DNA from: Lusitaniella coriacea LEGE 07157
GTDB taxonomy: Bacteria > Cyanobacteriota > Cyanobacteriia > Cyanobacteriales > Spirulinaceae
DNA length: 64,000 nucleotides
Assembly (NCBI RefSeq): GCF_015207425.1
Contig: NZ_JADEWZ010000027.1
Span: 1-64,000 of the forward strand
Direction: 5' to 3'
Positions 1 through 64,000 of this stretch are shown here, in pieces. The position numbers were made by a program, and so were the translations under genes. The notes under the pieces were generated by a model that ran no database searches, was not told the origin of the DNA, and was given only the letters and a program-made list of their open reading frames with translations. Each line of letters starts with the position of its first letter. The first letter of the stretch is position 1.

Positions 1-546
1 TAGTCCATTGCTAGACTCAGAGGTAACAGGGGAGGGTAAAGGAGGTAGAAGCATCAATGTTTGAACCAGAAAATCTAGCCTCAAACTCTACCAGATTCTG
101 GCTCTCGTGAAAATGAAATAGCCCTGGTGTGGAACTGTGTTGACTTGCTTTTTAGGTCGGGATTTTTTTTCCTTTGTCTGTGATGTTTGTATTGGTCAAA
201 AAGCAAAAAATAAGTTTCCAGAGTGGATCAATATAATCCCGTCAAACATTCACGAAAATCACCCAGAATATGTTAACTATCAAAGTACTACTTTTTTTCC
301 TTTGCCGATACCAGATAACTTACCTTAGTGATAGAAGTGTTGAATGTCATGAAAAAATGAGCCTCTAATCTGAGAGAAATGCTTCCAATGGGCGTGTCAA
401 GCCAACCCCGACGCGCACGCAACTGCTCTATATCGACTACCGCCTCTAGAGCGTCGCCCGATGGCTCGAACCTTTATACCGTCTGGATCGACGAGCAAGT
501 TTCTCACTTTCTTTGTCGGTGTGGGTTTGTCCCTTCTGCCTTGCCG
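1..546. other. Intergenic stretch, no convincing gene
   Basis: No open frame here shows recognisable family features. A Shine-Dalgarno-like AAAGGAGG near position 37 precedes an ATG at 57, but that frame closes after only 17 codons. The two longer frames (137-328 and 379-564) have irregular composition and no motif. The stretch is the region downstream of the leftward yqeK-like gene and may hold the end of a transcription unit lying left of the window. Confidence 0.5.
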
Positions 547-1143
547 TCAGGTACTGTTGACTGAGATTATCACCCCGTCACGGCTCTTTTGCATCGCCCA
601 GTTACGAGTCAAAATCGTGCGGGGATGAATAACGCGGCGGGTATTGAGGAGGTGTCGAAGGGAATAATCGCTGGTTTGGGCGACGCTTTGGTACAAATTT
701 TCCCAACTGGTGCGGCGCAACGCCTCAAGTTCTGCACTCTCGCCGCGACTCGGTTCTAAGGCATCTGCCATAAAGACCACACAGCTCAAATCGCTCATCT
801 GCGGACGACCCAAGGTATGATTGCGAATCGCCTCTAAAATTGCCGGATCGTTCATGCCAAATTGGTGTTGTGCCACGATTGCACTGACATCAGCGTGAAG
901 GAGGTGCGGGGTATTTTCGCAAACGGGATCGATTTCTACTCCTTCCTCCCGCGCCATTTGCAAGAGGCGTTCGGGCTTAAAGCATTTTGCCAAATCGTGC
1001 ATCAATCCCGCCCATCGTGCCTTCTCCTCATCGAGATGGTAGTGACGGGCAAGATCGCCGCTCATTTGTTCGACCCCTAAAATATGTTGCAGGCGAGGCG
1101 GGGGAACATTATCTTTTAACCAGTCAAGGACGCGATCGCGCAT
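547..1143 (-). CDS. yqeK: YqeK-type HD-domain hydrolase (diadenosine tetraphosphatase family)
   Basis: A 198-residue HD-superfamily phosphohydrolase. H20 and the H49-D50 pair in LMHDLAK are the metal-binding signature, and a further HN pair lies in AIRNHTLG. Layout and length match the YqeK family, whose characterised bacterial members cleave Ap4A symmetrically to two ADP. That reaction is transferred by family and not shown here. In many bacteria yqeK sits beside nadD and the ribosome-silencing factor gene rsfS; here the visible neighbour is a glycosyltransferase on the same strand, whose stop codon lies about 45 bp upstream. The family call is fairly secure; the substrate is less so. Confidence 0.8.
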   Translation of the reverse strand: MRDRVLDWLKDNVPPPRLQHILGVEQMSGDLARHYHLDEEKARWAGLMHDLAKCFKPERLLQMAREEGVEIDPVCENTPHLLHADVSAIVAQHQFGMNDPAILEAIRNHTLGRPQMSDLSCVVFMADALEPSRGESAELEALRRTSWENLYQSVAQTSDYSLRHLLNTRRVIHPRTILTRNWAMQKSRDGVIISVNST

Positions 1144-1190
1144 AGGCTTTTATTATTGAATGTACATGGGACACCGATTGCTGTTCACTG

Positions 1191-2420
1191 TCAATGCTTT
1201 ACAACCTTGTCAAACAAATCCTCATAGCGATCTAGCGCGGCATCAAACGCATAATTTTCAATGGCGTGCTTCCGGCTATTTTGTCCCAATGCCTTCACCC
1301 GTTCGGGATCTTCATACAGTTCTCGAATTGCCACCGCCAAAGCTTTCGGATCTTCCGGCGGAACTACAATACCCCCTTCGCTGGCACGAATCGCCTTTGC
1401 TGCTGTCCCTGAAGCGGGAACCGAAGCAATAATCGCGCGACCGCTAGAGAGCAACACCTGAATTTTTGAGGGCATATTGAAGGCAATCACATTTTTCTTT
1501 TGAATCACCAAACCAATATCCGCCGCCGACAGCATTTCAGGCAGCTTTTCCCTCGGTTGAAAGGGAATCAGCCGTACATTATTCGCTCCTCGTTCTTGGC
1601 AATACTTCTGCAAGCGATTAAGGGCTTTTTTCTCCCCCACAATCGTAATCGCAATCTCTGGAATATCTTGGAGGTGCGTTGCCGCATCGATAACCGTTTC
1701 CAGTCCTTGGGTGAGGGCAATATTGCCAGAGTAGAGAACGACAAATTTTCCTTCCAGTTGATTTTCCGCCCGAAAGTAATTATTCTCGCGCGGTAAGGGC
1801 TTGATAAAGTTGACATCCACCCAGTTGGGAATCATGGCAATCTTCTCTTCTGCTACGCCTTTGCCTAAAAGATTGTCTTTAAATCCCTCCGCAATGACGC
1901 TGATTTTCGTGGCAATTCCGTAGTTGAATTTTTCCAAACCCTCGAAAATCCGAATCGCCTTTTGATTAGTCAATAAACCCACGTGAACGGCAGCATCGGG
2001 CAGAATATCTTGCAGATTCAAAATGACCGGACAGCGATATAAAAATCCCAAAATACCCGCCGGAATTCCTACGGGAAGACCGGGAACAGTCAGGATTAAA
2101 ACATCCGGTCGTTTCCCCCACAAGGCTTGGAAGAAACTGAAAAAAATAAAACTCAACTCAAACAACGCGCGGTTGCGTAGATTTCGTTTGGTACTCGCAC
2201 GAACGTAACAGCGCTGAATCTTCACCCCATTGCGATGTTCGGTGCAATAGAGTTTACCTTGATACTCTGGATTAATTTTGCTTTCGGGGTACCAGGGAAC
2301 GGCGGTAACGACGCGAACCTCATGTCCTCGTTGGGCTAAACCTTCTGCCAAATCCGTCATGAGTGGGGCAATCCCAATGGGTTCGGGCCAGTAGTTGTAG
2401 GAGTAAATTAGGATTTTCAT
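1191..2420 (-). CDS. WcaI-like family 4 glycosyltransferase
   Basis: A 409-residue GT-B glycosyltransferase resembling colanic-acid WcaI. The N-terminus (MKILIYSYNYWPEPIG) is the usual donor-fold opening with a Gly-containing loop. A hydrophobic patch near residues 85-130 suggests membrane association. The C-terminal half carries VLYSGNIALTQGLE and the retaining-GT region ending in SEGGIVVPPEDP, equivalent to the EX7E nucleotide-sugar site. The ATG at 2420 is chosen because homologues start with MKILI; a longer frame to 2447 would add only nine residues. It probably adds a sugar to an exopolysaccharide or lipid-linked glycan; donor and acceptor cannot be read from sequence. It stands alone, with no other polysaccharide gene nearby. 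Confidence 0.78.
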   Translation of the reverse strand: MKILIYSYNYWPEPIGIAPLMTDLAEGLAQRGHEVRVVTAVPWYPESKINPEYQGKLYCTEHRNGVKIQRCYVRASTKRNLRNRALFELSFIFFSFFQALWGKRPDVLILTVPGLPVGIPAGILGFLYRCPVILNLQDILPDAAVHVGLLTNQKAIRIFEGLEKFNYGIATKISVIAEGFKDNLLGKGVAEEKIAMIPNWVDVNFIKPLPRENNYFRAENQLEGKFVVLYSGNIALTQGLETVIDAATHLQDIPEIAITIVGEKKALNRLQKYCQERGANNVRLIPFQPREKLPEMLSAADIGLVIQKKNVIAFNMPSKIQVLLSSGRAIIASVPASGTAAKAIRASEGGIVVPPEDPKALAVAIRELYEDPERVKALGQNSRKHAIENYAFDAALDRYEDLFDKVVKH

Positions 2421-2607
2421 GCTATAGTTTGTACCTTCAAAAAACACGCTCCGGATAGAGGACTTATGGGTTAAGGCGACCTATAGTTAGATATTCCCCA
2501 ATTGTTGATTGTCCTCCGCATCAATCAGAAAAAGGATTAGAATCCGATCTGCGAAATAGACAAGTTCTCCACTGGGAGTAACAATGAGGGAAATCTATTC
2601 AACATTT

Positions 2608-2613
2608 AGGAGG
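2608..2613 (+). promoter_or_regulatory. Strong Shine-Dalgarno fixing the lipoprotein start
   Basis: AGGAGG lies six bases before the ATG at 2620. It selects that ATG over the upstream in-frame ATG at 2584, and the resulting protein begins directly with a lipoprotein signal peptide. Confidence 0.7.
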
Positions 2614-2619
2614 CTGTCG

Positions 2620-3129
2620 ATGAAGATGCCCCATTTAAAGAAAATCTTAGCTTCTTTTCTGGTTGCTACGCTGTTACTGGCAAGTGCTTGTACCCAAACT
2701 GCGCCTTCTCGTTTCGACCAAGCACAGCGAGATAGTACGAAGGGAGGAGTTGAGGCGGTTGCGGATAAGGCGGTGAAGGGGGGAAGTTTCAATAAGTTTT
2801 TTCCCAAGTCGCAAAATGGTTACAACGTCGTTTATTCCCAAGAGAAAAAAGGGTTTGCTCAGGCGAAGTTGAAGAAAGGGAGTCAGGAGTTCGCAACGCT
2901 ATCGATTTCCGATACAACGAGTACTCCCAGTGCGGCAAGTAAGTTTAAAACTAGCTCGAAGAAAATTGGCGGCTATCCGGCGGTGAGTCAGGGAAGTACG
3001 GGAACTGCGGTTCTGGTGGGCGATCGGTTCCAGGTTAAGGTGCTTTCTCGCGATTCTTCTTTTACGGCGCGCGATCGCGAGGCTTGGTTACAAAAATTTA
3101 ATTTATCGGGTTTGAAGCGATTGAAGTAA
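2620..3129 (+). CDS. Putative lipoprotein of unknown function
   Basis: A 169-residue protein starting with a basic, hydrophobic signal (MKMPHLKKILASFLVATLLL) followed by a lipobox ASAC, so it is predicted to be lipidated at that cysteine. The mature part is basic and rich in Ser, Lys and Thr, with a compact domain (KFFPKSQNGYNVVYSQEKKG onward) reminiscent of small cyanobacterial lipoproteins that bind to the thylakoid or outer membrane. No catalytic motif is visible. The start is set by the AGGAGG ribosome site. It is followed 51 bp later by another cyanobacterial unknown on the same strand. Function is not recognised. Confidence 0.75.
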   Translation: MKMPHLKKILASFLVATLLLASACTQTAPSRFDQAQRDSTKGGVEAVADKAVKGGSFNKFFPKSQNGYNVVYSQEKKGFAQAKLKKGSQEFATLSISDTTSTPSAASKFKTSSKKIGGYPAVSQGSTGTAVLVGDRFQVKVLSRDSSFTARDREAWLQKFNLSGLKRLK

Positions 3130-3180
3130 CCTCCCAGCCTTGATTTCATCTGTTTATACTCTACAATCCAAAATTGAAAG

Positions 3181-4071
3181 ATGAGTAAACCAATTTACGA
3201 GTTGGTCAACGAATTGCCAACGAAAAATATCACCACATTTGCCCTTAATTCTCTGGATTTTGCGGTTCCGGGTCAGTGGCAAAATTTAGTGGGGTTTGAA
3301 AATACGATTCGCACGGTTACCGGGGAAACCGACGAGAGCATGATTCAGCAAATCGGCGATCGCGCGGTTTACCTGTTCAATGACAAATCAGAGGGCTATC
3401 AACGAGCGCTCTGGCTCTATCAAACCATTGACGGTACGGGAAGTAATTTGGGGAAGTTGGCGCTGGCGAACAAGGTGGGGGAGAAGGTTCCCCTTTTGGG
3501 TTTGCTCAACCGCTTGACCCCCAAAGCCGATAAACTGCAAACCATCGATTTGAGTTTGAAATTGGTGGTGGAAATTGTCGCATTTTGCAAAATCAATGGG
3601 ATTCCCGGCGACAGTATTGGCGATTTTGTGTCGGCGCTGGTGGATAACTATACTGGCCCCTCTCTAATGCGCATGGCGGCGTTAGTTTGTTTTGATGGTT
3701 TGATTCCATTAGGACCCGATTTTCTGCGCAAAGTTACTTCTGTCCTCGGAGGACTCACCCCCAAAGAGTTAGAAAAGAACGAAGGATTCAAGCGCATCAA
3801 TGACTCGATTCCAGGTAGCAATACTTCCGGGAAACTTGATTTTATTGGCGAGAGTTTTGGTTCGGTTAAGGGATGGATGGACAGTTTTGTGCGCGATCGC
3901 AATCTTACGCCGCAAAAGGTCACCAACCACCTACAAAACTTCATTGACGTGTCAGATGACCGCCTCGATTATCTCGCGGCATTTTTAGATATGTCTACCA
4001 ATTACTACGAACATACGGGAATTCAAACCCTTGCTCGGAGTTTAGTGGAACGAGCAGTGGCGGAGATTTAG
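3181..4071 (+). CDS. Conserved cyanobacterial hypothetical protein (296 aa)
   Basis: A soluble, mainly helical 296-residue protein with normal codon use. It has no signal peptide and no catalytic motif that I recognise. Features include Asp- and Leu-rich helices (TPKADKLQTIDLSLKLVVEI) and a hydrophobic central stretch around residues 160-180 (MRMAALVCFDGLIPLGPDFL) that could be a buried helix or a weak membrane-association segment. It probably follows the lipoprotein in one transcript. Function unknown. Confidence 0.7.
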   Translation: MSKPIYELVNELPTKNITTFALNSLDFAVPGQWQNLVGFENTIRTVTGETDESMIQQIGDRAVYLFNDKSEGYQRALWLYQTIDGTGSNLGKLALANKVGEKVPLLGLLNRLTPKADKLQTIDLSLKLVVEIVAFCKINGIPGDSIGDFVSALVDNYTGPSLMRMAALVCFDGLIPLGPDFLRKVTSVLGGLTPKELEKNEGFKRINDSIPGSNTSGKLDFIGESFGSVKGWMDSFVRDRNLTPQKVTNHLQNFIDVSDDRLDYLAAFLDMSTNYYEHTGIQTLARSLVERAVAEI

Positions 4072-4140
4072 GGCGGAGATTTATAGAGATTTGCACCCTC
4101 CAGCATTCAATATTAAGAGGGATCGAAACTAACAATATCT

Positions 4141-4476
4141 CTAGACTTCTGGATGGTGAGTATTGCTTGCCATCCTGTTATTATTTTGCACGACAGTTTC
4201 GTAGTGTTCTACAACGGGAAAGGGGTCATAAAAGTGGTGCAGTAAGGAACGCCATTCTTGATATTGAGGCGATTGTCGAAATCCAATTGTATGATCTTCT
4301 AAGGTCTGCCAGCGTACTAGCAAAATATAACGATTTTCTGTTTCGATGCAACACTGGAGTTCGTGACTAATATATCCGGGTAGAGTTGAAATAATGCCTG
4401 AAGCTTTTTTGAAAGCTGTTTCAAATTCAGATGCTAGATCGGGTTTAATATCAAGAATGGCAACTTCTAAAATCAT
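4141..4476 (-). CDS. Antibiotic biosynthesis monooxygenase (ABM) domain protein
   Basis: A 111-residue dimeric alpha-beta barrel (ABM/ferredoxin-like) protein. The opening MILEVAILDIKPDLASEFE, the central LPGYISHELQ and the YILLVRWQTLEDH strand are typical of the family. Members include heme-degrading IsdG-like and quinone-forming monooxygenases as well as many uncharacterised stress proteins, so the reaction is not assignable. The last 20 residues (VQNNNRMASNTHHPEV) extend past the domain. The gene converges with the unknown gene ending at 4071. Confidence 0.75.
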   Translation of the reverse strand: MILEVAILDIKPDLASEFETAFKKASGIISTLPGYISHELQCCIETENRYILLVRWQTLEDHTIGFRQSPQYQEWRSLLHHFYDPFPVVEHYETVVQNNNRMASNTHHPEV

Positions 4477-4518
4477 GGGTTGATATGAAAAGTAAATTTA
4501 CGCTAATATACTAACTTT

Positions 4519-4782
4519 TTGAAATCGATCGTGAAAGAAAAAACATTATTTTTAGTCACTTCTTTTTTGGTGAGTGCGTTAGATTCAATTTCTTATTTAG
4601 TTATTTTATTCGTTGTTTTTAACAAGGGATTGTATTCTTATCATGGAAGTTTCGAGCCAAGAGTTAGTAATGTTATTAGTGGTAAATCTCTCTTTTTTTA
4701 TATTATTTCAACGATTTTTGGTTTTGTTTTATCAATTTCAAATTCTTCAGTTTCATTCTTCTATTTACTGAAAAAGCATTAG
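4519..4782 (+). CDS. Possible small membrane protein
   Basis: An 87-codon frame with a TTG start in a locally AT-rich stretch. It would encode two hydrophobic segments (about residues 9-32 and 56-80) joined by a polar loop. There is no clear ribosome site and no family I recognise. Composition (low G+C, Phe/Ser/Ile rich) differs from the neighbours and suggests either a recently acquired small gene or a chance frame. Confidence 0.3.
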   Translation: MKSIVKEKTLFLVTSFLVSALDSISYLVILFVVFNKGLYSYHGSFEPRVSNVISGKSLFFYIISTIFGFVLSISNSSVSFFYLLKKH

Positions 4783-4976
4783 TTTAGTTTACTTATGAAG
4801 TCAATCGAATTTGGCTTGACAATAATCTCAGTAAGATCGATAATTTATTTTATTTATCGATTAATAGACCTTTTTTATTTAAATATATCTCTGGGGAAAA
4901 CTGCATTTTTGAGATAAAGTGTAATGACCTTTAATATAAAAATCCAGAGGTAAGCTATTAAATCCACACATGAGTT

Positions 4977-6446
4977 ATGAATAATGAATTATTAAAATCA
5001 ACAGAAATATTAGAGAAGTGCGAGGAAATCAAAAATCAAAAATGGCTGATTGGTCATAATTTTCATCAATTCGATCGAACATTTCAAGATTTTTATCAAA
5101 AATTCAAACACCAAGAAAAACGCTCTAAGATTCTACTGGTAGAATCCAGTTCATTGCGCTTCCTCGCAATCTTCCTGGCAGCAGTAGCAGCAGACTGTCC
5201 TCTCTTTTTGTGCAATCCCAATTGGCGCGATCGCGAATGGGAACAAGTATTGCAGTTAGTCCAACCGGATATTATTGTCGGTCAAGTCAACTCTTCTTTA
5301 CCCAATTTTAAATACTTCAAAAAATACAAATTTGTAAGCGAGTACAGAGAAATAGTTATCGGTCGGATTCATGAGAGATGGGTGCAATCTAGTTCTACTC
5401 ATAAATCTCAATGGGATTCTTCTCCTCCCCCTCATGCCATTATGATTCCAACAGGCGGATCTTCGGGAAAAATCCGTTTTGCAATTCACACTTGGGAAAC
5501 CCTATCAGCTTCCGTTCGCGGATTTTGTCAATACTTCGAGCAAGAAAAAGTGAATTCATTTTGCGTTCTGCCCCTTTATCATGTTAGTGGGTTAATGCAA
5601 TTTATGCGCTCCTTTACCACAGGCGGAAAGTTATTGCTTTTGCCCTATAAGAGCTTGAAGTCAGGGGAAAAGAGCGCGATCGCGCCGCAAGATTGGTTTA
5701 TCTCTTTAGTGCCAACACAATTACAGTTTCTCCTTAAACAAGATGCAAGTTGGCTGGCAAAATTCGATACAGTTCTTCTCGGTGGTGCGCCTGCTTGGGA
5801 CTCGTTATTAAATGAGGCGAGAGCGAACAAAATTTCCCTTGCACCCACCTATGGAATGACGGAAACAGCTTCTCAAGTGATGACCTTAAAACCTCACGAT
5901 TTCTTGCAAAAATGTGACGGAATTGGACGAGTTTTACCCCACGCTCGCGTTAAAATTCTGGGTTCTGATGGAGAGCAATGTAAAAGCTATCAAACGGGGA
6001 TTATTACCCTTCAAGGCGATTCATTATTTTTAGGGTATTATCCTCAACTCAATCGAGAAAAAACCTTTAAAACAGATGACTTAGGATACTTTGACGATGC
6101 GGGATATTTTTATGTAGTGGGGCGCAATAGCCGCAAAATTATTACCGGGGGTGAAAATGTGTTTCCGGCGGAAGTTGAGGCGGCAATTTTAGGGACGGAA
6201 TGGGTTAAAGATGTTTGTGCGATTGGGGTGCGCGATCGCGCGTGGGGTGAAATAATAGTTGCCGTGTACGTGCCTCAATCTCCCAAAGTACCCCTTGATG
6301 AAGTCAAAAGCGCGATCGCGCCAAAACTGAGCCGCTTCAAACACCCCAAAGAGTGGATTGAAACGCAACAGTTACCGCGCAACGACCAAGGCAAAGTAAA
6401 CTATCAGGCAGTTAGGGAGATTGCCCTTCACTCGCTTGCACGCTAA
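4977..6446 (+). CDS. menE: 2-succinylbenzoate-CoA ligase, phylloquinone pathway
   Basis: A 489-residue member of the acyl-adenylate (AMP-binding) superfamily. The P-loop-like motif IPTGGSSGK, the adenine motif APTYGMTETASQ, the TDDLGYFDDAGYFYVVGR region and the C-terminal hinge with IITGGENVFPAEVE are all present; the last Lys region (NDQGKVNYQ) fits the catalytic lysine. In cyanobacteria this family member activates o-succinylbenzoate to its CoA thioester on the route to phylloquinone, the A1 electron carrier of photosystem I. Identity as MenE and not another ligase rests on length, motif detail and its position 14 bp ahead of chlG. The N-terminal 120 residues are AT-rich and divergent. Confidence 0.82.
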   Translation: MNNELLKSTEILEKCEEIKNQKWLIGHNFHQFDRTFQDFYQKFKHQEKRSKILLVESSSLRFLAIFLAAVAADCPLFLCNPNWRDREWEQVLQLVQPDIIVGQVNSSLPNFKYFKKYKFVSEYREIVIGRIHERWVQSSSTHKSQWDSSPPPHAIMIPTGGSSGKIRFAIHTWETLSASVRGFCQYFEQEKVNSFCVLPLYHVSGLMQFMRSFTTGGKLLLLPYKSLKSGEKSAIAPQDWFISLVPTQLQFLLKQDASWLAKFDTVLLGGAPAWDSLLNEARANKISLAPTYGMTETASQVMTLKPHDFLQKCDGIGRVLPHARVKILGSDGEQCKSYQTGIITLQGDSLFLGYYPQLNREKTFKTDDLGYFDDAGYFYVVGRNSRKIITGGENVFPAEVEAAILGTEWVKDVCAIGVRDRAWGEIIVAVYVPQSPKVPLDEVKSAIAPKLSRFKHPKEWIETQQLPRNDQGKVNYQAVREIALHSLAR

Positions 6447-6460
6447 ATCATTAAACTTCA

Positions 6461-7435
6461 ATGACACAAGACGATACAAAAACTCAGAACCAGTCTAAAA
6501 CCCGGCAGCTTCTCGGCATGAAAGGCGCTGCATCCGGAGAAAGCAACATTTGGAAAATTCGGCTGCAATTGATGAAACCCATCACCTGGATTCCCCTGAT
6601 TTGGGGCGTTGTCTGCGGTGCAGCCTCTTCTGGAGGGTACGTATGGGGTGTTGAAGATATCCTCAAAGCAGCCGCTTGTATGTTGCTCTCTGGCCCTTTG
6701 ATGGCAGGGTACACCCAAACCCTCAACGATTTTTACGATCGCGAAATTGATGCCATTAACGAACCCTATCGTCCCATTCCCTCCGGCGCAATTTCCGTCC
6801 CTCAAGTCGCCGCACAAATTCTAATCTTGCTCTTTGTAGGATTAGGCTTATCTTACGGACTCGATGTTTGGGCGGGTCACACCTTCCCAATTATGCTGTG
6901 TCTTACCCTAGGCGGTGCGTTCCTCGCTTATATTTACTCTGCTCCCCCCCTCAAACTCAAGCAGAATGGTTGGTTGGGCAACTATGCATTGGGATCGAGT
7001 TACATTGCCTTGCCTTGGTGGGCGGGTCATGCTTTATTCGGGGAATTGAATTGGACAATTGTCGTTTTAACGCTGTTCTATAGTTTGGCAGGCTTAGGGA
7101 TTGCTGTCGTCAACGATTTTAAGAGCGTAGAGGGCGATCGCCAATTAGGTTTAAAATCCCTTCCCGTCATGTTTGGCATTACAACCGCAGCCTGGATTTG
7201 CGTTTGCGCGATCGATATTTTTCAAGCAGGAATTGCAGGTTATTTAATTAGCATTCACGAAAATCTCTACGCAACGATCCTGTTGTTATTGATTATTCCG
7301 CAAATTACATTCCAGGAAATGTACTTTTTGCGCGATCCTCTGAAAAATGACGTGAAGTATCAAGCCAGCGCGCAACCCTTCCTTGTTTTGGGGATGTTAG
7401 TGGCGGGTTTAGCATTAGGTCATGCGGGAGTTTAG
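6461..7435 (+). CDS. chlG: Chlorophyll a synthase (chlorophyllide esterification)
   Basis: A 324-residue UbiA-superfamily polytopic membrane prenyltransferase. It attaches phytyl or geranylgeranyl diphosphate to chlorophyllide a, the last step of chlorophyll synthesis, in the thylakoid membrane. The first Asp-rich motif NDFYDREIDAINEPYRPIPS and the second motif NDFKSVEGDRQLGLKSLPV are both intact, and about eight hydrophobic segments follow a polar N-terminal tail. It starts 14 bp after menE, so the two photosystem-cofactor genes are probably one transcript. It converges tightly (17 bp) with the next leftward gene. Confidence 0.95.
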   Translation: MTQDDTKTQNQSKTRQLLGMKGAASGESNIWKIRLQLMKPITWIPLIWGVVCGAASSGGYVWGVEDILKAAACMLLSGPLMAGYTQTLNDFYDREIDAINEPYRPIPSGAISVPQVAAQILILLFVGLGLSYGLDVWAGHTFPIMLCLTLGGAFLAYIYSAPPLKLKQNGWLGNYALGSSYIALPWWAGHALFGELNWTIVVLTLFYSLAGLGIAVVNDFKSVEGDRQLGLKSLPVMFGITTAAWICVCAIDIFQAGIAGYLISIHENLYATILLLLIIPQITFQEMYFLRDPLKNDVKYQASAQPFLVLGMLVAGLALGHAGV

Positions 7436-7451
7436 TCCCTAAGAGTAAATC

Positions 7452-7931
7452 TCACAAAAGTCGATGATCGTGGCTGCGAACCTGATGAATCGTGCGGGGA
7501 AAAACCCCTACTAAAAGTGCAAACGCCTCATCTGGAAGTTGAGCTGCTGTTTGAGCATCGAACCAGTTTTCAAATTGATTGAGAATCAGCTTCGCACGCT
7601 GCGTCGCATCGGGATTATCCGTAATCTGCTGAATTAAGCGAACCCACTGTCGCCGCAATAAATAGGCTTTTTCCCGTTCTTTCAAGGTTTCAGGGACGAG
7701 CAGCGATAAATCCCCCACCGGAACCACATGAGTTGCCTTCAGATCGAATAAACTCCCGACAACGGCTCCAGGCCCTGCAAATTCAGCATGGTAACGTTTG
7801 TAAATAATCAAACCGTTACGGCGACGACTATTCACCACAAAAATATCTTGCTGTTGTAAATGGAGAACGATTTCTTTCACTTGGCTTTCTGTTGCTTGGT
7901 TAGGGTTCCCCTGAAAATTCTCTTGGGTCAT
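7452..7931 (-). CDS. Conserved cyanobacterial hypothetical protein (159 aa)
   Basis: A 159-residue soluble protein with a polar Gln/Asn-rich N-terminus and a basic stretch (VVNSRRRNGLIIYKRYHAEF) that could contact nucleic acid or phosphates. The C-terminal half is helical, ending in HQVRSHDHRLL. No family name comes to mind and no active-site pattern is visible. It begins 36 bp downstream of the leftward acetyltransferase gene, with HIP1 sites between, so the two may be co-transcribed. Confidence 0.65.
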   Translation of the reverse strand: MTQENFQGNPNQATESQVKEIVLHLQQQDIFVVNSRRRNGLIIYKRYHAEFAGPGAVVGSLFDLKATHVVPVGDLSLLVPETLKEREKAYLLRRQWVRLIQQITDNPDATQRAKLILNQFENWFDAQTAAQLPDEAFALLVGVFPRTIHQVRSHDHRLL

Positions 7932-7967
7932 GCCAATTTTCGGGCGCGATCGCGCGACACGTTAAAA

Positions 7968-8564
7968 TCACTTTAGATGTTTGTGCAATAGCAGGCGGCG
8001 CGGGCGATTCAATAACCAATTCCCAACACCCGATTCAATGCGGTGCAATTGATAGCCACTCGTCAAATATAATTGTTGCGCCGGCTCGTTACTTTCTAAG
8101 ACGTGCAAATAAATATCTCGAAACCCCCATTCCAAAGCAGTCGGTTCGCAACTGAGGAGTAATTTGCGAGCAATGCCTCGCCGCCGGTAACATTGACCCA
8201 CTGCTAAGTTAGAAATGTAAGGATATTGCACTCCACCCCCGATTCCCGAAGAACGCAAAGCTATCTCGATTGTTCCGGCGACAACCACAGAGGTGTTGAG
8301 AGAACCCGATATCGGTGCGGCGGCTAGCACTGGATGGTTTTCTGCTGGGTAGGTGGCGGCGAAGGAAGTCGGATAGGGGATAATTGCTGCCAAACAGAGA
8401 TAATGGGGAGAACCTGCTTGCAAGCGCAGGCGCAAATCCTCATAGATGCCTAATTTCAGGAAAGGATAAGCCCAGTACATCAACCCCACAGGGGGATGAA
8501 AGCTTTCTGCTAGTACCTCTGCAAGGCGACCAATATCTTCGGTTCCAGCACCGCGAATCGCCAT
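7968..8564 (-). CDS. GNAT-family N-acetyltransferase
   Basis: A GNAT acetyltransferase of about 198 residues. The opening MAIRGAGTEDIGRLAEVLAE is a typical first strand-helix. The acetyl-CoA-binding motif A is ISNLAVGQCYRRRGIARKLL, with the R/Q-x-x-G-x-G/A pyrophosphate loop, followed by YLHVLESNEPAQQLYLTSGY. The ATG at 8564 is preferred because the frame further upstream (to 8819) encodes sequence without domain character; a GTG or TTG start adding some 20 residues is possible. Family members acetylate small amines, antibiotics or protein N-termini; the substrate is not evident. Confidence 0.8.
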   Translation of the reverse strand: MAIRGAGTEDIGRLAEVLAESFHPPVGLMYWAYPFLKLGIYEDLRLRLQAGSPHYLCLAAIIPYPTSFAATYPAENHPVLAAAPISGSLNTSVVVAGTIEIALRSSGIGGGVQYPYISNLAVGQCYRRRGIARKLLLSCEPTALEWGFRDIYLHVLESNEPAQQLYLTSGYQLHRIESGVGNWLLNRPRRLLLHKHLK

Positions 8565-9498
8565 TCCAGAAATATTCTGGGGAACGCGATTGGAGCAAAA
8601 GGAATGCGTTTTCAAATTAGGCAAACAGGAGTCCACAACCACTCCAAACAATAGGAAAAAAGACAGGGAGAAGAACAGACACAACTCGTCGCGATGGGAT
8701 ACGAACCCGATAGAGGTAATTTTCTCGCGTACCGCGCGATCGATCGCCAAGATGTTGAGCTTAGACCCAGAACCTCCCAAAGAGCATTGTAACCATGAAT
8801 CCCCAGGAAAGCTCGACAAATTTTCCCCATAACGATAACCTTCTAAATCTCACCGGAATTGAGATCGGCAAGGAGAGAGGGGAATTGACATTCTGCCCCA
8901 GAAAGTCCTTGAGTCTTAAGCCCGTCGATTGGCTCCTCAAAGCTAGAGCGGCTTGGAGTCCTCGGCTAGAGCGTTTAGAATATTCTAATAACCCATTAGA
9001 GTGCAGTCTGATTTTTTCCAATGTAACCCCAACGCTCAACACCGATCGCGCAATCCCAATTCCTTGCTTGTTGACCGTTGAAAAATTTGTTCGACCCAAT
9101 GCTGAATATCCAATCAATTTTGGGAAAGATAGTATGGTAAAGGGACAAAAAAGATCGAATTGACAAGGGTGCGCGATCGACAGAAATTATGGCGTTGCTT
9201 CACGAGCGAACGATCTCTAACCTTAAAGGTCTTGATGTATCGCCTCTATCGCGACCGACCCCATGAAAAACGTCGAAATTATCGCCGTATATTATGAAAA
9301 ACCTGACAAGAAATGATTGGTAAAGCCAAAACTGCGATTTCGTCACTGTTTTTTTTAGAACGCTCAGAACAAGCATATTCCTGGGAAAAACTCAGTAATG
9401 CTCGGCTTTTTCAAGCGTGGCAAAACAAGAAAAATAACGCAATGGAATGCCCTTAAGGTGCAGGAGAGTGTCACGCACAACGGTAAGGAGATCGGTGC
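8565..9498. other. Long control region upstream of the cyclase gene, with two doubtful small frames
   Basis: Between the leftward GNAT gene and the rightward cyclase gene lie more than 900 bp. A 122-codon rightward frame (8795-9163, ATG start) has plausible codon use but no recognisable domain. A 47-codon frame (9313-9456) ends just before the cyclase. Neither has a convincing ribosome site. The stretch most likely contains divergent promoters and possibly a small unknown protein. Confidence 0.3.
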
Positions 9499-12400
9499 AT
9501 GAAATCCAAAGCGAGAGCGAGTAAAAAACCGAAAATTCTGGTCGTTGATGACGAACCCGATAATCTCGATCTACTTTACCGGACGTTCTATCGAGACTAC
9601 AAAGTGTTGCGGGCAGAAAGTGGGCCGGTTGCGCTGGAATTGCTGGCTCAAACGCCGGATATTGCCGTGATCATTTCCGATCAACGAATGCCGATGATGA
9701 GCGGGACGGAGTTACTCAGCCTCGCAGCAGTCCAATATCCGGATATTATTCGCATCATCTTAACGGGATATACCGATGTTGAAGATCTCGTTGAAGCGAT
9801 TAATAGCGGTAAAGTTTTTAAATATGTAACCAAACCCTGGGAAGCAGAGCATCTTAAAGAAATTGTCAGCCAAGCCTTAGATACCCACAGCGTCTTAAAA
9901 GTTCGGACAGATGAGTTGAGTCGCAGTCTGCGTCGAGAATCCCTACTCAACACCGTCATCAATACGATTCGCAACGCTCAACTCGGACGAACGGAAGATT
10001 CGCCCCTGCAACAGGTGTTGCAAACAATTGTGAATACGGTGGGACAGGTAATCGGCGTTGATATTTGTATCTTGCGTCCCTTTGAAGGCAAGACATTGGG
10101 CAAAAAGTCTTTTGTGTACCAGAAATCTCCCGAATCGTCAGAGGAGTCGATCGCGTCCAATCTCAAGTTTACGCTTTGGGAAACTCGCGAGGTTGAGGTT
10201 ATTCACGATATCGCCACAGAAGAGCGCTTTAATGAGGTGACAGAGGCGAATTCCAAAAACCTGGAAGCCTTTAAAAATGCCGATATTTGTTCGACGCTGA
10301 TTGTGCCTTTGATCGGTCAACTGGATTTGGTTGCAGTCATGGCACTCCATCGCTGCGGACAGCCTCAATCCTGGAACGACGATGAGATTCAACTTGCGGT
10401 GATGGTTGCGGATCAAGCGGCACTTGCCATTTCCCAAGCACGGGCTTACGAACAAGTCGAATCTCTCGCTCAACGAGAAGTGCTGATCAATACGATCACC
10501 ACGGCAATTCGCTCGACCCTCGATCCCCAAGAAATTTTTGCTGCGATCACCCAGCAGTTGGGCATTAGTTTGGATGTGGATGGCTGTGCGCTATCTCTTT
10601 GGACGGAAGAGGATGAGTTTGTTCGGTGCGTGGGGTTGTACGAGAAGGATTCTCGCGCGGTCGCGAGCGAGGATTGCATCGATCCGGCACTGGACGCTTC
10701 AATCGAGGAAGAAAGCCCAGATTCAAACGCGCACTCCTCAACAGATCCGTCCCAATTACCCCAATCGGTTGTCCCCATCGCAGGCAATCCCGTTCTCCAG
10801 AAGTTGCTCAACACCCAAAAACCCGTTGTCCTTCCGGATATGGACGCGCAGGAAACCGAACCGATGAAGGGAGAAGATTTACCCTTGCGCTTAAAAACGA
10901 GAGCGCTGTTGGTGGTTCCCTTGCTCGTTGATGGCAATATTATTGGCAGCATTTCCCTGCGCCAAACCAGCAAACCCCGTCGCTGGAATATTGCGGATAT
11001 CGAACTCGCCCAAGCCGTTGCTTCCCAAGCCGCGATCGCGGTACAGCAATCCCGACTCTATCAAAAAACCCGACAGCAAGCAGAACGCCTCCTGGAGTTG
11101 GATCGTCAAAAAACCGAATTCTTCCAAAACATCTCCCACGAATTTCGCACTCCCCTGACGTTGATGATCGGTCCTTTGGAGTCGGTAACCAATCGCAAAC
11201 AAGATCTAGACTGCGATCGCGCCCAAATCGTTTTGCGCAATTCCCGCCGCTTGCTGCGCTTAGTCAACCAATTGCTCGATCTCCAGCGCCTCGATGCGGG
11301 ACGAATGCAAGGGAATTTTTGTCCTTGCGATCTGGGAGACTTTATTCACCACATTGTCGATACTTTCCGTCCCTATTGCGAAAAAAAAGGACTCAACCTC
11401 CACGCCGAGATCGAGTCCTGCGAGTCGGTGCATCTTGATGTGGAAAAATTTGACAAGGTTCTCTACAACCTTCTATCCAATGCTATGAAATTTACGCCTG
11501 TTGGGGGGAGTATTATCGTTCGATTAAAGATGGCGCGCGGTCGCATATGCTTGCAAGTGCGAGATACCGGAATAGGAATTGCCGCATCTCAACTCCCCTT
11601 CCTCTTCGATCGCTTTCGCCAAGCAGAAGGGTCGATTAATCGTTCCTACGAAGGCACGGGATTGGGATTGGCACTGGTGAAGGAAATGGTGGAACTCCAC
11701 GGCGGAACTGTTGAAGTAGAATCGATTCAAGCCGAGCGAGCGAGCGAAGAGCGCGAGGGTCATTCGAGTACGACCTTAATCGCCAACGCCCTACAAACCG
11801 GAACGACATTCACCATTTTGCTGCCAACGGGAATCGAACATTTACCGCCAGAGCAAGTCCAAGACGCACCGGTAGAAATCCAAGCGGCTCGCGCTGCGGT
11901 GGAATTAGCGGACTTAGAAGCGGAGTTGATCGACATCGAACAAGACACAGAAAGCGATCTTGAGGATGCACCTCTCCCGGACTCCAATACATCGCGCGTT
12001 CTCGTTGTGGACGATAACCCGGATTTGCGGACTTATGTTTCTCAAATTCTGCGATCTGAAGGGTATTACGTTCGCACCGCACGCAATGGAGAAGAAGGAT
12101 TCGAGCGCGTCAAAACCGATCGTCCCCATCTCGTTGTCACCGATTTGATGATGCCCAAGGTTTCTGGGATCGATTTGATTCGCTTAGTGCGCAACGAACC
12201 GGAATACAAGGGAACCCCCATTATTCTTTTAACGGCGAAAGCTGATGAAGCAAGTCGCATAGAGGGAACCGAACAAGGAGCAGATTCTTACCTTTCCAAA
12301 CCCTTCAACGATCGCGAACTCCTTGCAGAAGTCCGCAATCTCCTGTCCCTTAAGGAAAACGAGAAACGGGTTCAAGAACTCAACCAATACCTGACCGAAT

Positions 12401-13059
12401 CGGTTTTGAGTCGCTTTTTGCCGCCGACAATGGTTCAACGGGCCGCCCAAGGGGAGTTAACCCTCGATTTGCAACCAGAACCCCGTTTGGTGACAATTTT
12501 GTTTAGCGATATTGTCGGTTTTACGCCGCTTTCTAATACCCTGCAATCGCGCGGCATTGCTCAAGTTCTCAATGAGTATTTAGAGGCAATGACAGAGGTG
12601 ATTTTTGCTAATGGCGGAACGGTTGATAAGTTTATGGGCGATGCCATTGTTGCTTTATTTGGCCCTCCCGAAGAATTGGAACCCAATGTGCAAGTGGAGC
12701 GTGCTATTGCTGCGGCGCGAGGCATGATCGTCGCCTTGGAGAAGCTCAACCGACGTTGGCAAGAGCAGGGGATTTTGGGGAATGGAGTTCCGTTGGTTCA
12801 GTTTCGCTGCGGCATTCATCAAGGAACGGCAGTTGTGGGGATGTTTGGCAGCAATCAACGTTCGGACTATACCGCGATCGGTCCGGCGGTGAATATTGCT
12901 TCTCGACTGCAAGAGGCGGCAAATCCCAACTCAATTCTCGTTTCTGCTGAGGTTGCAGATTATCTCCAAGACAGCGAGTTGAGCAAATGCAACCCTTTAA
13001 AACTTAAAGGCATCGACGGAACCGTGTTGGGTTGTCTGGTCAGTGTGACGCAGGCTTGA
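9499..13059 (+). CDS. cyaC: CyaC-type multidomain sensor kinase / adenylate cyclase
   Basis: A 1186-residue signalling protein. Order: receiver 1 (residues 10-135, phospho-acceptor D61), two GAF domains (about 165-320 and 335-530), histidine-kinase dimerisation domain with H547 in SHEFRTPLTLM, ATPase domain (N box LLSNAMKFTP, G boxes DTGIGI and GTGLGLALV), receiver 2 (about 832-950, D882 in VTDLMMPKVSG) and a C-terminal class III cyclase (about 990-1180). Metal ligands are present in FSDIVGFT (D1004) and FMGDAIVALFG (D1048). This matches CyaC of Arthrospira and Anabaena, in which phosphorelay to the receivers raises cAMP synthesis. Substrate choice (ATP) is inferred from that orthology. It has no predicted membrane segment and stands alone with a long leader. 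Confidence 0.9.
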   Translation: MKSKARASKKPKILVVDDEPDNLDLLYRTFYRDYKVLRAESGPVALELLAQTPDIAVIISDQRMPMMSGTELLSLAAVQYPDIIRIILTGYTDVEDLVEAINSGKVFKYVTKPWEAEHLKEIVSQALDTHSVLKVRTDELSRSLRRESLLNTVINTIRNAQLGRTEDSPLQQVLQTIVNTVGQVIGVDICILRPFEGKTLGKKSFVYQKSPESSEESIASNLKFTLWETREVEVIHDIATEERFNEVTEANSKNLEAFKNADICSTLIVPLIGQLDLVAVMALHRCGQPQSWNDDEIQLAVMVADQAALAISQARAYEQVESLAQREVLINTITTAIRSTLDPQEIFAAITQQLGISLDVDGCALSLWTEEDEFVRCVGLYEKDSRAVASEDCIDPALDASIEEESPDSNAHSSTDPSQLPQSVVPIAGNPVLQKLLNTQKPVVLPDMDAQETEPMKGEDLPLRLKTRALLVVPLLVDGNIIGSISLRQTSKPRRWNIADIELAQAVASQAAIAVQQSRLYQKTRQQAERLLELDRQKTEFFQNISHEFRTPLTLMIGPLESVTNRKQDLDCDRAQIVLRNSRRLLRLVNQLLDLQRLDAGRMQGNFCPCDLGDFIHHIVDTFRPYCEKKGLNLHAEIESCESVHLDVEKFDKVLYNLLSNAMKFTPVGGSIIVRLKMARGRICLQVRDTGIGIAASQLPFLFDRFRQAEGSINRSYEGTGLGLALVKEMVELHGGTVEVESIQAERASEEREGHSSTTLIANALQTGTTFTILLPTGIEHLPPEQVQDAPVEIQAARAAVELADLEAELIDIEQDTESDLEDAPLPDSNTSRVLVVDDNPDLRTYVSQILRSEGYYVRTARNGEEGFERVKTDRPHLVVTDLMMPKVSGIDLIRLVRNEPEYKGTPIILLTAKADEASRIEGTEQGADSYLSKPFNDRELLAEVRNLLSLKENEKRVQELNQYLTESVLSRFLPPTMVQRAAQGELTLDLQPEPRLVTILFSDIVGFTPLSNTLQSRGIAQVLNEYLEAMTEVIFANGGTVDKFMGDAIVALFGPPEELEPNVQVERAIAAARGMIVALEKLNRRWQEQGILGNGVPLVQFRCGIHQGTAVVGMFGSNQRSDYTAIGPAVNIASRLQEAANPNSILVSAEVADYLQDSELSKCNPLKLKGIDGTVLGCLVSVTQA

Positions 13060-13076
13060 AGTTGTCGCGCGATCGC

Positions 13077-13451
13077 TTATCCTTGCAATTTTTCGCGAAT
13101 CATTTCGACGCGCTGGCGATTCACGCCTAAATCCGATTTTCCCAAACGCGATGCAGAACGGACGTGGATAACGTTGGCGTTGGTGTCGCGGTAGAATTCA
13201 ACATCGTCCACAAACCCCATTAACTTGCTGGTAAATTCAGCGTAGAGGTAGTCATTGGTGGCTTCGACAATGTTCGTGCGCTCTAAATTTTCAATTAGGG
13301 ATTTTAAATCCGCGATCGCGACAAGGGGAAGCGGTTCGATTTTTTCTTGGGGTTTCTCGCTTTGGGAGTTGACGCAGTTGGGCGTACCGGGACAAGAAGC
13401 TAGCTTGCTGTTTGTCACTCCTAAGTTGCTCGGTCTTTTACCTGAAAACAT
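13077..13451 (-). CDS. DUF1499 domain protein
   Basis: A 124-residue protein with the DUF1499 signature: a Cys pair in SCPGTPNCVNSQ near residues 19-28 and the C-terminal VIHVRSASRLGKSDLGVNR. An AGGA ribosome site lies before the ATG. The family is common in cyanobacteria, plastids and proteobacteria; no enzymatic role has been established. It lies 42 bp after murT on the same strand and is likely in the same transcript. Confidence 0.85.
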   Translation of the reverse strand: MFSGKRPSNLGVTNSKLASCPGTPNCVNSQSEKPQEKIEPLPLVAIADLKSLIENLERTNIVEATNDYLYAEFTSKLMGFVDDVEFYRDTNANVIHVRSASRLGKSDLGVNRQRVEMIREKLQG

Positions 13452-13493
13452 TACTTATTTCCTCTAATTACACCCTGCCTCGCGTCCCACATC

Positions 13494-14840
13494 TTACAAA
13501 ATTTTTCGTCCCGTTAGCAATTGGCGCACTTCTAGCATGGCGGAATAGGTGGGAAGGATATGGAGGGTTTCGTCCTCTGGCGTGCGTTCGAGGGCGACAG
13601 AAACAGCTTCTGGCAAGTCTTCTTTAATAATCAGTTGGAGAGGATTTTCTCCCGGTTCGAGGCTGTCCTGACTGTATTTGAGGCGCAATGCCATATCGTA
13701 GACGCGATCGCCACTGACAATAATTGTCCCCCCTAATGCGGCTAGCTCCTCGGTATCCACGTCCCAAATCCAGGAAACGTCAGTTCCATCCGGCGTGCGA
13801 TCGTTGAGAACGACGAGGGTGACAGAGGATTTTCCTGTGGCTTTAATTTGGCTGACGGCGCGCAGGGTTTCGTTCATCCCAACGGGGTTTTTTGAAAGTA
13901 AAATCCGAACGTGTTTCCCAGAAGCAGTTAATTCTTCCGCGCGACCAAAAGCGGCTTTAAAATTGGCAATGGTTTGAAAAATTGAAGGGGTATCGATTCC
14001 CATTTCCTGTGCCAGTAGTCCTGCCGCGAGGGTATTGTATTTGTTATAAACACCGATGAGGATTTGTCCCCATTCTTTGCTTTTGAGGGCGAGAGGACTT
14101 TTTTGAAAGTCGCAGGACGGACAGCGATAATCTCCTAAATGGGATAAATAAACCCCTTGATAATCGAGAGAATGTCCGCACCGGGGACAGTAGATTGAAT
14201 CGACAGCATGGGGGATGCGTTCGAGGTAGAGTTTGGGTTCGCTGAGTCCAAAAAATAGGACTTTTTGCGAGAGGTTTTGACCGAGATTGGAGAGGGTGGG
14301 ATCGTCTGCGTTGAGGACGATAACGGTACTTTCTGGAAGGGGCGCGATCGCGCGCTGCCAGCGTAAACTAATTGTATCCACCTCCCCGTAACGATCGAGC
14401 TGATCTCGAAATAGATTCAACCCTAAAATATATTGAGGCTGACAATCTTTTAACACCAGAGGCAAAATGTTTTCATCGACCTCTAAAATTGCATAATCTA
14501 CCTGCAATTGACCGATTAAATTGGTACTCTCTAAAAGAGCTGTAATTAACCCATTAATTAGGTTTGCACCTGTGGCATTATGAGCAACTTTAAACTGTTT
14601 GTTCTCTAGGATTTTTCGCAATAATAAAGAAGTCGTCGTCTTGCCATTCGTTCCGACAATCAGAATAACGCCCTTTTTCGCTTGTTTAAATAACAATGGG
14701 AGCAATCGAGGGTGAGCGCGGCGGGCAATTTCTCCAGGTAAAACGCTTGCTGCTCCTAAACCCAATCCTCGCACAACGAATGTAACAACTTTGGCAATTC
14801 CAACGGCGATTCCTAAACGTATTTTGTCAATGAGTTCCAT
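13494..14840 (-). CDS. murT: MurT-like Mur ligase (lipid II isoglutaminyl synthase subunit)
   Basis: A 448-residue Mur-ligase-family protein with the ATP P-loop VGTNGKTTTS, the central Mur ligase domain with a four-Cys zinc ribbon (CPRCGH and CPSCDF, near residues 228-253) and a C-terminal DUF1727 domain. These traits define MurT, which with the amidotransferase GatD amidates the D-glutamate of peptidoglycan lipid II. No gatD-like gene lies next to it here: downstream is DUF1499 and upstream a pyruvyltransferase-like gene. The partner must be elsewhere, or the protein works differently. Confidence 0.88.
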   Translation of the reverse strand: MELIDKIRLGIAVGIAKVVTFVVRGLGLGAASVLPGEIARRAHPRLLPLLFKQAKKGVILIVGTNGKTTTSLLLRKILENKQFKVAHNATGANLINGLITALLESTNLIGQLQVDYAILEVDENILPLVLKDCQPQYILGLNLFRDQLDRYGEVDTISLRWQRAIAPLPESTVIVLNADDPTLSNLGQNLSQKVLFFGLSEPKLYLERIPHAVDSIYCPRCGHSLDYQGVYLSHLGDYRCPSCDFQKSPLALKSKEWGQILIGVYNKYNTLAAGLLAQEMGIDTPSIFQTIANFKAAFGRAEELTASGKHVRILLSKNPVGMNETLRAVSQIKATGKSSVTLVVLNDRTPDGTDVSWIWDVDTEELAALGGTIIVSGDRVYDMALRLKYSQDSLEPGENPLQLIIKEDLPEAVSVALERTPEDETLHILPTYSAMLEVRQLLTGRKIL

Positions 14841-14847
14841 GAATATT

Positions 14848-15714
14848 CTAATCGGCTAAATGCTCCAGGATCTCATTGTAATACCACTGATTGCGTGATC
14901 GACTTTCTTCTAGGCTTTCGGGATAAAGCTGACAATCTTTCAGTGCATTTTGCCAGTTTTCTAAAGCGCAAGAAAATTTGTTTTTATAACGAAACTCATA
15001 AACTAATTTATTGAATAAGTAAAAACGTTTTCGATCTTGTCGCCACTTATCAAGAGGGTGAATTGCGGGTTTATGTTTGAGCGTATAAAACTTACTGCTA
15101 AAGGGAAAAGCTAAGACTTTTCTCCCTAATAAAGTTCCCCAGTATGCGCCGTGATAGGAACTGGTTAAAATTGTTTCTCCCGAACCCAAAAAATCTAACA
15201 CTTCCTCAAAACTTTTGGATTCATTCGTGATACGCGGGAAGTCATCGATCTTAATTTGAAACTTTTTGTGTGAAAAAACGACGTATTCATGTTTTACTTC
15301 TCTTTTTTTGTCAAAGGCTGAGTGCATACAACTCGCACAAGGAACCCAATTATAGGGAGTGTCAATATCTCGAATTCCAATGAGATCGAAATCATCTAAA
15401 TATTGAGAATAATCAAAAGCTTTAATATCTTCAGTGGTGAAAGGTTTATAAACTTGCTGACCAATTCCCCAAGCAATCAGTTTTTTCCCTTCCCGATGAC
15501 TTGCAGAATTCAAAATATCTGTTAAAAACCTCGAATAGAGCAACCCACCTCCTCCAATAATGAGATGCTTTCCTCGTGCTGCTTCTGCATCGATCTGTCG
15601 AATATCCGCTTTTTCGGTATGATAGCCTGGAAATGTAAAGTAGTTAAGAGGGCAAGAGAGTAAATCGCCGATATTCTTCGGGTCAATAACGTGACAATTA
15701 ATTATTGAATCCAT
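14848..15714 (-). CDS. Polysaccharide pyruvyltransferase-like protein
   Basis: A 288-residue protein of the polysaccharide pyruvyl transferase / CsaB-like GT-B family. Marks are the Gly-rich HLIIGGGGLL loop, the AWGIGQQV strand, LIGIRDIDTPYNWVPCASCMH, and the SSYHGAYWGTLLGRKVLAFPF motif with a conserved His. It is AT-richer than its neighbours, which is common for surface-glycan genes that spread by transfer. Members transfer pyruvate ketals or sugars to surface polymers. Whether it acts on peptidoglycan-linked glycans, given murT 7 bp downstream, is only an idea. Confidence 0.7.
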   Translation of the reverse strand: MDSIINCHVIDPKNIGDLLSCPLNYFTFPGYHTEKADIRQIDAEAARGKHLIIGGGGLLYSRFLTDILNSASHREGKKLIAWGIGQQVYKPFTTEDIKAFDYSQYLDDFDLIGIRDIDTPYNWVPCASCMHSAFDKKREVKHEYVVFSHKKFQIKIDDFPRITNESKSFEEVLDFLGSGETILTSSYHGAYWGTLLGRKVLAFPFSSKFYTLKHKPAIHPLDKWRQDRKRFYLFNKLVYEFRYKNKFSCALENWQNALKDCQLYPESLEESRSRNQWYYNEILEHLAD

Positions 15715-15748
15715 ATTTAATTAAGCTAATAAAAGCAGCGAACAATTA

Positions 15749-16330
15749 TCAATTTTGCACGAACTTGAACGAATCCAAAAATCCTTGACTACTTCCGGCT
15801 AAACTCGGTTCTAAGCTGGTGGGAACAGTGACGCTAAGTTGATATAATTGGCGATCGACCCAATAAATTCGATTGATAACCACAAACGCGCGATCGTTTT
15901 CATCGACTGTTTGTAACTTCATTTCTTGCCCTGGATAGTCCCCCAGCATAACACGACTTTGTTCGACCAATTGACCGTTGGTTTGACTCAAAATTTGGTT
16001 TTGCATGGCGGTTAATAACTGATTGGGTTCGGTTCCCGTTATGTTGAGTTCGTCGGGAATCTCAATCCGCGTGACCAAATACTGTACGGTGTCGTCGTAG
16101 CGTTGAACGACAAATCCCTGAATATCAACTGCAACTGTATCGATATTGGTCGTTGCTTGGGTTGCGATGGGTTCTCCCGGCATCAGGATTGTAAAATCTC
16201 CTTGGGGTGAGGCAAACAGCCGCCATACAGACTGCGCTATTTCTGTGCGCGCAAGTGCTGGTGATAGGGTTGGATAGCCTCCTAAAAGGAGCGCAACGAT
16301 TAAGGCAGGTGAAATCGAAAAAAGTTTCAT
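15749..16330 (-). CDS. Secreted protein of unknown function
   Basis: A 193-residue protein with a cleavable signal peptide (MKLFSISPALIVALLLGGYP, cleavage near ALA-RTE) and a single alpha-beta domain. The pattern FTILMPGEPIAT...VQYLVTRIEIPDEL...YWVDRQLYQLSVTVP resembles PsbP/Mog1-like folds found in many cyanobacterial periplasmic or lumenal proteins. No ligand residues can be named. It ends 34 bp before the pyruvyltransferase-like gene on the same strand. Confidence 0.7.
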   Translation of the reverse strand: MKLFSISPALIVALLLGGYPTLSPALARTEIAQSVWRLFASPQGDFTILMPGEPIATQATTNIDTVAVDIQGFVVQRYDDTVQYLVTRIEIPDELNITGTEPNQLLTAMQNQILSQTNGQLVEQSRVMLGDYPGQEMKLQTVDENDRAFVVINRIYWVDRQLYQLSVTVPTSLEPSLAGSSQGFLDSFKFVQN

Positions 16331-16405
16331 GGAAAATCGCTTTTCAACAGTGCGTCGCTCAATCTGCTATTTTACCAGCGAATTCCACCCTAATATGAAT
16401 TAATT

Positions 16406-17965
16406 CTATTGTAGAGAACGTTGCACGGGAATTTTAACAATAAATTCTGTCCCTTGTTGGAGTTGTGAATGACAGTCCAAGGATCCGCGATGGCGTTCGA
16501 CAATGATTTGTTGGCTAATGGATAAACCCAAACCCGTTCCTTTGCCTAGAGATTTTGTGGTGAAGAAGGGTTGAAATAATTGTGCTTTCGTTTCCTCGCT
16601 CATGCCAATTCCATTGTCTAGAATACGAATGAGAATGGTGTTCTCTTTCTCGATTTCCGTGCGAACCCAGATTGTTGGTTTTTCCCGAATGGACTGAAAG
16701 ATTTTTCCTTTCATTTCTAAGGCATCAATAGCATTTCCCATGAGGTTCATAAAGACTTGGCTTAATTGTCCGGGATAGCAATCAATAACTTGAGAAAAAC
16801 TACGATATTCTGTGACAATTTTAATTTCTCGGTCGCACTGATTGTGTTTTAAACGATACCGTAAAATCCGGAATGTGTTATCTAGTAATTCCCGAATATC
16901 GACCTGCTGTGTTTGAGTATCGTCAAGACGCGAAAAATTCCGCAAGCTCAGAACAATGTCTTGAATTCGTTGCGTTCCACTCTCCATTGAATTCAAGATT
17001 TGAAGAAGATCCTCGCAGACAAAATCTAACTCAATTTCTTCAATTGCCTCTTGAATATCTGGAGTTGCTTGGGGAAAGGCACTTTGATAGAGTTTGAGAA
17101 TATTTAGTATATCCATTGCATACCGTTGTGCGTAGCCCAAGTTACCGCTAATAAAATTTAGGGGGTTATTGATCTCATGAGCAACTCCTGCAACTAATTG
17201 TCCCAAATCCGACATTTTTTCAGCTTGAATCAGTTGCATTTTTGCCTTTTTCAATTGATTCAAGGTGTGACCGAGTTCTTGTGCTTTTGCTTGGGTAACT
17301 GCTGTCGCCGTCTGACTTTTTTCATACAGTTCTGCTTGGTAGCAATCGATTGCTAATTCTTGTTCTTCTTTTTCCCGTTGGTATTGACTAACGGCAATAT
17401 CTAAAGCCTGTAGTAAGCTGTGGGAAGAAGCGGAAATAAGTTGTTTGAGGTGGGAATTGTTCTGGGAAAGTTCGGTTTGGGGTGCGTAAGCGAGGTTTCT
17501 TCCTGCTTGGATAAAGTTACGAATCTGATGGTCGAGATAAAAGGGCGCTTCGTAGTAAATGGTATAAAGTTTTGGGGAACAGTTTCCTGGCAATTGCATT
17601 TCTGCGTCCCCTTTCAACAAAGCGTTGTGAGATTTTTCCATTAAATTGAGAACGTCAATTAATTCTTTTCGCAGGGAAATCTGTCCGTCTGTATCGCACG
17701 CACAAACGAGTTGAAGTCCGTATAGAGCTGCTCTTTGGGAGAGCATTCGCTGTCGTCCGCTAATGTTAATCACGGCAGCATTTATTTTTCGCGTAATTGC
17801 GATTCGATCCCAATCAAAATAGCTAATCAAGGCGATTACAGGTAAAAGAAATAAAAGAACTTTGGGAGATCGGAGTTTAGAGAAGTCCGATGGCTCAAAA
17901 GCTTGAGGAACTTGGTTGATGAAGGTTCCTGAATCGATGGAAATTTGAGGTTGAAGAAGAGGCAT
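16406..17965 (-). CDS. Membrane histidine kinase with PilJ-type sensor domain
   Basis: A sensor histidine kinase. A hydrophobic segment (VLLFLLPVIALISYF) precedes a PilJ/NarX-type extracytoplasmic helical domain marked by ISGRQRMLSQRAALYGL, followed by a coiled coil and a kinase core: VAHEINNPLNFISGNL with the phospho-acceptor His (304 in the longer 560-residue frame), N box NLMGNAIDALE, and G boxes DNGIGM and GKGTGLGLSI. The second anchoring membrane segment is not obvious. I chose the ATG at 17965; an in-frame ATG at 18088 would add 41 residues lacking domain character. The PilJ-type domain suggests sensing of nitrate-like or other small ligands. No response regulator is adjacent. Confidence 0.82.
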   Translation of the reverse strand: MPLLQPQISIDSGTFINQVPQAFEPSDFSKLRSPKVLLFLLPVIALISYFDWDRIAITRKINAAVINISGRQRMLSQRAALYGLQLVCACDTDGQISLRKELIDVLNLMEKSHNALLKGDAEMQLPGNCSPKLYTIYYEAPFYLDHQIRNFIQAGRNLAYAPQTELSQNNSHLKQLISASSHSLLQALDIAVSQYQREKEEQELAIDCYQAELYEKSQTATAVTQAKAQELGHTLNQLKKAKMQLIQAEKMSDLGQLVAGVAHEINNPLNFISGNLGYAQRYAMDILNILKLYQSAFPQATPDIQEAIEEIELDFVCEDLLQILNSMESGTQRIQDIVLSLRNFSRLDDTQTQQVDIRELLDNTFRILRYRLKHNQCDREIKIVTEYRSFSQVIDCYPGQLSQVFMNLMGNAIDALEMKGKIFQSIREKPTIWVRTEIEKENTILIRILDNGIGMSEETKAQLFQPFFTTKSLGKGTGLGLSISQQIIVERHRGSLDCHSQLQQGTEFIVKIPVQRSLQ

Positions 17966-18088
17966 GAGCGGGTTGGATTGTAGATACTTGGAAGTAGGAA
18001 AAATCACAGCAAAAACTGATGAGTTCGTGTTATTTTTCCACCCTGAATTGAAATCTTTAGCAAAGAGAAATAAATGGAAATTGAGCAT

Positions 18089-18538
18089 CGATCGCGCTAC
18101 AAATTTGCAAGCATTCAGCTTTCAGTTTTTTACGAGGTTAGATAAGGCAAGGCTTCCCCGCCATCGCCTCGCGCGAGATCGGCTTTGAGATAGGTCGCTA
18201 CTGATTAAGGTTAGGACATCAAAAGCAAGTTTTTTGCTGAAACCCGATCGCTGATTGCTGACAATAGTTCTAAGGCAGATGCAAGAGCGACTTCATCTCA
18301 GTGAAGAAGATTTTTGAGTTTTGACTCTGTTGGGAAACTATTAAAGCGAATTTAAGTAGGAAGCTTTGAATGGGAGATGCTGCTTGGAGTTTCCAGGGTA
18401 AGGCTATAGATATTACTGGTTACTAATATAAGAATTTTTTGTGAATTTAGTTGTAATTAAAAATACTAAACGGCGGTTTTCTTTCTTTTTATTGACAGAA
18501 AAATAGCTTGCTTTGGGCGAATTGGGGGGGATGGCGCG
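18089..18538. other. Intergenic region between methyltransferase and kinase genes
   Basis: About 450 bp with no supported gene. The left part (about 18108-18170) carries a degenerate copy of a repeat also seen near 26845-26905. The right part is AT-rich. It must contain the promoter of the leftward PilJ-type kinase gene; no clear terminator hairpin was seen. Confidence 0.45.
18108..18165 (+). repeat. Dispersed degenerate repeat, copy 1
   Basis: The stretch from GCATTCAGC through ATAAGGCAAGGCTTCC to CGCCATCGC shares order and much identity with 26845-26902 (GCATTCAGC...ATAAGGTGAGGAAGCC...CGCCATCGC). Both lie between genes. It is probably an old intergenic repeat or the remains of a small element. 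Confidence 0.45.
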
Positions 18539-19768
18539 TCAATGGGACATTTTTGACCAATACCGACAGGCCTGTTTGTCGGTAAACCGCAGCAGGCAAG
18601 GCGCTCCTAATGGGAGGTTATGGGAAGGGAACGATGGCTTGATGGCTAAGGCTTGCAGGACTTGGCGCGCGATCGCGCGTCCGAGTAAAGGGGGAACTGC
18701 ATTCCCCACTTCCCGAAACCCGTGCCATTTGGTGGCGTGGAGGCGAAACCAATCGGGAAAGGAGTGTAATCGTGCCGCCTCTCGGACGGAAATCACGCGA
18801 TCGCGCGCCGGATGAAGGGGACGGGGTGCTGTGTGCGCGCCGCGTTCGGCTCCTGTCCCCGCACGCAGGGTATAGCAGCGTCCCTCCCAATCCAAACGCT
18901 GCAAGCGGCTGATCGGTTCCTTTGCGCCGGGGAGAGTTTGGCGAAAACGCGCGATGCTCGTTGCGGTGTGGCGGGTTTGCCAGGAATTGGTTAGGAGCAA
19001 AGGGTTCCACTGGCGCGGATAGGCAAAATTTTCCCCATCCACGCACAAGTCTCGCAATTGCCGCACGTAAGGACTTGCCTTGGCTTCTAAAGCGTCGATC
19101 CAATGGGGTTTGAGGAGAACCTCATCCCCCCGTTGCAACTGGACAAATCCATCGAGATCCGGCAAGTCCGCGATCGCGTCACGGACTGTAACCCCCTTCC
19201 CTTTAAACGGCTTGGGATAAGTAAGAGGATTTTCCCCCTGTCGCGTTCCCAATAAAAATAAGCGCCGGCGATCCTGCGGAACCCGAAAATCAGCCGCATT
19301 TAAAACCTTAACCCGCTCGGTAATCCCATAACCCGCATTTCTGAGATCCCGCTTGAGTCGCCGCAGCAATCGTTTATTATTTTCGTGCATCAACCCCGGC
19401 ACATTCTCCATCACAAAATAGCGGGGTTGCACCTCCCGAACCAAACGGCAGAAATGAAAAACTAAGCCGTTGCGATCGTCTTTAGGGTTGTGCTTTCCCA
19501 TCACAGAAAAACCTTGACACGGCGGTCCCCCAAAAAGCAAATCGATCTCTTGCGCAACAGCGTTTTGTAATTGTTCTCCAGAGAGTTGAGTCACATCAAC
19601 CCTCAGAACTTGGGTTTGGGGAAAATTAAACGCATAAACCGCCGCGTGAACGGGATCGCTTTCAACAGCAACAACGACTTCAAATCCTGCTTGCTCGACT
19701 CCCAAGGAAAATCCACCTGCGCCTGCAAATAAGTCAACTGCAACGGGTCTGCCTCGATCTCTCGCCAT
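18539..19768 (-). CDS. Orphan C5-cytosine DNA methyltransferase
   Basis: A 409-residue cytosine-5 DNA methyltransferase with the canonical motifs in order: DLFAGAGGFSLG (I), GGPPCQGFS with catalytic C84 (IV), MENVPG with E121 (VI), RRRLFLLGTR (VIII), TLRAGTG (IX), and REAARLHSFP...GNAVPP (X). The target-recognition region lies between VIII and IX. No restriction endonuclease gene is next to it, so it looks like a solitary methylase. Cyanobacteria with abundant HIP1 sites often carry an orphan C5 enzyme acting on CGATCG (Synechocystis Slr0214 type); assigning that specificity here is inference. The C-terminal 30 residues beyond motif X are variable. Confidence 0.9.
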   Translation of the reverse strand: MARDRGRPVAVDLFAGAGGFSLGVEQAGFEVVVAVESDPVHAAVYAFNFPQTQVLRVDVTQLSGEQLQNAVAQEIDLLFGGPPCQGFSVMGKHNPKDDRNGLVFHFCRLVREVQPRYFVMENVPGLMHENNKRLLRRLKRDLRNAGYGITERVKVLNAADFRVPQDRRRLFLLGTRQGENPLTYPKPFKGKGVTVRDAIADLPDLDGFVQLQRGDEVLLKPHWIDALEAKASPYVRQLRDLCVDGENFAYPRQWNPLLLTNSWQTRHTATSIARFRQTLPGAKEPISRLQRLDWEGRCYTLRAGTGAERGAHTAPRPLHPARDRVISVREAARLHSFPDWFRLHATKWHGFREVGNAVPPLLGRAIARQVLQALAIKPSFPSHNLPLGAPCLLRFTDKQACRYWSKMSH

Positions 19769-19817
19769 GCCTTAACGTTTGAGGGTCTTTCCCATCATCG
19801 CTCAATATTGGGGAATT

Positions 19818-20276
19818 TTAGCGGTTGTATTCTGCAATTAGGGGAAGCTGGACTAAATTCAACCAAAAATTTTCAATCTTGTCGATTGCTTCTGTAAATT
19901 CGTCGAAGTCAAAGGGTTTGCTTACGTAACAACTGGCATAAAGTTGGTAACTTTTAATGATATCTCGGTCGGCTTGGGAAGAAGTGAGAATGACTACCGG
20001 AAGCGCCTTGAGTTGCGGATCGGCTTTGATTTCGGCTAAAACCTCAAACCCATGCTTTTTTGGCAAATTTAAGTCCAAAATCATCAGATGGGGACGGGGG
20101 TAATGGCAATATTTTCCCTTCTGATACAAAAAATCCATTGCTTCTTCCCCATCAATGACGTGGTGGAGGCGATGGGGAATGGAACCATTCTTGAAAGAGT
20201 TACGAATGAGATAAACATCGCCGGGATTGTCTTCACAAAGAAGAATTTCAATCGGTGCTTGAATAGAAGAAGTCAT
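19818..20276 (-). CDS. Single-domain response regulator (Rcp1-like)
   Basis: A 152-residue stand-alone receiver. The acidic pair is in LLCEDNPGD, the phospho-acceptor is D68 (LMILDLNLPKKHGFEVL), the conserved Thr/Ser is in VILTSSQ and the Lys in YVSKPFDFDEF. The extended insertion after the third strand is typical of Rcp1-type regulators paired with phytochrome or other cyanobacterial kinases. The ATG at 20276 is chosen because the domain starts a few residues later. It is third in a leftward series after the ethylene-receptor-like kinase (21683-24184) and the REC-GGDEF gene, and may take phosphate from that kinase. Confidence 0.88.
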   Translation of the reverse strand: MTSSIQAPIEILLCEDNPGDVYLIRNSFKNGSIPHRLHHVIDGEEAMDFLYQKGKYCHYPRPHLMILDLNLPKKHGFEVLAEIKADPQLKALPVVILTSSQADRDIIKSYQLYASCYVSKPFDFDEFTEAIDKIENFWLNLVQLPLIAEYNR

Positions 20277-20413
20277 GGAATTGATGGCTTTTAAATGAAA
20301 AAATTGATGTGCGATCCCCAAAGGATCTTCCTTCAACAGCACGCGAATGCTCTTCCGTTTTTTAGACAGAACATTCTCTGTTATAGATCCTATTGAGACT
20401 GGTACGATGAGCT

Positions 20414-21442
20414 TTAAGCGTTTGGCTCATTGTATTCAATGCGATCGCGTCCTCGCTGTTTGGCTAGATAGAGAGCTTTGTCCGCCATCGCAATCAAGGT
20501 TGTGGATTGAGTCTTTCCCTCTGGGATTATTGTAGCAACACCGAAACTCAAGGTAATGCGATCGCGGATAGGCGATGCAGGATGAAAGAGATTTAATACC
20601 CAAATATCCGCCTGAATTTGCCGAACCACCACCATTGCTCCTGCGCGATCGGTATCGGGTAGAATGGCTAAAAATTCCTCTCCTCCATAGCGAGCGACTA
20701 AATCTTTCGGACGTTTCAGCGTCTGCTGAATGGAATGAGCAACTTGCTTTAAACACTCATCCCCAAGGGGATGTCCGTAGGTATCGTTGTAGGGTTTGAA
20801 AAAATCAATATCCATCATGATAATTGAGAGCGGCATTGCATTTCTCAGGGAATTTTTCCACTCTCGCTCCAATAACTCTGCCACAGAATATCGGTTGGCA
20901 ATCCCCGTAAGGTGGTCGGTCATCGAGCGCTTTAATAAGTTTTTCAGTTGTTCGTTCTTCTCCCTTAATTCGATAGTTCTTTCCTCAACACGCTCCTTCA
21001 ATTCTTGATTGAATTGTTGTAATTGTTCCTCATTTCGACGTAATTTCTCCAAAAGTTGGGCGCGTTCGAGTGCATACCGAATCGAACGAATCAAAACTTC
21101 CGCACTCACTTGCTCTTTGACTAAATAATCTTGAGCGCCGTGGCGTACCGTTTCAACGGCAAGGGTTTCATCCTTTGAACCCGTTAGAACTACAGTTGGA
21201 ATGTGAGAGGCGTGACAAGCCAGATTCAAAAAAGTATCTAATCCTTGACTATCGGGAAGAGAGAGGTCTAATAAAATGATTCCAAATGAGTTTTCATGAA
21301 TACACTGAATGGCTTCTTCGAGCCTTGAAACAGACATCAACTCGAAGTCAGTAGTATGGGTTTGTTTTAACATCTCTCGGATCAAAAAAATATCTCCAAG
21401 ATTGTCTTCAACTAATAAAATGTTAATAAAATTGCTATTCAT
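20414..21442 (-). CDS. Response regulator with GGDEF diguanylate cyclase
   Basis: A 342-residue protein: receiver domain (residues 7-125, D59 in IILLDLSLPDSQG), a coiled-coil linker of about 45 residues (ELKERVEERTIELREKN) and a GGDEF domain with an intact GGEEF active site (residues 253-257) and the MDIDFFKPYNDTYGH substrate loop. It should make cyclic di-GMP from two GTP when phosphorylated and dimerised through the coiled coil. An RxxD inhibitory site is not evident in the expected place. It lies directly downstream of the ethylene-receptor-like kinase on the same strand, separated by about 240 bp that hold a MITE-like element. Confidence 0.9.
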   Translation of the reverse strand: MNSNFINILLVEDNLGDIFLIREMLKQTHTTDFELMSVSRLEEAIQCIHENSFGIILLDLSLPDSQGLDTFLNLACHASHIPTVVLTGSKDETLAVETVRHGAQDYLVKEQVSAEVLIRSIRYALERAQLLEKLRRNEEQLQQFNQELKERVEERTIELREKNEQLKNLLKRSMTDHLTGIANRYSVAELLEREWKNSLRNAMPLSIIMMDIDFFKPYNDTYGHPLGDECLKQVAHSIQQTLKRPKDLVARYGGEEFLAILPDTDRAGAMVVVRQIQADIWVLNLFHPASPIRDRITLSFGVATIIPEGKTQSTTLIAMADKALYLAKQRGRDRIEYNEPNA

Positions 21443-21474
21443 TAGCTTGTAGCAAGGAAAATGCTCAAAAGACC

Positions 21475-21581
21475 TATAGCAATACTCGCTCTGGTGAGGG
21501 ACAAAACTCGAAACTTAAGGGAACGGGGAACAGGGAATAGGGAACAGATGAATGTACCTCATGAGTCTGAGAAACGCTATA
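21475..21581 (+). mobile_element. MITE-like element, copy A
   Basis: A 107-bp segment bounded by TATAGC and GCTATA. Its ends form an imperfect inverted repeat of about 25 bp (TATAGCAATACTCGCTCTGG against the complement of the right end, TATAGCGTTTCTCAGACTCA), both running into TGAGG. The middle is a purine-rich run of GGGAACA/GGGAATA units. A second, similarly built element lies reversed at 28528-28632. TA-flanked ends would fit an IS630/Tc1-type family, but no transposase of that kind is in the window. Confidence 0.6.
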
Positions 21582-21682
21582 TCTGTAAATTGAAATTTTG
21601 ATGACGATAGAATATCGTACTTGAATCTCAGTGGGAGGTCGGTCTAAAGATGTACTTTAATTATTTTTTTATTATTCCCTAT

Positions 21683-24184
21683 TTAGTCTTGAGCGTATCG
21701 AGGCAATGTAAAATAAAATGTCGATCCCTCTCCGAATTGCGATTCGACCCAAATTTTTCCCCCATGACCTTCGACAATTTTTTGGCAAATCGCTAAACCA
21801 ATACCCGTTCCCGGATATTCTTCCTTGGTGTGTAGGCGTTGAAAGATTAGGAAAATCTGTTTTTGGTATTGAGGGGCAATACCCATTCCATTATCGGAAA
21901 TCCAAAATAACCAACTATTTTTTTGCTCCCGAACACCGATGTTGATTTTGAGCGGGCGCTCGCTGTGGTACTTAATCGCGTTGCTGAGGAGGTTTTGGAA
22001 GAGTTGAACGAGTTTTCCGCGATCGCCTTGTAGGGTGGGTAAGGGAGATCGCGCGATCGCGTGATTCACTTCCTCCAGGAGGATCTTTAAATTAGCCAGA
22101 ACGCTATCTAACACTTTATCGCAATCAATTATTTGCAGATTTACCTTACGTCCCAAACGAGAGTAGGTCAATAAATCGTCAATCAATGCTTGCATTCGGA
22201 TTGCCCCATCCACAGCAAAATGAATAATCCTATCCGCTTCTGCGTCGAGTCGTCCCGAATAGCGTTGTGATAGTAATTTGGTGAAGCTTGTTACCATGCG
22301 CAGGGGTTCTCGTAAGTCGTGGGATGCAACATAGGCAAATTGTTCAAGTTCTTGATTGGACTGTCGAAGTTCGGCGTTCACTTGCAATAATTGCTGCTCG
22401 GCATCTCTGCGATCGCTGATATCAATACAAGACCCAATGTAGCCTGTAAAGTTGCCTTGGGGAGTAAATCGCGGGATTCCGGAATTGAGTACCCAGCGAT
22501 ATGCGCCATCTACTCGTCTGATTCGGTATTCTATTTCAAAGGATTTGCGAGCTTCAAATGCCGCTAAATAAGTATCGAGACAATATTGTAAATCTTCAGG
22601 ATGAACGCTTTCTGTCCAACCTTTTCCTACTTCTTGTTTCAAGGTTCGTCCGGTAAAATCTAACCAAATCTGATTGAAAAAAGAACACTTCGCGTCCGTT
22701 CCGGACATCCAAATCAAAACCGGAGCGCTATTTGCCATCGAACGAAATCGTTCTTCGCTTTCTCGCAGTGCTTCTTCTACTTGTTTGCGATCGCGAATAT
22801 CTTTGTGGGTTCCAGTCATGCGCAAGGGTTGACCCCTCTCATCGCGAGCAACAACTTTGCCATAATTCCCAATCCATTGCCATTCCCCTGCCTTGTTTCG
22901 CATCCGATAATCGAAGTTGTAGGGAACAGAAAAATCCTTCAGGTATGCGTCTAATTGCTTCATAACCCAGGGTTTATCCTCTGGATGGATTAACTTCTCC
23001 CAAGTGCTAAAACTTTCGGGAAGTTCGCCGACTTCATAATCCAGCATTTCCAGCCATTCCCGGCTTAAATAAACCTCTCCCGTGGCGATATTCCAGTCCC
23101 ATATTCCCTCCTGAGAGGCTTCGAGAGCTAACTGCAAGCGCTCTTCACTCTCTTTTAATGCGGCGGTTCGTTCTTCAACGCGGCTTTCGAGTTCCTCGTT
23201 TAAGCGTCGTAGCGCTTCTTCGGTTTCCTGTCGTTGCAAAGTATTGGTAAGAATTTCTGCAAACATTTTCAACAGTTGAGTGCTGCTGGGGGACCAAACT
23301 TGCTCTTTGTCACAGCAGGCAAAACCAACCCAACCCAAAACGCGATCGCGGAATGCCATTGGGACGCAAATGAGGGACTTGAGGTTAAAAGGTTGCCAAC
23401 TGCGGCAATCGATTATTGCTTCAGGTAAGTTAGCAATGCTAGGAACGTGGAGTATTTCGCCGTTGAGTAGCTTTGAGGTTGACCAGGGAAACGCCTTGTA
23501 GGGAACATTTTTTGCCTGTTCGATTCGGGGAGTTTGTCCCGGTGCAACCCATTCATGGGTCATTGTGAAGGTCGCGCGATCGTCGGAGAGTTGAAAAATA
23601 TAACTGGTATCCGCTTGGATAAATTCGGCAATTTCCTGCAAGGCTTGGTTAATGCCTTCGGTGATATTTTCCAGTTTTAAATTGATGAAACGAGTGGAAA
23701 TTTTAGAGATCGCGCGATCGAATTGAAGTTGGTATTCAAGATTGGCTTCGGCTTGTTTGCGTTCGAGAATTTCCCTTTCTAGGTTTTGATTGGCTGCTTC
23801 GAGTTCCCCTGCACTGGGGATAGCTAAGGCTCGGGGAAGAATGGGAACTATTGCGATTGCGGTGTAGCCAGATACCAATGCAGTGCCTGCTTTGATGAAC
23901 CCCGATAGCCAGTATGCCGGATGCCACAGCGTCCAAATTGCCATAAGGTGAGTGGTTCCGCAACTGAGGATAAAAAGACTGAAGAGAATAAATACATTTT
24001 TAAAGGGAATATTTGTGCGATTGCGAACAAAGTAGAGCAGGAGTAAAGGAATGGAGTAGTATGCCAGAGCAATCAGTCCGTCGGAGAAAACGTGTAATCT
24101 AATGAGTTCCGATTGCCACAAATAGCACTGTCCGTGAGGCATATAGGAGTGCGAGAAGAATAAATCTCGAATAAATTCCAGCAT
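21683..24184 (-). CDS. Ethylene-receptor-like hybrid sensor histidine kinase
   Basis: An 833-residue kinase. Residues 25-115 form a three-helix membrane domain closely resembling the ethylene-binding domain of plant ETR1 and cyanobacterial Slr1212. With an offset of ten from ETR1 numbering, all reported binding residues are present: D35, Y42, I45, P46, I72, C75 and H79, the last two being the copper ligands in LSCGTTHL. Then follow a GAF domain (about 160-320), a coiled coil, two PAS/PAC domains (about 345-470 and 475-595), the HisKA domain with H622 in ASHDLREPLR, and an ATPase domain (LLSNAIKYHSE, DNGMGI, GTGIGLAIC). The last lack of a fused receiver implies separate partners; the two response regulators downstream are the obvious candidates. 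Confidence 0.92.
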   Translation of the reverse strand: MLEFIRDLFFSHSYMPHGQCYLWQSELIRLHVFSDGLIALAYYSIPLLLLYFVRNRTNIPFKNVFILFSLFILSCGTTHLMAIWTLWHPAYWLSGFIKAGTALVSGYTAIAIVPILPRALAIPSAGELEAANQNLEREILERKQAEANLEYQLQFDRAISKISTRFINLKLENITEGINQALQEIAEFIQADTSYIFQLSDDRATFTMTHEWVAPGQTPRIEQAKNVPYKAFPWSTSKLLNGEILHVPSIANLPEAIIDCRSWQPFNLKSLICVPMAFRDRVLGWVGFACCDKEQVWSPSSTQLLKMFAEILTNTLQRQETEEALRRLNEELESRVEERTAALKESEERLQLALEASQEGIWDWNIATGEVYLSREWLEMLDYEVGELPESFSTWEKLIHPEDKPWVMKQLDAYLKDFSVPYNFDYRMRNKAGEWQWIGNYGKVVARDERGQPLRMTGTHKDIRDRKQVEEALRESEERFRSMANSAPVLIWMSGTDAKCSFFNQIWLDFTGRTLKQEVGKGWTESVHPEDLQYCLDTYLAAFEARKSFEIEYRIRRVDGAYRWVLNSGIPRFTPQGNFTGYIGSCIDISDRRDAEQQLLQVNAELRQSNQELEQFAYVASHDLREPLRMVTSFTKLLSQRYSGRLDAEADRIIHFAVDGAIRMQALIDDLLTYSRLGRKVNLQIIDCDKVLDSVLANLKILLEEVNHAIARSPLPTLQGDRGKLVQLFQNLLSNAIKYHSERPLKINIGVREQKNSWLFWISDNGMGIAPQYQKQIFLIFQRLHTKEEYPGTGIGLAICQKIVEGHGGKIWVESQFGEGSTFYFTLPRYAQD

Positions 24185-24308
24185 AATTTATTAAATAAGA
24201 GAGTTTTCGGGGATGTTACCAAGGAAGCCGCTCGAATCTTTCTGCACAGAACAAATAAAACCCCCTAACCGCCCGGTTTTCAGGAGGGAAGGAGGATAAA
24301 CCAAGTTA

Positions 24309-24344
24309 AGTGCGATCCCTGCGGGATCTGCCAAAAGGCAGCAC
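24309..24344. repeat. Compact structured repeat (two hairpins inside a closing stem)
   Basis: GTGC and GCAC close a segment containing GATCCC-tgc-GGGATC and TGCC-aaaa-GGCA, a three-way-junction layout. Elements of this look are common between cyanobacterial genes. It sits in the gap between the cupin gene and the ethylene-receptor-like gene. It could end leftward transcripts weakly, but lacks a T-run. Confidence 0.45.
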
Positions 24345-24482
24345 GCGCGAACATTTTACTTTGGCTGTGAGGGTTATAATTTTTTCTCAATAATTGATTA
24401 TTCTTGCTTGAATTTTAAGACTGTTAATAATAAGTTAACTCTTTTATTTGCGAATAAGCGGAATTCCCCCGCATTGGTTTGA

Positions 24483-25124
24483 CTAAAATAAAGTCGCGGT
24501 ATGGGTTTCGGGATTGAAGGTAAAGCGCCGATCGTATTGGGTTTCGCCGTAGAGGTTAAAGGAAATGGTCGGGCGATCGCGCGTGGCTTCAACGCAGTGA
24601 ATGGCTTCGGGTAAAAGGGCGATAATATCCCCAGGATAAAGTACGCGATCGCCGCAGGGTTCGATCCGATCCGGATGTTCGGAATCTTGCGATCTCTGCC
24701 AAAATGTATTTTTCTCTTCCCCATCGAGCAACGCAACGATCCCCCAGGTTGCATGGTTGTGAATGGGTGAAACTCGTCCCGGTTCCCACGCAACCATTTG
24801 TATGGTGAGAGGATAGTCGGGTTCGTCGTAAAGCATCGAAACAGACCACCCTTTTTTAGGATCGGGAAGATCGTAACTCAGTTGCAACCAAGGAGACTCG
24901 CTCAACAAGCGTCGCACCAAGGGACAGATCAGTTCTAATCGTTGAGTATCGTCGATCGCGCGTTCCAATACATCGTCGAGATCGCTGAGAAACCGATACA
25001 AGCGGTAAGGACTTTTCCCCTGGGAAGGACTGGGAACCCGTGCCAATTTCTGACAACTCCCATCATTGGTAACGAGCCAATTTTGAACGTCGAATGTTTC
25101 ATTTTCTGGGGATTGCAGGGACAT
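24483..25124 (-). CDS. Cysteine-dioxygenase-like cupin
   Basis: A cupin of about 213 residues. The metal site follows the cysteine dioxygenase pattern: PIHNHATWG gives two His, and EAIHCVE gives the third. The body shows VAWEPGRVSPIHNH and GDRVLYPGDIIALLPEAIH. Bacterial relatives oxidise cysteine, 3-mercaptopropionate or related thiols; which one applies is not clear. The ATG at 25124 is preferred; a longer frame from 25163 would overlap the upstream lipoprotein gene by 11 bp. It probably shares a transcript with that lipoprotein. Confidence 0.75.
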   Translation of the reverse strand: MSLQSPENETFDVQNWLVTNDGSCQKLARVPSPSQGKSPYRLYRFLSDLDDVLERAIDDTQRLELICPLVRRLLSESPWLQLSYDLPDPKKGWSVSMLYDEPDYPLTIQMVAWEPGRVSPIHNHATWGIVALLDGEEKNTFWQRSQDSEHPDRIEPCGDRVLYPGDIIALLPEAIHCVEATRDRPTISFNLYGETQYDRRFTFNPETHTATLF

Positions 25125-25152
25125 TCTCGTTTGCTCCACGGGATGGCAAATA

Positions 25153-25635
25153 CTAATTAACAATAATAGGATAGTCGGGTGTGGGATTCAGGGGACAGCT
25201 AAAGACGTATTGTCCTGGAGTCAGTGTAATTTCATACTCTTGCGTCGTTCCCGTTGTGAGTCCGCCACCACTCGTTTTGGGAAGAGTGATTCCCGATGCA
25301 CCCGCACCTCGTAAATAAAATCCTAACTCGTAGGGAACATCTCGATTCGTGACTCGAAAAACGTACTTCCCTGCTTTTAATTGCAATGGTTTGAATTGCT
25401 GTTTTCGCTCGGTTAATGTTTTGCTATTGATTTGCTTGCAATCTTTTTCATTTTGAGTTTTGTATTGATAATCTTTGCCTTCTGTTTCGAGAAACTGGCA
25501 TCCGGTTTGGGTTAAAGTGACGACTTGAGCCGTGTCTGAGGATTCAGTTAAGGCGGGAATTCCAGTTTTGTTAGCAGTGCATCCCGCGATCGCGGCAAGG
25601 AATAAACCACCACTCAAAATCCTTACATATTTCAT
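25153..25635 (-). CDS. Cupredoxin-like lipoprotein
   Basis: A 160-residue protein with signal peptide MKYVRILSGGLFLAAIAGC, lipidated at the lipobox Cys. The mature part has Cys residues near GCQFLE and DCKQIN, and a beta-sandwich C-terminus (LKAGKYVFRVTNRDVPYELGF ... LTPGQYVFSCPLNPTPDYPI) that looks like a cupredoxin fold. The usual His and Met copper ligands are not seen, so copper binding is doubtful. ATG at 25635 is used; a GTG two codons upstream is possible. It lies just before the cupin gene, perhaps in one operon. Confidence 0.7.
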   Translation of the reverse strand: MKYVRILSGGLFLAAIAGCTANKTGIPALTESSDTAQVVTLTQTGCQFLETEGKDYQYKTQNEKDCKQINSKTLTERKQQFKPLQLKAGKYVFRVTNRDVPYELGFYLRGAGASGITLPKTSGGGLTTGTTQEYEITLTPGQYVFSCPLNPTPDYPIIVN

Positions 25636-25815
25636 CGCCACTATTTTTCTCTATTTTTATATCTACTTATCAATCTAGATTAAATAATTGTATAAAAAAC
25701 AATATTTAGCGATTTTTTAGCTCTCTCTCAGCTTCTTCTCAGAAAAGAATGGGCTTCTTCGACTATAACTAACATATTCAAAGCGAACATCAAAATATTG
25801 AGGTAGGAAATAACG

Positions 25816-26040
25816 ATGAAAGTTCAATATCTGACCACCATCGCAACAGTAACCTTACTGAGTTTAGGATTAACAGTAGGTTGTACCAATCCTTGTGCGA
25901 GTAAAGAAGTAGCACCAAGCGACGCAACCACAGAAACGGAAGTTAATCCCTGCGCGGCAAAAGAAGGTAATCCTTGTGCAGGTAAAGAGGGCAATCCCTG
26001 CGCGGGTAAAGAAGGTAATCCTTGTGCGGGTAAAGAATAG
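25816..26040 (+). CDS. Small lipoprotein of NPCA(A/G)KEG repeats
   Basis: A 74-residue protein: signal peptide with lipobox TVGC (lipidation at C23), then a low-complexity mature region. NPCASKE is followed by a Thr/Glu linker, NPCAAKEG, and three NPCAGKE units, giving one Cys per eight residues. A GGTAGG-like ribosome site lies before the ATG. Regular Cys and charged residues could bind metal or form disulfides in the periplasm; this is inference. The DNA repeat units are 24 bp. Similar NPCA-rich short proteins occur in other cyanobacteria, function unknown to me. Confidence 0.75.
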   Translation: MKVQYLTTIATVTLLSLGLTVGCTNPCASKEVAPSDATTETEVNPCAAKEGNPCAGKEGNPCAGKEGNPCAGKE

Positions 26041-26196
26041 GATATTACTTGAAATTGACGGGAATCTGCCAAAAGGAAAAAATATAGTTAGAAATTGAAG
26101 GATTCTGCAAACTAAACGAGCGAAGGGTATTAACTTATGATAGGCTGTCGTGCATCTCAGTTTCGCAGTCCATAAAATGCTCTTCGCGTTCAATTT

Positions 26197-26844
26197 ATGT
26201 CTAATTCCCTTCATCAACCCCTATATGGTCTTGCACTACACGCGACTAGTCCGCAATTGGGACTTTTGCTAGGAGAAGTGGAAGGTACTTTCCGCCACCA
26301 AACTTGGGAATTGGGTCGAAAATTATCGACAGATTTACATCATTGTTTGATTGAATTTATTAAACCGCAACAGTGGTCGGATTTGAGTTTTATTGCAGTA
26401 GCCAAAGGTCCAGGAAGTTTTACCAGTACGCGAATCGGACTGGTTGCAGCGCGAACCTTGGCACAACAACTTGAAATTCCACTCTTCGCCATCTCAACCT
26501 TAGCCGCTTTTGCAAAATATAAACAGCGTGCTGACTCCTTAGATCCTAAAAAAACCCTCGCCGTACAAATGCAAGCAAGGCGAGAGCAATTATTTGTCGC
26601 CATTTATCAACTCACAGCACAAGGAACCCTCGAAGTTCTGTTAGCCGATACAACCCTAACCCCAGAGATTTGGCAAGAAAAGTTAGAGCAATTAGATTGC
26701 TCGTATCACCTCCTAGAAGCACCTGAAAACCTGGGTGAAACGGTTACTGGCGTTTTTGATTTGGCAGTTTTGGAATGGCAAGTGGGAAAGAGAAACCATT
26801 GGTCAGAAGCACTTCCTTTCTACGGAATGCACCCTGTTAATTAA
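26197..26844 (+). CDS. tsaB: tRNA threonylcarbamoyladenosine synthesis protein TsaB
   Basis: A 215-residue ASKHA-fold protein. The hallmark segment is IAVAKGPGSFTSTRIGLVAA, followed by LAQQLEIPLFAISTLAAFA, as in TsaB/YeaZ. It forms a complex with TsaD and TsaE to make t6A at position 37 of ANN-decoding tRNAs. It has the expected length for the family. It stands alone between a lipoprotein and the leftward amylase gene. Confidence 0.9.
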   Translation: MSNSLHQPLYGLALHATSPQLGLLLGEVEGTFRHQTWELGRKLSTDLHHCLIEFIKPQQWSDLSFIAVAKGPGSFTSTRIGLVAARTLAQQLEIPLFAISTLAAFAKYKQRADSLDPKKTLAVQMQARREQLFVAIYQLTAQGTLEVLLADTTLTPEIWQEKLEQLDCSYHLLEAPENLGETVTGVFDLAVLEWQVGKRNHWSEALPFYGMHPVN

Positions 26845-26902
26845 GCATTCAGCCTTTAGCCATCAATTTCGGGGTTAAATAAGGTGAGGAAGCCTCGCCA
26901 TC
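26845..26902 (+). repeat. Dispersed degenerate repeat, copy 2
   Basis: Begins GCATTCAGC and runs to CGCCATCGC with the same ordered blocks as 18108-18165. It occupies the gap between the convergent tsaB and amylase genes. Confidence 0.4.
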
Positions 26903-26914
26903 GCGCCCAATTTC

Positions 26915-28354
26915 CTATACCAAAATACAACCGCTTCGAGGAGACAATTTCAACTGCAATGTTCCCGAATCCCAAGCCATTTCAGGATTGCCATAAACAC
27001 TTTGATTGGGTTGAGTTTTTAGGGTTTCTCCATCCACTTGAACAGAGGCAGATTCCGTTCCCGAATTAACCGCAACAATAACCTCAGATTGCTCTAAAGT
27101 CCGACTAAAAACATAAACCTGTCCTTCTGTGGCTAAGACGCGATATTTTCCGGTTTGTAATGCCGGGTATTGGTGGCGCAGTGCGATCAACTGTTTGTGA
27201 TAGTTTAAAACGTCTAAATTCCAGTCTTTCTTGTCAGGAAAAACACGACGACAATCGGGATCGACTCGTCCCAGCAAACCGACTTCATCGCCATAATAAA
27301 TACTAGGCGCGCCGGGAAAAGTCATGAGGAGTAATGTTGATAATTCTACACTCGCGCGATCGTCTCCTACCACACTAATTAACCTTGCCGTATCGTGACT
27401 GTCTAATAGGTTGAGTTGTGTGAGTTGAATTTCCCAAGGATAGAGGTCTAAAAGAGATTGAATTTTGCTGGCGTAGCTTTCTGCATCAAGTGCGGGGTAG
27501 GGTTCGTAGTCCTGGGATTTAACAAGATCGTACATTACGCGATCGCCTGCACTAAAGGCAATAGTGGGTCCGGTGAATAAATAATTCATCACCCCATCAA
27601 ATTGGGTTCCATCCAACCACTCGCGAGAATCTGTCCACACTTCTCCAACAATATAAGCATCGGGATTAATTGCTTTAATTCGCGTGCGAAACTCTTGCCA
27701 AAATCCCTTTGTTTTAATTTCAAAAGGAACGTCTAATCGCCATCCATCAACGCCTTGCTGAATCCAATATTCACCAATCTGCATGATATATTCGCGTGCT
27801 TCGGGATTGTCGTGATTGAATTCCGGTAAAGCGCGGTTTCCTACCCAACTGCCATAATTTGCGGGTTGACTGCCATCGTAAGCAGAGAGGGGCCATCCTT
27901 CAATTTTAAACCAGTCAACCCAAGGAGAATGGGGACCATTTTCTAAGATGTCGTTGAAGAAGAAAAAGCCACGACTGGAATGATTAAAAACACCATCTAA
28001 GACAACTTTTATTTCTCGTTGATGGGCTTCTTCTAGAAGTTCAAAAAAGGCTTCATTGCCTCCTAGCAAGGGATCGACTTGATAATAGTCGTGGGTGTGG
28101 TAGCGGTGATTGCTTGCGGATTGAAAAATAGGGGTGAAGTAAATAGCATTAATGCCTAAGTCTTTTAAATAGTCTAGCTTTTCGATCGCGCCCCATAAGT
28201 TTCCACCCTTGTATCCCTGTAGGGTTGGGGGTAAATCCCATTCTTCTAAAGGAACGTTATAGGGTAATGGTTTATGCTTTCCCTTGGCAAAGCGATCGGG
28301 GAAAATCTGGTAGAAAATTGCGTGTTTTACCCAATCTGGTGTTTTGATTTCCAT
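26915..28354 (-). CDS. GH13 alpha-amylase family enzyme (neopullulanase/cyclomaltodextrinase-like)
   Basis: A 479-residue TIM-barrel glycoside hydrolase of family 13. Conserved regions in order: VVLDGVFNHSSRG (I), GWRLDVPFEI with the nucleophile Asp (II), IVGEVWTD with the acid-base Glu (III) and LLDSHDTAR with the stabilising Asp (IV). A C-terminal beta domain follows. The barrel opens at WVKHAIFYQIFPDRF, so the large N-terminal domain of classic neopullulanases is absent; the enzyme is cytoplasmic, with no signal peptide. It probably hydrolyses alpha-1,4 linkages in glycogen-derived maltodextrins. The ATG at 28354 is preferred over one 33 bp upstream. Confidence 0.85.
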   Translation of the reverse strand: MEIKTPDWVKHAIFYQIFPDRFAKGKHKPLPYNVPLEEWDLPPTLQGYKGGNLWGAIEKLDYLKDLGINAIYFTPIFQSASNHRYHTHDYYQVDPLLGGNEAFFELLEEAHQREIKVVLDGVFNHSSRGFFFFNDILENGPHSPWVDWFKIEGWPLSAYDGSQPANYGSWVGNRALPEFNHDNPEAREYIMQIGEYWIQQGVDGWRLDVPFEIKTKGFWQEFRTRIKAINPDAYIVGEVWTDSREWLDGTQFDGVMNYLFTGPTIAFSAGDRVMYDLVKSQDYEPYPALDAESYASKIQSLLDLYPWEIQLTQLNLLDSHDTARLISVVGDDRASVELSTLLLMTFPGAPSIYYGDEVGLLGRVDPDCRRVFPDKKDWNLDVLNYHKQLIALRHQYPALQTGKYRVLATEGQVYVFSRTLEQSEVIVAVNSGTESASVQVDGETLKTQPNQSVYGNPEMAWDSGTLQLKLSPRSGCILV

Positions 28355-28504
28355 AATACAATGATTGTCGTTTTGCTTTTGTTTCAAAGTGTAATAGAGC
28401 TAGTCTTCTCTGGGAAACGTCCCCATAAAAAATAGGCTCAAGTGCTTTTTTTAGCGTTATTGAACCTTGTTTAGTCGTTAAGGATTTGATATGAAAACAC
28501 CGCA

Positions 28505-28527
28505 GGGCGCAATGCTTGCGCCCCTAC
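28505..28527 (-). repeat. REP-like hairpin, family B copy 1
   Basis: Read on the minus strand it is GTAG followed by a near-perfect hairpin, GGGCGCAA-gca-TTGCGCCC. A GTAG head before a palindrome is the usual layout of REP sequences moved by REP-associated tyrosine transposases. A second copy lies at 48073-48095. Confidence 0.6.
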
Positions 28528-28632
28528 TATAACGTTTCTTGGACTCATGAGGGACTAAATTTTTTCCCCTTCCCCTTTCCCCTTTCCCCCAGCCAAGAAA
28601 AGGTATACCTCACCAGAGCGAGAATAGCTATA
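28528..28632 (-). mobile_element. MITE-like element, copy B
   Basis: A 105-bp element in the opposite orientation to that at 21475-21581. Ends are TATAACG and GCTATA; the 15-bp block CTCGCTCTGGTGAGG is identical in both copies, as is CCTCATGAGTC near the other end. The middle is again G-rich on the element's forward strand. One end touches a REP-like hairpin. Confidence 0.6.
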
Positions 28633-28898
28633 TTCGATAATGGGTGGTTAGTAACTGGAACTGTCCCCCTGTCCATTTCAACTCGATACCTTAAGTTACA
28701 AGTTAATGGAATTCCCCAGGCATTTGTCTGAATGGCAGAATTTCTTCAGGTTTAACGGAGAAAACCGAAACCCTTCGAGTTTTTTAATAGGGAGAGCCAG
28801 GATTGACAGCCGCTTTAATCTTTCCCTAAACTTCACGTTCTGGTGAAGGGGGAGAATGGAGTTTTGTTCTCGCGATGCGAATACGAGCGTTTAGAAAG

Positions 28899-29273
28899 TT
28901 ATGTTTGGTTTCTCTCTTCAAAACGTTTAATTCGTGCTTCTAAAGCCTGCAACTTTTCCTCTAAATTGAGATGCTCTGACTCATTAGTTAAGCTGTAACC
29001 AATAAGACGATCGAGAATTTCTTTTTGGCGAATAGACTGTTCTGCCAGATTGCCATAACGTTGGATTAATTCATCAAGTACAATCTTCTGGGCTTCCTGG
29101 CTAGCTCTAAATTCTTCTTGACCAGCTCTAAATTCTTCTTGACTAGCTCTAAATTCTTCTTGACTAGCTCTAAATTCGAGCTGGCTTTCTTTGAGTGTTA
29201 GTTGGCTTTCTTGGAGTTCCCTTTGAACTGCTAACATCCCCTCAATGATGTTTTGCATTTCTTCAAAAGTCAT
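28899..29273 (-). CDS. Coiled-coil protein with EEFRASQ heptad repeats
   Basis: A 124-residue, almost entirely helical protein. Residues 30-62 are four near-identical heptads (EFRASQE), so the chain should form a coiled coil; a second coiled-coil stretch (EEKLQALEARIKRFEER) closes the protein. A GGAG ribosome site nine bases before the ATG at 29273 sets the start; a TTG five codons upstream is less likely. Similar short coiled-coil proteins with expanded heptads are frequent in filamentous cyanobacteria; function unknown. Confidence 0.7.
   Translation of the reverse strand: MTFEEMQNIIEGMLAVQRELQESQLTLKESQLEFRASQEEFRASQEEFRAGQEEFRASQEAQKIVLDELIQRYGNLAEQSIRQKEILDRLIGYSLTNESEHLNLEEKLQALEARIKRFEERNQT
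29101..29184 (-). repeat. Four tandem 21-bp coding repeats
   Basis: Four consecutive 21-bp units, differing by only a few bases, encode the heptads of the coiled-coil protein. Near identity at DNA level implies recent slippage, so copy number may vary between strains. Confidence 0.85.
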
Positions 29274-29405
29274 AAGAGAGAACTCCAATGTTTCTAAGCA
29301 GATAGAGTTATTATAGCGAGAATAAATGAGTCACTAAACGTATGCTGAATGCTTACGAGCGAATTATCCAAGTTGAGTTTTACGGTTTAGTATTGAGTCG
29401 ATGGC

Positions 29406-30920
29406 TTATTCAATCCAATTTTTTGCGCGATCGACGGCTTTCTTCCACAGGGTAAAGTTAGCTTGGGCTTGGGTTGCACCCGTACCGGGTTCAAAAACGC
29501 GATCGATTTTACGGTTGCTCACTAAGGTGTCGTAGGAGTCCCAGAACCCAACAGCTAAACCCGCAGCAAATGCCGCGCCTTGGGCGGTTGCGTCGAGAAC
29601 GGCGGGGCGTTCGACGGGAATGCCGAGTACGTCGGCTTGGAACTGCATCAGGAAGTTATTGTTACAGGCTCCGCCATCGACTTTTAGGGTTTGAATGGGC
29701 GTTCCGCTATCTTCGTTCACCGCTTGGACGACTTCTTTGGCTTGGTACGCGATCGCCTCTAGAACGGCACGTACCATCTGTTCTCGCTGCACGCCTCTGG
29801 TAATGCCTAAAAAGGCTCCGCGCGCGTTCATGTCCCAGTGAGGCGCGCCTAGACCGCTTAGGGCGGGAACGAAGTAAACCCCCCCATTGTCTTCTACTTG
29901 ATTTGCCATTGCTTCAGTTTCTGCGGCAGTTTCAATGAGTTTTAATCCGTCTCGCAACCACTGAATACACGCCCCTGCGGTAAACATACTCCCTTCGAGG
30001 GCATAGCCAAGGGTGGGGGATTCGCCGGAGGCGGCTTGACTCCAGGCGATGGTGGAGAGGAGGTAGTTCTGGGAGCGCGCGATCTCCGAACCCGTGTGGG
30101 ACACTAAAAAGGCTCCCGTTCCGTAAGTGCATTTCAACGAACCCGGACGGTTGCATCCGTGGGCAAACAACGCCGCCTGCTGATCTCCCAAAATCGCGGT
30201 AATCGGAATCTCAACCCCAAGTAACTTTGGATCGGTGCGTCCAAATTCTCCCAAACTGGTTTGGATCTTCGGCATGATTTCCCCAGGAATGCCAAAGCGG
30301 TCGAGCAGGGTTGCGTCCCAAGTCCCGGTTTTAAGATCGAGTAACATCGTCCGGCTGGCATTGCTGTGGTCGGTGGCGTGGACTTTCCCACCGGTCAAAT
30401 TCCACAGCGCCCAAGTGTCGATGGTTCCGGCGAGAACGTTGTCCCAATTAACCGATTGATGGGTTTTGACCCAATCGATCAGCCAGTTTAATTTGGTGGC
30501 AGAGAAGTAAGCATCGAGGACTAATCCCGTGCGATTGTAAATGTCGTCAACATACCCTTCTTCTCGGAGTTTGTTGCACAGGGGGGCGGTGCGACGATCT
30601 TGCCACACGATAGCGTTGTGCAGGGGTTTTCCGGTGGTTTTGTCCCACAAGAGACAGGTTTCTCGTTGTACGGTGAGTCCGATCGCGGCAATCTGACGGG
30701 GAGCAATTTCCGCGTCCTTAAGAACGGTTTGCATTGCCCAATTCAAATCTTGCCAAATTTCTGTGGGATCGTGTTCGACCCATCCCGGTTGGGGATAATA
30801 TTGCGTGAGTTCTTTGTAAGCTTGAGCGGCGATTTGACCTGCTCGATCGAAGAGGATGGCTCGATTCCCGGTGGTTCCGAGGTCGAGGGCCATAATGTAG
30901 TTGGGGGAGTTGCTGGTCAT
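29406..30920 (-). CDS. glpK: Glycerol kinase
   Basis: A 504-residue FGGY-family kinase of normal length. The ATP-phosphate motif MALDLGTTGNRAILFD, the glycerol-site region AIVWQDRRTA, GDQQAALFAHGC and the C-terminal signature VDGGACNNNFLMQ...AAFAAGLAVG are intact. It makes glycerol 3-phosphate from glycerol and ATP. It lies 26 bp downstream of gghA on the same strand, an arrangement that salvages glycerol released when glucosylglycerol is hydrolysed. Confidence 0.95.
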   Translation of the reverse strand: MTSNSPNYIMALDLGTTGNRAILFDRAGQIAAQAYKELTQYYPQPGWVEHDPTEIWQDLNWAMQTVLKDAEIAPRQIAAIGLTVQRETCLLWDKTTGKPLHNAIVWQDRRTAPLCNKLREEGYVDDIYNRTGLVLDAYFSATKLNWLIDWVKTHQSVNWDNVLAGTIDTWALWNLTGGKVHATDHSNASRTMLLDLKTGTWDATLLDRFGIPGEIMPKIQTSLGEFGRTDPKLLGVEIPITAILGDQQAALFAHGCNRPGSLKCTYGTGAFLVSHTGSEIARSQNYLLSTIAWSQAASGESPTLGYALEGSMFTAGACIQWLRDGLKLIETAAETEAMANQVEDNGGVYFVPALSGLGAPHWDMNARGAFLGITRGVQREQMVRAVLEAIAYQAKEVVQAVNEDSGTPIQTLKVDGGACNNNFLMQFQADVLGIPVERPAVLDATAQGAAFAAGLAVGFWDSYDTLVSNRKIDRVFEPGTGATQAQANFTLWKKAVDRAKNWIE

Positions 30921-30946
30921 GGGTAAAGGGTAAGGGATTTCAACAC

Positions 30947-33478
30947 TTATTTCGCAGTTGGGCGGCGCGCTTCGAGTAAAAAGCCTTGTCCGTCTTTGAG
31001 TTCCATTCCGGGGAGATTTTCGAGGGTTTTATCGATTTTGAGATCCGGGGACGCGATCGCGAGTTGCCATTGAGACAGATCGAGATTCAACCAATCTTTC
31101 AATTGCGCGATCGCGGGTTTGCCGCCCATGTGAGCCACTAAAACCACCCTCCGATCGCGATCTGTCGGTTTGCGCCTCGGTGCGGTACGCATCCCGTAAA
31201 AAATCGTTTTCTCCTCATCTCGAACGCTATTAAACCGATCGCGCTCTCCCAAATTCTCCCGCAACCAAGGATTTTCATGGCGATAGTTGCGTAAAGCTAA
31301 ATTAAAACAACTGCGTCCAGACTCTATTGCCGAATGATAGCGGGCAACGCGGCACAGTTCGTAACCATCTTCCATAAATGCCATCGCAAAGGCTTCGAGT
31401 TTAGGAATATCTAACAAGGCAAGAAATTCGGGTTTATCCGCTTGATTGAGATTTTTGAGCGGTTCGATTTCGCAGACTCCCGGCGTATCGCTCAAGCAGT
31501 ACTGACAAATCTGCGCGACTTTCTCCAGATCGTAATCCGTTTCCACAATCGCGATCGCTAAGGCTTTGACAAACTGCCGCAATACCTCCAATTTATTGAA
31601 CCCCAAGGCTTTGAGTCGAGGAAATGCATCGGGTTCCTCGTAGAGTTCGGGGGTCACTTGCCAGTCGAGAAAGCCCGCTTCCTCCGACACGACCTTCACC
31701 CCGTAACGAGTATCCGTATTGCGGAAAAATCCCCAACTGCCGCGCATCAAGGCATTGAGAAAATCCATCGGCAGTCCGGGACTAAAGCCGTAAACCCAGA
31801 GATAGGTTGCGGGGTTGTCGTAGGCATTGTTGATGACTTCCGGCAATGTTTCCCCTAAATTCCAATCGATCTTTTCGCTGAGAGCAACTTGGTTGCCCCG
31901 ACGCACGGTGTCGTGGTTGGCACAACCTGTAATCCAGCGATCGCCTTTAAACATCACTTCGCAAACGCGCTGCCACTTCTGCGCCCAAAATCCTTGCAGG
32001 GTGGGAGTATTATGGGCAAAAATCAACGGACCCCACTGGTAAGATTCCGGTTTGAGGGCAATTAAATCGCGATAGGTGGATTTCTTTTCCCATCCCTCTT
32101 CAGGCCAAGGTCGTCCGTCCTCAAAAATGGTGAAGAGCAAGCGCTGGTAGCCGTCAATCTCCTGTACCACGTCGCTCATTGCTAGCAGGTAGGGATCGTC
32201 CTGTTCGATGCGCCCGGTAAGGGGGTTGAAGAAGCGAAAATCCTGTCCCCCATCAATACGAATTCCATCTGCGCCCGTATTGAGTTTGCGCTGTTGCATC
32301 TCCAAAAGAATTGCCCGAACGATGGGGAGTTGGTGGTTTAAGTCCTGCCCGTACATATTCGGCCCTTTGAAGAACTGGCGGTTAATCAGTTCTATCGCTT
32401 GGTTGTCGGCGTGTCCGTAGACGAGATCGTAGATGAGTTGAATGGGGCCTTGGGAAAAATTGTGCAAGGTGGCAATGAAATCCACCAATTCATCGGGGCG
32501 CAAACTGCCCAGGAGGGCGGGATTGGTTGTCGTGGAGCCTAAAATGGGAACGTCGTAGCCCCAGTTTTGCGTATTGGGTTTTCGCAGGGTGATGGAGATC
32601 GGGCGATTGAAGGAGACTTTTTCGGGTTCGAGTTCGCTGTCTCCCGCGATCGCGAAAAATTCGTGTGCTTCATTCCCATCGTCCAAACGGTACTCAATCG
32701 TGGGTTCGATGGGCAGCAGTTGAATCGCATCGTAGCCGACGTAATTTTCTTGTGCGGGGGTTAAGGGTTCTTTGTTGGCAAGCTTTTGGGAAATTTGGCG
32801 ATAAATCTGCGTTAACCCTTCAAAGGTTCCCTCGGCAGAAGCCGTACCCACATGAATTTGTAGAATGTTCACCGGTGCGGGAACCCTCGGCAAAACAATC
32901 TCAGAAAGCGATGCTCTAGAGATCAAGGCGGTAGGAAGGGCCGTTCTTTGAAAATAGCTGCGATCCGCCCGGTTCTGTTGCAATTGCTCCATATCGTACA
33001 ACTCTGCCGGGGCAAAGGAACCGTAAGGTAAGGAGTTGGCAAAAACATCCCGAATGACGTGCATCACGCCCTGGACGTTATCGTAGTACCGCAACCAATA
33101 AAAAGATCCTGCTTGTTCCCGCGTTCCCGGCTGCAATCCCGAAAGCACGCCCCAGACGAATTCTCCCTGTTGGGGTAAGGGAATAGAGTCTCGACGGAAG
33201 GGAATGGTTTGTTGGGGAGCGCGAAAATCAATAGTTTCTAGAGGGGTGAACACTTCGAGATAAATTTCTCGCTCGGTTTGAATGACCTCTGCGGTCAGTT
33301 CGGGAGTCCAAAACCCCAGTTGAGTCAGTCCATCTTCTCGATAGTGCGCGCCCAATTGCGAGACTAATTGTTGTGCCTTATGGAAATAGCTATCTTCTGA
33401 TTCAGCAACGGCTGTAGCCCAGCTTTGGAGCGCTTTTGTCTCGCCCTCGACAAGTTTGATGTGTTGTGAAATATCCAC
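30947..33478 (-). CDS. gghA: Glucosylglycerol hydrolase
   Basis: An 843-residue GH13-related hydrolase. A long N-terminal domain precedes a barrel with GADGIRIDGGQDFRFF (nucleophile Asp), FTIFEDGRPW (acid-base Glu) and TGCANHDTVRRG (stabilising Asp). Length and sequence style match the GghA proteins of salt-tolerant cyanobacteria (Synechocystis Slr1670), which cleave glucosylglycerol to glucose and glycerol during hypo-osmotic shock. The gene is divergent from the synthesis genes and followed by glpK. Being cytosolic, it must be restrained at high salt, in known cases by ions and not by expression alone. Confidence 0.88.
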   Translation of the reverse strand: MDISQHIKLVEGETKALQSWATAVAESEDSYFHKAQQLVSQLGAHYREDGLTQLGFWTPELTAEVIQTEREIYLEVFTPLETIDFRAPQQTIPFRRDSIPLPQQGEFVWGVLSGLQPGTREQAGSFYWLRYYDNVQGVMHVIRDVFANSLPYGSFAPAELYDMEQLQQNRADRSYFQRTALPTALISRASLSEIVLPRVPAPVNILQIHVGTASAEGTFEGLTQIYRQISQKLANKEPLTPAQENYVGYDAIQLLPIEPTIEYRLDDGNEAHEFFAIAGDSELEPEKVSFNRPISITLRKPNTQNWGYDVPILGSTTTNPALLGSLRPDELVDFIATLHNFSQGPIQLIYDLVYGHADNQAIELINRQFFKGPNMYGQDLNHQLPIVRAILLEMQQRKLNTGADGIRIDGGQDFRFFNPLTGRIEQDDPYLLAMSDVVQEIDGYQRLLFTIFEDGRPWPEEGWEKKSTYRDLIALKPESYQWGPLIFAHNTPTLQGFWAQKWQRVCEVMFKGDRWITGCANHDTVRRGNQVALSEKIDWNLGETLPEVINNAYDNPATYLWVYGFSPGLPMDFLNALMRGSWGFFRNTDTRYGVKVVSEEAGFLDWQVTPELYEEPDAFPRLKALGFNKLEVLRQFVKALAIAIVETDYDLEKVAQICQYCLSDTPGVCEIEPLKNLNQADKPEFLALLDIPKLEAFAMAFMEDGYELCRVARYHSAIESGRSCFNLALRNYRHENPWLRENLGERDRFNSVRDEEKTIFYGMRTAPRRKPTDRDRRVVLVAHMGGKPAIAQLKDWLNLDLSQWQLAIASPDLKIDKTLENLPGMELKDGQGFLLEARRPTAK

Positions 33479-34053
33479 GCTCGCATAGATAATGATGAGG
33501 ATCGACGAACTTATAATGTTAGGTATTAAAAGCGTTTTAATTGTAAATTTCTCTACTAATAGCGACCGTAACCTAAAATAGTCGTCTGGTGCAATCCGAT
33601 CGCGAACAATTGTTACTTTCCTTAAATCTTTGAGATTGAGAATTTTTTGAAAAGATTGGGATCGATGTTAAACTAAAGAGCGTTTGTTGAATTTGTGCGA
33701 TCGTCTGGTTGTATTCACTGTTTTTGAATTGAATATTCAACTTTTAAATCGACCGCGTGACTGTTATTTTTGGACATGGGTATCGTGCTAACCTTCTAAT
33801 TAAATAGGTTAGTGACAATAGGTGTATTTCAAGCGAATTTCTGTCGCAGTTGAAGACCCTAAATAAATTGAGTTTCCTCGAATATATACTCAATTTTTTC
33901 GAGTGAATCTCACGCGATCCTTACGCGAAGTTTTGTGCAAATGATGGGTTACTGCCGTAATGCCACAGCGCGATCGCGCTGTGGCGGCAATCCATTGACA
34001 AAGCGACTCTTGCTGTTTATCGGGATGTTGTTTCTACAACAAATTAAATTAAA
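33479..34053. promoter_or_regulatory. Divergent control region of the glucosylglycerol locus
   Basis: About 575 bp separate the starts of gghA (left) and the HAD phosphatase (right). No frame in it looks coding. It contains AT-rich patches and a perfect 24-bp palindrome at 33962-33985. Promoters for both degradation and synthesis must lie here, so this is where salt control of the locus would be set. I cannot name a specific promoter element. Confidence 0.6.
33962..33985. promoter_or_regulatory. Perfect 24-bp palindrome containing HIP1
   Basis: The arm GCCACAGCGCGA is followed by its exact complement, giving 12-bp dyad symmetry around the HIP1 core. It lies 68 bp before the phosphatase start. 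It could be a dimeric regulator site, a transcription terminator for an unseen leftward or rightward RNA, or a HIP1 site with extended symmetry. No T-run follows on either side. Confidence 0.5.
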
Positions 34054-34788
34054 ATGAATGCTAACCACGCTCTAGTTCTGGCGACCGATCTAGATGGTAC
34101 GTTTTTAGGCGGTTCAGATCGACAGCGCGCAGAATTTTATCAGTATATCGAGCAGTGGCGCGATCGCGTTCTGCTCGTTTTTGTCACCGGACGAGACTTA
34201 GACTTCATCAACGGACTCTGCGAAGACCCCGCCTTCCCCAAACCCGATTACATCATCGGCGATGTCGGCACGACCATCGTGCGCGGCGCAACCCACGACC
34301 CCGTACCAGAGGTACAAGATTGGGTCGCACAGCGTTGGGGCAATGCCAACGCGCGAGTCAAACAGATGTTAGAGGGCGAACCCGGTTTGGAATTGCAACC
34401 CGTCGATACCCAACGGCGCGTTTCCTACTACTACAAACCGGAAAAATTGCAAGAAAGTACGGTCAAAAAAATCGAAGATGCGGGCTTTGATTGCATCCTT
34501 TCCGCAGATGTCTACCTCGATGTCATGCCCAAAGGAATTTCCAAAGGACCCACCCTCCTAAAATTCATCGACGTAATGGGATTAAACGCCGAGAACGTCA
34601 TTCCTTGCGGCGACACCCTCAACGACCTCTCCCTCTTTGAAACCGGACTCAAAGGCGTTGCAGTCGGCAACTCAGAACCCAAACTCGTTGAAAAAATCAA
34701 AACAATGGAGAACGTCTACCACAGCCCCCATCCCGGCGTAGCTGGCATTTGGGACGGGCTGAAAGTGTACGGCAAACATCCCGCTTAA
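34054..34788 (+). CDS. HAD phosphatase, candidate glucosylglycerol-phosphate phosphatase (SPP-like)
   Basis: A 244-residue HAD-IIB phosphatase of the sucrose-phosphate-phosphatase type. Motif I is ATDLDGTFLGG (D12 nucleophile, D14), motif II lies in FVTGRDLDF, motif III is the Lys in KGISKGPTLLKF, and motif IV is CGDTLNDLSLF. By sequence alone one would say sucrose-6-phosphatase, but it sits directly upstream of ggpS in a glucosylglycerol cluster. In several heterotrophic bacteria an HAD phosphatase domain is fused to the GgpS domain (GgpPS), while Synechocystis uses the unrelated-looking StpA/GgpP. I infer this gene supplies the phosphatase step here. Confidence 0.72.
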   Translation: MNANHALVLATDLDGTFLGGSDRQRAEFYQYIEQWRDRVLLVFVTGRDLDFINGLCEDPAFPKPDYIIGDVGTTIVRGATHDPVPEVQDWVAQRWGNANARVKQMLEGEPGLELQPVDTQRRVSYYYKPEKLQESTVKKIEDAGFDCILSADVYLDVMPKGISKGPTLLKFIDVMGLNAENVIPCGDTLNDLSLFETGLKGVAVGNSEPKLVEKIKTMENVYHSPHPGVAGIWDGLKVYGKHPA

Positions 34789-35036
34789 ATACAGTTAACA
34801 GTCAGCAGTTATCAGTGAGGGAGAAAGGAAGCAGGGGAAGATGCTTTTGATGATGTGGAGACAGTTTGAACTCTCACCTCATACTTCATAACTCACGCTT
34901 AATGCGTACTAGAAGTTAAAACTCTTACTCTGCGGTAATTCCTCCTTACTCTTCCCTGTTCCCTATTCCCTTGTCCTAGCAAAGGTTTCAGGGTGTTCAC
35001 ATCAGGCGTAACTCATAACTCTAAAAGAGGTATTCC

Positions 35037-36548
35037 ATGAAATCATCCCTTGTCATTCTCTACCACCGAGAACCCTACGACGAAGTTGTCGAAAACGGCA
35101 AAGTCTTCTATCGGGAAAAGAAAAGTCCCAACGGCATTCTCCCCACCCTAAAAAGCTTCTTCGCCAATGCCGAACGCAGTACCTGGGTTGCTTGGAAACA
35201 AGTAACCACCAAACAGCGCTCCAACTTCCAAGACTGCATGACCTTTGAGGGACTCAACGAAAATTGCGTCGTGCGTCGCATTCCCCTCGCGCCAGAACAG
35301 GTCAAAAACTTTTACCACATCACCTCCAAAGAAGCCTTTTGGCCGATCCTACACTCCTTTCCCTGGCAGTTTGCCTACGACTCTTCTGATTGGGAAAACT
35401 TCAAGCACATCAACCAACTCTTTGCCAAAGCCGCTTGCGAAGATGCCGCAGACGACGCGCTGATTTGGGTTCACGACTATAACCTGTGGCTGGCTCCCTA
35501 CTATATTCGCCAGCAAATGCCCCATGTTAATATTGCCTTCTTCCACCACACTCCCTTCCCCTCCGCCGATATCTTCAATATTTTGCCTTGGCGGGAAGCC
35601 ATTGTGGACAGTCTGCTCGCCTGCGATTTGTGCGGGTTCCATATCCCCCGCTACGTGGAGAATTTCGTCTCTGTGGCAAGAAGCGTGCGCGATGTTGAAA
35701 TTGTGAAACAGATTCCCGTCGATCCCTCCTTCACTCCCTATGGGACGGCACTCGCCGAACCCCGAATGACCGCTCAACTGCGCTATAACAATCGAACCGT
35801 CGAACTTGATGCGTTTCCTGTGGGAACCAATCCCTCATACATTCGCAGTATCGTTGAAAAAGATACCGTAAAGGAGCGAGTTAAAGAAATTCGAGCAGAT
35901 GTTGGGAATAACAAGCTAATCGTCTCTGCGGGGCGCGTGGACTACGTAAAGGGAACCAAGGAAATGCTCCTGTCCTACGAACGCTTGCTCAACCGCAAAC
36001 CCGATTTACACGGCAAGGTGAATTTAATCGTGACGGCGGCAGCACCCGCACAAGGAATGCGAGTGTATAAAACCGCTCAGAGTGAAATCGAGCGACTGGT
36101 GGGCAAAATTAACGGACGCTTTGCCAAGCTCAATTGGACTCCCATTTTGTTATTTACTGCACCCCTAGATTTTGAAGAGTTGATGGCGGTGTATCGAGCG
36201 GCAGATATTGCCTGGATTACACCCTTGCGGGATGGATTGAATTTAGTGGCGAAAGAGTTTGTTGTCACCCATGCAGATGAAGGGGGCGTGCTGATTCTTT
36301 CGGAATTTGCTGGGTCTGCGGTAGAGTTGCCGAGTGCTGTGCTAACCAATCCTTATTCCTTCCACCATATGGACGAAGCGATCGATCGCGCGCTGACAAT
36401 GCCTGAAGATGAGCAAAAAGAGCGCATGGGTCAAATGTATCGTGCGATTTGCCGCTACGACGTTCAGCAGTGGGCAAACCATATGTTCCGAGAAGCGAAA
36501 GCAGCAGCAACGAATGCAACCTCCGAAGAAAACCTGACCTTAGCTTAA
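35037..36548 (+). CDS. ggpS: Glucosylglycerol-phosphate synthase
   Basis: A 503-residue GT20 glycosyltransferase related to trehalose-6-phosphate synthase. Key stretches are VHDYNLWLAPYYIRQQMP, the phosphate-binding SAGRVDYVKGTKEMLLSYE and the C-terminal DGLNLVAKEFVVTHADEGG. Length and context identify GgpS, which joins ADP-glucose to glycerol 3-phosphate. A GAGG ribosome site precedes the ATG. It is preceded by the phosphatase gene, with 248 bp between that contain a short heptamer-like repeat and possibly an own promoter, and followed 4 bp later by glpD. In known systems enzyme activity is directly salt-activated. Confidence 0.93.
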   Translation: MKSSLVILYHREPYDEVVENGKVFYREKKSPNGILPTLKSFFANAERSTWVAWKQVTTKQRSNFQDCMTFEGLNENCVVRRIPLAPEQVKNFYHITSKEAFWPILHSFPWQFAYDSSDWENFKHINQLFAKAACEDAADDALIWVHDYNLWLAPYYIRQQMPHVNIAFFHHTPFPSADIFNILPWREAIVDSLLACDLCGFHIPRYVENFVSVARSVRDVEIVKQIPVDPSFTPYGTALAEPRMTAQLRYNNRTVELDAFPVGTNPSYIRSIVEKDTVKERVKEIRADVGNNKLIVSAGRVDYVKGTKEMLLSYERLLNRKPDLHGKVNLIVTAAAPAQGMRVYKTAQSEIERLVGKINGRFAKLNWTPILLFTAPLDFEELMAVYRAADIAWITPLRDGLNLVAKEFVVTHADEGGVLILSEFAGSAVELPSAVLTNPYSFHHMDEAIDRALTMPEDEQKERMGQMYRAICRYDVQQWANHMFREAKAAATNATSEENLTLA

Positions 36549-36552
36549 AATC

Positions 36553-38232
36553 GTGCGAGATTTTTCTGTCATCGAACGTTCGGACTACGATCTCATCGTT
36601 ATTGGCGGTGGAATTAATGGCGCGGGGACTGCCAGAGATGGCGCGCTGCGCGGTTTAAAAACGCTGCTGGTGGAGAAGGGGGATTTTGCTGGCGGAACCA
36701 CCGGGTGGTCAACGCGCTTGATTCACGGCGGGTTGCGCTACTTGGAATATTTTGAGTTCAACTTGGTGCGGGAGTCGTTGAAGGAGCGAGAAATCCTCCT
36801 TAAGATTGCTCCCCATCTGGTTAAACCGATTCAAATGACGATTCCCCTTTATGCAGGGGGGGCGCGGAGTTATTGGGAAATTCAGGCGGGGATGGTGCTG
36901 TACGACCTGCTCAGTTTTGATAAAACGCTGCCCAACCATCGAATGCTACCAGCCCCAAAGATGCGGCAACTGTTTCGCGCTGTGAACGCCGAGGGTTTGA
37001 AGGGTGCGGCACAGTATTACGATTCCCAGGTGGCTTATGCGGAACGATTGGGTTTGGAGACGGTACTTTCTGCGAAGCAAGCGGGGGCGGATGTTTTTAA
37101 TTACGCTGCGGTGACCCAAATCGATCGTAATACCGATCGCGCGATCGCGGTGACTGTTCGAGACGAGTTAACCCAAAAAGAATATACCGTTGCTGTGGGG
37201 GCGCAAACCGTTATTGTCAATACATCGGGACCCTGGGTGGATGAAGTCTGCGCTTTGGGACAAAAAGGGAAGCAGAACGCGCCCATCGGAGATCGGAAAC
37301 TTGGCGGAACCAAAGGGTCTCACATCCTGGTTGACTCCTTCCCCGGCGCTCCCGATACAGCCTTATATGCAGAAGCCCAAGCGGACGGTCGCCCGTATTT
37401 TATCGTTCCTTGGCTGAATCGCTATTTGATTGGAACCACCGACCGTTACTACGACGGCGATCTCGATCGCGTGAAAGCGGATAATGAGGAAATTGACTAC
37501 TTGATTGCAGAAACCAACCGCATCATCCCCACTGCCCAACTCTCTCGCGAAGATGTGAAATTTACTTACGCGGGGATTCGTCCGCTTCCTTATGCAAAAG
37601 AAGGCACCAAACCCAGCAGCGTCACCCGCGCTCACATTTTGCACGACCACAAAGATGAGGGGGTTAATAATTTAATTTCCCTGATTGGCGGCAAACTGAC
37701 CACCTACCGCCAGGTGGCAGAAGAATTGGTCAATGGGGTGTATCGCAAGCGGGGGGAACCGATCGTCCCCTGTACCACCGCCACAACGCCCCTACCGGGC
37801 GCGATCGCGCCCAACGATCCTCGGATCGTTCGAGCGATTATCGACTGGGAGAAGACCCTCTCTCCAACTCGGATTGCCCATCTCTTTACCCTATACGGTG
37901 CGAGGGCGATGGAAGTATTAGATATAGTGAAGCAGGATCGCGAACTCGCCGAACCCATTGTTCCCCACTTGCCCGATATTAAAGCCCAAATCGTCTACGC
38001 CGTGGAGCGGGAAATGGCGCACACCCTCGTGGATCTTTGCCATCATCGCACCACCCTGGCATTACAAGATAATTATGGATTAGACGCGATCGCGCAAATT
38101 CTCCCCTGTTTGGAAAAATATTGCCACTGGGATTTAGAAACGCGCGATCGCGCCGTCGCCAACTATCACGCCTACCTCCAAGCCCATAACCTCCCCGACT
38201 ACGATTACCAAGCTACCCACTTAAGGCGGTAA
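36553..38232 (+). CDS. glpD: FAD-dependent glycerol-3-phosphate dehydrogenase
   Basis: A 559-residue flavoprotein. The FAD Rossmann motif is VIGGGINGAGTARDGAL, followed by GGTTGWSTRLIHGGLRYLE, and the C-terminal DAO domain contains LIGGKLTTYRQVAEEL. It oxidises glycerol 3-phosphate to dihydroxyacetone phosphate, passing electrons to quinone at the membrane surface. GTG start 4 bp after ggpS, so translation is probably coupled. Its presence beside gpsA allows both making and draining of the ggpS substrate. Confidence 0.92.
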   Translation: MRDFSVIERSDYDLIVIGGGINGAGTARDGALRGLKTLLVEKGDFAGGTTGWSTRLIHGGLRYLEYFEFNLVRESLKEREILLKIAPHLVKPIQMTIPLYAGGARSYWEIQAGMVLYDLLSFDKTLPNHRMLPAPKMRQLFRAVNAEGLKGAAQYYDSQVAYAERLGLETVLSAKQAGADVFNYAAVTQIDRNTDRAIAVTVRDELTQKEYTVAVGAQTVIVNTSGPWVDEVCALGQKGKQNAPIGDRKLGGTKGSHILVDSFPGAPDTALYAEAQADGRPYFIVPWLNRYLIGTTDRYYDGDLDRVKADNEEIDYLIAETNRIIPTAQLSREDVKFTYAGIRPLPYAKEGTKPSSVTRAHILHDHKDEGVNNLISLIGGKLTTYRQVAEELVNGVYRKRGEPIVPCTTATTPLPGAIAPNDPRIVRAIIDWEKTLSPTRIAHLFTLYGARAMEVLDIVKQDRELAEPIVPHLPDIKAQIVYAVEREMAHTLVDLCHHRTTLALQDNYGLDAIAQILPCLEKYCHWDLETRDRAVANYHAYLQAHNLPDYDYQATHLRR

Positions 38233-38261
38233 TCATTGATGACTGATAACCGATAACTGAA

Positions 38262-39215
38262 ATGACCCCAACCCCCTCCTCCCAACCCTCCACCACCCTA
38301 ACCATCCTCGGTCGCGGTGCCTGGGGAACCGCCCTCGCCAACCTTGCGCGCATCAACAACACCCCCGTTCAAACCTGGTCTTATCGCAGTGGAGACCCCC
38401 TTGAACCTGTTGTCAGCAACGCTAAGGTGATCCTTTCGGCGATCTCTATGAAAGGCGTTGCAGAACTCGCCACGCGCCTGAAAACCCTCCCCTTAGAATC
38501 GGACGTTATTTTTGTTACTGCAACCAAAGGCTTAGACCCTGCAACGAAACGCACTCCCTCCCAAATCTGGCAAACCACTTTCCCAAACCACCCCGTTGCC
38601 GTCCTTTCCGGGCCCAACCTCTCAAAAGAAATTGACCTCGGTTTGCCCGCCGCGACCGTTATTGCCAGCGAAGACCTAGCAGCAGCAGAAACCGTACAAG
38701 AATTATTCTCCTCCGATACCTTTCGGGTTTACACCAATACCGACCCCTTGGGAACAGAACTAGGGGGGACCCTAAAAAATGTCATGGCGATCGCGGTTGG
38801 GGTGTGCGACGGCCTTAAACTAGGAACCAACGCCCGTTCCGCATTAGTGACTCGCGCCCTCCCCGAAGTCATGCGCATCGGAACCCTCCTTGGCGGACAA
38901 GCAGAAACCTTCTACGGTTTGTCCGGACTCGGCGATATGCTGGCAACCTGCACCAGTCCCCTCAGCCGCAACTATCAAGTGGGTTACGGTTTAGCCCAAG
39001 GGAAAGCCTTAGATGATATTCTCGAAGAATTGGGCAGTACCGCAGAAGGCGTTAATACCACCTACGTGTTGATCGATCGCGTGTACGATGAGGGTATTTC
39101 TGCTCCCATTGCATGGCAAGTTTACCGCCTTCTCAAAGGAAAAATCACCCCCCAAGAAGCGGTCGCCGCCCTGATGGAGAGAGAATTAAAGCCGGAATAT
39201 TGCGACTTGCCATAG
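38262..39215 (+). CDS. gpsA: NAD(P)H-dependent glycerol-3-phosphate dehydrogenase
   Basis: A 317-residue soluble dehydrogenase with the N-terminal nucleotide-binding motif ILGRGAWGTALA (GxGxxG variant), the catalytic FVTATKG and VLSGPNLSKE stretches, and the C-terminal GLSGLGDMLATCTS. It reduces dihydroxyacetone phosphate to glycerol 3-phosphate, the acceptor for GgpS and the backbone for membrane lipids. It begins 29 bp after glpD, making it the last gene of the phosphatase-ggpS-glpD-gpsA operon. Its length is normal for the family. Confidence 0.95.
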   Translation: MTPTPSSQPSTTLTILGRGAWGTALANLARINNTPVQTWSYRSGDPLEPVVSNAKVILSAISMKGVAELATRLKTLPLESDVIFVTATKGLDPATKRTPSQIWQTTFPNHPVAVLSGPNLSKEIDLGLPAATVIASEDLAAAETVQELFSSDTFRVYTNTDPLGTELGGTLKNVMAIAVGVCDGLKLGTNARSALVTRALPEVMRIGTLLGGQAETFYGLSGLGDMLATCTSPLSRNYQVGYGLAQGKALDDILEELGSTAEGVNTTYVLIDRVYDEGISAPIAWQVYRLLKGKITPQEAVAALMERELKPEYCDLP

Positions 39216-39313
39216 CGCGATCGCAAAATCCTCACATTTATTTCCTACGCTACCCTCAGACTAAAAAGCTATCATCTGGCAATTTTTAGACTCCCAGCGC
39301 GATCGAATCAACA

Positions 39314-39838
39314 ATGGGTATCGAGGGCTCAATTGTGTCTACTGCTCTGATTTCAAACCTGTTCGTGGCGACCCCTATAATGCCTTCTTCTTTGCATTTT
39401 GCCACGCCGCCCATTGCAGCAAGTATGAATCAACCGCAAGAGTATGAAGCGTATATTGAATTAGCAATTGATGTTTTCAAAACGCGCGATCGAAAAGCGA
39501 TCGCGTTTCTTAAAAATTTTCTTTATGTATTGCCCTCGCCTTCTGCAATTGAAACAGTTCTGATCGTTGCTTTATATCGGCTAGCAGAAATCGAACCAGA
39601 CACCTGTCGCTCGATTTTACGCCATCCAGACTGGTTTATGCCCGAATTAGACCTTCGTTTATTCGTGCTTCGTCTTACCCTATCTCAATTGAAACACAAG
39701 GGCTTTGTTCCAGAACAAGACTTCCAAATTACCAACCAAGGTTTGTGGCTCAGTCATCGAGCGAAAGAAACTTTATGGAACGAGAATATTCCCAGTACTT
39801 GTTTGTTAATAGAAGAAGTTCTTCACATTAGCAAGTAA
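39314..39838 (+). CDS. Hypothetical protein
   Basis: A frame of 174 codons from the first ATG; an internal ATG at 39425 would leave 137 residues that begin MNQPQEYEAYIELAIDVF and look like the real folded part. The protein is helical, with an acidic and aromatic composition, a Leu-rich helix (LRLFVLRLTLSQLKHKG) and no recognisable catalytic motif. HIP1 sites occur in and before it. Family unknown to me. Confidence 0.6.
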   Translation: MGIEGSIVSTALISNLFVATPIMPSSLHFATPPIAASMNQPQEYEAYIELAIDVFKTRDRKAIAFLKNFLYVLPSPSAIETVLIVALYRLAEIEPDTCRSILRHPDWFMPELDLRLFVLRLTLSQLKHKGFVPEQDFQITNQGLWLSHRAKETLWNENIPSTCLLIEEVLHISK

Positions 39839-40091
39839 AAAGGCGATGGCAGTTCTTCAGTTTTAACGAGCGCGAGCATCCTATTTTTTCATTGTCCACT
39901 GACTAATTGCCTATTTCCTAAAGTCGATGACTTCATATCGCAGTTTGCTTAAGATCGTGAAATCGCGGAATTGAATAATACTTAATTCGCATCTAAAAAG
40001 TCAATTTTTCTATTTCCTGTTCCCTACTTCCTACTCCTCGCCAAATGTTTTGCCTTAAAAATGAATTTTAATATTTCCAAAATTATTGCCG

Positions 40092-40280
40092 ATGAATAAC
40101 TGTCCTTGCTGTTCTCGTAAAATGCTACGACACGCCCGCCATCAAAGTATCTATTGGTATTGTCTCTCCTGTCATCAGGAAATGCCAAACTTCGATCGCT
40201 CTTTGAAAGTCAGAAACGTTCTCGGAACCCGGTCAAGGAGATATTCAAACACATCGGTTTTCGCGTCAAAACCCCGATAA
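40092..40280 (+). CDS. Small zinc-ribbon protein
   Basis: A 62-residue basic protein. CPCC near the start and CLSC after about 22 residues (MNNCPCCSRKML ... YWYCLSCHQEMP) make a four-Cys zinc ribbon. The ATG at 40092 is chosen over an upstream TTG. Short proteins with this pattern occur widely in cyanobacteria; no function is known to me. The basic tail may bind nucleic acid. Confidence 0.65.
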   Translation: MNNCPCCSRKMLRHARHQSIYWYCLSCHQEMPNFDRSLKVRNVLGTRSRRYSNTSVFASKPR

Positions 40281-40330
40281 AGATATTTTTTGTCTCGGAC
40301 AAACGCTCTGCACGCTAATCCAAATTAAAA

Positions 40331-40648
40331 ATGATCTCCAACAATTTCAGTTCTCTATGGTTAATTCTTCTTGAAGAAATTGACAATGCCATCTACAGCT
40401 ACGACTTTACTGACTATCGAAATTATTTTTCCATTTTCGATATTTTTCCTACTTCTGAATTGCGACGAAAATTACTTGAGTATGCGGAAAGCAGAGTGAA
40501 AGATATTTCTGCGAACCTTAAAACCGATAAGCTACCCTATCGCTCTTTAGAAATGCGTTTGTATATCGAACGGGATTTACACAAAGGAATTAGCCGCATT
40601 CTGCAAACCCATTCAGAACCTTCTAATATCTGTCGGGTAACATTTTAG
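40331..40648 (+). CDS. Hypothetical protein (105 aa)
   Basis: A 105-residue helical protein, Tyr and Asp rich in the first half ([18 protein letters not shown]), with a basic region near the C-terminus. It starts 50 bp after the zinc-ribbon gene and may be co-transcribed with it. Its last codons overlap the end of the convergent queA gene by 4 bp. No motif recognised. Confidence 0.5.
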
Positions 40649-41706
40649 TTTGAGTCCTGGGGAAGCACGAGCATTGCGTCGCCGAAAGAATAGAAACGAT
40701 AGTGGTGCGCGATCGCGGTTTGATAGAGATCGAGCAATCGTTTGCGTCCCACCAAGGCACTCACCAACATCAATAAACTCGAACCCGGCAGGTGAAAATT
40801 AGTAATCACCCCCTCCACAACTTGCCACTGATAGCCGGGATAAATGAATAAATTGACCTTTCCAGAAAAGGGTTTGAGGGCTAAAGCTTGCTGTGCTGCC
40901 CCTTCCAACGCCCGTACTACCGTCGTTCCCACGGCAATGACTCGTCCCCCAGAATCTTTGGTTTTTTGAATCTGCTCGACGACAGCAGCGCTCACATCGA
41001 TCCATTCCCCGTGCATCTCGTGTTCGGTAATCTCCTCCACCTCCACCGGACGAAACGTCCCCACTCCAACGTGTAGCGTGATGTAGGCAATCTCGATCTG
41101 CTGGGCTTTGAGTTTCTGCAATAACTCCTCTGTAAAATGGAGTCCTGCGGTGGGTGCGGCAACTGCACCGGGTTGTTGCGCATAAACCGTTTGGTATTGG
41201 GCGGGGAGCGACTCCCTAGAGGTAATATAGGGCGGCAGAGGGATGCTGCCAAGGTCATCCAAGAGGGGAATTAAGGATTGTCCTTCCGGGAGGTCAAAGC
41301 GCAGGATGCGCCCCCCAGTTTTTTCATCTCGCGCGATCGCGGTAGCCCGGATTTTTTGTCCCTGGGGCGACTCGAACTCAATTTCCGCACCGAGTTTGAA
41401 GCGTTTTCCCGGCTTCACCAACGCCAACCAACAATTGGGTTGTTGCTCCTCCAATAACAATACTTCAACCTCCGCCCCCGTAGACTTGCGCCCGTACAAT
41501 CGCGCCGGGATGACGCGGGTATTATTCAACACCAATAAATCGCCGGGACGCAACCAATTGGGTAATTCGCGAAAAATATTGTGAACGTGGGTGGTGGGGG
41601 AATCGACAACCAACAAACGCGAAGAATCCCTCGGCGTGGCGGGGGTTTGGGCAATTCGTTCTGGGGGGAGTTCGTAGTGGTAGCTTGAGAGTGCGCGATC
41701 GTTCAT
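40645..41706 (-). CDS. queA: S-adenosylmethionine:tRNA ribosyltransferase-isomerase
   Basis: A 353-residue protein of normal QueA length. Typical stretches are [20 protein letters not shown] at the start, [32 protein letters not shown] and [17 protein letters not shown]. It transfers the ribosyl part of SAM to preQ1-modified tRNA to form epoxyqueuosine. It is convergent with the small unknown gene and has no queuosine-pathway neighbour. Confidence 0.95.
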
Positions 41707-41803
41707 TAGTGAAGGCAGGGGGGAGAAGGAAAACGGACTTCTACCTTACCTGAAATCCGATCTCTGAAGATGTTATCCATTACCTCTTGAAATCCATAAC
41801 AGT

Positions 41804-43345
41804 TTACAATCCCACCAATTCTATTGCGCGCTCTACTATTTCTGTAGCGCGTTCTCGTTCTCCCTTCTCAGCTAATGCACTGGCAATTTGGGCGAATGCC
41901 CAGGCTTTCTGTTCGCGATCGGTAATCGTTTGGGCAATTTGCAGCGCGCGCTCGATTTCTTCGGTTTTATCTGAGGCAAAAGCTATGTCGCTCAACACTT
42001 CTGCTTTCCGCCTTTCATGACCAATGAGTTGGGCTATATCCAAAGCGCGCTTGATTTCTCCAGTTCGGGTCAAGGCAATAGTTATCCAATACAACGTCTC
42101 GGCTTTCTGCTCATCATTAACAAGAGTCTGAACCGCGTCAAAAGTGCGCTCGATGTCTTCCGCTGCATCTAAGACAATAGCTATTTCACTCAACACCCAA
42201 GATTTCCGCCAATTATCGGCAATCGTTTGAACCACATCCAAGGCGCGCTCGATTTCTCCTGCGTCTGCGAGGGCAACGATAATATTGCTGAATAGGAGGG
42301 GTTTGGAGTCCTCATCGCTGAGAGTTTTGGCGATTTGCAGGGCGCGATCGAGTTCCCCCTTTTCGGCTAGACTCGGGGTAATGTCGCGTAATGCTTTGGC
42401 TTTTAGAGCGTCATCGACGATCGTTTGAGCGACTTCCATCGCTTGCTCGGTTTCCCCTGCTTTAGCGAAGGAAACGGCAATTCCCCATAACGTCCAGTCT
42501 CGATCCGCTTCATTGGGAATGGTTTGAGCGAGCTGTAAGGCGCGATTGATATGTTCTGCTTCAGTTAAGATATTGGCAATCTCGCGCAGGGTGAAGGCTC
42601 TGTCCCCTTCATTGAGAAGGGTTATAACGATGTTCAACGCGCGATCGATTTCTCCGATTTCGGCTAAATTAAGGGCGATGTTGCGCAATGCCCAAGCTTT
42701 CTGTCCTTCTTTCTCTGTGATGGTTTGAGCGAGGTTCAATGCGCGATCGATTTCCCCTGCTTTGGCAAGGATGAGGGTAATTCCGCGTAGCGTTGCGGCT
42801 TGCCCGATTTCGTTGGGATGGGTGTAAGCAACTTCCACCGCGCGATCGAAGTCTCCCATTTTAGCTAAGGTCTGTGCAACCTCACTCAAGGTAATCTCTT
42901 TCCACTCAGCATCGGTCATATTTTGAGCGAGTTGCAAGGCGCGCTCGATTGCTCCTTTTTGCACCAAGGCGACGGCAATTTTCTGAAACGCTAAACCTTT
43001 CTGTCCGCTATCGGGGAGGGTTTGAGCGATATTCAATGCTTGCTCGATTTTTCCCACTTCAACTAAGGCGACGGCAATCTGTCCGAACGCTTCTTCTTGT
43101 TGCTCTTTGTCGGTAATGGTTTGAGCGAATTGTATCGCGCGATCGCGCTGTCCAACTTTTACTAAGACTAAAGCAATGGCTAATACAACGGCAGAATTGG
43201 GCGGGGAGGTTGTGGGTGCTTCTCCTTGCACGAGTAGGAGCGCGTTTTCGTTTTGAGGGAGTGCCATTGCTGAGATACTTGCATTTGGTGCAATTAGGCT
43301 GAGGCTGGTTAGCAGGGCGATGAGAGCAGTTTGAGGTTTGAGCAT
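41804..43345 (-). CDS. Secreted 33-residue helical-repeat protein (paralogue 2)
   Basis: A 513-residue protein with signal peptide (LIALLTSLSLIAPNASISAM) and about 14 repeats of 33 residues. The consensus runs like IA..LA..GEIDRALQ.AQTI.D...K, a helix-turn-helix pair as in TPR- or HEAT-like solenoids. It is paralogous to the gene just upstream on the same strand, 69 bp away. The repeats should form a superhelical binding surface in the periplasm or outside the cell; no partner is known. Many repeats are encoded through the HIP1 core CGATCG within the IDRA codons. Confidence 0.75.
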   Translation of the reverse strand: MLKPQTALIALLTSLSLIAPNASISAMALPQNENALLLVQGEAPTTSPPNSAVVLAIALVLVKVGQRDRAIQFAQTITDKEQQEEAFGQIAVALVEVGKIEQALNIAQTLPDSGQKGLAFQKIAVALVQKGAIERALQLAQNMTDAEWKEITLSEVAQTLAKMGDFDRAVEVAYTHPNEIGQAATLRGITLILAKAGEIDRALNLAQTITEKEGQKAWALRNIALNLAEIGEIDRALNIVITLLNEGDRAFTLREIANILTEAEHINRALQLAQTIPNEADRDWTLWGIAVSFAKAGETEQAMEVAQTIVDDALKAKALRDITPSLAEKGELDRALQIAKTLSDEDSKPLLFSNIIVALADAGEIERALDVVQTIADNWRKSWVLSEIAIVLDAAEDIERTFDAVQTLVNDEQKAETLYWITIALTRTGEIKRALDIAQLIGHERRKAEVLSDIAFASDKTEEIERALQIAQTITDREQKAWAFAQIASALAEKGERERATEIVERAIELVGL

Positions 43346-43414
43346 AGCAATTTGTCAGTTTTCTTGTTGTGGGTCGATATTTTCGCGGTGTTGGGCGATC
43401 GCGCGACAATATGT

Positions 43415-45136
43415 TTATTCCAGTCCCACCAGCGCGATCGCGCGGTCTAAAATTTCTGTTACTCGCTCTTGTTGTTCGCCCTCGATTAAAACGTTGGCGA
43501 TTTGCGTTAACATCATGGCTTGATGTCCTTTGCTATTCGCGGTTTGAGCGACTTGCAGTGCGCGATCGATCTCCCCAGTACCGACTAAAGTAATCGCAAT
43601 ATATTGCAGCACGCCATTTTTCCACTGCTCGTTGGCAATGGTTTGAGCGAGTTCCAAAGCGCGATCGATTTCTCCAGCACTTGCTAAAGCGTAGGTAATT
43701 CGGTGCAAGGTCAACGCTTTGTCCTCGCCATCCTCAAAGGTTTGAATCATACTCAAAGCGCGATCGATTTCTCCGGTTTCGGCTAACGTAATCGCGATAT
43801 AGTGCAGCGTACTGCTTTGCAATTGTTCGTCGGGAATGGTTTGAGCGAGTTCCAAGGCGCGATCGATTTCTTCGTTTTGAGCCAGGACGAACGTAATTCC
43901 TTGCAATGCTCTCGCACTCAACTTTTCATCGGAAATGGTTTGAGCGAGATTTAGGGCGCGATCGATCTCTCCCGCTTTAGCCAAAGAGAAGCTAATGGCA
44001 CGCAATGTCCTATTTTTTCCGGAGTCATCGGCAATCATTTGAGTCAGAGCCAAAGCGCGATCGAATTCTCCGGTTTCCGCTAGAGTTGACACAACAGAGT
44101 ACAGTGCATCGTTTTTCTGCTCTTCATCGGCAATCATTTGAACGATTTCCAAAGCGCGATCGAATTCCCCAGAAGTCGCTAATGTGAAGGTTATCACAGA
44201 CAATGCATTCGCTTTCCACTCCTCGTCGGGAAGAGTTTGAAGGATCTCCAAAGCCCTGTCTAATTGTCCGGTTCGAGCTACTGTGGCAGCAATACCTTGT
44301 ACAATGGCAGCTCTCACTCGTTCGTCAGGAATGGTTGGAGCGATTTGCAGCGCGCGATCGATTTCTTCACTTTGAATGAGCGTAAAGGCAATCCCGTACA
44401 GCGCATTGCTTTTCTGCCCCTCATCGGTAATGGTTTGAGCAATTTCTAATGCCTGCTCGATTTTTCCATTTTGAGCTAAAGCAGAGGCAATTCCGCCTAA
44501 CGCTCTGGCCTTGAAACCCTCATCGGGAATGCTTTGCACGATTTCTAACGCCCGCTTGATTTCTCCGCTTTGAGCTAATGTAGAGGCAAGATGTTGCAGC
44601 GCCGCAGCTTTTGACTCTTCACGAGGGATGGTTTGAGCCAGATTTAAAGCGCGATCGATTTCTCCTTTGCTGGCTAATAAGAGGGCAATGTTGACCAACG
44701 TATAGGCTTTAGAATCTTGATGAGAGATAATCTGAACTACATCCAACGCTTGTTCGATTTCTCCGTTGTGGGCTAAGGTCAGGGCAATATGACTTAACAC
44801 CGTGGCTTGTTGCTCGCCATCACTAAGAGCTTGAGCGAGTTGGATCGCGCGATCGCGCTGTCCTAACTTGACTAAAGCTAAAGCAATTTCTCGCACCACT
44901 TCAGAGTCTGGCGAATTCTCTTGGGAAGACGTTGCGGATTCTTCTTCTTGAGCAATTAGGGGGGACGGATACTCATTCTTCCCAGTCAGGCGATCGATAT
45001 CGTCAGGATGGCGGAAAAATGGAGAAATCGATCGGTCATTAGAAGTTTGAGCGAAAGAAGTTGCCCAAGTTCTCGCGTTGGGTGCAATGAGGCTGAGAGC
45101 AGTAAGGAAGGCAACGATCGGGGTTTTGGGTTTCAT
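43415..45136 (-). CDS. Secreted 33-residue helical-repeat protein (paralogue 1)
   Basis: A 573-residue protein with signal peptide (MKPKTPIVAFLTALSLIAP) and, after a polar linker with several Ser, Glu and Asp, about 15 repeats of 33 residues of the same type as its neighbour (e.g. IALLLASKGEIDRALNLAQT). The ATG at 45136 is preferred since the signal peptide starts there. Tandem duplication of the whole gene is the simplest reading of the pair. The function is not known; the solenoid suggests protein-protein contact. Confidence 0.78.
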   Translation of the reverse strand: MKPKTPIVAFLTALSLIAPNARTWATSFAQTSNDRSISPFFRHPDDIDRLTGKNEYPSPLIAQEEESATSSQENSPDSEVVREIALALVKLGQRDRAIQLAQALSDGEQQATVLSHIALTLAHNGEIEQALDVVQIISHQDSKAYTLVNIALLLASKGEIDRALNLAQTIPREESKAAALQHLASTLAQSGEIKRALEIVQSIPDEGFKARALGGIASALAQNGKIEQALEIAQTITDEGQKSNALYGIAFTLIQSEEIDRALQIAPTIPDERVRAAIVQGIAATVARTGQLDRALEILQTLPDEEWKANALSVITFTLATSGEFDRALEIVQMIADEEQKNDALYSVVSTLAETGEFDRALALTQMIADDSGKNRTLRAISFSLAKAGEIDRALNLAQTISDEKLSARALQGITFVLAQNEEIDRALELAQTIPDEQLQSSTLHYIAITLAETGEIDRALSMIQTFEDGEDKALTLHRITYALASAGEIDRALELAQTIANEQWKNGVLQYIAITLVGTGEIDRALQVAQTANSKGHQAMMLTQIANVLIEGEQQERVTEILDRAIALVGLE

Positions 45137-45298
45137 AAATAGTTGCGCAGAGATGCATTTTTGTAGCAAACGTTACACTTTATACATACGTTTGAGGAGC
45201 GCATAATTATGCACCTTGGAAGCTGAAGGGAAAATAACACGGCAAACTGTTAAAATCTCTGCTTTAATGAAATCAACCGCTTATCCTCCAAAATATCC

Positions 45299-45844
45299 AT
45301 GCTTTCTGAATTACAAAAGCGAAAATTAACCAAACTTTTTTCAATGTACGATGCCAATTGCGATGGCATTTTGGTTTACAAAGATTTTGAAAATATGGTT
45401 AAGAAATTAGCCGATTTGAGACGATGGTCGTCGCGCTCTTCTAAATACCTCATTCTCAATGAAACCTTTATGAAGCGCTGGAAAACATTGCAAAAAGATG
45501 CTGATACCAGTCGTAACAAAGAAATCTCCATAGACGAGTGGTTGTGCTATTACGAAGAGATTTTAGGTGACGAGAAAAAATATAACGAGCAAGTCAATGC
45601 TCTCATTCAATTAGTATTTGATGCCTTTGATAAAGATGGCGACGGTAAAATCAGCCAGGAAGAATGGGGAGAGCTATTAGGTGCTTATAATATTTCCCCA
45701 GTTTACGCAACCTTAGTTTTTCCTAAGTTAGATGCTAATGGAGATGGTTTTTTAACTAAAGAAGAACTTGTTCAGCTAATCTACGACTTTTACTACAGCA
45801 ACGACTCAGAACACCCTGCTAATTCGATGTTTGGTCCCTATTAA
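45299..45844 (+). CDS. EF-hand calcium-binding protein
   Basis: A 181-residue calerythrin-like protein with four EF-hand positions. Loops start at D18 (DANCDGILVYKDF), D67 (degenerate, DADTSRNKEISIDEW), D111 (DKDGDGKISQEEW) and D145 (DANGDGFLTKEEL). Loops three and four are canonical calcium binders; loop one has Cys at an unusual position; loop two is doubtful. No signal peptide, so it probably buffers or senses cytosolic calcium. Divergent from the repeat-protein pair. Confidence 0.88.
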   Translation: MLSELQKRKLTKLFSMYDANCDGILVYKDFENMVKKLADLRRWSSRSSKYLILNETFMKRWKTLQKDADTSRNKEISIDEWLCYYEEILGDEKKYNEQVNALIQLVFDAFDKDGDGKISQEEWGELLGAYNISPVYATLVFPKLDANGDGFLTKEELVQLIYDFYYSNDSEHPANSMFGPY

Positions 45845-46076
45845 GCTGTTTGTAGTAAGCGCAGTCAGCTATCAGCCGTCAGCTTGTGAGATTGACGGGG
45901 AGACGGGGTGAGAGTAAGTAGGGGAAGCGGGGGAAGACAAGGGTAGGCATAGTGAAGTGGTAAGCCTGGGAATAGCAAAGTTTTTGCTGACACCTGATGG
46001 CTGACGGCTGACAGCTATAACTTAGCTGAGTAGAATAGTTTATTCGTTGGGCTACTCTTGGCAAGTGCTAGATGAA

Positions 46077-46097
46077 GCAGGTGAAAGCCTGTTTTTT
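46077..46097 (+). terminator. Possible rho-independent terminator
   Basis: CAGG and CCTG form a short stem around TGAAAG, directly followed by seven T. It could end an RNA coming from the EF-hand gene or an unannotated small RNA in the gap. The stem is short. Confidence 0.35.
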
Positions 46098-46207
46098 TAT
46101 TTGAAGTGCAATCTAGGCGAGGTTTCCCATGCTTCTTTCTCATATCAAATCCTTCAAATTACCCATCATAAAAATTCACCGTGTCTCTGCATCTCCGCGT
46201 CACCGCT

Positions 46208-46390
46208 AGGTCGGCTTGCGTCCTCAGCGCGAGGCACTCTGAGGTTCCCTATCGGACGGCTGAAATGCCGGAAAAGGTTCCGGCATCGCGTCCTCCAGAT
46301 TGTGCAATCGTGCTGTAAGAGGAGGTGGCGACATCTGAGGAAACCTCAGATGCTTGTGACCGCCGTGAAACATCAGAGACGTTCCGACCT
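46208..46390 (+). ncRNA. Hairpin-rich element, possible structured RNA or nested repeat
   Basis: AGGTCGG (46208-46214) can pair with CCGACCT (46384-46390), enclosing perfect hairpins such as ATGCCGG-aaaaggtt-CCGGCAT (46265-46286) and CATCTGAGG-aaa-CCTCAGATG (46332-46352). A 34-bp compact relative, sharing GGTCGGCTTGCGTC and GACGTTCCGACC, lies at 51035-51068. It may be a nested intergenic repeat or a structured leader of the SLH gene; I see no known riboswitch class. Confidence 0.35.
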
Positions 46391-46679
46391 CAATCCTTGC
46401 TGAGGGCATTCAACCGGATTTTATGTCACACTACGATCGCGATTAGCCACTACGCATCCATGTGACAACAGATTAACTGTCCTCCTGGCGGCAACTTCTC
46501 ACAACAAGGTTCGGTCATAGAACTCAGGTAACAAAGAAACTGAAGAACCTGAATAAGCAATATATCCTTATTTTTGGCTTCAGATTCACAGAAAAATATT
46601 TTTTCCTTTTCTTTGGAACCTCTAGCTTATTCTCAAGTCTAATTTCTTACCACTACAAGTTGTTTGGAGACGGTTATCA

Positions 46680-47933
46680 ATGTTAAATCTCAATCGTTGG
46701 AAAGCTACCACTGCTTTATTTCTCACCTTCGGAATGAACCTCGGTGCAGTTGCTCCTTTGGTGACACCCTTGATTGCTGCTGCGCCTGCCGCAGCCCAAT
46801 CCGCAGGTTTCCGGGACGTTCCCGATGGTTATTGGGCAGAAGACTTTATTGGTGCGCTGGTCAATCGCGGTGTCATCGCTGGATTCCCCGATGGAACCTT
46901 CAGACCCAATGCTCCTGTGACTCGCGCTCAGTTCTCTGCAATGCTAAAAGGCGCGTTCAATAAAGCGAAAGTTCGCAATACAATCAACTTTGTTGATGTT
47001 CCCTCTACCTACTGGGCAACCCCTGCCATTGACAATGCTTACGAAACAGGTTTTCTCTCTGGTTATCCCGGCAGCATTTTCAGACCGGAACAAAACATTC
47101 CTCGCGAACAAGTTTTGGTTTCTTTGTCTAACGGATTGAACTATACATCGACTCAACCGGTTAACCAAGTTCTCGACTATTACAACGATTCGAGCAATAT
47201 TTCTAACTTTGCTCGCCCTCCGATCGCGGCAGCAACGGAAAATGACATGGTGGTCAACTATCCGATTCTGCAAACCCTTAACCCCAACCGTAATGCAACC
47301 CGTGCTGAGGTTGCAGCTTTCATCTACCAAGCGTTGGTCAGTCAGAACGCAGCACCGCCGATTGCTTCTGCTTATGTCGTGTCGCCTACGCCGATTGCAA
47401 CGGAATTCCGCATTCCCGCAGGGTCTTCAATTCCCGTGACTTACGAGTATGACAAAATCCTGTTGATGCAGGAAGAGACGGTTCCCGTGACCCTGACCGT
47501 ACCGACAAATATTACGACCCCAGATGGACAATTGTTGATTCCAACTGGCACGAAGGTGGCGGGCGACCTCAAGCCTGCGACGGGCGGGACTCAGTTTGTT
47601 GCGAAGGAACTCATCTTTGCTAATGGCGAACGCCAAGCGTTCCAGGCAACTTCCCAGGTGATTACCGAAACTGAAACCATTCGCCAGGGTAGCGCGGCGC
47701 TCAATATTCTCAAGAATGCCGCGATCGGTTCCGCAGCCGCAGCCGCGATTTCCGGAGTGACGGGCGACCGCACGATTGCCGCAAGCGAGGTGTTGATTGG
47801 AACGGGTGTTGGTGCGTTAACCAGCTTGATTCAGCGCTTCATTGGCGCGCGGAGCGTCGATCTGATTGCTGTCGAACCCAATACCGATTTGAACTTGACC
47901 TTGGGCAATGATTTGGTTGTAGGCATTCGCTAA
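46680..47933 (+). CDS. SLH-domain outer-envelope protein
   Basis: A 417-residue exported protein with an Ala-rich signal peptide ending PAAAQS. Three S-layer-homology repeats follow (starting FRDVPDGYWAEDFI near residue 44, FVDVPSTYWATPAI near 102, and a third near 170). SLH domains bind pyruvylated or other cell-wall polymers. The C-terminal part (250-417) has beta-rich sequence and a Gly/Ala hydrophobic segment (IGSAAAAAISGV). It is not a full SLH porin, as the long beta-barrel is missing. A GGAG ribosome site precedes the ATG. Confidence 0.85.
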   Translation: MLNLNRWKATTALFLTFGMNLGAVAPLVTPLIAAAPAAAQSAGFRDVPDGYWAEDFIGALVNRGVIAGFPDGTFRPNAPVTRAQFSAMLKGAFNKAKVRNTINFVDVPSTYWATPAIDNAYETGFLSGYPGSIFRPEQNIPREQVLVSLSNGLNYTSTQPVNQVLDYYNDSSNISNFARPPIAAATENDMVVNYPILQTLNPNRNATRAEVAAFIYQALVSQNAAPPIASAYVVSPTPIATEFRIPAGSSIPVTYEYDKILLMQEETVPVTLTVPTNITTPDGQLLIPTGTKVAGDLKPATGGTQFVAKELIFANGERQAFQATSQVITETETIRQGSAALNILKNAAIGSAAAAAISGVTGDRTIAASEVLIGTGVGALTSLIQRFIGARSVDLIAVEPNTDLNLTLGNDLVVGIR

Positions 47934-48009
47934 TTGCTCAAAGGGGTCGGTTGAACTGAGCCGATCTCCGTCTCGCAACATTTAAAATGATGTCTCCGCA
48001 TCCTCCCCG

Positions 48010-48031
48010 CTCTTTTTAGGGCGGGGATTCC
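48010..48031 (+). terminator. Likely terminator of the SLH gene
   Basis: CCCCGC and GCGGGG flank a T-rich loop about 75 bp after the SLH stop codon. The stem is strong but the following T-run is weak. Confidence 0.45.
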
Positions 48032-48072
48032 AATTTTGGCTGGGGTCGCTTCAGTTATCACCTCAACAGTCA

Positions 48073-48095
48073 GTAGGGGCGCAATGCTTGCGCCC
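48073..48095 (+). repeat. REP-like hairpin, family B copy 2
   Basis: GTAG followed by the hairpin GGGCGCAA-tgc-TTGCGCCC, the same family as 28505-28527 and with the loop inverted. It lies between convergent genes. Confidence 0.6.
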
Positions 48096-48154
48096 AAAAC
48101 CCTAGAACAAAAGTTTCATCATTGTACGCGATCGCGCTTTTTTCGGTTATCACC

Positions 48155-48850
48155 TCATTTGTAGGCGTTGAGAGTCTCTTGGTCGGTTTCCCAATCGGCT
48201 TGCCAGTTGTTGATTCTGGCTTTGAGTTGCTCGAATTTCTCCCCTACGCTGCTGGCGGCGATTTGGTAGGAGAAGTTGCCGGAGAAGAGGACGGCAGGTT
48301 GGGGTGCTTTGCCTTCTCGTTGCAGTTTGACTTCGGCGATGCTGAGGTTGAGTTGGCGGTTCTCGAAGGTGAAGGTGAGGTTGAGGTTGGCTTTGACGGG
48401 GGCAGTTCCTAGGGTTTGCCAGGGTGCGGGAGCAAGGAGGTTGGTAATGGTGTTATGGGCGGCTTCATCTCCAGCTTCGGGGAAGGTGATGAAGGTACGC
48501 GGTGCAAGGGTAATGGCTTGGTAGTTGAGTTGGGGTTGGGTTTGGATGTAGTTCTGTGCGATGTCGGGGATTTTGAGTGTGGGCGGACAATTGGTCATTG
48601 GTCATTGGTAATTGGTCATTGTCACGCTTTCGGTGAAGGCGATGCTGTTGGGTTTGGCGGTAATATTGATGCTGTTGGTGAAGGCGATTTGGGCGTGTTG
48701 GGGGGTGAGGAGGGGCTGTCGGGCGAGTTGCCAGTCGTCGGGGATGATGCGGCTGCTGGCGAGGAAGGTGGGGGTGAGGAGGATGGGGTTGTTGTTGGGG
48801 GCAGTGAGGGTGAGGGTGAGTTCTTGGAGGGTGATTTTTGGGGTGGGCAT
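48155..48850 (-). pseudogene. Cyanobacterial unknown protein gene interrupted by a heptamer repeat
   Basis: Two frames, 48602-48850 (82 codons) and 48155-48598 (147 codons), lie in the same reading frame with a single TGA between them. Together they read as one beta-rich protein of about 230 residues that resembles a known cyanobacterial unknown: MPTPKITLQELTLTLTAP... for the first part and IPDIAQNYIQTQPQLNYQAI... for the second. The junction is made of ATGACCA-type heptamers (48591-48622), a typical intergenic repeat. I read it as an insertion of the repeat in a loop region, adding a stop. If the second ATG is used, a shortened C-terminal protein might still be made. Confidence 0.6.
48591..48622 (-). 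repeat. Heptamer repeat (ATGACCA)n inside a gene
   Basis: On the minus strand: ATGACCA, ATTACCA, ATGACCA, ATGACCA, then ATT. It supplies the in-frame TGA that splits the surrounding gene. Confidence 0.75.
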
Positions 48851-48883
48851 TTAACTACTTATTTAGTTGCGATAACTTTTGAA

Positions 48884-49813
48884 CTACATTAAAGTATCAG
48901 GGATTTTCCTGGATACTTGCCGATCAAGTGTTCGCTCAAGCTCTTCAATGAAACTCAGCAATGTAGGACAATTTAGTCGAGCAAGCTCTGTATTTTTCTG
49001 AAGAAATAGATCGCCATGATCTGGTAGTGACACAATACAGTACTCATAAAATTCATGCTCTTCTACAGTGACAAAAATCGGTAATTTTTTTTGAACTTTC
49101 TCAAATATTCGATTGAGTTCTTCTATGCCTAAAAGCTCATGAATCCTCTTGCTTTCTTCTTTCTTATCTACTTGTAAACATCCCTTTTCAAAAAGATATG
49201 ACATCATGATTTCTTTCCTATTATCTGACCTTAAAAGACTCCAAAAGCTGATTGATATAGAAATACATATATCACTTAACTTTCCAGATTGGACTGTATC
49301 CCTTGAGGAATCTATTACTCGATCATTCTCTTTCGGGTATATGTGAATAATCATAAAGTTTTCAAAAAATTGACTATCTATCTTCCCATTTTTATTTTTT
49401 ACATTGAGCCAACATCCTATTTCAATATTTACAAAATTGAAATTATCACTTAATTTGTTAAGATTTACTTTTAAATCGTTAAATGTTCTAGTTGTATCGC
49501 AAGAAATTGTTCTATAAGTGGATGTCGGAATACTTGCTCTAAAGAATTGACGAGAGTAGTCCAGGAATGTTTGAGGTTGACTAGGAAGAGATATCCCTAT
49601 TTCATTAATCTCAAAAGAGTATTGAGATGGAAGAACTATTATACCGAAAATAGCTTCTATTAAATATATGAAATTCTCTTTGGTCTTTTGATATTTGGTT
49701 TTGACTTCAAATACTTCTCTAGTATTGATGAACCATGTACTGGTGTGAATGTTCGATAGTGCAAAATCTAGAGAATAAGGATAATTTATCAAGGAACTTG
49801 AATTCAAAATCAT
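48884..49813 (-). CDS. Unknown protein beside toxin-domain remnant, possible immunity partner
   Basis: A 309-residue AT-rich gene, Ser, Ile, Asn and Phe rich and unlike the G+C composition of its surroundings, suggesting transfer. No signal peptide and no known motif; a helical C-terminal region (IHELLGIEELNRIFEKVQKK) is followed by a beta region. Its ATG overlaps the stop codon of the toxin-like fragment by 4 bp (ATGA), the coupling often seen for toxin-immunity pairs. It is longer than usual immunity proteins, so that role is only inferred from context. Confidence 0.55.
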   Translation of the reverse strand: MILNSSSLINYPYSLDFALSNIHTSTWFINTREVFEVKTKYQKTKENFIYLIEAIFGIIVLPSQYSFEINEIGISLPSQPQTFLDYSRQFFRASIPTSTYRTISCDTTRTFNDLKVNLNKLSDNFNFVNIEIGCWLNVKNKNGKIDSQFFENFMIIHIYPKENDRVIDSSRDTVQSGKLSDICISISISFWSLLRSDNRKEIMMSYLFEKGCLQVDKKEESKRIHELLGIEELNRIFEKVQKKLPIFVTVEEHEFYEYCIVSLPDHGDLFLQKNTELARLNCPTLLSFIEELERTLDRQVSRKIPDTLM

Positions 49814-50294
49814 AGCAAACCTTCCTTGACTCCATACCTCGTAAACTGATTATAGAACTCGTAATTTCCTTTTTCATCTCCAAATAAAATATATACACGA
49901 TCTTTTTGGATGCGTGAGCGGTTGTTTTTTGGACTGAATATTCTTCTTTCAATACTATTAAGTTGTTTGTCTGTGAATTGACCTTTCTTCAAAACTATGA
50001 CCATGTTATTGCTCTGACCTGTGTTTATCTCTTTGATGACTTGATTGAAACTTTTGGCATCATATCAAGTGTTTTACCTAGGTGACGAATAAGATAATCT
50101 GCTGTTTGATGACCTCTTCCTGAATTTTCTATCGGTTTTTTTCTAACTACATCAATCCTAAGCCTTTCAGCAAGGAATTTGCCCGTCGTAATTTCGGCTT
50201 TTTCGTACTTTGTATTCAATGGGCCACCTTTATCAACAAATGTCCCTCTTCCTGTTGAAGATTTTTGAAACTTCGAGAGAAGTAGGGTGGGCAA
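49810..50294 (-). pseudogene. Frameshifted, truncated polymorphic-toxin (CdiA-CT-like) C-terminal domain
   Basis: Two frames that join into one domain. The first (50294 to 50025) contains TTGKFLAERLRIDVVRKKP and GHQTADYLIRHLGKTLD. The second frame, open from about 50061 to 49810, contains DAKSFNQVIKEINTGQSNN, MVIVLKKGQFTDKQ and RVYILFGDEKGNYEF. A one-base change near 50061-50066 would join them as LD(I)DAKSFNQ. Order of a DYLI-type strand, a T/L-D-x-D/A strand, a helix with INTGQ and an IV.L strand resembles the tRNA-nuclease C-terminal toxins of CdiA/WapA-type proteins. The 5' side ends within a REP hairpin, so its delivery part is gone. A sequencing error could mimic the frameshift. Confidence 0.5.
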
Positions 50295-50302
50295 TGCCCA
50301 CC
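50282..50302 (+). repeat. REP hairpin family A, left copy
   Basis: GTAG followed by the palindrome GGTGGGCA-a-TGCCCACC. The first ATG of the toxin-like fragment is inside this element, on the other strand. Confidence 0.8.
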
Positions 50303-50338
50303 AGTCAACAAATTAGGAATACTTTTATCTCACAAAAA

Positions 50339-50914
50339 CTATTCTCCCATTTCATTCATAATCTTTGACAGATCGGGAACTCTAGATGGGCGACTTTGAC
50401 ATTGACAAGCCCAATTTTCTGAATACAAACCCTTGGCAACATATCTAGAGAAACTCGAATAGGGCCAAGCGTGAGGACAAGTGACAAGCTGATGTTTGAC
50501 GGGATTGTAATGAATGTAATCGAGATAGAGATTAACTTCTTGAGGCTGACACAAACTTCTCTCCCAAAAACGACGCTGCCAGACATCTCGCTCTCGATGC
50601 TTTCGACGAGATAATGAGAGATTCGTGGGTGGGGGTTCTTGACCTCGCAGCGCGCGGGTGAATAACACTTTCATGGGACCGACAGGAGAGGAATAGTCGC
50701 AATCGTTAGGGGGCAGTTGCCAGAGAAAATGAAGATGTTCGGGCAAAATAGCTGCACCCACGATTTCAAAGGGTCGTTCTTTTCGAGTTTGGGCAACAGC
50801 ATATCGCAAAAGATTAACAGTATTTTCAGTACTGAAAAGGGGCTGTCGCTCATAGGTGACACAGGTAATAAAAATAATGCTACCCGGAATGCGAGCGCGG
50901 CGATATTGAGGCAT
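50339..50914 (-). CDS. REP-associated tyrosine transposase (RAYT, Y1/HUH family)
   Basis: A 191-residue Y1 transposase. The HUH metal motif is LPEHLHFLW and the catalytic Tyr lies in LDYIHYNPVKH; the N-terminal RRARIPGSIIFITCVT strand is typical of the family. RAYTs nick and join single-stranded REP hairpins headed by GTAG. The ATG at 50914 is used over a TTG eight codons upstream. The gene is intact and lies inside inverted REPs, so it could still be active; a third REP of the same family lies at 59418-59438. Confidence 0.88.
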   Translation of the reverse strand: MPQYRRARIPGSIIFITCVTYERQPLFSTENTVNLLRYAVAQTRKERPFEIVGAAILPEHLHFLWQLPPNDCDYSSPVGPMKVLFTRALRGQEPPPTNLSLSRRKHRERDVWQRRFWERSLCQPQEVNLYLDYIHYNPVKHQLVTCPHAWPYSSFSRYVAKGLYSENWACQCQSRPSRVPDLSKIMNEMGE

Positions 50915-50981
50915 TTTATTGATAAGTTGCCATGACAAGATTGCTGAAGCAGATTACCATTTTATCCAACGATTGGAGAGT

Positions 50982-51002
50982 GGTGGGCAATGCCCACCCT
51001 AC
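50982..51002 (-). repeat. REP hairpin family A, right copy
   Basis: Exact inverted counterpart of 50282-50302: on the minus strand GTAG plus the same palindrome (centre base complemented). Confidence 0.8.
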
Positions 51003-51034
51003 TTCTGAGCGTTCCATCTTTCTTAATTTCTCCT

Positions 51035-51068
51035 CGGTCGGCTTGCGTCTTTTGGGACGTTCCGACCG
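51035..51068. repeat. Compact hairpin repeat
   Basis: CGGTCGG pairs with CCGACCG and CGTC with GACG around TTTTGG. Its two arms recur as separated blocks at 46208-46222 and 46378-46390. Confidence 0.55.
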
Positions 51069-51103
51069 TTTTCCCTATCGATGGGTAAATCTCGAAAACT
51101 CTT

Positions 51104-52450
51104 TTATTTGCCGTCAACGGGCAGCCAAACAATAAAAGTCGTTCCAGGGTTCCCAGAGGAAGGATTAGCTGCGTCAGGATTGGGGCTAACTAATTCTATT
51201 TCACCGTGCATTTGTTCGATTAGGTTTTTCGCGATCGCGAGTCCCAATCCACTCCCCGAAATTTCTCCTTGTTCTTGCACCCCTCGGTAGTGTCGCTCGA
51301 AAATGCGTTCTCGATCTCCCAGGGGGATTCCCAGCCCGTTATCGCGCACGGCAACCCCCTGTAATGTGCCGTGAGGCGTAGAACGAGTTAATCCCGCTTC
51401 AATCTCAACACAGCCGCCTCTAGGGGTGTATTTGAGGGCGTTGTCAATCAGGTTGCTCAACACTTCCCTGATGCCCCAGGGATCGGCGCAAACTAAAGGC
51501 AAACGGGCGGGAATAACTGCTTTTAATGTCAGTCCTCGTTCTTGAGCGATGGTCTGTGCGGAAAGAATGAGGGGCTGCAAGATGGCTTCGAGGGCAAGGG
51601 GTTCTTGAACGATGGCTTTTCCGGGAAGCAGGTAGGGCGCGACTGATTGGTCTTCACCGGGCAAAAGAAGGGGATCGGCAGGGGGAAGTAGGGAGGATTC
51701 TGTCACGACGGTTTTGAAGTAATCGTCTAGCTGTTGCAAGAATCCCTGTAGGCGGTCGCTTTCCCGAACAATGCCCTCGGCGACGGTACGATTGGCATCG
51801 TCAAAGCGCAATCGTTTGAGCAGAAGCTTGCTGAAGGTTCGCAAGGCGGTCATTGGGTTGCGCAGTTGATGTAGGAGATTGTCTAGAACCTCTTGTTGGA
51901 TGTGACGCAGGTTTTCTTGTTTGTGGAGTTGTTGGCGATACCATCTTTGCTGGCGATCGAGCGATCGCGCGATCGCTAAAGTTCTTGCCACGCGATCGAT
52001 CTGAATCAATTCCTCCGGAGTCCACTTGCGCTCTCTGCGACCCGCCACCAACAACCCCATGACCCCCTCTTGATAGATTAGGGGACGAGCCACTTGATAG
52101 CCCGGTTGAAAGGACTCCTCTTCTGGCTCTCCTGTAAAAGGCTCCCTCTCGTTAATAACATCTTGTTCTTGATGAGATCCTGGAGTGTCGAGCAAATGCT
52201 GTTGGGAGAGGGCGAGTAACGGCGATAATTCTCCTTCTTGGGTTTTCCCCTCTTCCCAAGACCAAACTTCGCGAGCATCGGGATAAACGACAATCGGAAT
52301 GAGCTTGGGAGCCGATTGTACTAAATCTTCTGTTAAGTAAACGCCACACCAAGCTGCTCCCAACCCTTGCGTCAACAGAGCAACTTGAGATTGGCAGAGA
52401 TCGACAAACTCCGAACTGGAATGCGCGAGCAGAGATGGGGAGTGAGGCAT
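51104..52450 (-). CDS. Soluble GAF histidine kinase, Hik2/CSK-like
   Basis: A 448-residue cytoplasmic kinase. Residues 10-165 form a GAF domain that includes C19 and C35. The H box is LLHQLRNPMTALRTFSKLLL with phospho-acceptor H194, an unusual variant lacking the common HE/HD pair and similar to cyanobacterial Hik2 and the plastid CSK kinase as I recall them. The ATPase domain has NLIDNALKYTPRGG, DNGLGIP and GSGLGLAIAKNL. Hik2-type kinases are reported to sense redox or salt state through a GAF-bound cofactor held by an N-terminal Cys; whether C19 does so here is inference. No response regulator adjacent. Confidence 0.72.
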   Translation of the reverse strand: MPHSPSLLAHSSSEFVDLCQSQVALLTQGLGAAWCGVYLTEDLVQSAPKLIPIVVYPDAREVWSWEEGKTQEGELSPLLALSQQHLLDTPGSHQEQDVINEREPFTGEPEEESFQPGYQVARPLIYQEGVMGLLVAGRRERKWTPEELIQIDRVARTLAIARSLDRQQRWYRQQLHKQENLRHIQQEVLDNLLHQLRNPMTALRTFSKLLLKRLRFDDANRTVAEGIVRESDRLQGFLQQLDDYFKTVVTESSLLPPADPLLLPGEDQSVAPYLLPGKAIVQEPLALEAILQPLILSAQTIAQERGLTLKAVIPARLPLVCADPWGIREVLSNLIDNALKYTPRGGCVEIEAGLTRSTPHGTLQGVAVRDNGLGIPLGDRERIFERHYRGVQEQGEISGSGLGLAIAKNLIEQMHGEIELVSPNPDAANPSSGNPGTTFIVWLPVDGK

Positions 52451-52706
52451 TGGTGCGAGAGAGTACCTTAAGGCGTTACGCGAACTTGTTGCAGATTTTA
52501 CTTTTTGTGAAGAACGTTTTCTCTCGATCGCGGCTGTTTATGGAAAGAACCAACTCGATTAAGCGAGGCACAGTATTGATTTGACGTTGATTTAACGGAG
52601 AATTAAATATTTCTTATCGATCTCCGCTCAACCCTTGATATTTTCGATCGAACCGGATATACTGAACGTCGGCTTTTGTAACCCAAAATACAGCTATCAG
52701 CCGGAC

Positions 52707-52714
52707 GAGGAGGT
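52707..52714 (+). promoter_or_regulatory. Shine-Dalgarno deciding a TTG start
   Basis: GAGGAGGT ends seven bases before TTG at 52722. It shows that the gene starts at this TTG and not at the more distant ATG. Confidence 0.7.
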
Positions 52715-52721
52715 AAACAGA

Positions 52722-53042
52722 TTGGCCAGAAAACGCAAGCGCAAGAGTCGCCGCCGCCAAGAAGGACGAAAGATCCTAGAGTTAGTACCTCAGTATAACC
52801 TGGAAAGTGGCGAAGATAAACCCGTAACAGCAGCGCGGAAATACATCTCCTTGCAAGGGATTAATCCTCCAGCACTACTGATCGTTAAACGAAACGAACA
52901 TACGACGGATCGTTACTTCTGGGCTGAGAAAGGTCTATTTGGAGCGCAGTACGTTGAGGAAAATCATTTTCTTTTCCCCAGTTTACGATTCATCGCTCCC
53001 CAAAATAGTAAAACTCCCTTGGCTGCTGCGGTTAGTCAATGA
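52722..53042 (+). CDS. DUF3155 protein
   Basis: A 106-residue basic protein starting at TTG. The opening LARKRKRKSRRRQEGRKIL is strongly basic; the body has VPQYNLESGEDKPVTAARKY and FWAEKGLFGAQYVEENHFLF, the pattern of the cyanobacteria-specific DUF3155 family. The basic start suggests RNA, DNA or ribosome contact, which is inference. The gene ends before a clear terminator shared with the convergent CCB-like gene. Confidence 0.8.
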   Translation: MARKRKRKSRRRQEGRKILELVPQYNLESGEDKPVTAARKYISLQGINPPALLIVKRNEHTTDRYFWAEKGLFGAQYVEENHFLFPSLRFIAPQNSKTPLAAAVSQ

Positions 53043-53084
53043 AAGTTCAAATTTAAGCCTGTGGCACATCGGCGACTCAGGCTA

Positions 53085-53114
53085 GCCCCCTTCAGACTTC
53101 AATGACTAGGGGGC
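53085..53114. terminator. Bidirectional terminator
   Basis: GCCCCC and GGGGGC form a stem around a 18-base loop, followed by ATTAATTATTTT on the right. It lies between the convergent DUF3155 and CCB-like genes and can serve both. Confidence 0.6.
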
Positions 53115-53119
53115 ATTAA

Positions 53120-53668
53120 TTATTTTGGCACTTCAGATTTAAGTGTTTTTTGGAGCGATGCGAGTTCGTCTCGATGGGCGGTAACCGCGATCGCGCGCTT
53201 GCCCTGCTTGGGGTCTTCTGTCCCCCGAACTTCCAAGGTTGCTTGCTCCAAACGACCCGCTTTCCGCCAGTAAAACCAACCCGCCAAGGGAGAGAGGAGA
53301 AGGAGGGAAAGGGGGATTTTTCCAGATTCAGGAAACCCAAAAGATAATACCAAAGCAAGACAGAGCAAGCCACAAGCTGCCAGTCCGGATAAAAAAATAG
53401 CAAGCCATCCACTCGGACGAACTGCCCCTTCAAAGGTTAATTTCTGTTGGGCGGGATCGACTGCAATAATGCGATAGGAGCGCTGCTCGAAGTAACTTTG
53501 CAAGCGATCGAGTAAAGACTTTTCCTCCCCTTCGGGAATCAATTCAATGCGTTCGGTGCGATCCTTAACGGAAGCGCGGATGAAGAAGAAAAGACCGACC
53601 AATAACAATAGGGTCAGAAAAAAAGTTGACGATAAAATAGGTGAGTTCACGGGGATGGAAAAATACAA
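53120..53668 (-). CDS. CCB2/CCB4-like cytochrome b6f cofactor assembly protein
   Basis: A 182-residue membrane protein. Helix one is LSSTFFLTLLLLVGLFFFI, followed by ASVKDRTE, a soluble domain with LQSYFEQRSYRIIAVDP, then two further helices (AIFLSGLAACGLLCLALVL and LSLLLLSPLAGWFYW) and a soluble tail. This matches the DUF2930 family, related to plastid CCB2/CCB4, which help attach heme ci to cytochrome b6. The start is TTG at 53668 or GTG at 53650. Role in the b6f complex is by family similarity. Confidence 0.7.
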   Translation of the reverse strand: MYFSIPVNSPILSSTFFLTLLLLVGLFFFIRASVKDRTERIELIPEGEEKSLLDRLQSYFEQRSYRIIAVDPAQQKLTFEGAVRPSGWLAIFLSGLAACGLLCLALVLSFGFPESGKIPLSLLLLSPLAGWFYWRKAGRLEQATLEVRGTEDPKQGKRAIAVTAHRDELASLQKTLKSEVPK

Positions 53669-53895
53669 ATGAGGGATGAGAGAAATTCAGAGAGTGTGAA
53701 GTTGCTGGGACGTTCGCGATCGATCTGCGAATCCCAACTGAACAATACCTATTGTCCCTCTTTTTTGTTCTTACTGCCGATCGCGCGACTCTCGCAGATC
53801 CCACAGCATCCAACCCGATTGAATCAATGACAAAACTTCAGGTCGCCAGTGTCAGACAAACAACCTGTTTTTAAGATCCGCCTTGCGGCGCGTTC

Positions 53896-54261
53896 CTAAA
53901 TGGCTTGGTTTTCCCCGGTTGTATAATCTTGCCAGAAACGGGCTAATTCACCCGCTTGTCGCTTGGCGCGATCGCAAACAATATACATTCGGCGAGGTCG
54001 CCCTCGTCCTTCCACTTTTTTCCAATATCCCGCGATCGTCTCTTCTTTTTCCAGGAACTTCAAAGCCCCATACAAAACAGTATCAGAGAGCCGATACATG
54101 GGATAATCCTGCTCTAGTTGCTCGATCAGTTCGGTTCCGTAGGACTCTCCCTGAAGCAGAATATACAGGATATAGCAAACCGCCAATTCTTTATTCAAGT
54201 AATGCGGCGGCGGATCGTGAAAAAACTTATAGATGTCTTCGAGTTTCATCGTATAGTCCAT
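53896..54261 (-). CDS. PadR-family transcriptional regulator
   Basis: A 121-residue winged-helix protein. The recognition region is ELIEQLEQDYPMYRLSDTVL, followed by FLEKEETIAGYWKKVEGRGR and PRRMYIVCDRAKRQAGE, the classic PadR wing. The ATG at 54261 with a GGGAAG ribosome site is used; a longer frame reaches 54315. PadR-like Pex of Synechococcus modifies the circadian period and looks similar in layout, but I cannot claim orthology. Neighbours give no clue to target. Confidence 0.82.
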   Translation of the reverse strand: MDYTMKLEDIYKFFHDPPPHYLNKELAVCYILYILLQGESYGTELIEQLEQDYPMYRLSDTVLYGALKFLEKEETIAGYWKKVEGRGRPRRMYIVCDRAKRQAGELARFWQDYTTGENQAI

Positions 54262-55222
54262 CAAAACTTCCCAAATAACTTGTTGAATAGTGAAAGCGTT
54301 CCGATAAAGATGCACGAATGAGAGAGTGAGTTATTCCTAAATCGATCCTCCATCGACTTTGCGCTTTTCTCCGCCGTTGTTCGGATTTTCACAGAAATAG
54401 AGGATAAATAAATGTCCTCATTATATTGCGTTGGAGCGTTCCTGCTGAATTCTGCTTTGGGAACTGGCATAACTTTAATCTTCATTGACCCGTCCAATCT
54501 AGTTGAAAATTGCTTTAGTGCTATCAAGGGGTATTACCCCTTATTTCACTTACCTGAATTGCCAACTGTATTTTGGAGTCCGATATATTGTTATCGCCAG
54601 AAGGCTAAAGAATTAACCCCTAACGACTGCTTTTGAAAGAAGCTAATCCCCACAAGAATTTCAACTCTCGCAAGTTTCTCATCCAGTTTTGGGAAGGACT
54701 CTCTTGCCAAGCAGTGTTGTATTGATTGACCCCGATCGAGTTCATGAGTAACGCAATGAAAGCATTTGAGGCTAGCATTACTAATATACAAGCTAGCTGC
54801 CTGCTGTGGATCGGAAGAAATCATTTCCGTTCGGTATTTATGCAGAAATTTCACAAAACGGTTTGTCATTACTCGCAAACTCGCCGATTCACTCCGAAAA
54901 ACGGCAATAAGTAGGGGTTGAAAAATGTCGATGCACGCAGAACCCTTAGCAAAGCGCCAGTACTCATAACCTACACTTCCCCCTTACCCGACTCCTGAAA
55001 TTTGAAAAAAGTTCTCCAGGGGAAATTTATGGCGATTTAGGCTCAACTTCCCAAGCGTTTACCTCAAAATAAGAATTTGAAGCGCCCGAACCTCTTCCTC
55101 GCCCTTCATGAGTTCCCTTAAGCTAGGCGGTTTTGTCTGCGTCTATAATAATTATGAGCGAGAAGGGTCGCGATCGCGCGTGTGAATACTTAGCGATCCT
55201 AACTTAAATTTTCTAACGCTTT
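54262..55222. other. Gene-free region of about 960 bp
   Basis: Short frames at 54412-54636 and 54591-54878 overlap each other on opposite strands and show no family features or ribosome sites. The region is AT-rich near 54400-54620. It may contain decayed sequence; I see nothing definite apart from HIP1 near 55170, just before the DUF3611 gene. Confidence 0.4.
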
Positions 55223-55798
55223 ATGAAAAATCAGTTCTCTGAAATTACGACTCCTCCCCCCGCCGCAATTCAGCGCGTTTCCTCCGAACTCAAATGGGCG
55301 GGGAATATTGGCTTTTGGGTACAACTCGTTCTCGGTGTTGTTTCTTTGGTCACTGTTCTTTTTTCTGCTCCCAGTCTCATTAACAGTGAAAATACAATTA
55401 CCCAGGGAACTGGATTTGGCGTTTTTTCAGCTATTTGTGGGTTAATCGTGCTTGCGGTGGGGATTTATTTCTCTTTTCGTTATATCGCGATCGCGCGACT
55501 CCTACAAAATGCAAACCCCGCTGAACGCCCCAAAAAAGTTGACACCCTCAAAATCATCCGCATCGGATTGATGGTCAACTTACTAGGACTATTACTAACC
55601 ATTATCGGCGCGGAAGCAATTGTGGGGATCGTCCTGCTCAAATCCCTAGCGCGCCCTCAACTCGCCCTCGGTTCCGACCCCAGAGAGTTTGTCAACTCCA
55701 TCGACTTACTCGTCATTCAAGCCAATACCAACACCATCGCTGCACACTTTGCAGGGATTGTCTCTTCCCTATCCCTGTTAAACCGCATCACAAAATAA
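55223..55798 (+). CDS. DUF3611 membrane protein
   Basis: A 191-residue protein with four predicted membrane segments (about residues 30-52, 66-88, 112-138 and 165-185). The first is preceded by the conserved [20 protein letters not shown]. This pattern is that of the DUF3611 family found in cyanobacteria and plastids. Function unknown. It lies just upstream of serS on the same strand. Confidence 0.8.
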
Positions 55799-55868
55799 TT
55801 GCCTCCCCGAAGGCTACAAAAGTGCGGTTTACTTGATTAATACTGAATCATCAGAATCGCAAAAATCC

Positions 55869-57152
55869 GTGCTAGATATCAAGCAAATTCGAGAAAATAC
55901 AGAAGCAGTTCAAGAGAAACTCAATCGCCGCAGTCCCGACGGCTACGAGATTCAGTCTATTTTAGAATTAGACCGGCAACAGCGAGAAATAGAAGTCCGT
56001 CGCACCCAACTGCAAGCGCGCAGTAACGAAATTGGGAAACTCATCGGTCAGAAAATCAAAGGTGGCAGCGATCCCAAGGGTTCAGAGATTAGGGAACTGA
56101 AAAATGAGGGAAATGACCTAAAAACTCAATTATCCAGCTTAGAACCCCAGGAAAAGGAGTTAAAAGCCCAAATTGAAACGCGATTGTTGCAACTGCCCAA
56201 CTTACCCAGCCCATCGACTCCCCTGGGTAAAAGTGAAGCCGAGAATGTAGAAATTCGGCGCTGGGGAGACGAATATTTACCGCAAAACCCTAAAATTTTG
56301 CCCCATTGGGAAATCGGCGAACAGCTTGGGATATTGGACTTCAAACGAGCCGTCAAGGTCGCTCAGAGTCGCTTTGTCAGCTTAATGGGTGCGGGAGCAG
56401 CTTTGGAGCGAGCCTTAATCAATTTTATGCTCGACCGACAAATTGCGGCAGGTTATAGGGAGGTTATGCCTCCGGTATTGATCAATAGCTCGGCTTTAAT
56501 GGGAACGGGACAGTTGCCCAAATTTGCAGAGGAAAGTTTTAAATGTGCGGAGGATGACTTGTGGTTGACTCCCACTGCGGAAGTTCCTCTCACCAATTTG
56601 TACCGGGACGAAATTTTAGACGCAGCACAATTGCCGATTCATCACTGTGCTTACACCCCTTGTTTTCGCCGAGAAGCGGGAAGTTATGGGAAGGACACGC
56701 GGGGACTGATTCGCTTGCACCAGTTCAATAAGGTGGAGTTGGTTAAACTGGTTCGTCCCGACACTTCTGAAGCGGAACATCAGGCAATGCTCGACAATGC
56801 AACGGCAATTTTAGAGGCGCTGAAGTTACCTTATCGCGTTATCGAATTGTGTAGCGGCGATTTGGGATTTAGCGCGACAAAATGCTACGACATTGAGGTT
56901 TGGTTGCCCTCGTCAGACACCTATCGAGAGATTTCGAGTTGTTCCAATTGTATGGATTTTCAAGCGCGACGGGCGAATATTCGTTTTAAGGAAGCAGGGA
57001 AAAAAGGAACACAATTTGTGCATACTCTTAATGGTTCTGGTTTGGCGGTGGGACGAACGATGTCGGCGATTTTAGAGAATTATCAACAACCGGATGGTAC
57101 GGTGAGAATTCCGGACGTTCTTCAGTCTTATTTGGGTCGAGAGGTGCTTTGA
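55869..57152 (+). CDS. serS: Seryl-tRNA synthetase
   Basis: A 427-residue class II synthetase. Long N-terminal coiled coil ([19 protein letters not shown]), motif 2 [18 protein letters not shown] and motif 3 [19 protein letters not shown] are all intact. The GTG at 55869 is chosen because it gives the usual start [14 protein letters not shown]; a TTG at 55833 would add 12 residues. It charges tRNA-Ser with serine. Confidence 0.95.
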
Positions 57153-57252
57153 TTCTTTTGAAAATTTAGCCCAGAGAGGGAAGACTGCCGAGCGCAACGC
57201 AGTTATAATGCTGAAGTGTCACGCTGTCAATTTTTTGGTATTCCCTCAATTT

Positions 57253-58236
57253 ATGAGTTTTTCGATCGAGCGTTTCTTTTCAGAGCCTGCTAAAGATGCG
57301 TATCAGAAAATTGTCGCCCCATATCAGTATGGGTTGAGTGTCGTTTTTTTGTGCGCGATCGCGGACCTAATTATTTTAATCGCGCCCACCCCCCAATTTT
57401 TTGAAGTTATCGAAATCCCCCTCAGCATCTCTGTTGGCGTAGCCGTCTGTTGGCTCGGATTTCGCTTATTTCGCCAAGTTTTCGATATCTATTTGCTCGA
57501 AGCCGCACTTCAACGCAACCGCAAAGTTGATAGTGAAATTCTACTCCTTGCAAAGTTTCTTGCCAATTCCGCGATCGTTTTAGTCGCCGTTCTTCTCTTT
57601 GCACAAACCCATAAAATTAATTTATTAGGTTTACTAGCAAGTTTGGGAATCGGCGGGATTGCGGTTGCATTTGCCGCACAAAAAACCCTAGAACAAGTCT
57701 TGGGGGGGATTGTAATTTATGTCGATCGTCCCTTCGTAATTGACGATTACATTCACCTTGCAGACGGAACATTCGGTCGTGTTGAATCAATTGGTTGGCG
57801 TTCGACTAAAATTCGCACATCCGGAAAAGGGAGTCTGGTTATCGTTCCCAATAATGTTTTGACTCAAGTCAACATTGAAAATTTAACCGGAGCGAAAAAA
57901 GTCATTTCCCTAATTTATTTGACCTTTCATCGGATTGTTCCTGAAGAAGAAAAAGCTCTGATTCGTCAAATCATTTTGGATAGTACCAAAGATATTTTTG
58001 GTATTGACTTTCGCAGCACTGAAGTCATTTTTAAGGACATTCAGCAACAGAAAAAAGGACTAACACAAGCTCAAATTAACTTCTTTCTTCTCGGTTCTGG
58101 TGAAGTGTCAATGGACTTAAGAAAACAACTACTCGATATTGCGAAGCAGAACATCACTCAAAAATTCAAGGAATATGGAATTGGCTTTGAACTTGAAGAA
58201 AAAACAATTAACGTCAACTCTCCAATAACCCTCTAA
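57253..58236 (+). CDS. MscS-family mechanosensitive channel (first of pair)
   Basis: A 327-residue MscS-type channel. Several membrane helices precede the pore helix region LLGLLASLGIGGIAVAFAAQ, followed by KTLEQVLGGIVIYVDRPFVI and a beta domain (VESIGWRSTKIRTSGKG, IVPNNVLTQVNIENL), as in MscS. The ATG at 57253 is preferred; 57208 would add 15 residues. It is followed after 3 bp by a paralogue. Such channels release solutes at low osmolarity, which fits the organism's glucosylglycerol metabolism, though the genes are far apart. Confidence 0.88.
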   Translation: MSFSIERFFSEPAKDAYQKIVAPYQYGLSVVFLCAIADLIILIAPTPQFFEVIEIPLSISVGVAVCWLGFRLFRQVFDIYLLEAALQRNRKVDSEILLLAKFLANSAIVLVAVLLFAQTHKINLLGLLASLGIGGIAVAFAAQKTLEQVLGGIVIYVDRPFVIDDYIHLADGTFGRVESIGWRSTKIRTSGKGSLVIVPNNVLTQVNIENLTGAKKVISLIYLTFHRIVPEEEKALIRQIILDSTKDIFGIDFRSTEVIFKDIQQQKKGLTQAQINFFLLGSGEVSMDLRKQLLDIAKQNITQKFKEYGIGFELEEKTINVNSPITL

Positions 58237-58239
58237 ATA

Positions 58240-59382
58240 ATGATAGAGAACCTTAAAGACATTCTCGATCCCTGGTTTCAATTTGATACAGAAACACAGC
58301 GATTTTTGATTCGTCTTGGCTTACAACTAGCAATATTTCTATTTTTTCTTCTTCTTTCCTGCTTAGTAGGACGCTATACTCCTGTATTAGTAAAAATGCT
58401 AGTTCAGCGTTTTTTTCCCAGTCAGGTTTCTAGCGTTTATGAAAACTTGCTCGAACCCCTCGAAAAGCTGCTAGAGATTACGGGAACAATAATTCTTATT
58501 TCTGTTTGCTTAAATCTCATTCAGGAATATCGAGGATTATACGATTTTCTTAGCTTTTTTGCCGACTTAACGGTTATTATTAGCGTTGCTTGGTTAGTGT
58601 CTCGCTTCTTTCGTCAATTCGTTCGCCGTTACGGGATTGCGACCATTCAAAAAGTGGGTTTAGAAGTCGATGAAATGTTGTTGGTTTTTGAAACTATTGC
58701 TAACCTCATTGTTGGTTTTGTCGCAGTTTTAGCCTTTGCTCAAAGCCAAAATGTCAACTTAATTGGTTTGCTCGCGGGTTTGGGGATTGGCGGTATTGCG
58801 GTTGCTTTTGCCGCACAGAAAACCCTAGAACAGATATTGGGAACTATTGTTCTTTATTTGGATCGTCCCTTTGTTCCCGGCGATTACATTCGCGTGAGCT
58901 TGAACCCTCATGCGGAAGATGTTTATGGACGCATTGAATCGATTGGTTTGCGTTCGACAAAACTCCGAACTACGGCGAAGGGAACCTTAACGATTATTCC
59001 CAATTCAACGCTTGCAAACTTGGATATTGAGAACATCACGCGAGGAAAAAAGGTGATGGTTTTACTTTACTTAGATTTTTTTAATATTCTCGCAGAACGA
59101 GAGCAAGCTTTAGTCGAACAAGTCGTACAAGAAAGTACAAATGCGCTGTTTGGGATCGATCCTGGAAGTACGAAAGTCAAACTTTTTGAACCGGAAGATA
59201 AACCGGGAACTCGTGCGAGGGTAACATTTTTTATTTTGGGTTCGAGCGAAAATTCAATTCAGCTTCGCAAACGTTTATTAGAGTTGGCGAATAAAACGAT
59301 TTCTAAGGAACTCAACAGTTACGAGATTAAATTTATGATGCAGGAACCGACGATTTATGTGGAATCGCCGATGACGATTTAG
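58240..59382 (+). CDS. MscS-family mechanosensitive channel (second of pair)
   Basis: A 380-residue paralogue of the preceding gene with a longer N-terminal membrane part. The pore region LIGLLAGLGIGGIAVAFAAQ and the beta domain GRIESIGLRSTKLRTTAKG are nearly the same as in the first protein, and both end with a P-M/I-T-I/L tail. The 3-bp spacing implies one transcript. Hetero-oligomer formation is conceivable but unproven. Confidence 0.88.
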   Translation: MIENLKDILDPWFQFDTETQRFLIRLGLQLAIFLFFLLLSCLVGRYTPVLVKMLVQRFFPSQVSSVYENLLEPLEKLLEITGTIILISVCLNLIQEYRGLYDFLSFFADLTVIISVAWLVSRFFRQFVRRYGIATIQKVGLEVDEMLLVFETIANLIVGFVAVLAFAQSQNVNLIGLLAGLGIGGIAVAFAAQKTLEQILGTIVLYLDRPFVPGDYIRVSLNPHAEDVYGRIESIGLRSTKLRTTAKGTLTIIPNSTLANLDIENITRGKKVMVLLYLDFFNILAEREQALVEQVVQESTNALFGIDPGSTKVKLFEPEDKPGTRARVTFFILGSSENSIQLRKRLLELANKTISKELNSYEIKFMMQEPTIYVESPMTI

Positions 59383-59417
59383 AGATTTCTATAGCGGAAT
59401 GGCACTGACTTAAGGCT

Positions 59418-59438
59418 GGTGGGCGCTGCCCACCCTAC
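59418..59438 (-). repeat. REP hairpin family A, third copy
   Basis: On the minus strand GTAG plus GGTGGGC-agc-GCCCACC, the same family as those bounding the transposase gene at 50282-51002. It shows that the family is dispersed. Confidence 0.7.
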
Positions 59439-59768
59439 GTGATTTCAAGGCTTTTGGCGATTTATTTACTCTTATTTCAGTGACATTCGTCTCTAGCGTT
59501 TCCTTAATCTGATAAGGGACACAACTTATAACTTGAGGAAATTGAGTCCCCACTATTTATCAAAGTTTAGAGATCGCAGTTTGAATGTCGAATCGCTTAA
59601 TTCTCTCTGATGAGGGATGAACGATTGGGGGAAAAATGAAATAATGACGCTACTCTTGGGTTAAGAAAATCAGAGTTTGCTCTGGATCGTTGAGGAACTA
59701 AAAAATAAGAAATTGACGATATTTGTGGTGATACGCTTTTTATCGATCGATAATTTGAAATACTATAA

Positions 59769-59891
59769 ATGCCCATGCGATCCTGGCTCAAACTTGACCT
59801 AGAATTGCATGGTCAGTGGTGGTTAGCTAGGGATTGTTTGCCAGGATGCACGAAGTTTTCAGTACGTTCTCGCCAACGCTACTCTACCTAA
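59769..59891 (+). CDS. Possible small protein (40 aa)
   Basis: An ATG frame of 40 codons, MPMRSWLKLDLELHGQWWLA followed by a Cys-containing basic tail. An AT-rich promoter-like stretch (TATAAA near 59763) precedes it and a hairpin with a T8 tract follows about 45 bp later. Composition is protein-like with three Trp. No family known to me. Confidence 0.3.
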   Translation: MPMRSWLKLDLELHGQWWLARDCLPGCTKFSVRSRQRYST

Positions 59892-59935
59892 CCCTCCACT
59901 CACAAAAGCTTGTCAATAACTTTATGGGAAAAGCG

Positions 59936-59964
59936 CGATCGCGTCCAGATCGCACTTTTTTTTG
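59936..59964 (+). terminator. Rho-independent terminator candidate
   Basis: GCGATC and GATCGC flank GCGTCCA, followed by CACTTTTTTTT. The left arm lies in a HIP1 site. It would end the small rightward frame before it. Confidence 0.5.
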
Positions 59965-59984
59965 CCCAATCGCGGTATAGCGCA

Positions 59985-60239
59985 TTAATTGCTTTTAATT
60001 TGCAAAGTCGAGAGAATTTGCTCAAAAGCCTGTTGATAGGCGCGATTTTCCTCTGCATCTCGATACTTTTCTTCCAATTGAGCCTGACTCACCACGATAA
60101 AATTCGTTTTATCCGAACTGGGGAACGCAACATTTTGGGTTTGAAACAATCCTTCAGAACGAAACGCGATCGCGCAATTTAATGAAAACGCTATTCTGAA
60201 AAGAGCAGCACGCGCTTTTTTTTGCAAAAGACTGTACAA
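59985..60239 (-). CDS. Doubtful small protein
   Basis: A TTG-started frame of 84 codons. The second half (SQAQLEEKYRDAEENRAYQQ) is helical and protein-like, the first half less so. It lies opposite and just before sbcC. Kept only as a possibility. Confidence 0.25.
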   Translation of the reverse strand: MYSLLQKKARAALFRIAFSLNCAIAFRSEGLFQTQNVAFPSSDKTNFIVVSQAQLEEKYRDAEENRAYQQAFEQILSTLQIKSN

Positions 60240-60294
60240 CAGAGCAAACGTACTGCTATGTATTAAGAAATAAACCTCTAGTTGTTCAGGCTGA

Positions 60295-63200
60295 ATGATT
60301 CCGCTACAACTAACCCTAAAAAACTTTTTGAGCTATCGCGAAGCAACGCTGGATTTTCGCGGCTTGCACACGGCTTGTATCTGCGGTTCCAATGGTGCAG
60401 GGAAATCCTCTTTATTAGAAGCAATTGCTTGGGCAATTTGGGGGCAAAGTCGCACGGCGACAGAGGATGATGTTATTAATGCGGGGGAGATGGATGTTCG
60501 GGTTGATTTTACGTTTATCAACAACTATCAAACCTATCGCATTATTCGCAGTCGTCATCGCGGGCGCAGTCCTGGGTTAGAGTTTCAGGTAGAAACAGAA
60601 TCGGGATCGTTTCGTTCTCTGAGTGAAAAAAATGTCAGAACAACGCAACACAAAATCATTGCGGATTTACGGTTAGACTACGATACTTTTATCAATTCTG
60701 CCTATTTACGCCAAGGTCGAGCGGATGAGTTTATGTTACGCCGTCCCAACGAACGCAAACAAATTTTGGCGGATTTATTAAAGTTGGATCGCTATGAAGA
60801 GTTGGCGGAAAAAGCGAAGGATACGACGAAACAGTTTAAGGGACAAACAGAACAGTTAACGGTCAATTTACAACGCTTGAAAGAGCAGTTGGAACAGCGA
60901 GAGGATATTGTTCGGGAGGGAGAGCATTTAAAGGAAAAATTAGAGCAATTACATAAAGAACAAACAGTTGAGAGCAAGCAATTGAAAGGGTTACAGGCGT
61001 TGGATGGGGAACGGCAAACCTGGCAACAGCAGTTCCTTTGGCAAAAGGAGGAGTGCGAGCGTTTGGGGAAAGAGTGCGATCGCGTGCTGCAAGATCGCCA
61101 ACGGCAAAAGACGGAGTTGCAGGAACTTCAGGAACTTTGCGATCGCGAAACAGAAATCATTTCCGGGTATCAAGGATTATTGCAGTTACAGCAGGAAGAA
61201 GAGAATCTTGCCGCGAAGTTTCAAGCTTATCAAGAAGCGCAGCAACAAAAGCAACAACTGCAACAACAACTAGAACGAAAGCGCAACGAACTCAACCTGC
61301 AACTGCGTCAAACCCAAACTCGCTTGGAGGCGTTGGAACAGCAGGATCGCGAATTAGTCGAACTGTTTCAGCGAGGGGAAGAAATTGACCGCGCGATCGC
61401 GCAACTCAAAGAACACCGCCAGCAACTCGATCGCCTCGATAGCCTGCAACACGAGGTTTCCCCCCTCCTGCAACGGCGCGGAGAAATTGCCCTGGAGGTA
61501 GAACGAACTCAAACGCGCCTGAGCGCCCGCTTGGAGCAGCTACGCGCTTCAGAACGAGAATTTTCCGCACAAACTGCCCGATTCTCCGATCTGCGCCAAA
61601 CGGTGTGGGAGGTGAATGCCAAGGTGGAGGAATTGGACAAGAAAAAAGTGTACCGCGATCGCGTTCAGGAAAAAGGACAGGAGCAACGCGCCGCCCAAGA
61701 ACGCCTCCAGGAAAATCAACGCACCTATGAAAAGCGCATCAAAGAACTGCAACAAAAGCTCGAACTTCTGGAGGTTCCCGAAGCCATCTGTCCCCTGTGC
61801 GAACGTCCCCTCGACGAGCATTATCGCGGCGCGGTGGTGGATAAAACCCAACAAGAACAGGAGAACATTCAACAACAATTTTGGCTGTTGCGGGAGCAAA
61901 TGGCAGAAGGAGATCGCAAACTCCAAGCCTTGCGCGCTGAATACGCCCAAATTACCCAGGAATTAGAACCCTACGATTCTCTTCTCCAGCAAAGAGGGCA
62001 AGTGGAAACAGATTTGGACAGAACCTATCAATTTCACGAACGATTGCAGGAAAATCAAGCAGAACAGGAGTCCTTGACGCGCTCCCTCGAAGAAGGCAAC
62101 TACGCCCTTGAACTGCAAACCGAATTGCAAAATTTGGATCGGGAATTGCAGCGTCTCAACTACGACGAACAAACCCACGCCTTGGTGCGAGAAGAAGTCA
62201 AACGCTGGCGCTGGGCGGAAATTAAGCAAGCAAAGTTAGAAGATGCTCGACAAAAGCACGAACAAATCGCAGCGCAAAAACCCCAACTCGAAACCGCCAT
62301 TACGCAGTTGCAAACTCAACTCGAAGGCTTGGGATCGAACTCCGAACTCCAACAGCAAATCCTACAGGTTGAGGGCTATTTAAGGGAATTGGGTTATAAC
62401 CGCGATCGCCACAACACCGCGATCGCGGAATTGCGTCAAGCTCAATCCTGGCAACTGCGCCACCAACAACTGCAACGCGCTCAAGAGGAATTGCCCAAAG
62501 TTCAAAATCGCTTGCAGGGATTAGAAGAGCGTTTGGAAAAAGAACAGAAAGATAAACGGGCGATTGAAGAGCGTTTGGCACAATTACAAGAGCAAATGAC
62601 CCAAATGCCCGACCACAGCGCCGAAATTCATCGTTTGGAAGTCAATATCCAACAACGGCGGCGACAAATGGACGAACTTCTCGCCAATCAAGGGCGACAG
62701 CAACAGCAACTCGCGCAACTGGAAACCACGCAACAGCAAAAGGAAGACACCCAACAGCAACTCGACACCATTCGCCGCAAACATCGGGTGTATCAAGAAC
62801 TCGCCCAGGCGTTTGGCAAGAATGGACTGCAAGCATTGATGATTGAGAACGTATTGCCCCAACTCGAAGCAGAAACCAATCAAATCTTAGGGCGATTGAC
62901 AGGAAATCAACTGCACGTTCAATTTTTGACCCAAAGAACCGGGAAAAGTAGCCGTTCCAAGAAGAAAAATGCCAAACTCATCGATACCCTGGATATTCTG
63001 ATTGCAGATGTTCGCGGAACGCGCCCCTACGAAACCTACTCCGGCGGTGAGGCATTCCGGATTAACTTCTCAATTCGTCTGGCGTTGGCGAAGCTGCTAG
63101 CGCAACGTGCGGGGACTTCGGTACAGATGTTAATTATCGATGAAGGATTTGGAACCCAAGATCGGGAAGGATGCGATCGCCTGATTGCTGCCATTAACGC

Positions 63201-63324
63201 GATCGCGTCCGATTTTAAATGTATCCTCGCTGTCACCCATATGCCCCAGTTCAAAGAGGCCTTTCAACACCGTATTGAGGTGGTCAAAACCGATAGTGGT
63301 TCTCAGTTGACGTTATTGGATTGA
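60295..63324 (+). CDS. sbcC: SbcC/Rad50-like SMC nuclease subunit
   Basis: A 1009-residue SMC-type ATPase. Walker A is CGSNGAGKSSLLEAIAWAIW (near residues 33-45). Two long coiled-coil arms rich in Gln, Glu and Leu meet at a zinc hook, CPLC at residues 499-502. The C-terminal head has the signature SGGEAFRINFSIRLALAKLL and Walker B MLIIDEGFGTQD. With SbcD it opens and trims DNA hairpins and broken ends, which is relevant in a genome with many palindromic repeats. No sbcD gene is adjacent. It has the normal family length. Confidence 0.93.
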   Translation: MIPLQLTLKNFLSYREATLDFRGLHTACICGSNGAGKSSLLEAIAWAIWGQSRTATEDDVINAGEMDVRVDFTFINNYQTYRIIRSRHRGRSPGLEFQVETESGSFRSLSEKNVRTTQHKIIADLRLDYDTFINSAYLRQGRADEFMLRRPNERKQILADLLKLDRYEELAEKAKDTTKQFKGQTEQLTVNLQRLKEQLEQREDIVREGEHLKEKLEQLHKEQTVESKQLKGLQALDGERQTWQQQFLWQKEECERLGKECDRVLQDRQRQKTELQELQELCDRETEIISGYQGLLQLQQEEENLAAKFQAYQEAQQQKQQLQQQLERKRNELNLQLRQTQTRLEALEQQDRELVELFQRGEEIDRAIAQLKEHRQQLDRLDSLQHEVSPLLQRRGEIALEVERTQTRLSARLEQLRASEREFSAQTARFSDLRQTVWEVNAKVEELDKKKVYRDRVQEKGQEQRAAQERLQENQRTYEKRIKELQQKLELLEVPEAICPLCERPLDEHYRGAVVDKTQQEQENIQQQFWLLREQMAEGDRKLQALRAEYAQITQELEPYDSLLQQRGQVETDLDRTYQFHERLQENQAEQESLTRSLEEGNYALELQTELQNLDRELQRLNYDEQTHALVREEVKRWRWAEIKQAKLEDARQKHEQIAAQKPQLETAITQLQTQLEGLGSNSELQQQILQVEGYLRELGYNRDRHNTAIAELRQAQSWQLRHQQLQRAQEELPKVQNRLQGLEERLEKEQKDKRAIEERLAQLQEQMTQMPDHSAEIHRLEVNIQQRRRQMDELLANQGRQQQQLAQLETTQQQKEDTQQQLDTIRRKHRVYQELAQAFGKNGLQALMIENVLPQLEAETNQILGRLTGNQLHVQFLTQRTGKSSRSKKKNAKLIDTLDILIADVRGTRPYETYSGGEAFRINFSIRLALAKLLAQRAGTSVQMLIIDEGFGTQDREGCDRLIAAINAIASDFKCILAVTHMPQFKEAFQHRIEVVKTDSGSQLTLLD

Positions 63325-63371
63325 TTGATATAGCGTTGACCTTTGGGATATGGAACTTTGCGCGACGGCAA

Positions 63372-63460
63372 AAGGGAACAGGGAATAGGGAATAGGGAAT
63401 AGGAAACAGGGAACAGGGAACAGGGAACAGGGAATAGGGAGCAGGGAGCAGGGAATAGGT
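63372..63460 (+). repeat. GGGAACA/GGGAATA heptamer array
   Basis: About a dozen tandem heptamers of GGGAACA, GGGAATA and GGGAGCA with one degenerate unit. Short runs of the same type appear at 21520-21550, inverted at 34953-34975 and at 40015-40035. This is the short tandem repeat type known from filamentous cyanobacteria. Confidence 0.8.
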
Positions 63461-63552
63461 TTTTTCAGTTATCAATCATTCAGTCATCACCGTGTCTCCG
63501 TATCTCCCGGTCACTGAGCGTGTCGAAGTGCCGCGTCTCCATTCCCCATTCT

Positions 63553-64000
63553 CTACCTCAAATTCGGCAAAAGTTCCGTCCAAATGCCAAAGATGCCGAT
63601 AACCACCAATAGCCCACCTGACCCTCGCACGAGCAGTTCGTGATTCTTAGTCGTCCAACTCAAGAAACGACGTTGAGCCGATCGCGCTAATACGGGAAGC
63701 AGCAGCAACGGCCAGCCGAAACCCAGTCCGAAGCAGATAAAGTACAGCAGTCGCGAGAGCAAAGCACTACCAGAAAGCGCACCCGTCGAATCGACACTGA
63801 GGACGAATGCAGCCGTAATAATCGGGCCCGTACACGGCAAAGTCATTGGGCCGAACATTAACCCGTAGAGGTAAGCCGTAGCGAAGGGACTTTTTGCCGT
63901 CGGCGCTTGGGGGGTTAGCAATCGAGCAAAGGGATTGAACCCCATTGCCATCAACACGCCCAAAACGATGACCAGACCGTAAATGACCGGGAGTACCAAC
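63553..64000 (-). CDS. CcdA-like thiol-disulfide/cytochrome c biogenesis membrane protein (partial)
   Basis: The last 148 residues of a membrane protein whose beginning lies right of the window. It has several helices and the MTLPCTGPIITAAF motif in which the Cys-Pro follows a helix start, as in CcdA/DsbD-type proteins that pass electrons across the membrane. CcdA supports cytochrome c maturation. The second Cys would lie in the missing part. A TTG at 63999 is open but is probably internal. Confidence 0.75.
   Translation of the reverse strand, partial: LVLPVIYGLVIVLGVLMAMGFNPFARLLTPQAPTAKSPFATAYLYGLMFGPMTLPCTGPIITAAFVLSVDSTGALSGSALLSRLLYFICFGLGFGWPLLLLPVLARSAQRRFLSWTTKNHELLVRGSGGLLVVIGIFGIWTELLPNLR

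What the first reader, a model, noticed from the sequence alone, without database searches (positions are those of the whole stretch)
21683..24184. Ethylene-receptor-like kinase with all seven binding residues
The N-terminal domain keeps D35, Y42, I45, P46, I72, C75 and H79, exactly ten positions from the residues reported as needed in plant ETR1. Known cyanobacterial receptors of this type act on phototaxis. Here the domain is linked to GAF-PAS-PAS-kinase.
Basis: partly seen in the sequence, partly recalled or inferred. Interest (0 to 1): 0.8.

Follow-up and report, generated by a model that had tools for sequence, protein, structure and literature searches.

The report
Cyanobacterial ethylene receptor histidine kinase
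This is one of six ethylene-receptor-type sensor proteins in a cyanobacterium, a well-documented kind of protein; its neighbours suggest it may pass the gas signal to an enzyme that makes the messenger cyclic di-GMP.

Summary
The 833-aa ORF at 24184..21683 (minus strand) begins with an ETR1_N domain (Pfam PF25487, E 2.7e-40), followed by GAF-PAS-PAS-HisKA-HATPase. D35, Y42, I45, P46, I72, C75 and H79 sit exactly where stated and align with ETR1 D25, Y32, I35, P36, I62, C65 and H69; K98 matches K91. The proven receptor AzoEtr1 has the same eight residues at the same numbers (PMC11819568). It is not exceptional: 74 of 292 sampled phylum genomes carry ETR1_N, 117 of 167 ETR1_N ORFs examined keep all seven residues, and this genome has six ETR1_N proteins, three with all seven. 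Its GAF lacks the bilin-cysteine motifs I searched for, unlike the light-sensing SynEtr1. Beside it, same strand, lie a receiver-GGDEF protein with intact motifs and a single receiver. Best explanation: a copper-dependent ethylene receptor kinase whose phosphorelay sets c-di-GMP output and a second receiver-mediated output. Ethylene binding, phosphotransfer and co-transcription are inferred. Geitlerinema GeiEtr2 is already reported beside a diguanylate cyclase gene, so this is a new member of a known kind.

The parts
21683..24184 (-). ethylene-receptor-type sensor histidine kinase, 833 aa (ETR1_N-GAF-PAS-PAS-HisKA-HATPase)
   Evidence: ORF, Pfam; H622 in SHDLREPL, N and G boxes present
23819..24106 (-). 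ETR1_N three-helix membrane domain, residues 27-122, with D35 Y42 I45 P46 I72 C75 H79 and K98
   Evidence: Pfam PF25487 E 2.7e-40; place; alignment; AF2 helices 25-55, 62-87, 91-112
23243..23653 (-). GAF domain, residues 178-314, without the cyanobacteriochrome cysteine motifs searched for
   Evidence: Pfam, motif scan by regular expression
22805..23074 (-). PAS domain 1 (PAS_3), residues 371-460
   Evidence: Pfam
22418..22753 (-). PAS domain 2, residues 478-589
   Evidence: Pfam
22151..22348 (-). HisKA dimerisation and phosphoacceptor domain, residues 613-678
   Evidence: Pfam; H622
21698..22027 (-). HATPase_c, residues 720-829
   Evidence: Pfam
20414..21442 (-). response regulator with diguanylate cyclase output (REC-GGDEF, 342 aa), likely phosphorelay partner
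   Evidence: Pfam; D59, I-site RPKD and active site GGEEF intact; same strand, 240 nt after the kinase
19818..20342 (-). single-domain response regulator (174 aa as listed from GTG; start uncertain), likely second partner
   Evidence: Pfam; receiver D90; 71 nt after the GGDEF gene; 53-55% identical to regulators beside ETR1_N kinases in L215, L242, L248, L250, four genomes of one genus

Best explanation
A membrane-bound bacterial ethylene receptor of the two-component kind. Three transmembrane helices hold a copper ion on C75 and H79 (positioned by D35); ethylene binding at the copper is passed through helix 3 (K98), the GAF and two PAS domains to the HisKA-HATPase kinase. Phosphate goes from H622 to the neighbouring receivers: D59 of a REC-GGDEF protein, which would set c-di-GMP synthesis, and D90 of a single-domain regulator, which would act by protein contact. 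The output is then a shift in surface life, biofilm or motility mode, in answer to ambient ethylene. Shown: the ORF, the domains, all seven binding residues plus K98 in register with a proven receptor, intact kinase and cyclase motifs, gene order. Inferred: copper and ethylene binding, kinase control by ethylene (direction unknown), phosphotransfer to the two neighbours, c-di-GMP change, phenotype.
For: Pfam ETR1_N E 2.7e-40. All seven residues and K98 match AzoEtr1 at identical numbers; AzoEtr1 binds ethylene, and its D35 and C75 correspond to ETR1 D25 and C65, mutation of which eliminates binding in ETR1 (PMC11819568 passages). Three-helix AF2 model. Intact HisKA/HATPase, receiver, I-site and GGEEF motifs. 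A REC-GGDEF protein lies within the next two same-strand genes of 14 of 148 ETR1_N kinases (window included) against 2 of 175 kinases in 80 named loci (p 6e-4) and 1 of 35 other kinases in the same stretches (p 0.31, not significant); pooled 3 of 210, p 6e-4, or 0.001 with the window left out. In L215, L242, L248 and L250 the PAS-PAS-kinase part (39-40% identity), the single receiver (53-55%) and the receiver of the REC-GGDEF protein (45-49%) recur together around another ETR1_N kinase, that receiver carrying PAS-HisKA-HATPase instead of GGDEF. The genome has two copper P-type ATPases over the cut-off, two PilT-family proteins over the cut-off and 32 GGDEF matches. Ethylene lowers c-di-GMP in A. 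brasilense, and GeiEtr2 of Geitlerinema is grouped with a diguanylate cyclase gene.
Against: No binding or phosphotransfer data. A 240-nt gap separates the kinase from the REC-GGDEF gene; promoter and terminator scans were near shuffle background, so co-transcription is unproven. By my own domain models exactly this domain order was found only in the window protein among 167 ETR1_N ORFs (these models missed some GAF domains that Pfam sees), and no other locus of those listed showed the same kinase / REC-GGDEF / REC trio with these domains; the nearest is L303 (REC-GGDEF then REC after a different ETR1_N kinase). 134 of 148 ETR1_N kinases have no REC-GGDEF in the next two genes, and against kinases of the same stretches the excess is not significant. 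The four loci that share the module are of one genus, so they count as about one case. GAF or PAS ligands could dominate kinase control.
Confidence: 0.75

Rival explanations
1. An ethylene receptor of the SynEtr1/UirS kind: a combined light and ethylene sensor steering phototaxis through a transcriptional response regulator.
For: Same ETR1_N domain with all seven residues; ethylene affects phototaxis of Synechocystis and Geitlerinema (PMC6682694 passages); PilT-family genes are present.
Against: The window GAF has no bilin-cysteine motif by regular expression, whereas an 841-aa ETR1_N protein in L243, which I take as SynEtr1-like by size and motif only, has CHIEFL. The two neighbouring regulators are REC-GGDEF and REC alone, with no DNA-binding domain found by Pfam.
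Confidence: 0.12
2. A copper, redox or other small-molecule sensor that uses the ETR1-type fold but whose natural signal is not ethylene.
For: The domain is combined with very diverse outputs. Three of six ETR1_N proteins in this genome have changed at least one of the seven residues, so the domain may serve without the full site.
Against: In this protein all seven residues and K98 are kept; a bacterial relative with the same residues binds ethylene and responds to it.
Confidence: 0.12
3. The ETR1_N domain is only a membrane anchor; GAF and PAS domains do the sensing.
For: Domain shuffling: the kinase half is shared with ETR1_N kinases of other make-up.
Against: All seven site residues and K98 are retained, and the N-terminal stretch is 55-62% identical to six of seven named relatives and 40% to the seventh, more than an anchor needs.
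Confidence: 0.05

Closest known systems
AzoEtr1 of Azospirillum brasilense Sp7 (PMC11819568; sequence read from NZ_CP012915.1, L309)
   Same: N-terminal domain with D35 Y42 I45 P46 I72 C75 H79 K98 at the same numbers; a two-component receptor with a response regulator gene beside it (PMC11819568).
   Different: 525 aa against 833 aa, so too short for the same domain chain. I did not scan its domains or neighbourhood with Pfam.
GeiEtr2 of Geitlerinema sp. PCC 7105 (PMC6682694, section 11 read)
   Same: Cyanobacterial receptor with all seven residues, PAS and GAF between sensor and kinase, and a diguanylate cyclase domain gene grouped with it.
   Different: 1025 aa, PAS before GAF, C-terminal receiver domain; the window protein has GAF before two PAS and no receiver.
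SynEtr1 / UirS (Slr1212) of Synechocystis sp. PCC 6803
   Same: Ethylene-binding sensor kinase with a receiver-protein partner (PMC6682694 and PMC5812497 passages).
   Different: SynEtr1 is also a cyanobacteriochrome and signals to slr1213, which raises transcription of CsiR1 and slr1214; the window GAF shows no bilin motif and its nearest partner ends in GGDEF. Its sequence itself was not fetched by name.
Plant ETR1
   Same: Same N-terminal domain and seven binding residues in register (ETR1 typed from recall).
   Different: Plant receptors have two N-terminal cysteines and cyanobacterial ones one (PMC6682694); the window protein has one, C20. SynEtr1, unlike plant receptors, relies on phosphorelay (PMC11819568).

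Membership tests
Bacterial ethylene receptors (ETR1_N two-component kinases) | N-terminal ETR1_N domain over the curated cut-off | tested here: met
   137 bits against 27
Bacterial ethylene receptors (ETR1_N two-component kinases) | Three transmembrane helices | tested here: met
   AF2 helices 25-55, 62-87, 91-112, moderate confidence
Bacterial ethylene receptors (ETR1_N two-component kinases) | Seven residues required for ethylene binding in ETR1, including copper positions C65 and H69 | tested here: met
   DYIPICH in register with ETR1 (recalled) and AzoEtr1
Bacterial ethylene receptors (ETR1_N two-component kinases) | Intact histidine kinase motifs | tested here: met
   SHDLREPL, NLLSNAIKY, DNGMGI, GTGIGLAI
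Bacterial ethylene receptors (ETR1_N two-component kinases) | Saturable copper-dependent ethylene binding | not testable with these tools
   Needs radioligand binding
SynEtr1/UirS light-and-ethylene receptors | Bilin-binding cyanobacteriochrome GAF with canonical cysteine | tested here: not met
   No DxCF or CH-type motif by a crude regular expression; L243 has CHIEFL
SynEtr1/UirS light-and-ethylene receptors | Neighbouring response regulator acting on transcription | tested here: not met
   The two neighbours are REC-GGDEF and REC only
SynEtr1/UirS light-and-ethylene receptors | Control of phototaxis | not testable with these tools
   Needs a mutant
PleD-like diguanylate cyclase response regulators (the neighbour 20414-21442) | Receiver aspartate, GG(D/E)EF active site and RxxD inhibitory site | tested here: met
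   D59, GGEEF, RPKD; REC and GGDEF by Pfam
PleD-like diguanylate cyclase response regulators (the neighbour 20414-21442) | PleD equivalog cut-off of NCBIfam NF007135 | tested here: not met
   179.2 bits against 474; so PleD-like in parts, not PleD itself

The most novel reading that the evidence does not exclude
Ethylene is read directly into c-di-GMP in cyanobacteria: here through a dedicated receptor kinase and REC-GGDEF partner, in a second paralogue of the same genome (L151, with REC-PAS-GGDEF beside it), and in other genomes through single proteins that fuse ETR1_N to GGDEF or GGDEF-EAL. That would make a plant-hormone receptor domain a recurrent input of bacterial second-messenger control and give a route for the unexplained fall of c-di-GMP by ethylene.
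Probability: 0.32. Interest if true: 0.55.

Novelty: new member of a known kind. Interest (0 to 1): 0.33.

Why it matters
Ethylene receptors of plants are thought to descend from cyanobacterial ones (PMC11819568 introduction passage), and in the papers I opened the bacterial receptors under study are those of Synechocystis, Geitlerinema and Azospirillum. A genome with six ETR1_N proteins, three with the full binding site and three with substitutions, is a good place to ask which retain ethylene sensing. The gene order here makes one open question directly testable: whether a bacterial ethylene receptor controls c-di-GMP by phosphorelay to a GGDEF regulator.

Tried and rejected
Phototaxis-type (UirS-like) reading: set lower because the GAF shows no bilin motif and neither neighbour has a DNA-binding domain. 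Solved structures: the profile of the N-terminal domain matches no PDB chain at E up to 10 and Foldseek finds nothing at E <= 0.001, so the model could not be checked against a solved ethylene-binding domain. The genome-contig scan mostly returned kinases without ETR1_N; 7 ETR1_N ORFs were found in its 80 loci, one of them (L133) with REC and REC-GGDEF next to it. A plasmid tblastn hit its 5000-record limit, its listed hits being mostly to the kinase and PAS part, so its counts were not used; only hit H18 was used. The NCBIfam scan shows no equivalog over its cut-off for the kinase or its two neighbours among the 25 rows shown for each. Species identity was not established; that the host is a cyanobacterium rests on a psbA match over the cut-off and on the psbA control ringing only in Synechococcus elongatus. 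Lacey and Binder 2016 (PMC4972284) is not held.

Limits of the counts. My own HMMs, not Pfam, assigned domains, and they missed GAF domains that Pfam finds in L150, L184, L256 and L273. Loci cut by contig ends can hide neighbours. Related genomes are not independent. The window, which prompted the GGDEF question, is inside the 14 of 148. The 175 control kinases come from 80 named loci that include many non-cyanobacteria, and the 35 control kinases of the same stretches give no significant difference (p 0.31). The match list was cut short and some listed lower-scoring matches were not fetched, so the seven-residue share (117 of 167, two of the 167 giving only gaps in these columns) is probably too high for the family as a whole. 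Four of the nine GGDEF fusions have GGEEM or GGEEI in place of GGDEF/GGEEF. The upstream imperfect palindrome (24312-24332) has one exact and four 2-mismatch places in the genome against none for the control: not pursued.

Full report
What is there. The ORF 24184..21683 on the minus strand encodes 833 aa. Pfam finds ETR1_N (27-122, E 2.7e-40, 137 bits, cut-off 27), GAF (178-314), PAS_3 (best stretch 371-460), PAS (478-589), HisKA (613-678) and HATPase_c (720-829). Residues D35, Y42, I45, P46, I72, C75, H79 and also K98 were read directly. Aligned with plant ETR1 (typed from recall) they occupy D25, Y32, I35, P36, I62, C65, H69 and K91. The independent yardstick is AzoEtr1 of A. brasilense Sp7, read from NZ_CP012915.1 (L309), which has the same eight residues at the same numbers; the paper on AzoEtr1 itself maps D25 to D35, C65 to C75, H69 to H79 and K91 to K98 and reports ethylene binding (PMC11819568, passages seen). 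That seven residues are required in ETR1 is stated in PMC6682694 (passages and section 11) and PMC11819568. An AlphaFold2 model from 8 sequences gives three long helices at moderate confidence (pLDDT 77.8, pTM 0.62).

How unusual it is. ETR1_N is found at E <= 0.001 in 74 of 292 genomes sampled from the phylum (72 over the cut-off) and in 13 of 13 of the family, and in 0 of 14 control genomes. Of 167 ETR1_N ORFs in the window and 160 fetched stretches, 117 keep all seven residues and 91 keep the seven plus K; the share is 3 of 6 in the own genome, 19 of 30 in the other family loci fetched and 95 of 131 in the rest. The own genome has six ETR1_N proteins, the most of the 13 family members (the others have 1-5); another genome of the order has nine. 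Their site residues (D25 Y32 I35 P36 I62 C65 H69 / K91, ETR1 numbers) are DYIPICH/K (window), DYIPICH/K (L149), DYIPICH/Q (L150), DYISICH/K (L151), NYISICH/L (L152) and DYIPLCN/K (L153). So a full site is ordinary, and the substituted paralogues are the more curious ones.

Surroundings. Directly after the kinase, on the same strand, come a REC-GGDEF protein (21442..20414) and a single receiver (20342..19818), with gaps of 240 and 71 nt. Receiver aspartates (D59, D90), the I-site RPKD and active site GGEEF are intact. Predicted promoters and terminators are near shuffle background (10 against 8.4, 7 against 5.7), so operon status is not shown. Among ETR1_N kinases 14 of 148 (13 of 147 without the window) have a REC-GGDEF gene among the next two same-strand genes, against 2 of 175 kinases in 80 named loci (p 6e-4) and 1 of 35 other kinases in the same stretches (p 0.31). 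The pooled control, 3 of 210, gives p 6e-4, or 0.001 without the window; none of this is corrected for relatedness, and the named loci include many non-cyanobacteria. The excess is therefore suggestive, not established.

A shared module. BLAST of the pieces against the fetched ORFs shows the single receiver with its four best relatives (53-55%) in L215, L242, L250 and L248, each beside an ETR1_N kinase. The same loci give 39-40% identity to the window kinase from about residue 336 to 828 (ranks 2 to 6 among the non-self hits of the full protein, together with L157), and 45-49% to the receiver of the REC-GGDEF protein over about 134-146 residues; by score that protein has higher hits elsewhere (L156, L265, L160, L167), because those align with the GGDEF part or over the full length. 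In all four loci this receiver is part of a REC-PAS-HisKA-HATPase protein (in L248 it lies about 550 nt beyond the single receiver), and the gene order is single receiver first. All four belong to one genus, so they are about one independent case. My inference is that kinase half, single receiver and first receiver form one phosphorelay set whose output end was exchanged.

A wider point. Nine of 167 ETR1_N ORFs are single proteins fusing ETR1_N to GGDEF, confirmed by Pfam in 9 of 9, two of them with EAL too; 7 of 9 keep all seven site residues; 5 of 9 have GGDEF or GGEEF and 4 of 9 GGEEM or GGEEI. In 15 of 167 ETR1_N ORFs a REC-GGDEF protein is among the next three same-strand genes. This suggests that c-di-GMP is a recurrent, though minority, output of this sensor. 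It is not wholly new: PMC6682694 reports that GeiEtr2 is grouped with a gene for a diguanylate cyclase domain protein (section 11), and PMC11819568 reports that ethylene lowers c-di-GMP in A. brasilense, pathway unknown. In searches pairing ethylene receptor with diguanylate cyclase (26 papers, 15 listed), ethylene-binding domain with GGDEF (4 papers) and ethylene, c-di-GMP, cyanobacteri and SynEtr1 (4 papers) I saw no demonstration of an ethylene-gated diguanylate cyclase in the listings or in the passages read in three of these papers (PMC11819568, PMC6682694, PMC5812497). The other listed papers were not opened, and most subscription papers are not held.

Mechanism. The best-supported account is a copper-dependent ethylene receptor kinase with phosphorelay to a GGDEF regulator and a single receiver. 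The binding site, kinase motifs and cyclase motifs are shown by sequence and the helices by a model; copper loading is plausible given two copper P-type ATPases in the genome; ethylene binding, direction of kinase control, phosphotransfer and phenotype are inferred. The GAF lacks the bilin-cysteine motifs searched for, while an ETR1_N protein of another genome (L243), which I take as SynEtr1-like by size and motif, shows one, so light sensing by this GAF is not expected. Phototaxis cannot be excluded, since PilT-family proteins are present, but biofilm or motility-mode control through c-di-GMP is the more direct reading.

Verdict. Confirmed observation, supported interpretation, ordinary in kind: a new member of the known bacterial ethylene receptors. 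The interest lies in the genome's set of six and in the testable link to c-di-GMP.

Noticed in passing
L149-L153 (G000 contigs C4, C4, C2, C3, C37): Five further ETR1_N proteins in the same genome; L151 has P36S, L152 has D25N, P36S and K91L, L153 has I62L and H69N. L151 has a REC-PAS-GGDEF gene beside it.
   Followed up: partly
L167, L174, L184, L193, L212, L223, L256, L273, L297: Single proteins fusing ETR1_N to GGDEF (L193 and L223 with EAL as well): candidate ethylene-gated c-di-GMP enzymes; L174 is only 295 aa with nothing between sensor and GGDEF by Pfam.
   Followed up: partly
window 29406-39215: Glucosylglycerol and glycerol metabolism genes: glucosylglycerol-phosphate synthase (35037-36548), glycerol kinase (29406-30920), two glycerol-3-phosphate dehydrogenases (36553-38232, 38262-39215), and an 843-aa protein (30947-33478) and a 244-aa protein (34054-34788) with no NCBIfam match at E <= 1e-30.
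   Followed up: partly
window 18539-19768: C5 cytosine DNA methyltransferase just after the single receiver gene on the same strand.
   Followed up: no
window 16406-18088: Another histidine kinase, with a PilJ-type N-terminal match, near the receptor genes.
   Followed up: no
window 24312-24332: Imperfect palindrome upstream of the receptor gene; five places in the genome at up to 2 mismatches, control 0.
   Followed up: partly
window 25824-26072: ORF with a repeated LPAQGLPS-like peptide; no function suggested.
   Followed up: no
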